Assembly (NCBI GenBank): GCA_946622645.1
Contig: CAMOQF010000014.1
Location: 1-32,448 of the forward strand
Length of the DNA: 32,448 nucleotides
Source of the DNA: an uncultured Blautia sp.
GTDB lineage: Bacteria > Bacillota > Clostridia > Lachnospirales > Lachnospiraceae
Reading direction: 5' to 3'
The notes under the pieces were generated by a model. That model saw only the letters and a list, made by a program, of their open reading frames with translations. It made no database searches and was not told where the DNA came from. This document shows positions 1-32,448 of this stretch, in pieces. Positions within the stretch are counted from its first letter, which is position 1. Every line of letters begins with the position of its first letter. The translations under genes were made by a program, and so were the position numbers.

Positions 1-2
1 GT

Positions 3-212
3 ACGCTGAGCGCAGCAGGCTTTCCGATTGACAGAATACGCGAATATCTGGGCCATTCAAGCCTTCAGACCACATTGGGGTACATTTACGATCCACTCAG
101 TGATGCTGAACGGAGAGATTTGTTGGAAAATGCGTTCGGAAACGGCAATATACCCCATAGGGGTATGCACCCCAAAATCGATGAAAAGCACCCCAAAATC
201 GGGGTTCGTTAA
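3..212 (+). CDS. tyrosine recombinase / phage-type integrase, C-terminal end (5' truncated by window edge)
   Basis: Frame 3 is open from the window edge to a TAA at 210-212 and gives the last 69 residues of a tyrosine site-specific recombinase. The run GFPIDRIREYLGHSS followed by TTLGYIYD carries the LGHSS box (second catalytic His) and, nine to eleven residues later, the nucleophile Tyr region typical of the family C-terminus. After the Tyr the tail continues about 40 residues and ends in two HPKI repeats encoded by a short DNA duplication. The gene runs toward the 3' end of tRNA-Arg, 60 bases away, which is the usual position of an integrase whose attachment site is that tRNA. The N-terminal DNA-binding and first catalytic part lie outside the window, so I cannot say whether the gene is intact or whether it belongs to a phage, ICE or smaller island. 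Confidence 0.85.
   Translation, partial: TLSAAGFPIDRIREYLGHSSLQTTLGYIYDPLSDAERRDLLENAFGNGNIPHRGMHPKIDEKHPKIGVR
167..201. repeat. 14-bp direct repeat in integrase tail
   Basis: The 14-mer gcaccccaaaatcg occurs at 167-180 and again at 188-201 (21-bp period, exactly seven codons). Just upstream, 151-165 is a short palindrome (tacccc-ata-ggggta) that shares the ACCCC element. The repeats encode HPKI twice. They could be arm-type recombinase sites or a simple coding duplication; the sequence does not decide. Confidence 0.6.
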
Positions 213-219
213 ATTGCAC

Positions 220-257
220 AAAAAAGGCGGGAAGCCTTGATTTATAAGGCTTCCCGC
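220..257 (-). terminator. Rho-independent terminator of tRNA-Arg
   Basis: A 12-bp perfect stem (227-238 with 246-257, 7-base loop) is followed on the minus strand by CC and then six T (225-220). It lies directly downstream of the tRNA gene. On the plus strand no T-run follows, so it is not a good terminator for the integrase. Confidence 0.85.
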
Positions 258-271
258 ACTCTTAAGGGTAG

Positions 272-345
272 CGTGCGTTAGAGGATTCGAACCCCCGGCC
301 TTTTGGTCCGTAGCCAAACGCTCTATCCAGCTGAGCTAAACGCAC
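272..345 (-). tRNA. tRNA-Arg (anticodon ACG)
   Basis: On the minus strand the 7-bp acceptor GTGCGTT/AACGCAC encloses a D-arm with GCTCAGCTGGATAGAGC. The anticodon arm is TTTGG-CTACGGA-CCAAA, giving anticodon ACG, and the T-arm has the TTCGAAT loop. The gene is 74 bases including a G discriminator. CCA is not encoded. ACG is the inosine-modified anticodon that reads CGU/CGC/CGA. The 3' half faces the integrase gene, so it is the likely attachment site. Confidence 0.97.
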
Positions 346-378
346 ATTTCTGTGAACACTATCTCCACAGCAAAGAAT

Positions 379-407
379 ATTTTACTCCCGAAGTTTATAA
401 TTGTCAA
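379..407 (-). promoter_or_regulatory. sigma-A promoter of tRNA-Arg
   Basis: On the minus strand TTGACA (407-402) is separated by exactly 17 bases from TAAAAT (384-379). The tRNA 5' end follows about 34 bases after the -10 box. This near-consensus promoter suits a stable RNA gene. Confidence 0.85.
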
Positions 408-467
408 GTCCTTTCTGCAGAATCTTTTTCAGATAAAGCAAAAACTATCCTTTACCTTTGCAGACAC

Positions 468-497
468 TTGTAGGAAGAGTATGTACTATGTTATTAT
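468..497 (+). promoter_or_regulatory. possible promoter of the secreted Ig/FN3 protein
   Basis: An extended -10 (TG-T-TATTAT, 489-497) lies 18 bases after a weak TTGTAG (468-473) and about 48 bases upstream of the start codon. The -35 is poor, so this is only a candidate. Confidence 0.4.
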
Positions 498-544
498 AAA
501 TATATAGAATAAAGTGAATCCTTTATGATTGAAAGGAGGTTGCT

Positions 545-1750
545 ATGAAGGATAAGAAAACATCCGGTATTAAAAAGATACTTCTGATCCTGGCGGCCAT
601 GACTATGCTTTCACTGTTTTCCGCCGTCAGCGCTCACGCCGCAGCCACCACAGCCACTGCTGCGTACAATACCTATAAAAACTTATTGGCCAACAATCCT
701 TCTTCTATCCGGTCGTTTGGCGTTTTTTATCTGAACAACGACAGCATACCGGATCTGGTAGCGGTAGGACAGACGGATGATGGCGCATACCTCACTCTGA
801 TCTACTACATCAACGGAGAACGGGTCTATTCCAACGGTAAAAAAACAAGGCATTATGCAGACTATGGCGCGGCTCTGTACTATTACCCCAAGAAAAACAT
901 GACCTTAGAAACCTACACGTTTAACCAGTACTACAATCGTTTTGCAAAGATCGGCTCTGTCTATGATTCATATAATGTGCTTGCGGTCAACAAGCAGAAG
1001 GCTTCTCCGATCTATGTGGAGAGAAAATGGTATGCCGTCAGTTCAAATGCAAAAGATCCGCTGAGGGGTGCTTCTTCCAAGACTGTTTCCACGACCCTCG
1101 CGCAGTTTAACAGCCTTTTGAACGGTTATGTCGGGTCGACCGCCGCCAAGAAGGTCACTCTGCATACAAACAACTCGACAAACCGGACCAATTATCTGAA
1201 ACCGGCCTCGAAAAAGAGCCAGACCATCACCACAAGGAAAGATACATATAACGCAGTCTTTAAGCAAAACGGTGTTTTTTATCTGAATGCTTCTGCCAAG
1301 ACAAGCCTCAGCTACTCCTCGAGCAACACTTCGGTGGCGACGGTTTCGTCTGCCGGCAAGATTACGATCAAGGGGTATGGCTCAGCATCCATAACGATCA
1401 AGGCCAAAGCCACAACCACCTATAAATCCGCAACCAAGGTCGTCGTCGTAAACATCAAACCTGTCCAGATGACCATCACTTCAGTCAAGACAGCCGGCGC
1501 CGGCAAGTTCACCATGCAGTGGAATACTGATTCCAGGGCTACAGGTTACCAGCTTCAGTGTTCAAAATATAGTGATTTCAGCTCCAAGAGCACTTATACC
1601 TGTAGTTCAAACACTAAATATAAAGCTACTGTAACAACAGGGGTGAACGGCCAGACATATTATGTCAGGGCCCGGGCTTTTAAGACCATGAACGGCCAGA
1701 AGATCTATGGCCCCTGGTCGGCAGTCAGGACAGTGAAGACCGGCAAGTAA
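545..1750 (+). CDS. secreted protein with Ig-like (Big_2) and fibronectin type III domains
   Basis: A 401-residue exported protein. The ATG is preceded by a strong site (gaaaggagg, 5-6 bases spacing). Residues 1-33 form a signal peptide: basic start, hydrophobic core, cleavage likely at SAHA. Residues about 55-75 (FYLNNDSIPDLVAV) resemble the degenerate Asp/Asn calcium-loop motif seen at the N-terminus of many Lachnospiraceae exported proteins. Residues about 225-306 look like a bacterial Ig-like Big_2 fold (SSSNTSVATVSSAGKIT, then GYGSASITIKA). Residues about 310-401 are a fibronectin type III domain (ATGYQLQCSK, then YYVRARAF, then GPWSA). I see no LPXTG, SLH or transmembrane anchor, so it is probably released or held non-covalently. 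A cell-surface binding or matrix role is inference; no enzymatic domain is visible. It stands alone, bounded by its own terminator. Confidence 0.8.
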   Translation: MKDKKTSGIKKILLILAAMTMLSLFSAVSAHAAATTATAAYNTYKNLLANNPSSIRSFGVFYLNNDSIPDLVAVGQTDDGAYLTLIYYINGERVYSNGKKTRHYADYGAALYYYPKKNMTLETYTFNQYYNRFAKIGSVYDSYNVLAVNKQKASPIYVERKWYAVSSNAKDPLRGASSKTVSTTLAQFNSLLNGYVGSTAAKKVTLHTNNSTNRTNYLKPASKKSQTITTRKDTYNAVFKQNGVFYLNASAKTSLSYSSSNTSVATVSSAGKITIKGYGSASITIKAKATTTYKSATKVVVVNIKPVQMTITSVKTAGAGKFTMQWNTDSRATGYQLQCSKYSDFSSKSTYTCSSNTKYKATVTTGVNGQTYYVRARAFKTMNGQKIYGPWSAVRTVKTGK

Positions 1751-1778
1751 ATATCTTTTATAGTACGACACCGCATAC

Positions 1779-1820
1779 AAAACAAGCAGGGACCTGGCGC
1801 CCTGCTTGTTTTTATTTTTT
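1779..1820. terminator. bidirectional terminator between convergent genes
   Basis: A 13-bp stem (1779-1791 with 1800-1812, 8-base loop) runs into a T-rich tract on the plus strand (to 1820). On the minus strand it ends in TTTT and starts right at the stop codon of the permease-kinase gene. It serves the FN3 gene from the left and the signalling operon from the right. Confidence 0.85.
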
Positions 1821-4800
1821 TCTGTGTTCCGAGATGAGCCTCGCCATGGTGCTGTACAGGCGGTCGGGTTCAACTGGTTTGGAGAGGTGGGCATTCATCC
1901 CTGCCTCGTGTGAACGTTCGACGTCTTCGTCAAAAACATTTGCGGTCATGGCGATGATGGGGATGCTCTCTGCATCCGGATGATCCAGAGCACGGATCGC
2001 TTTGGTGGCGCTCAGGCCGTCCATCACCGGCATGCGTACGTCCATGAGGATCGCGTCAAAGTGGCCAGGGCTGCTTTCGTTGAACATCCGGACAGCTTCT
2101 TCGCCGTTTTTCGCATGTTCCGCGGTGACATCTTCCAGTTCCAGGAGATCCAGGAGGATCTCTGCGTTCTGTTCCACGTCTTCTGCCATCAGTACATGAC
2201 AGCCGGCGAGGACGGAGTCCGCTTCGATCTCTTCTTCCTTTGTAATACCGGGCAGTTCTGTTCCTGCTCTTTTCTGCAGAACCTCGTGTATCTTTTTGAT
2301 AAACGTATCGGAAAACAGCGGTTTGCCCAGGATACTGTCAATTCCTGCTTTTTCCGCTTCTTCGTCGATGATATCCCAGTTATAACCGGTCAGGAGCAGG
2401 ATCGCCGTCTTTTCTCCGGTGATTTCGCGTATGCGGCTCGACAGTTCCAGTCCGTCCATGCCGGGCATTTTGTAGTCTGTAACAATAAGGTGGTAGTTCT
2501 GTCCCATCTCCTGTGCATATTGAATTCTCTGTAAAGCCTCATGCGCATCTGAGGAAGTATCTGCTTTTATGCCGAATACTTCCAGGACCACACCGGTATG
2601 TTCGGCTGAGATTTCATCGTCATCCACGATCAGAACGCGAAGATCTGCCGGGAGAGTGATCTGGTGTTCTTCATGTGCGGTACGTTCAGACGTCTTTAAC
2701 GTGACGATGACCGTGAATACGGAACCGACGCCCTTGGCGCTTTCCACCTGAATTTCACCGTTCATCATCTCGACAAAGTTTTTGGTGATGGCCATCCCAA
2801 GACCGCTTCCGCCGTAACGGTTTGTGGAGGTGGCGTCTTCCTGGGAGAACGCGTCAAAGATCTTCGGTATGTATTCCGGATCCATTCCGATGCCTGTGTC
2901 TTTCATGACAAAACACATGGTGCAGGAATCTTTGTTCTTTTCGCGCATCTCCACTGTCAGGCTCACTTCACCCGGCGCATCCGTGAATTTGACGGAATTG
3001 CCCAGGATGTTGATCAGGACCTGTTTCAGTTTCAGGTCGTCGCCGTAATAGTAATCGTCCACATGGCCTATGATATTGCACTCGTAACGGAGGCCTTTAT
3101 CCTGGCACTGTCCGTTGATGATGATATTGATCTGATCCAGGAACTCCCGGAGGGAAAACTCTTCGTTTTTCAGGACCATCCTGCCGGATTCGATACGGCT
3201 CATGTCCAGGATGTCGTTGATCAGGCCCAGAAGATGATGCGCGCTCGCGCCGATCTTCTCCAGATGTTCCCTGGTCCGGGGCGGGAGGTTCGGATCGCGG
3301 AGGGCGATGTTGTCGAGGCCGATAATGGCATTCATGGGCGTCCGGATCTCGTGGCTCATGTTGGACAGAAAGCTTGTCTTGGCGCGGCTGGATTCTTCGG
3401 CCAGCGCCTTTTCGATCTCGGTCTGCCGTTCTCTTTTCTGCATCCGGGCATTGATCTCAAGCAGGATGATAAGCGCGCCTACGATCAGGGTGACCTGGAT
3501 CACAACGCCCAGGAGCATGGAATCACTGATGCCGTCCAGTGTCTCTGTCAGAAACTCTTCGGAGGGAGCCTCTGTCCCGGAAGGCTCCTCTTCATAGTGG
3601 GCGAGGATGGGTTCGACCGTCCGGTCGATCGCGTGATCCGTGGTCTGGCGCAGCCAGACGCTGGAGGTAAAGATGATCAGCGCCAGAAGGACCACCCAGG
3701 CAACGATGGACCGGCTGAAGCGATGCTCTCTGTCATGCCTCAGGATCCGATAAAAAACGGCGAAGCCCAGGATGCTCCATGCGGCGAGGATCAGATAGGA
3801 TTCTGTGGAAAGCGTTGTAACCGCTATAATGTTGGGGACCAGGAACAAGAGAGCAAACAAGAAGGATATGACCGTCCCTGCAATACCGGTTACGACAAAC
3901 CTGCGGTTATTCTCCTTGCGGGCCGTTCGCAGAGCAGCTGCGGAGGCAAACGCGTACGCTATGGTGGCTCCTACAGTCGTGACATCCACGATCCAGCTGA
4001 TCGCAGTTCTGCCGAAGAACGGCAGGAGCACGGAGACAGCCAGGATGCCGAGGATCGCATTTGAAGGTTCACCGTTCCGGTTTTTCTTCCCGATCCAGCC
4101 GGGGAGCAGTCCGTCCTCGGACATATTGCTTAGAAGCCGGCTGAGCGCGATGTAATTGCCGATCAGACCGGTAAAGATACCGCACACAGCCGCGACGCCA
4201 AGGATCACGGACCCTTTATTTCCAAGCGCTGTGAAAGCGGCAAAAAAGGTGGGCTGTGAAGCAACACCTGTATATTTTCCAAGGTTTGCAATGTATTCCG
4301 GCCAGGAGGAGACTCCCTCCGGGAGAGCCATGACAGCCAGAAGGTTCAGAAAAATATAGGCAGCAGCAGCGATGATCACGGATACGGTCAGGATCCGGAA
4401 AGATTTTTTCAGCGAAAACTTTGCGTCGGCAGCGGAGTGGGAGATGGATTCAAAACCGACAAAAGCCCACGGCGCGAGTGCAAAAATCGTGAGAATGCCT
4501 CCGTAAGAAGTGGTTCCCGGTGCATAAGCCGGTGAAAATGCATCGGTTCCGCCGCCTTCTGTTCCGAATGCTGCCACGAAGCAGATCACGATTCCGGCAA
4601 ACAGGAGGATAGCCATCATGATCTGCGCTGCATACGCTTTTTTTCGACGCAGGCATATAATCGCTGCAAGCACAAGCGAGCTTATGGCAAGCAGGATCTC
4701 TCCCATATAGACGTGGAAGCCTGCGACCTCATAATCAAACCCGAACTGGAAGGTGCTGCCCAGAAGCGTTCTCGCGATCAGAGGCAGCGCGGTAGCGTTG

Positions 4801-5135
4801 GCCCAGATAATGGCTATGTAGGTCACGATCATAAACCAGGCGCTGACAAAGCCATGGTCATAGCCAAATGAATGCTTGGTATATGTATAGACGCCGCCGC
4901 TGTCAGGATAGCGGTTCATCAGGAAATGATAGTTGGCCCCCAGGACCAGCATGGCCAGGCTGCCAAGTGCCAGTCCGATTGCCGAGCCGACAGGGCCCGC
5001 GATCGGAAGAAATGTACTTCCGGGCATGACAAAAGAACCCCAGCCGACACTGCAGCCAAAAGCAAGTGCCCATGCGCCAAGCCCGGACAGGCAGCGGAGA
5101 TCTTTGTTTTCTGTTGGACCAGATGTATGTCTCAT
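1812..5135 (-). CDS. APC-family amino acid permease fused to hybrid histidine kinase with two receiver domains
   Basis: A 1107-residue membrane protein. Residues about 12-495 form an APC-superfamily permease with about 12 hydrophobic segments; the first has the family's GxGxxxGSG-like turn (GCSVGWGSF). A short polar loop (about 496-538) and one more membrane segment (539-563) lead into a cytoplasmic kinase: DHp with H-box SNMSHEIRTP (His595), then HATPase with N-box NILGNSVKF (Asn713), DTGIG (746-750), F-box FDAFSQED and GGSGLGM. Two receivers follow: one at about 832-955 (acidic DDD 838-840, phospho-Asp887, Lys938) and one at about 978-1100 (Asp1032, Lys1086). All key residues are present. 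Known transporter-kinases such as CbrA use an SSS-family symporter; here it is APC. It is the last gene of the phosphorelay operon, 40 bases after the Hpt gene. Sensing an amino acid or amine through the permease is inference. The start ATG has AAGGGA about 11 bases upstream. Confidence 0.93.
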   Translation of the reverse strand: MRHTSGPTENKDLRCLSGLGAWALAFGCSVGWGSFVMPGSTFLPIAGPVGSAIGLALGSLAMLVLGANYHFLMNRYPDSGGVYTYTKHSFGYDHGFVSAWFMIVTYIAIIWANATALPLIARTLLGSTFQFGFDYEVAGFHVYMGEILLAISSLVLAAIICLRRKKAYAAQIMMAILLFAGIVICFVAAFGTEGGGTDAFSPAYAPGTTSYGGILTIFALAPWAFVGFESISHSAADAKFSLKKSFRILTVSVIIAAAAYIFLNLLAVMALPEGVSSWPEYIANLGKYTGVASQPTFFAAFTALGNKGSVILGVAAVCGIFTGLIGNYIALSRLLSNMSEDGLLPGWIGKKNRNGEPSNAILGILAVSVLLPFFGRTAISWIVDVTTVGATIAYAFASAAALRTARKENNRRFVVTGIAGTVISFLFALLFLVPNIIAVTTLSTESYLILAAWSILGFAVFYRILRHDREHRFSRSIVAWVVLLALIIFTSSVWLRQTTDHAIDRTVEPILAHYEEEPSGTEAPSEEFLTETLDGISDSMLLGVVIQVTLIVGALIILLEINARMQKRERQTEIEKALAEESSRAKTSFLSNMSHEIRTPMNAIIGLDNIALRDPNLPPRTREHLEKIGASAHHLLGLINDILDMSRIESGRMVLKNEEFSLREFLDQINIIINGQCQDKGLRYECNIIGHVDDYYYGDDLKLKQVLINILGNSVKFTDAPGEVSLTVEMREKNKDSCTMCFVMKDTGIGMDPEYIPKIFDAFSQEDATSTNRYGGSGLGMAITKNFVEMMNGEIQVESAKGVGSVFTVIVTLKTSERTAHEEHQITLPADLRVLIVDDDEISAEHTGVVLEVFGIKADTSSDAHEALQRIQYAQEMGQNYHLIVTDYKMPGMDGLELSSRIREITGEKTAILLLTGYNWDIIDEEAEKAGIDSILGKPLFSDTFIKKIHEVLQKRAGTELPGITKEEEIEADSVLAGCHVLMAEDVEQNAEILLDLLELEDVTAEHAKNGEEAVRMFNESSPGHFDAILMDVRMPVMDGLSATKAIRALDHPDAESIPIIAMTANVFDEDVERSHEAGMNAHLSKPVEPDRLYSTMARLISEHRKK

Positions 5136-5175
5136 ACTGAACCGATCCCTTTCTGTTTTTTAGATTTCAGAATCA

Positions 5176-5544
5176 TCAGCCTTCTGCGTAACGGGCGATC
5201 CAGGCCGAAGTATGACTGCAGAGATCCGCAGTCTGCCGAAGCAGATCCTTCACTTCGTCATCCGTCTTTCTGCGGGTGTTGCCCGGGCGGAATTCCTCCG
5301 TGATCTGATCCGCCAGAGCGGCGATCCTGACAAGGCCCAGGTTTCCACAGATGCCTTTTAACGCATGGGCTGCTTCGAACAGTCCCTGTGCGTCCATGGT
5401 CTCTCCTGCTTTTATGAGTGAATCCGCAACGCCGTTGGTCGGGAATTTGCGGATATGCTTGTCGATCAGCTTTTCGATCCGCAGCACGCGGATGGCCTGA
5501 TCATAGTCGCCTTCGATTTCCTGGTAAAGTTCTTGAAGTGTCAA
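5176..5544 (-). CDS. Hpt (histidine phosphotransfer) protein
   Basis: A 122-residue, all-helical, soluble protein with the Hpt signature AAHALKGICGNLG; the phospho-accepting His is residue 60 and HxxKG is intact. Such domains shuttle phosphate between receivers of hybrid kinases and output receivers. It starts with TTG four bases after the stop of the REC-GGDEF-EAL gene. The AGAGG site lies inside the end of that gene at about 8 bases spacing, and no in-frame ATG exists before residue 50. As a free-standing Hpt between three receiver-bearing proteins, it is the obvious relay hub of this operon, probably passing phosphate from the kinase receivers to Asp62 of the EAL protein. Confidence 0.92.
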   Translation of the reverse strand: MTLQELYQEIEGDYDQAIRVLRIEKLIDKHIRKFPTNGVADSLIKAGETMDAQGLFEAAHALKGICGNLGLVRIAALADQITEEFRPGNTRRKTDDEVKDLLRQTADLCSHTSAWIARYAEG

Positions 5545-5548
5545 TTCT

Positions 5549-7243
5549 TTAACCTCTTTCTAACATAATCTCCTTCTGGATCAGTTTTTCAAAATCATCT
5601 GCCGAGACCGGTCTGGAAAAATAGAAGCCCTGCACCAGATCGCAGTCTGCATTTTTGAGAAGCGCCAGCTGCCCTTGTGTCTCTACGCCTTCGGCAACCA
5701 CACGCAGCTTTAAGTGTCTTGCAATGTCCAGGATCAGGTTGACGAGACGCATGTCTGTATCGTTCTTTTCGATGTTCTGGACAAATTTAGTGTCCATCTT
5801 GAGCACATCGACCGGCATGGTCGACAGTGTGTTGAGGGACGAATATCCTGAGCCGAAGTCGTCCATCTCGATCTCAAACCCGGCGTCCTGGAGTCCGCGG
5901 ATCGTTTCGACCGCCTGTTTTGCATTGTCAATATAGGCCGACTCGGTGATCTCCAGCTTAAAATCTTCGAACGACAGTCCGTTGTTCTGCATCAAGGAGA
6001 CCAGCCGCCTGGTGAGCGTCGGATCAAACAGGTCCGCCCGGGAAACATTGACCGATACAGGAAGCGTGAACTGGTATTTTTCACGCCAGCGCCGGATCTG
6101 CTTTGCGGCATTTTCCCAGACAAAGCTGTCGATCACGCTGATCAGGCCGTTGCTTTCGAAGAGCGGAATGAAATCTCCGGGAATGATCATTCCCATCTCC
6201 GGATGTTTCCAGCGGATCAGGGCTTCGGCGCTTGCGAGGCGCGGGGGATCACATCGGATATCGTATTTGGGTTGATAAAAGACCTGGAACTGATGCTCCT
6301 CCACGCCGCCGCGAAGATCATTCAAGAGACGTCTGGATATGAGTTCGCGTTTATGCAGGTCATCGTTGTAGAACATCAAAGGATTCTTATAATCGCCGCG
6401 TGCCATGTTGCAGGCTACCCGTGCCTGGTCGAAGGCTACGATAGGTTCCACGCCTTCTTTCCGGAGATTTACGCCCATGCGCAGATGGATGCGTACCTTT
6501 GCGGAGATATTGCTGACTTTGTCCTGAAGACGTTCGAGAAGAGCCTTGTAGTCGGGCTGCCGGATACAGTAGATCTGGAACTGATCGCCTTCGGACCGGT
6601 TGCCGATGCCGTCGGTCTCTGAGAGGAAAGACAGGATCTCGGTACCGATGGTCTTCAGGACTTCATCGCCGAAATCACGTCCGTTGACGGCGTTAATGGA
6701 GTGAAACTGTTCAATATTCACGACGACCGCATCCATGTGCATGTCCGGATGATACAGAAACAGACGTTTTGCGTATTCGTAAAAGAAGTTTCGGGAGTAC
6801 AGTCCGGTCAGCTGGTCATGCTCGGCTGCGTTGATAAGCTGCCTGCCCTCGCTCAGCTCAATGATCCGGCTTACGCGGGCCAGGATGACCTCCGTGATGT
6901 CGAACGGTTTGGTGATAAAATCTGCGGCTCCCATCTGCAGCGCCTGCAGCTCTGCGCTCTTTTCGGCCGTCAGGACGATGATCGGGATCGTATTCAGAAA
7001 CTCGTCCGCGCGTGCCTGTTCCATGACTTCAAAACCGTTCATAACGGGCATGAAGATGTCCAGGAGGACGAGGGAAAGGTCCAGGGCATACTTCCGCATG
7101 ATCTCGAGCGCTTCCTGCCCGTTTTCAGCGTAAAGGAGATCGTAATCGTCTTCCAGGATCACGCCGAGAGCGTCCCGGTTGATCTCCTGATCATCCACTA
7201 TGAGGATGAGCTGTCTGCGATTGATTCGTTTAGATCTGATCAT
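5549..7243 (-). CDS. response regulator with receiver, degenerate GGDEF and EAL (c-di-GMP phosphodiesterase) domains
   Basis: A 564-residue cytoplasmic regulator. The receiver (about 12-130) has acidic DD 17-18, phospho-Asp62 and Lys112. The GGDEF-like domain (about 140-290) carries EGDQF (218-222) where GGDEF is expected, so cyclase activity is unlikely. The EAL domain (about 303-560) looks catalytically complete: EAL at 340-342, Asn399 in SVNVSR, Glu431 in LEITES, Asp461-Asp462 in DDFGSGYSS, Lys482, Glu518 in VAEGVET, and QGFYFSRP near the end. The predicted reaction is c-di-GMP to pGpG. The degenerate GGDEF may bind GTP or serve as a linker. The start overlaps the upstream kinase stop by 4 bases (ATGA), so the two are translationally coupled. 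Phosphorylation at Asp62 by the relay presumably sets phosphodiesterase activity; the sign of that effect cannot be read from sequence. Confidence 0.94.
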   Translation of the reverse strand: MIRSKRINRRQLILIVDDQEINRDALGVILEDDYDLLYAENGQEALEIMRKYALDLSLVLLDIFMPVMNGFEVMEQARADEFLNTIPIIVLTAEKSAELQALQMGAADFITKPFDITEVILARVSRIIELSEGRQLINAAEHDQLTGLYSRNFFYEYAKRLFLYHPDMHMDAVVVNIEQFHSINAVNGRDFGDEVLKTIGTEILSFLSETDGIGNRSEGDQFQIYCIRQPDYKALLERLQDKVSNISAKVRIHLRMGVNLRKEGVEPIVAFDQARVACNMARGDYKNPLMFYNDDLHKRELISRRLLNDLRGGVEEHQFQVFYQPKYDIRCDPPRLASAEALIRWKHPEMGMIIPGDFIPLFESNGLISVIDSFVWENAAKQIRRWREKYQFTLPVSVNVSRADLFDPTLTRRLVSLMQNNGLSFEDFKLEITESAYIDNAKQAVETIRGLQDAGFEIEMDDFGSGYSSLNTLSTMPVDVLKMDTKFVQNIEKNDTDMRLVNLILDIARHLKLRVVAEGVETQGQLALLKNADCDLVQGFYFSRPVSADDFEKLIQKEIMLERG

Positions 7244-8733
7244 ACCGGTTCATCCCCTTTCTTTCTTTGGAATATATATTTTTTCAACGTACTGTAGAGC
7301 GAATCCACATCGGCCGGCTTTGCAAGATGCGCGTTCATGCCGGCTTCCAGAGATTTCCGTACATCGCCTTCAGACGCGTTGGCGGAAAGGGCGATGATCG
7401 GGATCGATCTTGCGTCGGGACGTTCGAGAGCACGGATCCGCATGGTGGTTTCAATGCCGTCCATGACAGGCATCCGTATGTCCATCAGTACAGCGTCGTA
7501 ATAGTCGGGTTCGGTGTTCGAAAACATGTCCAGGCCGATCTTTCCGTTTTCAGCGTGGTCGGTCTCGACGCCTTCCAGCTCCAGCAGATCCATGACGATC
7601 TCCGCGTTTTCAGGGCGGTCTTCCACGATCAGGACCCGGCAGCCTTCCAGAGAAAACTCCGCTGTTTCCGGATCGATGGATGCCGGACTTTCATCGGAGA
7701 GGGGAAGCGGGATCGTGACCGTAAATACGGTTCCTTTGTTTTTTTCGCTCTCCACCGTGATGGAACCATCCATGAGCTCGATCATGCGTCTGCCGGATGC
7801 AAGGCTGACGCCGAGCCCGCTGTAGCGGGTCGTCGAACTGGCATCCTCCTGCGAAAACGCGTCAAAGATATGCGGAAGGAATTCGGCATCGATGCCTACG
7901 CCCGTATCTTCTATCCGGAAGCGGAATGTGCGGAGCTTTTCGTCCTCCGAGATATATTCGCAGATAAAACGGACCGTCCCGGGCGTATCGGTGTATTTTA
8001 CGGCATTGTCAAGGATGCCGAGAAGCAGCTGTTTCAGCTGGACGCGGTCTCCGGTTACATAGACCTTTGCCTCGTCCGGCATGGAATACTCGTAACGAAG
8101 GCCTTTTGCGTCACACAGGGACTGGATCAGGACATTGATCTCGTCCAGGATGCCGGAGAAAAAAAACACTTCATTTTTCAGGGTTTTGGAGCCGGTCTCG
8201 ATGCTGTTCAGCTCCAGGATATTGTTGATCAGGTCCAGAAGGTGCCGTGCGCTTAGCTGCTGTTTCTGCAGGCAGGTCCTGATCTCCGGAGAAAGGGATG
8301 GATCCTTGATGGCTTTTTCACCATAGCCAAGGATCACATTCATAGGCGTTCTCATCTCGTGGCTCACGCTGGCCATAAAGGCGGTCTTCGCGTTGGTGGC
8401 CTGTTCAGCTGCCAGCAGCTGGGCTTTCATCTCTTCGCCTTTGACGATCTCGGTCGTAATGTTGCGAAGCATGAAGTACATGATGCAGACAAAGATGCTC
8501 CCGCCGAACAGAATGCCTGTCATGACCAGGTCCGGATTGCCCAGAAAGCCTACGAACAGATAGCCGGCCAGGAAAAAAATGAGCAATGCGATCGGAATAT
8601 TAAGGATCGTATTGCGTCCCGCCCAGAATTTGCGCCCTTTGATATATCTGGCATAGCGGATAAAAGAAACAATATTAAAGACCATGAGCACGCTTCCGAG
8701 ACAAATGAGCAGTCGGATCAGCCATCCTATCAT
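7240..8733 (-). CDS. membrane hybrid sensor histidine kinase (HK-REC)
   Basis: First gene of the phosphorelay operon, 497 residues from the ATG at 8733. An in-frame GTG at 8739 abuts the AGGAGG site, whereas the ATG sits 6 bases from it and is preferred. Three membrane segments (about 1-25, 42-65, 69-89) with short loops form the only sensor, so there is no large extracellular domain. DHp has SHEMRTP with His125. HATPase has the N-box ILDNAVKY, DTGVGI and FDAFSQED; the G2 box is slightly eroded (YSGLG). The C-terminal receiver (about 364-482) has phospho-Asp418 and Lys472. Expected flow is His125 to Asp418 to the Hpt protein. The kinase core resembles that of the permease-kinase downstream, suggesting duplication with exchange of the sensor part. 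Confidence 0.93.
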   Translation of the reverse strand: MIGWLIRLLICLGSVLMVFNIVSFIRYARYIKGRKFWAGRNTILNIPIALLIFFLAGYLFVGFLGNPDLVMTGILFGGSIFVCIMYFMLRNITTEIVKGEEMKAQLLAAEQATNAKTAFMASVSHEMRTPMNVILGYGEKAIKDPSLSPEIRTCLQKQQLSARHLLDLINNILELNSIETGSKTLKNEVFFFSGILDEINVLIQSLCDAKGLRYEYSMPDEAKVYVTGDRVQLKQLLLGILDNAVKYTDTPGTVRFICEYISEDEKLRTFRFRIEDTGVGIDAEFLPHIFDAFSQEDASSTTRYSGLGVSLASGRRMIELMDGSITVESEKNKGTVFTVTIPLPLSDESPASIDPETAEFSLEGCRVLIVEDRPENAEIVMDLLELEGVETDHAENGKIGLDMFSNTEPDYYDAVLMDIRMPVMDGIETTMRIRALERPDARSIPIIALSANASEGDVRKSLEAGMNAHLAKPADVDSLYSTLKKYIFQRKKGDEPV

Positions 8734-8765
8734 AGGCACCCTCCTTTAAAGCATTTTCCATAATC

Positions 8766-8794
8766 AACATACCATATTTCTGTATTTTATACAA
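8766..8794 (-). promoter_or_regulatory. candidate promoter of the phosphorelay operon
   Basis: On the minus strand TTGTAT (8794-8789) and TATGTT (8771-8766) are separated by 17 bases, about 33 bases upstream of the kinase ATG. Both boxes are only fair matches to sigma-A consensus. Confidence 0.5.
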
Positions 8795-8835
8795 GCATCT
8801 ATAGGGGATTTGTGCTTTCTGCAAGGGCCTTTCAA

Positions 8836-8864
8836 TTGACGAAAATCATAGAAAAGAGTATAAT
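8836..8864 (+). promoter_or_regulatory. sigma-A promoter of the MATE-ATPase gene
   Basis: TTGACG (8836-8841), 17-base spacer, then perfect TATAAT (8859-8864), about 26 bases before the start codon. A strong, conventional promoter; the short leader leaves no room for a riboswitch. Confidence 0.9.
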
Positions 8865-8889
8865 CTTTAGTTGATAGGAGTGGGTGTAC

Positions 8890-10641
8890 ATGATCAAGAA
8901 GAAATTCAGACAAATGCTTTTGACGCAGATCCTTTCCGCGATGACGGTAACGATCTGCATGATGATAGACAGTATCATGATCGGACGGTTTCTGGGGGTC
9001 TATTCGATGACCGCCTACGGGCTTGCGACGCCGATCCTTCTGGTGTTTGCCGCCCTCGGAGCCATGATCTCGGCCGGCATCCAGGTGGTCTGCGGAAAAA
9101 CCATGGGAAGCGGTGATCAGGAATCCGCCATCTCCTGCTATTCTACATCCATCGTGGCTGCCCTCGGGATCGCGCTTCTGGCTCTGGTGCTGATCTTTAC
9201 GGTTCCCAACCAGATCTGTATGATCCTGGGTACTGGCAGTCCCTCTCCGACCAACCAGGTGTTCCATCTGACCAAAAACTATCTGACGGGCTTTATCATA
9301 GGTGCGCCTGCTTTTATCTTTGCACAGATCATGGTACCTTTTGTCCAGATCGCCGGGGAACAGAAACGTCTGATCCTCGCTGTCGGGATCATGACCGTTT
9401 CTGACATCATTCTGGATCTTCTCAGCGTATTTGTATTTAAGGGCGGAATGCTCGGCATGGGCCTCGCCTCCAGTATCAGCTATTATGCGGCTGTCGCCAT
9501 AGGGCTTTCCTACTTTTTCAGCAAAAAATGCCTGTTCAAATTCCGGTTCAAGAGTATCCATCGAAAGACCATCGTGCAGATGCTGAAAAACGGCGTGCCT
9601 ACGGTCATCAATCAGCTGAGCCTGGTTCTTCTCGTCTATGTTTTCAACCACATCCTGCTGAATGTGAACGGAAAGCTTGCAGTAGCGGCCTATTCAGTGA
9701 TCACGACCGTCTCAAACCTCTGCTATTCCTTCGGCTCCGGCGTAGCGGCGGTCGCCCTGACCCTCTCCTCTGTTTTTTTTGGGGATGAAGACCGCACCTC
9801 GTTGTTGTCCCTGATGCGGATCATGACGCTGTACGCCATTATACTGGACGTGATCGTCACCATTGCCGTACAGTTCGCGTCTCCTGTCATGGTGGGGCTT
9901 TTCCTCACCCGTCAGGACGCACGAAGCATGGCCGTCACAGGGCTCCGCCTGTTCGCGCTCTGCCTGGTGCCATGTTCCTTGAACACCTCACTCAAAAACT
10001 ATTATCAGGGAACCGGGCGGACGCCTCTCACGGAGCTGATCTCTGTCCTGCAGAATTTTGCTTTCCCGGCGCTCTCCGGTTTTCTTCTGAGCCGTGTGAT
10101 CGGCACCACCGGGGTATGGATGGCTTTCTTTTTCGGAGAGACCCTCGCCCTGCTTGTCATCTGCTGTATTGTCTGGAAAAAGAACGGGCATGTCACGTTT
10201 ACCGCGGAAGCTTTTGCCATGCTCCATTCTGATATCGGTGTACCTGCCAAAGACTGCTTTGAAGTCACTGTCCGCACCCGTGAGGAGGTCACATCCGCCT
10301 CCATCGCCATCGGAGAGTTCTGCAAAGCCCATCATGAGGATGAAAGGATCAGTTATAACGTGTCCCTCTGCGTGGAGGAGATGGCCTTCAACATCATAGA
10401 ACACGGTTTTGGCATGGACGATCTGGATCACAGCATCGATATCCGTTATATGGTCAAGAATGAAAAGAGGACTCTGCGCATCCGTGACGACTGCAAAGGA
10501 TTTGATCCCATCGCCTATAACGATCTGCATAAATCGGATGATCAGACGGCCCATTTCGGGATCCGAATGGCTTTTTCCAAGGCCAAGGATACCATGTATA
10601 TCAGTTCTCTGGGACTTAACAATCTGACGATCGTTTTCTGA
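8890..10641 (+). CDS. MATE-family transporter fused to RsbW-like HATPase domain
   Basis: A 583-residue protein. Residues 1-432 are a MATE-type transporter: about 12 hydrophobic segments in two related halves, with family-like stretches such as DSIMIGRFLG near the start and NYYQGTGR near residue 370. Residues about 456-583 are an anti-sigma-factor-type ATPase domain (HATPase_c_2): N-box CVEEMAFNIIEHGF with Asn501, G1 box RDDCKGFDP (532-540), and HFGIRMA (555-561). It has no DHp or phosphorylatable His-box, so it is not a two-component kinase. RsbW/SpoIIAB relatives phosphorylate anti-anti-sigma partners or bind sigma factors; no such partner is in the window. I start at ATG 8890 because AGGAG (8876-8880) is 9 bases away; the GTG at 8884 is only 3 bases away. 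Substrate and target are unknown. A sensing transporter that controls the ATPase domain is inference. Confidence 0.88.
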   Translation: MIKKKFRQMLLTQILSAMTVTICMMIDSIMIGRFLGVYSMTAYGLATPILLVFAALGAMISAGIQVVCGKTMGSGDQESAISCYSTSIVAALGIALLALVLIFTVPNQICMILGTGSPSPTNQVFHLTKNYLTGFIIGAPAFIFAQIMVPFVQIAGEQKRLILAVGIMTVSDIILDLLSVFVFKGGMLGMGLASSISYYAAVAIGLSYFFSKKCLFKFRFKSIHRKTIVQMLKNGVPTVINQLSLVLLVYVFNHILLNVNGKLAVAAYSVITTVSNLCYSFGSGVAAVALTLSSVFFGDEDRTSLLSLMRIMTLYAIILDVIVTIAVQFASPVMVGLFLTRQDARSMAVTGLRLFALCLVPCSLNTSLKNYYQGTGRTPLTELISVLQNFAFPALSGFLLSRVIGTTGVWMAFFFGETLALLVICCIVWKKNGHVTFTAEAFAMLHSDIGVPAKDCFEVTVRTREEVTSASIAIGEFCKAHHEDERISYNVSLCVEEMAFNIIEHGFGMDDLDHSIDIRYMVKNEKRTLRIRDDCKGFDPIAYNDLHKSDDQTAHFGIRMAFSKAKDTMYISSLGLNNLTIVF

Positions 10642-10662
10642 TCTGCCTCGTATGGTGACTTT

Positions 10663-11457
10663 ATGGAATATCTTTACGAAACGCATCTGCACACCAACAA
10701 AGCCAGTCTTTGCGGACGTTCGGACGGCGTTGAACATGTGCGTTATTATCATTCACTTGGATTTACCGGAATTTTTATCTCGGATCATTTTTTTGGCGGA
10801 AACTGCTCGGTGCCGAGAAATCTGCCCTGGCAGGAACGGATCAGGCTTTACTGCAGGGGGTTTGAAGAAGCCCGCGAAGAAGGGGCGAAATGCGGTCTGG
10901 ATGTGTTTTTCGCATGGGAAGAGACCTTTAAGGGGGATGACTATCTGATCTATGGTCTTTCGCCGGAATGGCTCTGCGCTCATCCGGAGATGGAGCACTG
11001 GTCCTATCGGGAACAGTTTGAAGCAGTGCACGCTGCCGGGGGCTGTGTGGTGCAGGCGCATCCTTTCCGCTGCAGGGACTATATCCGTATGATCACCCTG
11101 ACGAAGGATTTTGTGGATGCCGTGGAGGTTGCCAACGCCGGCAACCGTGCGATCGAAGACGCGGCGGCACTGCGGTATGCAGATGAGTTCGGGCTTTATA
11201 AAACCTGCGGGTCTGACAACCATCTTTCGTATCCCGGGAAATATGAAGAAGGCCTGATCTACGGGATGGCGCTCCCCAGAAGAGTGTCTTCTGCGGGCGA
11301 TTTTGCCCGGCTGATCCTCAACCGGGAGCCTGTGCGGCTTTGCGTGCCTGAGGAGAGGTTTTCCCTGACGGGAGACGCCTCGGAAATCCCGCTGGTTTCA
11401 TACTGGACAGACGGAGGGAACGGACGGATTCCCACCGGAAGAAGCTGGACAGAATAA
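10663..11457 (+). CDS. PHP-domain phosphoesterase
   Basis: A 264-residue protein with the metal-binding motifs of the PHP superfamily in order: HLH (His8, His10), SDH (Asp41, His42), Glu86 in AWEE, His133 in QAHPFR, and GSDNH (Asp185, His187). These ligate the metal cluster that hydrolyses phosphoesters in relatives such as TrpH-type nucleases/phosphatases and HisK. No nucleotide-specificity domain is visible, so the substrate is not predictable. It starts 21 bases after the MATE-ATPase gene with no good ribosome binding site, suggesting translational coupling, and it shares that gene's promoter. A strong terminator follows. The consistent pairing with a transporter-ATPase fusion is unexplained. 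Confidence 0.85.
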   Translation: MEYLYETHLHTNKASLCGRSDGVEHVRYYHSLGFTGIFISDHFFGGNCSVPRNLPWQERIRLYCRGFEEAREEGAKCGLDVFFAWEETFKGDDYLIYGLSPEWLCAHPEMEHWSYREQFEAVHAAGGCVVQAHPFRCRDYIRMITLTKDFVDAVEVANAGNRAIEDAAALRYADEFGLYKTCGSDNHLSYPGKYEEGLIYGMALPRRVSSAGDFARLILNREPVRLCVPEERFSLTGDASEIPLVSYWTDGGNGRIPTGRSWTE

Positions 11458-11472
11458 TGTAATCTGTAGTGT

Positions 11473-11504
11473 AAAGGACCGGCCAGCTGGCCGGTCCTTT
11501 TTTT
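11473..11504 (+). terminator. Rho-independent terminator after the PHP gene
   Basis: A 12-bp GC-rich stem (11473-11484 with 11489-11500, loop AGCT) is followed by a T-run to 11504. The minus-strand side has only TTT after the stem, so termination of the convergent aminopeptidase transcript is weaker here. Confidence 0.93.
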
Positions 11505-11505
11505 A

Positions 11506-12906
11506 TCAATGTGTCATGTATTTCAGGAATGCCCTGTAGGCGCGGAGCGCTTCGTACACATCTGCTTTGCTGGTCACCTCCCAGGGTGCATGCATGCTGA
11601 GTACGGCTACGCCGCTGTCTATTACTTCCATCCCATAGAGCGCGGCGATGTAGGCGATCGTGCCGCCGCCGCCCTCGTCCACCTTGCCGAGTTCGGCTGT
11701 CTGGAAAGCTACCTGATCATCGTCAAAAGCCTTGCGGACACGGGCGATATATTCTGCGTTGGCGTCGTTGGAGCCGGATTTGCCCCGGGCGCCGGTAAAT
11801 TTGTTGAGCACAACGCCTCTGCCCAGGAAGGCAGCGTTCTTCTTTTCGAACACTTCCGCAAAGGCCGGATCAAAGCCTGCGCTCACGTCAGAGGAGAGCA
11901 TGCAGCTGTTTTTCAGCGTCCGGCGATGAGCGAGCCCGGAATACTGCCCCATTCCTTCGAGCAGCTCTGCCACGCTGTTTTCAAAGAAGCGGGACTGCAT
12001 GCCGGTCGCGCCGACGCTGCCGATCTCTTCCTTGTCGACCAGGATGCAGCACGCTGTCCGCTGCAGCTTTCCTTTCAGCTCCAGCATAGCCAGCAGAGAC
12101 GTGTAGGCGCACACGCGGTCGTCCTGGCCGTAAGAAGCGATCATGCTGCGGTCCAGGCCGCACTCACGCGCTTTTCCGGCCGGAACCACCTCCAGCTCCG
12201 CGGACAGGAAGTCTTCTTCCTCGATGCCGTATTTTTCCTGCAGGATCTGCAGGATGTTCTCTTTGACCGCTTCTTTTTTCTTTTCGTCTTCTTCGTCGGC
12301 AAGCGGCCTGCTGCCGATCAGGATATCCAGTTTTTCGCCTTCGATGGCTTCGGAGGCTTTTTTCTGCAGCTGTTTTGCGGAGAGATGGATCAGAAGGTCC
12401 GTGATATAGAGGATCGGATCGGATTCATCTTCACCGATGCAGATATCCACGACTTCTCCGTCCTTTTTGGCGACCACGCCGTGGATGGCCAGCGGAAGGG
12501 TTACCCACTGGTATTTTTTGACGCCGCCATAATAGTGTGTATCCAGGTAAGCCAGGTCAGCTTCCTCATACAGGGGATTCTGCTTGATATCGAGCCTGGG
12601 GGAGTCGATATGCGCGCAGAGAATGTTCATGCCGTTTGTAATATCTTCCTCGCCGATATAATAAAGAGCGACCGTCTTGTTCATGCACACGTCATAGAGC
12701 CTGTCGCCGGCTTTTATGGCACTGCCGGAGGCGAGGACTTTCTGCAGGGGCTGATAGCCGGCAGCCTCGGCCTGCAGGATAATCTCTCGCACACACTCCC
12801 TCTCGGTCTTGCCTTTATCCAGAAAGCTTCTGTAGGACAGGGAAATCTTTTCCAGCTCTGCCTCCTGCTCTTTGGTGTAAGAAAGCCACGCGTTTTTCCG
12901 TTCCAT
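11506..12906 (-). CDS. M18-family aminopeptidase
   Basis: A 466-residue cytoplasmic metallo-aminopeptidase of family M18 (aspartyl/aminopeptidase I type), normally a dodecamer that removes N-terminal residues from peptides. Visible ligand and catalytic motifs are AHIDSPRLD (His99), GQDDR (Asp262), DKEEIGS (Glu293/Glu294), SSDVSAGFDP (Asp340) and SMHAPWE (His439). Length matches the family. An in-frame GTG at 12921 lies directly on the GAAAGG site, so ATG 12906, preceded by GGTGG and AAAGG, is the better start. It is the last gene of the cupin-DUF1893-aminopeptidase operon, with 26 bases between the DUF1893 stop and this start. A role in peptide catabolism is inferred from family. Confidence 0.93.
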   Translation of the reverse strand: MERKNAWLSYTKEQEAELEKISLSYRSFLDKGKTERECVREIILQAEAAGYQPLQKVLASGSAIKAGDRLYDVCMNKTVALYYIGEEDITNGMNILCAHIDSPRLDIKQNPLYEEADLAYLDTHYYGGVKKYQWVTLPLAIHGVVAKKDGEVVDICIGEDESDPILYITDLLIHLSAKQLQKKASEAIEGEKLDILIGSRPLADEEDEKKKEAVKENILQILQEKYGIEEEDFLSAELEVVPAGKARECGLDRSMIASYGQDDRVCAYTSLLAMLELKGKLQRTACCILVDKEEIGSVGATGMQSRFFENSVAELLEGMGQYSGLAHRRTLKNSCMLSSDVSAGFDPAFAEVFEKKNAAFLGRGVVLNKFTGARGKSGSNDANAEYIARVRKAFDDDQVAFQTAELGKVDEGGGGTIAYIAALYGMEVIDSGVAVLSMHAPWEVTSKADVYEALRAYRAFLKYMTH

Positions 12907-12932
12907 TTTTACCTTTTCCACCTTTCATATTA

Positions 12933-13436
12933 TTATTGATCATTCTGTGCTGCCAGGATCCTGACCTTTTCCCGCAGGGCGGCAAGAGCCTCCTCCGGGT
13001 CAGAGATCTGCAGGACAGTCTGTTCCATCGGACACATGCCGTCTCCCCGACGGTTGATGATCCAGGGAACCAGCTTGTCATAACGCAGAAGAATGCCATG
13101 GTCCGCAAGGACCTGGCGGGCAGGTTCGCTGACCACCTGCGCGTACACTTCTGTCACGCCCATGCGTACATACAGGAGCGCAGCCGCCTTTCCCACGATC
13201 TGATCCGCCGCGGAATAACCGCTCACATCGATCCCCTGGCCGATCCAGGCCAGCAGCGGGGCGATCCCGTGCCGGGTGCTTTTATAGATCTCGCTGCCCT
13301 TCGCAAGAACGCAGGTGCAGCCTTCTGTCTCCAGGGAATGCTTTGCAAGGCCGAGATTTTTGGAAGCGCCTTCCTGCTCATGCCCGTTTTCACAAGTGTC
13401 TTCATGATTCAGCATTTCAGGCATGTTTTGTTTCAT
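12933..13436 (-). CDS. DUF1893 domain protein
   Basis: A 167-residue protein whose residues about 30-155 match the DUF1893 family: AKGSEIYKSTRHGIAPLLAW, then AADQIVGKAAALLYVRMGV, then VPWIINRRGDGMCPME near the C-terminus. Members have a cytidine-deaminase-like fold (structure known for Thermotoga TM1506), but no function is established. The N-terminal 30 residues are hydrophilic, Cys/His/Glu-rich and not part of the family. It lies 11 bases downstream of the cupin gene, so it is co-transcribed. It may act on or sense a small molecule; that is speculation. Confidence 0.85.
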   Translation of the reverse strand: MKQNMPEMLNHEDTCENGHEQEGASKNLGLAKHSLETEGCTCVLAKGSEIYKSTRHGIAPLLAWIGQGIDVSGYSAADQIVGKAAALLYVRMGVTEVYAQVVSEPARQVLADHGILLRYDKLVPWIINRRGDGMCPMEQTVLQISDPEEALAALREKVRILAAQNDQ

Positions 13437-13447
13437 CGCAGTCCTCC

Positions 13448-13798
13448 TTATGCATAAACGATCACGGCGATCAGTTCCACCACCTGATCCGTATGATTGG
13501 CTATGCCGTGTCCTGTCCCCGTGGGGCAGATGGTCACATCCCCCGCCGAGACCGTTACGCAGTTTCCGTTGTCGTTATACTCCGCGGTACCTGAAAGAAT
13601 ATAGAAGAGCTCCGCATCCTTATCATGGATATGAAATCCGATGCTGCAGCCCGGCTGCAGGGTGATCTTCGAAAAAAGACGGCCTTTGTCGTTCAATTCC
13701 CCGGGACCTTCGATCAGGCTGGTCAGCTGAACCGTACCGTCCCCGTCCCTCATATGCTCTCTGTATTCTGTCCTGCAGTCTTCTTTTCTTCTGATCAT
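13448..13798 (-). CDS. small single-domain cupin protein
   Basis: A 116-residue protein with one cupin barrel. The first cupin motif is GFHIHDKDAELFYILSG: His, His and a downstream Glu form the usual metal site. The second is GDVTICPTGTGHGIANH, which supplies the last His. Stand-alone cupins of this size include isomerases, dioxygenases and small-molecule sensors, and the exact reaction cannot be assigned. The ATG is preceded by a clear AGGAGG. It is the first gene of the operon leading to DUF1893 and the M18 aminopeptidase, and its promoter overlaps that of the divergent NusG_II gene. Confidence 0.88.
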   Translation of the reverse strand: MIRRKEDCRTEYREHMRDGDGTVQLTSLIEGPGELNDKGRLFSKITLQPGCSIGFHIHDKDAELFYILSGTAEYNDNGNCVTVSAGDVTICPTGTGHGIANHTDQVVELIAVIVYA

Positions 13799-13838
13799 AT
13801 TGCTTCCTCCTGTTTTTGAATCTTTGTATCTTCGTATT

Positions 13839-13867
13839 ATTGTATCAAATCCGCAAATGGTTTACAA
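13839..13867 (-). promoter_or_regulatory. promoter of the cupin operon
   Basis: On the minus strand TTGTAA (13867-13862), 17-base spacer, TACAAT (13844-13839). The cupin start is 40 bases further. It lies on the same 30 bases as the opposing promoter. Confidence 0.7.
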
Positions 13868-13868
13868 T
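13840..13868 (+). promoter_or_regulatory. promoter of the NusG_II/Gx-transporter operon
   Basis: On the plus strand TTGTAT (13840-13845), 17-base spacer, TACAAT (13863-13868). The predicted transcript start is near 13875, only about 3 bases before the first plausible ATG (13878) and about 54 before the next (13929). Confidence 0.65.
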
Positions 13869-13877
13869 GGATTCAGC

Positions 13878-14291
13878 ATGAAAAAGGAAAACGCGGCAGA
13901 ACAGGCTCCTGCTGCCGCCTTTACGGTTATGAAAAAAAAAGAATTCATCATGATCGGCGCCATATTGTTTACAGCGCTTCTGCTTTTCTTTATCCGGGAG
14001 CTCTCCGGGACAGATGATTGTCTGTCCATCCGCATTACGGCCGCCGGACAGGTATATGGCGAGTATTCTCTTCTGCAGGACCGGGTGATCGATATCAACG
14101 GGACCAACACCTGTGAGATCAAAAACGGAGAAGCCCGTATGACGGACGCTTCCTGTCCGGATCATTACTGCATGGAACAGGCCCCCATCGGCCGGAACGG
14201 CGGCACCATCATCTGCCTGCCCAACAAGATCATCATAGAAGGAGTATCAGCGTCCGGCGGGAACGATCCCGAAGTGGACGCTGTCACATAG
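13878..14291 (+). CDS. NusG domain II-containing membrane-anchored protein
   Basis: A small protein with one N-terminal membrane segment (IMIGAILFTALLLFFI) and an extracytoplasmic NusG_II-type beta domain. Typical family motifs are VYGEYSL, the central NGxxTCEIKNGEARM-like stretch, the Cys pair in SCPDHYCM and GGTIICLPNKI. Its partner downstream is a Gx-transporter gene beginning 2 bases after this stop, a common pair in Clostridia, often near flavin or electron-transfer genes. The start is uncertain: ATG 13878 gives 137 residues but would be nearly leaderless from the predicted promoter. ATG 13929 gives 120 residues starting MKKKEF right before the membrane segment, but it has no Shine-Dalgarno and follows a strong hairpin. 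Function is unknown. Confidence 0.8.
   Translation: MKKENAAEQAPAAAFTVMKKKEFIMIGAILFTALLLFFIRELSGTDDCLSIRITAAGQVYGEYSLLQDRVIDINGTNTCEIKNGEARMTDASCPDHYCMEQAPIGRNGGTIICLPNKIIIEGVSASGGNDPEVDAVT
13893..13918. promoter_or_regulatory. strong hairpin at the start of the NusG_II gene
   Basis: GCGGCAG (13893-13899) pairs with CTGCCGC (13912-13918). Inside, CAGG (13902-13905) pairs with CCTG (13908-13911), leaving a 2-base bulge and a loop shown as 2 bases (real loops need the CAGG/CCTG ends open). It lies between the two candidate start codons. On the minus strand it is followed by G-TTTT-CC-TTTTT, terminator-like, upstream of the cupin gene. Confidence 0.5.
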
Positions 14292-14293
14292 CC

Positions 14294-14782
14294 ATGAAAC
14301 AGAAAACCGCCGTCCTCGGCGTCTTTGCCGCGGCAGCCATCATCCTGGGATATGTGGAATCGTTGATCCCGTTCTTTGTGGGGACCCCGGGCATCAAGCT
14401 GGGGCTTGCCAATCTGGCCGTCCTGCTGCTTCTGCTCCGACACAATGTGAAAGAAGCAGCCCTGGTATCCGTCGTGCGGATCCTGGTGATCGGCTTCTTG
14501 TTCGGCAGCCTTTTCAGCATCCTGTACAGTCTGACCGGAGCCGCCCTGTCCCTGTGCGTCATGGGGCTATTAAGCAGATTTACGGATATGAGCCCCATCG
14601 GGATCAGCGTTGCCGGCGGCGTGAGTCACAACGTCGGGCAGCTTCTGGCAGCTGCCCTGGTCCTGGGCAGCACACATATCTTCTATTATGCCCCGGCACT
14701 TCTTGTCGCCGGCGTGGTCGCGGGAATCGTGATCGGAACGTTGACCCGCGAGATCGACAGACGCCTGCCTCCCGGCTTTTAG
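14294..14782 (+). CDS. Gx transporter family / heptaprenyl diphosphate synthase component I-like membrane protein
   Basis: A 162-residue, very hydrophobic protein with about five membrane segments. It shows the family-defining stretches GYVESLIPFF, PGIKLGLANLAVL and SVAGGVSHNVGQLLAA. The family is annotated from a Bacillus heptaprenyl diphosphate synthase component but resembles an ECF-type S component and has no visible catalytic site, so a transport role is more likely. It follows the NusG_II gene by 2 bases and is translationally coupled. The substrate is unknown. A bidirectional terminator follows. Confidence 0.9.
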   Translation: MKQKTAVLGVFAAAAIILGYVESLIPFFVGTPGIKLGLANLAVLLLLLRHNVKEAALVSVVRILVIGFLFGSLFSILYSLTGAALSLCVMGLLSRFTDMSPIGISVAGGVSHNVGQLLAAALVLGSTHIFYYAPALLVAGVVAGIVIGTLTREIDRRLPPGF

Positions 14783-14834
14783 ACAAAAAGGAGGATCTTT
14801 CCATCTGCGTATGGTCCGTCCGTCGGCTCAGTGT

Positions 14835-14903
14835 AAAAAAAGCATCCCCGCGATTGATATGCTGTCAAAGCAGAATAACCAATCGCGGGGACGAGTCTTT
14901 TTT
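14835..14903. terminator. bidirectional terminator between Gx transporter and metQ
   Basis: A 12-bp stem (14845-14856 with 14880-14891) is flanked by a T-run on each strand: 14898-14903 on plus, and seven T reading 14841-14835 on minus. The 23-base loop contains a small TGC/GCA stem. It serves both convergent operons. Confidence 0.92.
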
Positions 14904-14911
14904 ATCCGTTT

Positions 14912-15724
14912 TTAATCTACGAAGGGGATAACGGCTCCGTCATAGGTCTCGTTGATGAAGTTCACGATCTCATCGGACTTCAGCACTTCTACCAGCGCCT
15001 GGATCTTGGGAAGTTCTTCGTTGCCTTCATAGACGGCGATGACGTTCACATAGGTCTTGGCAGCTTCGGAATCGCTCTCTTCATGAGCCAGGGAATCTTT
15101 TCCTACGGAGAAGCCTGCTTCCAGCGCATAGTTGCCGTTCAGGACGACATAGGAGGTCTCGTCCACGACACGGGCGACCTGCTCTGCAGCCAGCTCTACG
15201 ATCTCGATGTCATAGTTGTATGCTTCGATATCGTTGACGGTTGCTTCCAGGCCTACGCCCTCTTTCAGGGTGATAATGCCGTTGTCCTGCAGCAGAAGAA
15301 GGGCTCTTGCTTCATTGGTGGTGTCGTTCGGAACAGCGATGGTGTCGCCGTCAGCGATGTCATCCAGGCTGGACTTGGTTCCCGGATAGATTCCGAACGG
15401 CTCATAGTGGATGCCGCCTGCGTTGACAAGGTGGGTTCCTTTCTCCTCGTTAAAGCTGTTCAGATAGGGGATATGCTGGAAATAGTTCGCGTCAAACTCG
15501 CCGCTCTCTACCACTTCGTTCGGCTGTACATAATCGTCAAACACTGTCACTTCCAGAGTGTAGCCCTTCTCTTCCAGAAGCGGAGCTGCCTTCTCGAGGA
15601 TCTCGGAATGGGGTGTTGCAGAAGCTGCCACTGTGATGGTGGTGTCTTCTTCTGCCATCGCAAAGGATCCGATCGTGCCGATGGCCAGAACGCTGATCAG
15701 GGCTGCTGCTGTGATTTTCTTCAT
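14912..15724 (-). CDS. metQ: methionine ABC transporter substrate-binding protein (NlpA/MetQ family)
   Basis: A 270-residue NlpA-family binding protein: TITVAASATPHSEILE at the mature N-terminus, then DANYFQHIPYLN and VPNDTTNEARALLLLQ, all characteristic. It delivers D/L-methionine to MetNI. The N-terminus (about 24 residues) is a signal peptide ending FAMA before EED, a signal peptidase I type site. There is no Cys and so no lipobox, unusual for MetQ, which is normally a lipoprotein. It is the third gene of metNIQ, after an 86-base spacer with two hairpins. The ATG has AGGAGG at good spacing. With no lipid anchor it may remain uncleaved through the N-terminal helix, or be released. Confidence 0.93.
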   Translation of the reverse strand: MKKITAAALISVLAIGTIGSFAMAEEDTTITVAASATPHSEILEKAAPLLEEKGYTLEVTVFDDYVQPNEVVESGEFDANYFQHIPYLNSFNEEKGTHLVNAGGIHYEPFGIYPGTKSSLDDIADGDTIAVPNDTTNEARALLLLQDNGIITLKEGVGLEATVNDIEAYNYDIEIVELAAEQVARVVDETSYVVLNGNYALEAGFSVGKDSLAHEESDSEAAKTYVNVIAVYEGNEELPKIQALVEVLKSDEIVNFINETYDGAVIPFVD

Positions 15725-15761
15725 AATAAGTTCCTCCTCTTGTAAAAAATTATGTATGCGA

Positions 15762-15802
15762 AGAAGGCTTTACGCCCCTTCTGAACAGCAGATGCTGCTG
15801 TT
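15762..15802 (-). promoter_or_regulatory. two intercistronic hairpins between metI and metQ
   Basis: Hairpin one pairs 15784-15790 with 15796-15802 (7 bp, 5-base loop). Hairpin two pairs 15762-15767 with 15777-15782 (6 bp, 9-base loop). A run of six T follows about 6-10 bases on in the transcript. They may stabilise the metQ mRNA or partly attenuate read-through. Confidence 0.45.
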
Positions 15803-15810
15803 TTCATGGA

Positions 15811-16638
15811 TCAGCGCAGGAACATCGTCCTGATAAACTGGATGATCCCGACGCCTGCCGCGGCGCCCATGATCACCGAAAAAACAATGAAAAAGATCAG
15901 GGAGCCTGCTTTTAAGGTGGTTGATTTTCTGCGGTCAAAATGGTTGGCAAAGAACATCCCGTAGGTCTGGAAGATCTGGAACAGGATGATCAGGAGCGCC
16001 ACCGTAACGAACATCACGTCATAGATGTAACGGTTGTAGCCGTACCGTACCGCGATATCGCCAAGGCCGCCGCCGCCCACCGTACCGGCCATGGCCGAAT
16101 AGCCAAGGATGGTGCCCATTGCGATCGTCGCGTTTACAATGAGCGATGTCCTTCCTTCCACCAGAAGGACTCTGGTGATGATCTGCATGTTGCTTGCTCC
16201 CATGGAACGGGCTGCCTCGATGACGCCGGCGTCCACCTCTGTCAGGGACGATTCCACCATACGGGCGATAAAAGGGATCGCCGCGATGGAAAGCGGGACG
16301 ATGACGGCCGTCGTACCGTAGCTTTTTCCGACCAGGGCTCTGGTAAACGGGATGAGCAGGATCAGAAGGATCAGGAACGGGATGCTTCGCACGATGTTGG
16401 CGATCACATCCAGGACCTTGTAGACCAGCGCGTTCGGCTTTAAGCCGTCTTTTCTGGTCACTGTAAGAAGGACGCCCATGGGCAGGCCGAACAGGTAGCC
16501 GATGATGGTGGAGACCATGGTCATATAGATGGTTCCCCAGATGCCTTCCACCAGCATTTTTCCGTAGGTGTCGATCCATTCACTGACGTTGGCCGGAGCT
16601 GCCGCTGCAGCGATGAGTCCGATAAGATCAATGTGCAT
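15811..16638 (-). CDS. metI: methionine ABC transporter permease
   Basis: A 275-residue inner-membrane permease of the MetI family. The family EAA loop, which docks on the ATPase, is seen as EAARSMGASNMQIITRVLL (about residues 142-160). GYSAMAGTVGGGGLGDIAVRYGY is the characteristic region following it. About six hydrophobic segments are seen; the C-terminal part (about 225-275) is longer than in E. coli MetI and adds a membrane segment. The start overlaps the metN stop by 11 bases and has GGAGG at 9 bases. It works with MetN and MetQ in methionine uptake. Confidence 0.95.
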   Translation of the reverse strand: MHIDLIGLIAAAAAPANVSEWIDTYGKMLVEGIWGTIYMTMVSTIIGYLFGLPMGVLLTVTRKDGLKPNALVYKVLDVIANIVRSIPFLILLILLIPFTRALVGKSYGTTAVIVPLSIAAIPFIARMVESSLTEVDAGVIEAARSMGASNMQIITRVLLVEGRTSLIVNATIAMGTILGYSAMAGTVGGGGLGDIAVRYGYNRYIYDVMFVTVALLIILFQIFQTYGMFFANHFDRRKSTTLKAGSLIFFIVFSVIMGAAAGVGIIQFIRTMFLR

Positions 16639-17662
16639 ATTCCGGCGCCTCCTCCACTGCCAGTCCGCACTCCTTCAGGTAGTGCTTCATGGCTTCTTTT
16701 CTTTGACTGTATTCCATAAACTGAAGGATCATCTCGCCCTTTGCCACGCCTCCCACATTGCGGGTGTTGGCCCGAAGAATGTTGACCGGCTCCTGGAAGG
16801 TGAGGATCAGGTTCGCGATCACGGGCTCAAAGGCCGAATTCTCCGAAAAGACGATACGGATGATGTCGCCGCCCTGGATCTCGGACATCAGGGCTGCTTT
16901 TTCGGTCTCCGGATCGGTCAGGATGTCCTTCCGGATCAGTTCACGGGCTACTTCGGTCTTCGGATGAGAAAAGATGTCCGAAACCAGGCCTTCTTCGATC
17001 ACGACGCCTTCCTTGAGGATGGCCACGTGCCTGCAGACCTCGCGCACCACCGACATCTGGTGGGTGATGATCACGATGGTGATGCCGAAATCACGGTTGA
17101 TATTGCCAAGAAGCTCCAGGATGGAGGAAGTCGTCTGGGGATCCAGCGCGCTGGTGGCTTCGTCACAGAGGAGGATCTGCGGATCAGAGGCGAGCGCCCT
17201 TGCGATCGCCACTCTTTGCATCTGTCCTCCGGAAAGCTGGGCCGGAAAAGCCTTCTGTTTGTCGTACAGACCTACGATCTCCAGAAGTTCTGCCGCTTTT
17301 TTGCGGGCTTCCTGTTTGCTCTTGCCCTGGATGTACAGGGGAAAACAGACGTTTTCCAGCACGGATTTCTGCATCAGCAGATTGAAATGCTGGAAGATCA
17401 TGCCGATATTCTTGCGCTGAGCCCTCAATTCGCTCTCTGAATAGCTGCCCAGCTCGTGCCCGTCGATCAGGACCTCGCCCTGGGAAGGCACCTCCAGATA
17501 ATTGATGCAGCGTACCAGAGTGCTCTTTCCGGCCCCGGACATTCCGATGATGCCGTATATATCGCCGGATGAGATCTCAATGCTTACGTCCTTCAGCGCT
17601 TCCACGGTCCCGTCCGCAGACTGAAAAGTCTTGCTCAGATGTCTTATGGATATTTCTGACAT
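16628..17662 (-). CDS. metN: methionine ABC transporter ATP-binding protein
   Basis: A 344-residue ABC ATPase with Walker A GMSGAGKST (about 39-47), signature LSGGQMQRVAIARA, Walker B ILLCDEATSALDP and the H-loop IVIITHQ. Residues about 260-340 form the C-terminal NIL domain that binds methionine in the cytoplasm and inhibits transport in MetN homologues (trans-inhibition). First gene of metNIQ. It has an extended -10 promoter about 75 bases upstream and an AAAGGA site. The leader shows no SAM (S-box) or T-box architecture, so regulation by methionine would have to act through the NIL domain or a protein repressor. Confidence 0.95.
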   Translation of the reverse strand: MSEISIRHLSKTFQSADGTVEALKDVSIEISSGDIYGIIGMSGAGKSTLVRCINYLEVPSQGEVLIDGHELGSYSESELRAQRKNIGMIFQHFNLLMQKSVLENVCFPLYIQGKSKQEARKKAAELLEIVGLYDKQKAFPAQLSGGQMQRVAIARALASDPQILLCDEATSALDPQTTSSILELLGNINRDFGITIVIITHQMSVVREVCRHVAILKEGVVIEEGLVSDIFSHPKTEVARELIRKDILTDPETEKAALMSEIQGGDIIRIVFSENSAFEPVIANLILTFQEPVNILRANTRNVGGVAKGEMILQFMEYSQRKEAMKHYLKECGLAVEEAPEYAH

Positions 17663-17735
17663 GTCGGTTCCTTTCGATTTTCTGAATTAACGCCGTCCTG
17701 CATTTTCACGTATTACAGCGACAGCATTCCACATG

Positions 17736-17744
17736 ATTATAGCA
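17736..17744 (-). promoter_or_regulatory. extended -10 promoter of metNIQ
   Basis: On the minus strand TGCTATAAT (17744-17736) is a perfect -10 with the TGn extension. No good -35 is found at 16-18 bases. The resulting leader is about 65 bases. Confidence 0.65.
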
Positions 17745-17787
17745 CGACCGTTCTGTAAATGAAAGATGCAGTTTTTATGGCTTCTTA

Positions 17788-17816
17788 TTGCCTTTCCAAC
17801 TGCCATTTAGTATAAT
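17788..17816 (+). promoter_or_regulatory. sigma-A promoter of the binding protein / HD-GYP operon
   Basis: TTGCCT (17788-17793), 17-base spacer, TATAAT (17811-17816), about 41 bases before the start codon. An ATGGC...GCCAT inverted repeat (17777-17781 and 17802-17806) flanks the -35 and could be an operator, but it is short. Confidence 0.8.
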
Positions 17817-17857
17817 GATAGTTGTAGTAAAATGTCTTCTGAAAGGGAAATACTTTT

Positions 17858-18796
17858 ATGAAAATGAGGCATATATCGCGCGCAGGAATCCCGTTTCTTC
17901 TCGGCTTTCTGTCTGTCTTTCTGTTTTCCTGCCCCGCAGGAGCGGAGGATGAGGAAGTCTTCATCGTAGAAAACGAGTGGAACTTTGTAGATGATTCCCT
18001 CGATATCACGAACGGCATACCGGAAGATGCCGTGGGACGCCTTCTGGCCATCCAGGAATCCGGCAGGCTCACAGTAGCCACAGAGCCTTACTATGCACCG
18101 CAGGAATTTATAGATCCTTCCCTCTCCGGGCAGGAAAGCTATGTCGGCGCCGACATGGAGCTGGCCCGGCTGATCGCGAAGCGGATGGGCGTCGAGCTGG
18201 AGATCGTTCCTCTCGAGTTTGACGATGTTCTGGCTTCTGTCGCCAGAGGTCAATATGACCTTGCCATCTCGGGTCTTGCCTTTACGCCGTCCAGAGCCCA
18301 GAACCTGGAATTCTCCAAAGGCTATCATTACGGCGACTCAGACAGCGCCACCGACGGCCTTCTGATCCGTGAAAAGGATGTTGACAAGATCAGATCTCCC
18401 GAGGACCTGAAGAACAGGACCATCGTAGCGCAGAGCCTTTCGCTGCAGGAGAGCCTTGCCGTGGATAACCTGCCCTACTATCATGAGTTCCGCCGTCTTA
18501 CCTCCATCCTGGATATCTATCAGGCCGTTGAAAATGAATCAGCGGACGCGGCACTCGTGAACATCGAGAACGCGCAGGTCTATATCGATAACAATCCCGA
18601 TTGCGGTCTGATGCTTGCTCCGGGCCTCACCTTCTCCCTGGATGAGCAGTATACCGGCGACCGGATCGCCGCTCCCAAGGGAGAGACCATGCTGATCGGT
18701 TTTGTGAACGGAGTGATCGATGAAGTGATGGAATCCGGTCAGTATGAGAAATGGTTTGAAGAATATGCCGATCGTGCCGGCGAGCTTCGCTTATAA
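17858..18796 (+). CDS. family 3 extracellular solute-binding protein
   Basis: A 312-residue exported protein. Residues 1-29 are a signal sequence; FLFSC could be a poor lipobox (Phe at -2), or cleavage could follow AGA. After a 40-residue acidic linker, residues about 68-305 are an SBP_bac_3 domain: GRLTVATEPYYAPQEF, YVGADMELARLIAKRMGVELEIVP, YDLAISGLAFTPSRAQNLEFSKGYH. This fold binds amino acids and is also widely used as a sensor domain. It is followed 36 bases later by the ECF-S/propeller/HD-GYP receptor and no amino-acid ABC permease or ATPase is nearby. I infer that it presents a ligand, probably an amino acid, to the receptor rather than feeding a transporter. Confidence 0.9.
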   Translation: MKMRHISRAGIPFLLGFLSVFLFSCPAGAEDEEVFIVENEWNFVDDSLDITNGIPEDAVGRLLAIQESGRLTVATEPYYAPQEFIDPSLSGQESYVGADMELARLIAKRMGVELEIVPLEFDDVLASVARGQYDLAISGLAFTPSRAQNLEFSKGYHYGDSDSATDGLLIREKDVDKIRSPEDLKNRTIVAQSLSLQESLAVDNLPYYHEFRRLTSILDIYQAVENESADAALVNIENAQVYIDNNPDCGLMLAPGLTFSLDEQYTGDRIAAPKGETMLIGFVNGVIDEVMESGQYEKWFEEYADRAGELRL

Positions 18797-18832
18797 TGTT
18801 ACACCTGCCTGGCAGAACGGGAGGGAATCAAA

Positions 18833-21800
18833 TTGAAAAACTGGAAAATAATTCAGATCATGATCTTTACAGCCGTGTGTATTCTGCTGAACCTCGGAGG
18901 AAGGTCTCTGACCACCCATTATAATCTGATGTTCTGGCTGGATTCTGTAGGCACGGTTCTCTGCTCTTATGTGGGCGGTCCCATCTGCGGCGCCATAGTC
19001 GGCGTTACCAGCAACCTGATCTACAGTATGGTGTATCATTCCTCTTATATCTATGCGCTGGTCAGCCTGATCCTCGCGCTGATCGTCGGCTTTGCAGCCA
19101 AAAAAGGAATGTTCAACACCCTCTTCGGGACCATGTCCGTCAGTGCCGTTTCAGCTATTGCCTGTCTGGTGGTCTCCGTTCCTCTAAACATTGTCTTTTT
19201 TGACGGATATACGGGGAACATATGGGGGAACGGCGTCCTGAATTATCTGGCGGAAAGAGGCTGGCCTCTTATCCTCTGCCAGATCATCGGGGCTTTTTAC
19301 CTGGAATTCCTGGACAAGTTTATAACGCTTCTCCTTCTTTATATCCTGTTAAAGATCATCCGCCTCGTCCTGCAGAAGATCAGGGCCGTAAGAGCCCAGC
19401 ATTTTTCAAAGCATATGGACGACGTCCTTCAGATCGTTCCGCTTCTGCTGTTTTTTTCTCTTTCTGCTTTCCTGTCTTCTGAAAAAACATATGCGGAAGA
19501 GATCGAAAATGTCATCGACTATGACGATTATGTCCAGACCGTGTTCAGCAGCAGCAACGGCCTGCCCTGCGGCGAAGCCAACGATATCGAGCAGACCAAC
19601 GACGGTATCCTGTGGATCGGTACCTACGCCGGACTGTACCGATACAACGGTTCGGAATTCCGCTGGATGGACAATTACGAGTCCGTCCGCAACGTCAACT
19701 GCCTGTATGTGGACGAAGAGGGCCGTCTGTGGATCGGCACCAACGACAACGGCCTGTCCATCTCCATCAACGAAAAGATATCCAACGTCCTGGACGAAGC
19801 CAACGGGCTCCCTTCCAACTCGGTCCGTTCCATCATCCAGGGCTCCGACGGATATTATTATGTCGGCACAACGGGCAGTATGCAGATCCTGGCGTTAAAT
19901 GACGGTCTGAAAAAGATCGCGACGCTCCGGGAGATCGTCTATGCGGACAAGATCGCCGCGGACAACAACGGCCACGTCGCCGCCATCACGTCCGACGGAC
20001 GGCTGTTTCTTCTGAAAAACGGACAGATCAAAAGCTCCCTGCGCATTTTCGGCAACGATATCTTCAACAGCTGCTGCTTTGATCCCGAGGGGTATCTGCT
20101 TGCAGGCACCTCTTCCAACATCATATACCGGTACGACGTTTCCGAAGACGGCTTTAACGGGATCGATTCCATCCAGTGCAGCGGCCTGATGAATCTGAAC
20201 GATCTTTACTATCTGGAAAACGGTGAAATGTTCGTAGCTGCCGACAACGGCATCGGTTACGTGGACACAAAAAGGCAGTTCCATCTCATCAATGTCAACA
20301 CTTTTAACAACTCTATCGACAATGTTCTGATGGATTATCAGAACAACCTGTGGTTTACGTCTTCGCGGCTGGGACTTCTGCGGCTGGCGCAGTCCCCCTT
20401 CAAAGACGTCTACTCCACCGTCGGAATGGAAAGCCGTGTGGTCAATTCCGTCGCCAGATGGGAGGGCTGTTACTTCTTCGGCACCGACAAAGGCCTGGAT
20501 ATCGTCGATGAAACGTGCCGGCGGCAGATCACGAATGACCTGACCAGACAGCTGAACGGCGTAAGGATCCGCTGCATCATGACCGACAGCCACGGCAGCA
20601 TCTGGTTATGCACTTACGGAAGCGGACTTCTCGAGATCGAAGAAGACGGGACCCAGCATTTATACAATGCCGACAACGGAAGTTTCGGAAACCGGGCCAG
20701 GATGACCACCGAGCTCTCGGACGGCACGATCCTGGCAGCCGGCGATACGGGCATCAGCTTTATCGAGGATCACAGGGTCACAGATACCATCAGCTATGCG
20801 GACGGCCTGATCAATTCCATGATCCTGACTGTCACGGAGATGTCGGACGGAACCATCCTGGCAGGCACGGACGGCGACGGGATCGCAGTGATCAGAGACC
20901 ATCAGGTAGAACGCATGCTGACCCGGGAAGACGGCCTGAGTTCCGGCGTCATCCTGCGGTCCGTAAAGGACCCAGACGGCAGCGGGATTTTTCTGATCAC
21001 CAGCAACGGCCTGTGCTACATGGAAACCGATTACTCCATCCGCACTCTGGATAACTTCCCCTACTTCAACAACTATGATATCTGGGCGAAGGACAATCAT
21101 ACACTGTTTGTGCTCAGCAGCGCCGGCATCTATGTCGTCAACCGGGATGACCTTGTCAACGACGTGGAAAACATGTCCTGTGATCTTCTCGATTCCAGAA
21201 GGGGCCTGAACAGTGCTTTGACCGCCAATTCATGGAACTACGCGGATGACCAGGGAGATCTTTTCCTCTCCTGCGACAAAGGCGTCTACATCATGGATAC
21301 CGAGCGTTACGCTCTTACCACACGTTCGTACCGCATCAACCTGACCCTGGCCAAGCTGGACAATGTCCCCAGAACCATCGAGCAGGACCGGATCATCTCC
21401 ATCAATCACGGTGCCAACAAGCTGGAGCTTTTCCCGGAGATCATCAACTATACCATCCAGGATCCCAACACGGGCTACTATCTGGAAGGGGTCGACAAAG
21501 ACTGGACGATCATGCCGCAGAGCAACTTTTCCAGCATTGTCTACACCAACATTCCGAGCGGTGAGTATACATTGCACCTTGCCGTATTTGACAATAACCG
21601 GGAAAATATCCTGGAGGAGCGTCTCTTCCGGGTCATCAAGGAAAAAGAGATCTATGACGAAAGCTGGTTTATCTTCTACATCATTGTTGTAGCGATGCTG
21701 TTTATCGCCTGGATCCCCTGGTTCTTTATGCAGAGAGCCCTCGCAAACGCCCAGAAGAAGATCCAGCTCGGCAACGAGACCATCATCGCCATCGCCAACG

Positions 21801-22507
21801 CGGTGGACGCCAAAGATACCAGCACCAGTCAGCATTCCTATCGTGTGTCAGTCTATTCCGCACAGATCGCACAGCGGATGGGCTTCAGTAAAAAACAATG
21901 TGAAAACATCCGGAAGGCGGCCCGTATGCATGATATCGGCAAGATCGGCATACCTGACAGAGTCCTGAACAAGCCGGGACGCCTGACGGATGAAGAATAT
22001 GCCATCATGAAATCCCACGTGACCCGCGGAAGCGAGATCCTGGGCAGTTTCACCCTGATCGACCATGTGGTGGAGGGCGCGCGCTTCCATCACGAACGGT
22101 ATGACGGCAAGGGCTATCCGGAAGGGCTGAAGGGCGAAGAGATCCCGCTTTACGGCCGGATCATCGGCGTGGCGGACGCTTTCGATGCCATGACCGCCAA
22201 TCGCATCTACCGTAAGAAGCTCGATTTTGAATATGTACTGGGAGAGTTGAGACGAGGCCGCGGCACGCAGTTCGATCCGGAGTGTGTGGATATCCTGCTG
22301 CAGCTGATCGAGGACGGGGATATCGATATCAAAGCCATGTACCCTGACCTTCCGCCGGAAGAGATCACCGAGGAAGCCATCGAGGAGAAGATCCTGGAGC
22401 AGCCCGCGGAGAAACCCGGAGACAATACCCAGGATAAGCCTCAGGACACACCTCAGGACAAGACCCAGGATAAGCCTCAGGACGATCCTCAGGCGAAGAA
22501 AGAATAG
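18833..22507 (+). CDS. ECF-S-like membrane domain / beta-propeller / Y_Y_Y / HD-GYP c-di-GMP phosphodiesterase receptor
   Basis: A 1224-residue receptor. Start is TTG 18833, 6-7 bases after GGGAGGG; the first in-frame ATG is 27 bases further. Residues 1-187 hold about five to six membrane segments resembling an ECF transporter S component (GGPICGAIVGVTSNLIY and similar). A further hydrophobic segment (about 199-216) leads to an extracellular propeller (about 235-840) of Reg_prop repeats such as DGILWIGTYAGLYRY, EGRLWIGTNDNGL and HGSIWLCTYGSGL. A Y_Y_Y-type domain (about 850-935: YYLEGVDKDW, YTNIPSGEYTLHL) and a membrane helix (945-967) follow. The cytoplasmic HD-GYP domain (about 978-1150) is complete: His1001, His1033-Asp1034, Lys1037, His1062, HHE 1086-1088, GYP 1094-1096 and Asp1115. 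Predicted activity is c-di-GMP hydrolysis to pGpG/GMP. The tail is a PQD/TQDK repeat. The operon position between two binding proteins suggests ligand-regulated signalling (inference). Confidence 0.9.
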   Translation: MKNWKIIQIMIFTAVCILLNLGGRSLTTHYNLMFWLDSVGTVLCSYVGGPICGAIVGVTSNLIYSMVYHSSYIYALVSLILALIVGFAAKKGMFNTLFGTMSVSAVSAIACLVVSVPLNIVFFDGYTGNIWGNGVLNYLAERGWPLILCQIIGAFYLEFLDKFITLLLLYILLKIIRLVLQKIRAVRAQHFSKHMDDVLQIVPLLLFFSLSAFLSSEKTYAEEIENVIDYDDYVQTVFSSSNGLPCGEANDIEQTNDGILWIGTYAGLYRYNGSEFRWMDNYESVRNVNCLYVDEEGRLWIGTNDNGLSISINEKISNVLDEANGLPSNSVRSIIQGSDGYYYVGTTGSMQILALNDGLKKIATLREIVYADKIAADNNGHVAAITSDGRLFLLKNGQIKSSLRIFGNDIFNSCCFDPEGYLLAGTSSNIIYRYDVSEDGFNGIDSIQCSGLMNLNDLYYLENGEMFVAADNGIGYVDTKRQFHLINVNTFNNSIDNVLMDYQNNLWFTSSRLGLLRLAQSPFKDVYSTVGMESRVVNSVARWEGCYFFGTDKGLDIVDETCRRQITNDLTRQLNGVRIRCIMTDSHGSIWLCTYGSGLLEIEEDGTQHLYNADNGSFGNRARMTTELSDGTILAAGDTGISFIEDHRVTDTISYADGLINSMILTVTEMSDGTILAGTDGDGIAVIRDHQVERMLTREDGLSSGVILRSVKDPDGSGIFLITSNGLCYMETDYSIRTLDNFPYFNNYDIWAKDNHTLFVLSSAGIYVVNRDDLVNDVENMSCDLLDSRRGLNSALTANSWNYADDQGDLFLSCDKGVYIMDTERYALTTRSYRINLTLAKLDNVPRTIEQDRIISINHGANKLELFPEIINYTIQDPNTGYYLEGVDKDWTIMPQSNFSSIVYTNIPSGEYTLHLAVFDNNRENILEERLFRVIKEKEIYDESWFIFYIIVVAMLFIAWIPWFFMQRALANAQKKIQLGNETIIAIANAVDAKDTSTSQHSYRVSVYSAQIAQRMGFSKKQCENIRKAARMHDIGKIGIPDRVLNKPGRLTDEEYAIMKSHVTRGSEILGSFTLIDHVVEGARFHHERYDGKGYPEGLKGEEIPLYGRIIGVADAFDAMTANRIYRKKLDFEYVLGELRRGRGTQFDPECVDILLQLIEDGDIDIKAMYPDLPPEEITEEAIEEKILEQPAEKPGDNTQDKPQDTPQDKTQDKPQDDPQAKKE
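22424..22494. repeat. imperfect 36-bp tandem repeat in the receptor's C-terminal tail
   Basis: The 18-mer caggataagcctcaggac is found at 22430-22447 and 22466-22483, a 36-base period, with shorter CTCAGGAC copies between. It encodes a hydrophilic TQDKPQD-type tail after the HD-GYP domain. Copy number may vary between strains. Confidence 0.75.
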
Positions 22508-22520
22508 GAGGTAAGCAAGA

Positions 22521-23711
22521 ATGAGAAGAGTCTATCTGGCCACTCTTTTGTCCGCCCTTCTGGTCTTTCTGATCTACGGAACCATCTATTCCTTTGGAAA
22601 CAAGACCAGGAATGTGGGCGTTCTGAAAGTCGGCTTTATCTATGAAAATGACGAGATCACGCCTTACACCTACAATTTTTCGCTGGGCGCCAAGGCACTC
22701 GAACGGGAATATCCCGGCAAAGTCGAGGTCATGACCCGAAGCAACGTTCTTGACGAAAAGACAGAGGAACCTCTGCGCGAACTGATCCACAGCGGCTGCA
22801 GCATCATCTTTACGGACAGTTACACGGACGCCCTGTATAAGCTGGCTCCGGAGTTTCCGGATGTGCAGTTCTGCCAGGCCTCCAGCGAGCCCCTGGATTT
22901 TTCACAGCTCCCTGAGAACTATCACACTTTCAAGGGCAGGATCGTGGAAGGCCGGTATGTGAGCGGCATCGCCGCCGGAATGAAGCTGAACGAGATGATC
23001 GCCAACCATGTGATCGACGCCGAGGATGCATTGGTGGGCTTTGTAGCCGCCCATCCCATCCCGGAAGTCATATCCAGTTATACGGCTTTCCTGCTGGGCG
23101 TCCGCTCTGTATGCCCCACTGCTGTCATGAATGTACGTTACACCTACACTTGGGGAAACTTCAGTCTGGAAAAGAACACAACTAAAACGCTGATCGACGA
23201 AGGCTGCCAGATCATCGGACAATACTGCGACACAGTCGGGCCTGCCCTCGCCTGCGAAGAAGCCAGCCACACCCTCCCCGTATATCACGTAGGCTACAAC
23301 AAGAGCATGATCGACGTGGCTCCGTCCTCGTCGCTGATCAGCACGTGTGTCAACTGGACCCCCTATATCGTCGAGGCGACGGAGGCGGTCATGAACAACA
23401 GAGTGATCGAGGAATATGTGGAAGGCGATGTGAACGGTAATGACATGTGCGCCGGTTTTGAACGGGACTGGGTAGAAATACTGGAGCCCAACAGACTGAC
23501 CATCGCGCGCGGAACCCAGGACGCCATGGATACGGCCATCGAAGCCTTCAAAAAAGGAAAGATCAATATCTACAAAGGAGACTATACGGGCGTCAATCCC
23601 AACGATGGGAGCGATACCATCGATCTGAGGAACGGATATAATGAGAATTTAACGTTCTCCTCTCCCTCCTTCCACTATGTTCTGCGGGATATCATCCATA
23701 TAGAAAACTGA
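22521..23711 (+). CDS. BMP-family (PnrA-like) substrate-binding protein, membrane-anchored
   Basis: A 396-residue protein of the basic membrane protein/PnrA family. Family stretches are LKVGFIYENDEITPYTYNF, CSIIFTDSYTDALYKLAPEFPDVQFCQ, FKGRIVEGRYVSGIAAGM and GCQIIGQYCDTVGPALACEE. Known members bind purine nucleosides. The N-terminus (residues 5-24) is a single hydrophobic helix without Cys or a clear cleavage site, so it is probably a membrane anchor, unlike the usual lipoprotein. It starts 13 bases after the HD-GYP receptor with an AGGAGG site and ends the operon; no nucleoside permease or ATPase follows. I infer that it is a second ligand-binding partner of the receptor. The ligand is unproven. 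Confidence 0.9.
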   Translation: MRRVYLATLLSALLVFLIYGTIYSFGNKTRNVGVLKVGFIYENDEITPYTYNFSLGAKALEREYPGKVEVMTRSNVLDEKTEEPLRELIHSGCSIIFTDSYTDALYKLAPEFPDVQFCQASSEPLDFSQLPENYHTFKGRIVEGRYVSGIAAGMKLNEMIANHVIDAEDALVGFVAAHPIPEVISSYTAFLLGVRSVCPTAVMNVRYTYTWGNFSLEKNTTKTLIDEGCQIIGQYCDTVGPALACEEASHTLPVYHVGYNKSMIDVAPSSSLISTCVNWTPYIVEATEAVMNNRVIEEYVEGDVNGNDMCAGFERDWVEILEPNRLTIARGTQDAMDTAIEAFKKGKINIYKGDYTGVNPNDGSDTIDLRNGYNENLTFSSPSFHYVLRDIIHIEN

Positions 23712-23721
23712 AAATGTCAAC

Positions 23722-23754
23722 AAAAAAAGCAGGGGACGGTTCCTCTGCTTTTTT
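23722..23754. terminator. bidirectional terminator between BMP gene and atpC
   Basis: An A-run, a GCAGGGGA/TCCTCTGC stem with one G-T pair, a short loop and a T-run form a near-symmetric hairpin (23722-23754). It has a T-rich exit on both strands and lies between the convergent BMP operon and the ATP synthase operon. Confidence 0.9.
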
Positions 23755-23766
23755 ATCGTATATTTA

Positions 23767-24171
23767 TCACGGCGTCGTGACGCCGATACGGACGAGGGCT
23801 CTTTGCAGCTTGGCCCGGGCGATCATATATTCCTTGTCGGAAAGTCCTCCCTTGGCAAGCATCTGTTCTGCACGGGCTTTTGCCTCCTGCGCTCTCTGGT
23901 GGTCGATGTCCTCTGCCCACTCCCAGGTGGTGGCCAGCACACTGCATTCTCCGTTCATGACCGAAAGCATGCCGCCGATGCAGGCAGCCTTTCTTCTGGT
24001 TCCGTCCGGAAGAACGATGTAGGCTTCTCCCATGCCAAGGGCTGTCACATAGTTGATATGGTCAGCCAGGATGGCAAGATCCCCTGTGACCGCACGGACC
24101 TTGACACGTTCCACCTCTCCGTCAAAGAGAAGACCGTCCGGTGTTCCGATCTGCAGTGAAAAGGGTTTCAT
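23767..24171 (-). CDS. atpC: ATP synthase F1 epsilon subunit
   Basis: A 134-residue protein with the N-terminal beta-sandwich of epsilon (FSLQIGTPDGLLFDGEVERVKVRAVTGDLAILADH) and a C-terminal two-helix region (residues about 90-134, Ala/Arg/Lys rich) that in relatives inhibits ATP hydrolysis. Part of the central stalk with gamma. Last gene of the operon, 12 bases after atpD, with AAAGGAGG before the ATG. Confidence 0.96.
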   Translation of the reverse strand: MKPFSLQIGTPDGLLFDGEVERVKVRAVTGDLAILADHINYVTALGMGEAYIVLPDGTRRKAACIGGMLSVMNGECSVLATTWEWAEDIDHQRAQEAKARAEQMLAKGGLSDKEYMIARAKLQRALVRIGVTTP

Positions 24172-24183
24172 CGGCAGCCTCCT

Positions 24184-26513
<2,330 letters not shown>

Positions 26514-26528
26514 TGGCTATCCCTCCTG

Positions 26529-28052
<1,524 letters not shown>

Positions 28053-28057
28053 ACTCT

Positions 28058-28591
28058 TTAGTTTCCTTTCAGTGTACGTGAGAGACCGGAAAGCCTTCCC
28101 TCGACTGTGCCGTCCAGTTCGGTGCCGTCCAGTTCCACCTTGATGCCTGCGATCACGCCCGGGTCTGTCCTGGTGATCATTTCGATCCGTTTTCCGCTGA
28201 TGCCGGAGAGTTTTTCACGCAGCTTTTCGGCCTGCGCTTCGGTCAGCGGTACGGCAGTCGTGACAATTGCCTCGCAGATCCCCTGATCCTGGTGAAAGCG
28301 TCTGCGGAACTGCTCGCAGCAGCCTCCGTAGTTGTCCAGGACTCCCTTCTGGCAAAGAAGCTTTAGAAAGCTGACCAGATATCTCTCTGCCTGGGACCCG
28401 AAAGCTTCTTCGATCAGTCCTTCTCTCTCCGACAGGGGGATCGAAGGCTCCGAAAGCAGCCGCAGATAATCCGGGTTTTCTTTAAAGATACCGCGGATCT
28501 GCTGCATCTGCTCTAAAATCTGTTCTGTCAGGTTTTCCTCTGCGGCGAGATCATACATGCTGTCGCCGTAGATCCTGGCGGTCTGTGTCAT
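28058..28591 (-). CDS. atpH: ATP synthase F1 delta subunit
   Basis: A 177-residue OSCP/delta-type protein: helical N-terminal domain beginning [15 protein letters not shown] and C-terminal part with [23 protein letters not shown]. It links the peripheral stalk to the top of F1. The start overlaps the atpF stop by 4 bases (ATGA). Confidence 0.95.
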
Positions 28592-29085
28592 GATGTCTCA
28601 CCTACATTCTTGATAAAATCGTCGATGAGCTTTTCGTGATCGGCTTCATTGATCTCACGTTCGATCACCTTGCCGGCGATCTCCATCGCCATGCCGCCGA
28701 TCTCGGATTTCAGCTCGTTGACTGCTTTTTGTCTTTCCTGTTCGATGTCGGAAACAGCCTTCTCCCGGATGGCGGCCGCCTGTACGTTGGCCTCCTTCAG
28801 GATGCTCTCGCTCTGCAGCTGGGCCGTCTTCTGGGCGGTCGAGAGAATATCGCTGGCCTTGTCGCGGGCCTCTTTCATACTCTGCTCGTACTCTTCCCGG
28901 ATGGCGTTTGCTTCGGTCTTTGCGGCTTCCGCGTCTCTGATCTCCGCGTCTGCCTTCTGCCTGCGTTTTTCCAGCATCTCGTTTACCGGTTTAAACAGGA
29001 ACCTTTTGATCAGGTATGCCTGGAGAAAAAGGTTGCAGATCTGCGCAACGAAAGTCCATGGCACGATACCCACTAAATCCTGCAT
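28588..29085 (-). CDS. atpF: ATP synthase Fo b subunit
   Basis: A 165-residue peripheral-stalk subunit: one N-terminal membrane helix (about 8-30, VPWTFVAQICNLFLQAYLI), then a long charged coiled coil rich in Ala/Glu/Lys to residue 150. RBS AGGAGG lies 6-7 bases upstream. Single b gene, so a b2 homodimer is expected. Confidence 0.95.
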   Translation of the reverse strand: MQDLVGIVPWTFVAQICNLFLQAYLIKRFLFKPVNEMLEKRRQKADAEIRDAEAAKTEANAIREEYEQSMKEARDKASDILSTAQKTAQLQSESILKEANVQAAAIREKAVSDIEQERQKAVNELKSEIGGMAMEIAGKVIEREINEADHEKLIDDFIKNVGETS

Positions 29086-29110
29086 TTTTTACCTCCTGCT
29101 CCGGGGGTAT

Positions 29111-29416
<306 letters not shown>

Positions 29417-29446
29417 TTATGATAGTACTTTTTTAACAGTGGCTGT

Positions 29447-30211
29447 CTACGAGGACGATTCTGCCGCATTGGCGATGTACATAACCGTCAGCATGCAGAA
29501 GATAAACGCCTGCATCACGCCCGAGAACCAGTCAAAGTAGACGGACAGGATGGCAGGAACTCCGACATCCAGGAAGGGGATCTTCGAGAGAATGTCTCCC
29601 AGCGCGCCGGGCAGAAGCCCGAACAGCGCCGCGCTTGCGGCTGCCAGCGCTCCGTAGATCAGAGCGTTGATGACGACGCCTGACAGGATGTTGCCGAAGT
29701 GACGGCAGGCCATACTGATGGGCGTAGCCAGCTCGGAAAGGATGTTGAAGGGGGTCATCACCGGAATGGGGGTGGTAAAATCCTTCAGGTATCCTCCCAG
29801 ACCGTTGGTCTTGATCTTCTGCGCAGTGATCATGGTAAAGACGACCACCGCCCAGGCTGCCTCCGTGGAAAGATCCGCCGTAGGGCTTCGAAGCCCGATC
29901 AGGCTGATCAGGTTGGAGACCACGCTGGTCGCGAACAACGCCGCCACAAAGGGAATCAGATACCGGAATTTTTCTCCCATGTTTCCGACGACAAATTTGT
30001 TGGCTGTCTCTACCAGAAGTTCGGCGACAGCCTGTCGTTTGGAGATGTTTTCTTCTTTCAGATCCCGGGTCAGCCATATGCAGGCCAGCGTGATGATCGC
30101 CATGACGATCCAGCTGACGACAATGGTTTCGCTGAGCTGAAATCTTCCGAGAATCGGTACATCGATGGGCACCTCAAAAAATATCCGGGCACCCGTTATT
30201 TCCAGATCCAT
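29447..30211 (-). CDS. atpB: ATP synthase Fo a subunit
   Basis: A 254-residue membrane subunit with about five to six helices. The essential stator arginine is Arg170 in LATPISMACRHFGNILSG. Gly/Pro-rich TTPIPVMTPFNILSE precedes it, and the C-terminal helix contains QAFIFCMLTVMYI. It forms the ion half-channels against the c ring. GGAGG lies about 12 bases upstream of the ATG. Confidence 0.96.
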   Translation of the reverse strand: MDLEITGARIFFEVPIDVPILGRFQLSETIVVSWIVMAIITLACIWLTRDLKEENISKRQAVAELLVETANKFVVGNMGEKFRYLIPFVAALFATSVVSNLISLIGLRSPTADLSTEAAWAVVVFTMITAQKIKTNGLGGYLKDFTTPIPVMTPFNILSELATPISMACRHFGNILSGVVINALIYGALAAASAALFGLLPGALGDILSKIPFLDVGVPAILSVYFDWFSGVMQAFIFCMLTVMYIANAAESSS

Positions 30212-30253
30212 ATGTATGTCTCACCTCCCTTGCAAGGATCTATTATGTACTTT

Positions 30254-30670
30254 TTATTTCTTTCTGTCTGTTTGCAGAAGTCCCCTGAGCTTGATGGCAA
30301 TGCCTGGGAAAAGAAGGGGCACCAGGCCCGCGATGAACTGAAAGCAGGGGGCCGTGATGGCGGCTATGGCCCACAGGATCTGCAGAAGAAGCCGGTAGGT
30401 GTAACTGGCTTTCATGGTGCCGGCCGCCTTTTTCTGATCGTCTGCCGACGACACCTTCTGGACCGTGACGGCCATCAGGGCAAAGTTCAGTACGGCGACG
30501 ATGCAGCCTCCGATGGCTGCGAGGATCACGGTGTAGTCAAAGGGTACTTTATCAGGGATGATCAGGTGCAGCACACCGAAGACCAGGATCATCAAAACCG
30601 TGAGGGCCGCCGTGCTGACGGCGATAAAGCGGGTTTCCTTTTTGACCGCCGGGGCAAGGTTCTGAAACAT
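30254..30670 (-). CDS. atpI: ATP synthase subunit I-like membrane protein
   Basis: A 138-residue protein with four hydrophobic segments (about 17-38, 45-68, 93-107, 110-130) placed directly before atpB, the usual site of AtpI (subunit I), which helps assemble the c ring. Sequence identity to the family is diffuse, so the name rests partly on position and topology. It follows the AtpZ-like gene by 34 bases; AAGGAG precedes the ATG. Confidence 0.75.
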   Translation of the reverse strand: MFQNLAPAVKKETRFIAVSTAALTVLMILVFGVLHLIIPDKVPFDYTVILAAIGGCIVAVLNFALMAVTVQKVSSADDQKKAAGTMKASYTYRLLLQILWAIAAITAPCFQFIAGLVPLLFPGIAIKLRGLLQTDRKK

Positions 30671-30704
30671 GTTTTTCTCCTTTGGAGCTTATGACCGCTC
30701 CTGA

Positions 30705-30968
30705 TCAGTCATGCCGGTTGAAGGATATGCCTTTCGAAGGATTCTCCTTTTTGGAACGTCCGACCACTCTTAGGTAGGTCTTATAGGCAAACATGCCCGA
30801 ACCGCCGAGGCCGAAGAAAAAACCTATTATGTAGATCCACGGTCCGGCGCCGGTATTGTCTGCGATGTACCAGCAGAGCCCAAGGCAGATGAGCAAAGGC
30901 ATGATGAGCGACAGGCCGAACTGGGTGAGCATCGCCAGGTTTTTGATGAGGTCCGACCATTGTTTCAT
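30705..30968 (-). CDS. AtpZ/AtpI-like ATP synthase accessory protein
   Basis: An 87-residue protein with two membrane helices (about 16-34 and 43-61): LAMLTQFGLSLIMPLLICLGLCWY, then IYIIGFFFGLGGSGMFAYKTYLRV. This is the pattern of the small AtpZ/AtpI-type protein that opens many Clostridia atp operons; AtpZ with AtpI has been proposed as a Mg2+/Ca2+ transporter or assembly factor. ATG 30968 has GGAGG 9 bases upstream. A longer open frame to 31082 has no support. Confidence 0.8.
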   Translation of the reverse strand: MKQWSDLIKNLAMLTQFGLSLIMPLLICLGLCWYIADNTGAGPWIYIIGFFFGLGGSGMFAYKTYLRVVGRSKKENPSKGISFNRHD

Positions 30969-30993
30969 GGGCAATATCCTCCGTTCGGCCGCT

Positions 30994-32088
30994 TCAGTCG
31001 TAGATATAGCTTTGCGTCTCCGGAAGGCCGGCGTTGTCCGCGTCGATCCACATGGGTTCCAGATAGACGTCCCTCTCCACACGCGTCAGGTTGACCGTGG
31101 TGGAGAGCTGCGCCGCGGCCAGGATGGTATCGTACCCGATCTGCCAGGCTTTCTGCGAGACACAGCCGAGGATCCGGCCGTCTTCGATCGCTTTTATCTG
31201 TTGTTTGGTCCCGTCCGTCCCGACGACGATCAGTGTTTCCTGCAGTTCTTTGGCGATGTCAGTCTGCAGGAAAAGGTCCGTCGTGTCTCCGTTGGTGCAG
31301 TAGACGGCGGCCGTGTCCGGATTCGTCTGCAGAGCTTCCTGCATGGCGGTTTCAAAATCTTCCACCTGATCCTGGTAGATCACATCGATCAGAGTGAGGC
31401 CCGGATGCATGGACAGCTCCTCCAGAAAACCGGCTACCCTGGACCGGACCGTGGCGGATTTTTCGGTGGCGGAGAAAACGAGGATCTTCCCCTGATCTCC
31501 GACGGATTCCGAGATCTTTTCGGCCGCTATCCGTCCCATTCCCAGATTGTCCGTCCCGCGGTAGGCCGAGATCAGGTCGTCCTCCGCGACGGTAGAGTCG
31601 AATACCACAACGGGAATACCGTTTTCCTCGGCTGCCTCAAGCTGGGCCAGGCAGGAATCCATATCGCCTGCGCAGAGGCAGAGGACATCCGGATTTTCCG
31701 CGATGACAGCGTCCAGAGTGTTGATCTGGGTCTCGATATCCCGCTCATCCTTGGGGCCTTCAAACGTCATGGTAACTTTATCGTCACCGGAAAAGCCGTA
31801 GGCTGTATTCACGTCTTTGACTGCGTTTTCCATCCCTTCACGGATCTGCACCCAGAAATCGCCTTTGGTCTGCTTGCTGACCACGGCGATCCGGGAACCG
31901 GGGCGGACCCTGATCCGTGTGTCGATGGAAGGCAGCTCTTGTGAGGGCGCTTCCTCCTGCGAAGCCTCCTCTTCGGCAGCGCCTGCGGCTGCCTGGACAG
32001 ACTTTACATGACCCTTCGTCATTGCAAAGCCCGCGGATACCAGAGCCGCAGCCGTCACGGCAGCGGCAGCCAGTTTCCATGTTTTCAT
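30994..32088 (-). CDS. type 1 periplasmic sugar-type substrate-binding protein
   Basis: A 364-residue exported protein: N-terminal hydrophobic helix (about 6-23), a Glu/Ala-rich linker (35-58), then a RbsB-like Peripla_BP_4 domain (about 62-350). Typical stretches are IAVVSKQTKGDFWVQIREGM, IPVVVFDSTVAEDD, LGMGRIAAEKI, TAAVYCTNGDTT and LIVVGTDGTKQQIKAIEDG. Relatives bind sugars, autoinducer-2 or related ligands. There is no Cys lipobox. No sugar ABC permease or ATPase is adjacent. Instead, the atp operon begins 25 bases downstream on the same strand, so it is probably its first cistron. The ATG has GGAGG about 10 bases upstream. Ligand and the reason for this linkage are unknown. Confidence 0.88.
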   Translation of the reverse strand: MKTWKLAAAAVTAAALVSAGFAMTKGHVKSVQAAAGAAEEEASQEEAPSQELPSIDTRIRVRPGSRIAVVSKQTKGDFWVQIREGMENAVKDVNTAYGFSGDDKVTMTFEGPKDERDIETQINTLDAVIAENPDVLCLCAGDMDSCLAQLEAAEENGIPVVVFDSTVAEDDLISAYRGTDNLGMGRIAAEKISESVGDQGKILVFSATEKSATVRSRVAGFLEELSMHPGLTLIDVIYQDQVEDFETAMQEALQTNPDTAAVYCTNGDTTDLFLQTDIAKELQETLIVVGTDGTKQQIKAIEDGRILGCVSQKAWQIGYDTILAAAQLSTTVNLTRVERDVYLEPMWIDADNAGLPETQSYIYD

Positions 32089-32134
32089 CTATCATAACCT
32101 CCAGTAAAACCGTATTTGGTCATTTTTCTTTATC

Positions 32135-32164
32135 AGTATACACAATATGTAGCAGTTTTGCCAT
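32135..32164 (-). promoter_or_regulatory. candidate promoter of the binding protein-atp operon
   Basis: On the minus strand ATGGCA (32164-32159), 18-base spacer, TATACT (32140-32135), giving a leader of about 40 bases before the binding-protein ATG. No other promoter-like sequence was found immediately upstream of atpZ. Confidence 0.5.
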
Positions 32165-32190
32165 ATTTTTTATGCTTAATTTGGGTTTAT

Positions 32191-32448
32191 TTACGGACAT
32201 CGTTTAAAAGCCGCCCCCCTGGGGCAGATCGTAAAGGCCATCTCTTTTCCGGTACGGGGGTGGGCAAATACCATCCGGTACGCGCAGAGCGCCAGCGGGA
32301 CCCGGTCTTCCGCCGCAGGGCTGTCTGCAGCGTTCCCGTATTTGAGATCGCCCAGAAGAGGCATGCCTGCATGCGCCATCTGGACACGGATCTGGTGATG
32401 CCGGCCGGTGATCAGGCGGATCTGCACGAGCGAACCTGCAGCTGCCTG
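32191..32448 (-). CDS. RluA-family pseudouridine synthase, C-terminal end (5' truncated by window edge)
   Basis: The minus-strand frame is open from the window edge to a TAA at 32191-32193 and gives 85 residues. The stretch LVQIRLITGRHHQIRVQMAH followed by MPLLGDLKYGN is the conserved motif III region of RluA/RluD-type 23S rRNA or tRNA pseudouridine synthases. The catalytic Asp lies in the missing part. Codon 1 and subgroup (RluA, RluC or RluD) cannot be determined. The gene reads toward the binding protein-atp operon, with a 102-base spacer and no obvious terminator. Confidence 0.92.
   Translation of the reverse strand, partial: QAAAGSLVQIRLITGRHHQIRVQMAHAGMPLLGDLKYGNAADSPAAEDRVPLALCAYRMVFAHPRTGKEMAFTICPRGAAFKRCP

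Follow-up and report, generated by a model that had tools for sequence, protein, structure and literature searches.

A three-gene operon of an uncultured Blautia sp. seems to encode an extracellular one-component sensing unit, a reading that we hold with slightly better than even confidence: a purine base would be perceived through a binding protein of the BMP family, the output would be the breakdown of c-di-GMP, and in part of the lineages a second binding protein would add another input. The window (the whole stretch of 32,448 nucleotides analysed here) is one whole contig of a 2.5-Mb draft genome, and the nearest named orthologues of the unit carry the labels Blautia, Lachnospiraceae and uncultured Clostridiales, labels that may be wrong in draft genomes. 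The genes follow each other on the plus strand with gaps of 36 and 13 bases, and encode an SBP_bac_3 protein (312 aa, 17858..18796), a receptor (1224 aa, TTG start, 18833..22507) and a BMP/PnrA-like protein (396 aa, 22521..23711). A promoter-like site (TTGCCT-17-TATAAT, 17788..17816, plus strand) lies 41 bases 5' of the SBP start and matches 10 of 12 consensus positions, though similar sites in the region are barely above chance. A strong hairpin terminator that has a T run and is flanked by A and T (23723..23754, plus strand; -18.6 kcal/mol, z -6.16, equalled by none of 200 shuffles) closes the operon 3' of the BMP gene. This layout had been correctly described in the initial annotation, as had the lack of any ABC or ECF transport gene within the operon. 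Given the A and T flanks of the hairpin and the F-type ATP synthase genes that converge on the trio from downstream, this terminator is perhaps bidirectional. On the upstream side, a MetNIQ-type methionine ABC transporter set that includes its own binding protein (window positions 14912-17662, minus strand) is divergent from the trio; the 25 commonest families of the 66 upstream neighbours scanned across orthologous loci include neither NlpA nor NIL. No RNA regulator was found near the unit in the nine sources examined.

The receptor is built in the order ECF-S, transmembrane segment, propeller, Y_Y_Y, transmembrane segment and HD-GYP. On the plus strand, its ECF-S domain (residues 10-177, 18860..19363) is followed by a Reg_prop propeller region of approximate limits that is predicted to be extracellular (residues 224-881, 19502..21475; PF07494, 4.1e-22), a Y_Y_Y domain (residues 882-925, 21476..21607; PF07495, 5.9e-9) and a predicted c-di-GMP phosphodiesterase domain of the HD-GYP type (residues 988-1150, 21794..22282; PF13487, 2e-38), the propeller region being flanked by hydrophobic segments at 198-216 and 946-964. 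Based on profile scans, the output domain is HD_5: the receptor has no HisKA or HATPase match and no GGDEF-EAL, and carries HD-GYP alone. The motif and metal-ligand residues that we take to define HD-GYP enzymes (H1001, HD1033-1034, H1062, HH1086-1087, GYP1094-1096 and D1115) are all present in 80 of 80 aligned rows, in line with the earlier assignment, and the domain probably breaks down c-di-GMP. There are 24 GGDEF matches in the genome (23 above cutoff), and a c-di-GMP network is thus available for the unit to act on.

The BMP goes with the combined ECF-S and propeller architecture. Among the best 80 of 436 related loci, a choice that under-samples the more distant receptors, a BMP is the next gene downstream of the receptor in all 77 with contig left, the other three contigs stopping 0-2 bases past the receptor. 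In 62 of these 77 loci the receptor and BMP genes share exactly 4 bases, an arrangement that suggests translational coupling; the window differs, its two genes being 13 bases apart. The same association was found in a further sample of 22 loci from additional genomes, where all five receptors with ECF-S, propeller and HD domains are followed by a BMP (and two of the five accompanied by an SBP), as compared to none of eight propeller-HD receptors without ECF-S and none of nine other propeller proteins, two of which have little downstream sequence; a profile search brought up no additional BMP. Likewise, none of five ECF-S-HD paralogues without propeller (two from the same genome, three from other loci) adjoins a BMP, at least two of them lying near the end of the available sequence, and the contigs of the genome's own two paralogues contain no Bmp match. 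Receptor and BMP distances correlate with r 0.954 over 74 rows (leaving out L115 and three cut BMP rows), as would be expected of any co-inherited pair; across the 19 rows with all three genes, the correlation with the receptor is 0.909 for the SBP and 0.891 for the BMP. Counting against a sensing role, linkage this tight within a single clade might stem from common descent and co-expression.

The distribution of the unit is patchy: 8 of 37 genomes of the same genus, many of these drafts being incomplete, have a complete or partial orthologue, and the ECF-S and BMP unit occurs in 3 of 391 genomes of the class, this one counted. Isolates bearing orthologues include Butyrivibrio sp. NC2007 and XPD2006, as well as Lachnospiraceae MC2017 and NK4A144. 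One genome (G462, which also harbours locus L051) carries a second complete SBP-receptor-BMP operon (L227:2330-8198). At another locus (L115:8001-11723), excluded from the receptor alignment and tree, the receptor is broken into three open frames and the BMP behind it is still open, which could represent decay or an assembly error. We discarded the idea of a conserved third partner: GGDEF, the commonest family among neighbouring genes, is found in only 7 of 66 upstream and 4 of 58 downstream neighbours. ABC_tran appears in 3 of 66 upstream neighbours, a count drawn from the 25 commonest families in which single transport genes could be missed. These scans covered 66 of 70 upstream and 57 of 65 downstream genes plus one downstream gene from L156, chosen by longest open frame, some of which may be spurious.

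The BMP belongs clearly to its family (PF02608, 7e-26; 91.3 bits versus a gathering score of 24.1), and no ABC transporter is encoded with it in the operon. Its closest solved relatives, in sequence as well as in structure, are the guanine-bound AtzT and 3s99, in which adenine was modelled. AtzT has a probable role in uptake (PMC6834077); the BMP described here has the aromatic sandwich in common with AtzT, but is encoded with a receptor and is possibly anchored. The two aromatic residues are Y49 and W211, aligned to Tyr45 and Trp194 of AtzT (with an inferred numbering offset), and the hydrogen-bonding Glu of the purine pocket is kept in the BMPs of the family. The nucleoside initially proposed as ligand is refined here to a putative purine base. 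The position of AtzT Ser97 is mostly Gly and that of Asn218 mostly His in receptor-linked BMPs, which counts against a firm assignment of the exact ligand. Purine genes beside the unit are rare, consisting of a PurF-like gene at L157 and an adenosine-deaminase-like gene (L156:9160-10113) that overlaps the BMP stop by 4 bases and hints at a purine as ligand; among the 58 downstream neighbours, none of the purine families had more than a single match.

Bmp matches also occur in frames of about 540-710 aa in several of 16 genomes. Individual Bmp-bearing proteins are an 809-aa secreted-looking protein with a C-terminal Bmp domain behind an unassigned 480-residue N-terminal part (L223:433-2859), and two proteins with no evident signal peptide, one of 645 aa with an internal Bmp domain (L224:1133-3067) and one of 644 aa with a Bmp match (L225:1532-3466). 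A fusion of BMP to a signalling output was not retained as a candidate, as the two long BMP proteins scanned displayed the Bmp domain alone at E 1e-4.

Could the propeller instead be the real sensor, as in oligosaccharide-binding hybrid two-component systems, with BMP and SBP as modulators or structural subunits? Known hybrid two-component systems combine a Reg_prop/Y_Y_Y receptor with a histidine kinase and a DNA-binding regulator. The receptor shares with them the propeller and Y_Y_Y before a membrane helix, an architecture that speaks for this possibility, and differs in its HD-GYP output and its extra ECF-S module. The existence of ECF-S-less propeller-HD receptors without BMP indicates that the propeller-HD core can do without it, yet in the sampled loci a BMP is present wherever ECF-S and propeller co-occur with contig left, and its residues for purine contact are conserved, pointing to the BMP itself as a ligand binder; we thus regard the propeller as an unlikely primary sensor.

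At the N-terminus of the BMP, a hydrophobic helix (residues 2-26, 22524..22598, plus strand), seen in the AF2 model and with its hydrophobic peak at 4-22, is a possible uncleaved anchor, and neither a lipobox nor an A-x-A pattern is found behind it. The same holds after the hydrophobic core of 69 of the 78 receptor-linked BMPs, suggesting that these proteins may be membrane-anchored; a lipobox pattern occurs in 12 of the 78 anywhere in the first 60 residues, and in 7 after the hydrophobic core. The nearest BMPs outside the family, from other genomes (35-42% identity), carry a lipobox pattern in 27 of 27 cases, and 25 of these adjoin a P-loop gene, the other two loci ending at the gene or 278 bases past it. 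This comparison set comprises the non-family BMPs with available loci from over 100 matches, and the lipobox was scored over 60 residues in both sets with patterns rather than a trained predictor. In the same genome, the two ABC-type BMPs (L218 and L219, the latter with 36% identity and standing before an ATPase and a permease) likewise have no lipobox, so that here the receptor-linked BMP is not alone in having lost it.

This last observation takes weight from the sensing reading and lends it to the possibility that BMP and SBP are scavenging proteins for ABC transporters encoded elsewhere, co-transcribed with the receptor through shared conditions. Orphan binding proteins serving distant ABC systems are known, and further BMP and SBP genes exist in the genome, as does a BMP-type ABC operon that could employ the BMP. 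Scavenging alone would nevertheless leave unaccounted for the 4-base overlap of receptor and BMP in most orthologous loci, the lack of both lipobox and A-x-A patterns that sets 69 of the 78 family BMPs apart from all 27 nearest relatives in other genomes, and the absence of BMPs beside all eight propeller-HD receptors without ECF-S, and we find it improbable.

For receptor residues 5-177, structure prediction and fold search point to a six-helix S-component fold, the fold of the ECF S components RibU, ThiT and FolT. The sequence profile of the domain had no match among solved structures at E up to 10, and ECF_S_CD3073 (NF045596) scores 79 bits for the receptor, below its curated cutoff of 180. 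Unlike RibU, ThiT and FolT, this predicted S component is fused to a receptor and has no EcfA or EcfT alongside; one EcfT-type (CbiQ-family) gene is present elsewhere in the genome. That the BMP feeds its ligand to the ECF-S domain working with a shared EcfAAT, with HD-GYP reporting the transport flux, would agree with the predicted fold and with this distant EcfT-type gene, but is quite improbable given an operon without EcfA/EcfT, a domain fused to a 1000-residue receptor, and known S components that take their substrate without a binding protein.

Within the predicted S component, the loop GYTGNIWGNGV (residues 125-135, 19205..19237, plus strand) follows a helix at 97-123 and has the consensus GxTGNxWG[DN]G. 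Its residues G125, N129 and W131 are found in 37 of 37 BMP-linked receptors, and the loop is missing from five of five BMP-free ECF-S/HD-GYP paralogues, though D-x-x-G[TS] is common to both groups. The Lys/Arg-rich loops at 89-94 and after 180 in the window receptor suggest that it lies outside the cell. It is a candidate BMP contact, and shared ancestry may also account for its conservation. We tentatively raise the possibility, in itself rather doubtful, that a vitamin-type S component reads a purine-base-binding protein through this outer loop and that, together with the SBP, two nutrient signals converge on c-di-GMP breakdown.

Of the two binding proteins that the initial annotation had reporting to one receptor, the BMP is linked to it throughout the family, whereas the SBP lies upstream of the receptor in 21 of 76 orthologous loci with room for it. 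The trio is thus not an invariant unit. Receptors without a binding protein in most genomes, the pattern named in the initial annotation as grounds for refutation, are seen for the SBP and not for the BMP, in a sample dominated by one clade. The SBP is absent from this 54-row Lachnospiraceae/Butyrivibrio clade, and common in the deeper lineages, being present in 24 of the 29 rows with upstream sequence outside of the clade. Relocation of the gene was considered and rejected, as the best matches in all 11 SBP-less genomes of the clade that were searched are at E 3.4e-18 or weaker (25-32% identity), compared to 1.9e-108 or better (59-61% identity) in five of five SBP-bearing genomes. Mapped onto a 93-row tree, presence of the SBP requires 7 changes versus 21.4 in shuffles. 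The best-fitting history is one in which the gene was gained early and later lost, though it is weakened by the lack of an SBP in the deepest ECF-S row (L157) and by the midpoint root and long branches of this quickly built tree.

Where present, the SBP is probably secreted via a cleaved signal peptide; of 22 rows (window counted), 14 show an A-x-A pattern behind the hydrophobic core and two a lipobox pattern. Arg146 and Asp230, presumably the amino-acid-binding pair, are conserved in all 22 rows. Most of its closest solved relatives bind amino acids, and the top matches also include cyclohexadienyl dehydratases and reconstructed ancestors. The N-terminal tail N-x-W-N-x-V..S.D...GIP..A.G (17957..18037, plus strand) precedes the Pfam domain (71-303), is invariant in the 22 rows at N39, V44, D49, I54, P55 and G60, and represents a candidate docking segment.

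We propose that the core of the sensing unit is formed by the receptor and a BMP that is probably held at the membrane. Outside the cell, the BMP would bind an adenine- or guanine-like free purine base, and its closure on the ligand would alter its contact with the receptor, probably at the ECF-S bundle and/or the propeller. The signal might then pass via the Y_Y_Y domain and the transmembrane segment 946-964 to the cytoplasmic HD-GYP domain, altering c-di-GMP hydrolysis. In SBP-bearing lineages, including that of the window, the secreted amino-acid-binding protein would provide a second input.

A literature search, which took in little of the subscription literature, yielded no description of an ECF-S/propeller/HD-GYP receptor combined with a binding protein. 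The closest such use of a BMP protein is reportedly Med of Bacillus subtilis, whose partner KinD is said to be a histidine kinase without HD-GYP, ECF-S or propeller, and thus differs from this receptor. NspS-MbaA, which reportedly has no ECF-S or propeller and employs another binding-protein family, shares with the unit a binding-protein gene that adjoins the gene of a membrane c-di-GMP enzyme and has no transporter of its own. In that system, found in Vibrio cholerae and Sinorhizobium meliloti, the extracytoplasmic binding protein controls the enzyme (PMC8967002, PMC9993111); MbaA carries GGDEF and EAL and responds to polyamine ligands, whereas the unit has HD-GYP. This is the closest described logic, and any novelty of the unit would lie in its composition and not in the principle, an orphan binding protein steering a c-di-GMP enzyme being already known (PMC8967002). 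The closest described ligand-output pair is that of the dCache_1PU sensors, membrane receptors that sense purine and feed c-di-GMP turnover; in these the dCache domain of the receptor itself takes up the purine, as opposed to a separate binding protein here (PMC11245519).

The genome carries other fusions of transport-type proteins. One, a 1107-aa amino acid permease with added histidine kinase and receiver domains (window positions 1812-5135, minus strand), lies beside genes for an Hpt protein, a REC-GGDEF-EAL protein and a hybrid kinase (5176-5544, 5549-7243 and 7240-8739, minus strand), and is a further transporter-derived sensor that may feed c-di-GMP. A MATE-type transporter is fused to HATPase_c_2 (585 aa, 8884-10641, plus strand) in a frame with coding-like third-position G+C. 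On another contig (C33), a 982-aa SBP_bac_3-GGDEF-EAL fusion (L221:4651-7596, minus strand) shows the SBP_bac_3 family joined in one chain with a c-di-GMP enzyme.

Few c-di-GMP receptors have an identified ligand, as stated for Vibrio cholerae (PMC8967002). For the unit described here, the likely sensory partner adjoins the enzyme gene, which provides a testable ligand class, purine bases. If an S component indeed reads the binding protein, the unit would represent a new receptor class made from three transport families. Transport proteins would then serve as sensors on both sides, a transporter-free binding protein on the one and a transporter subunit turned receptor domain on the other.
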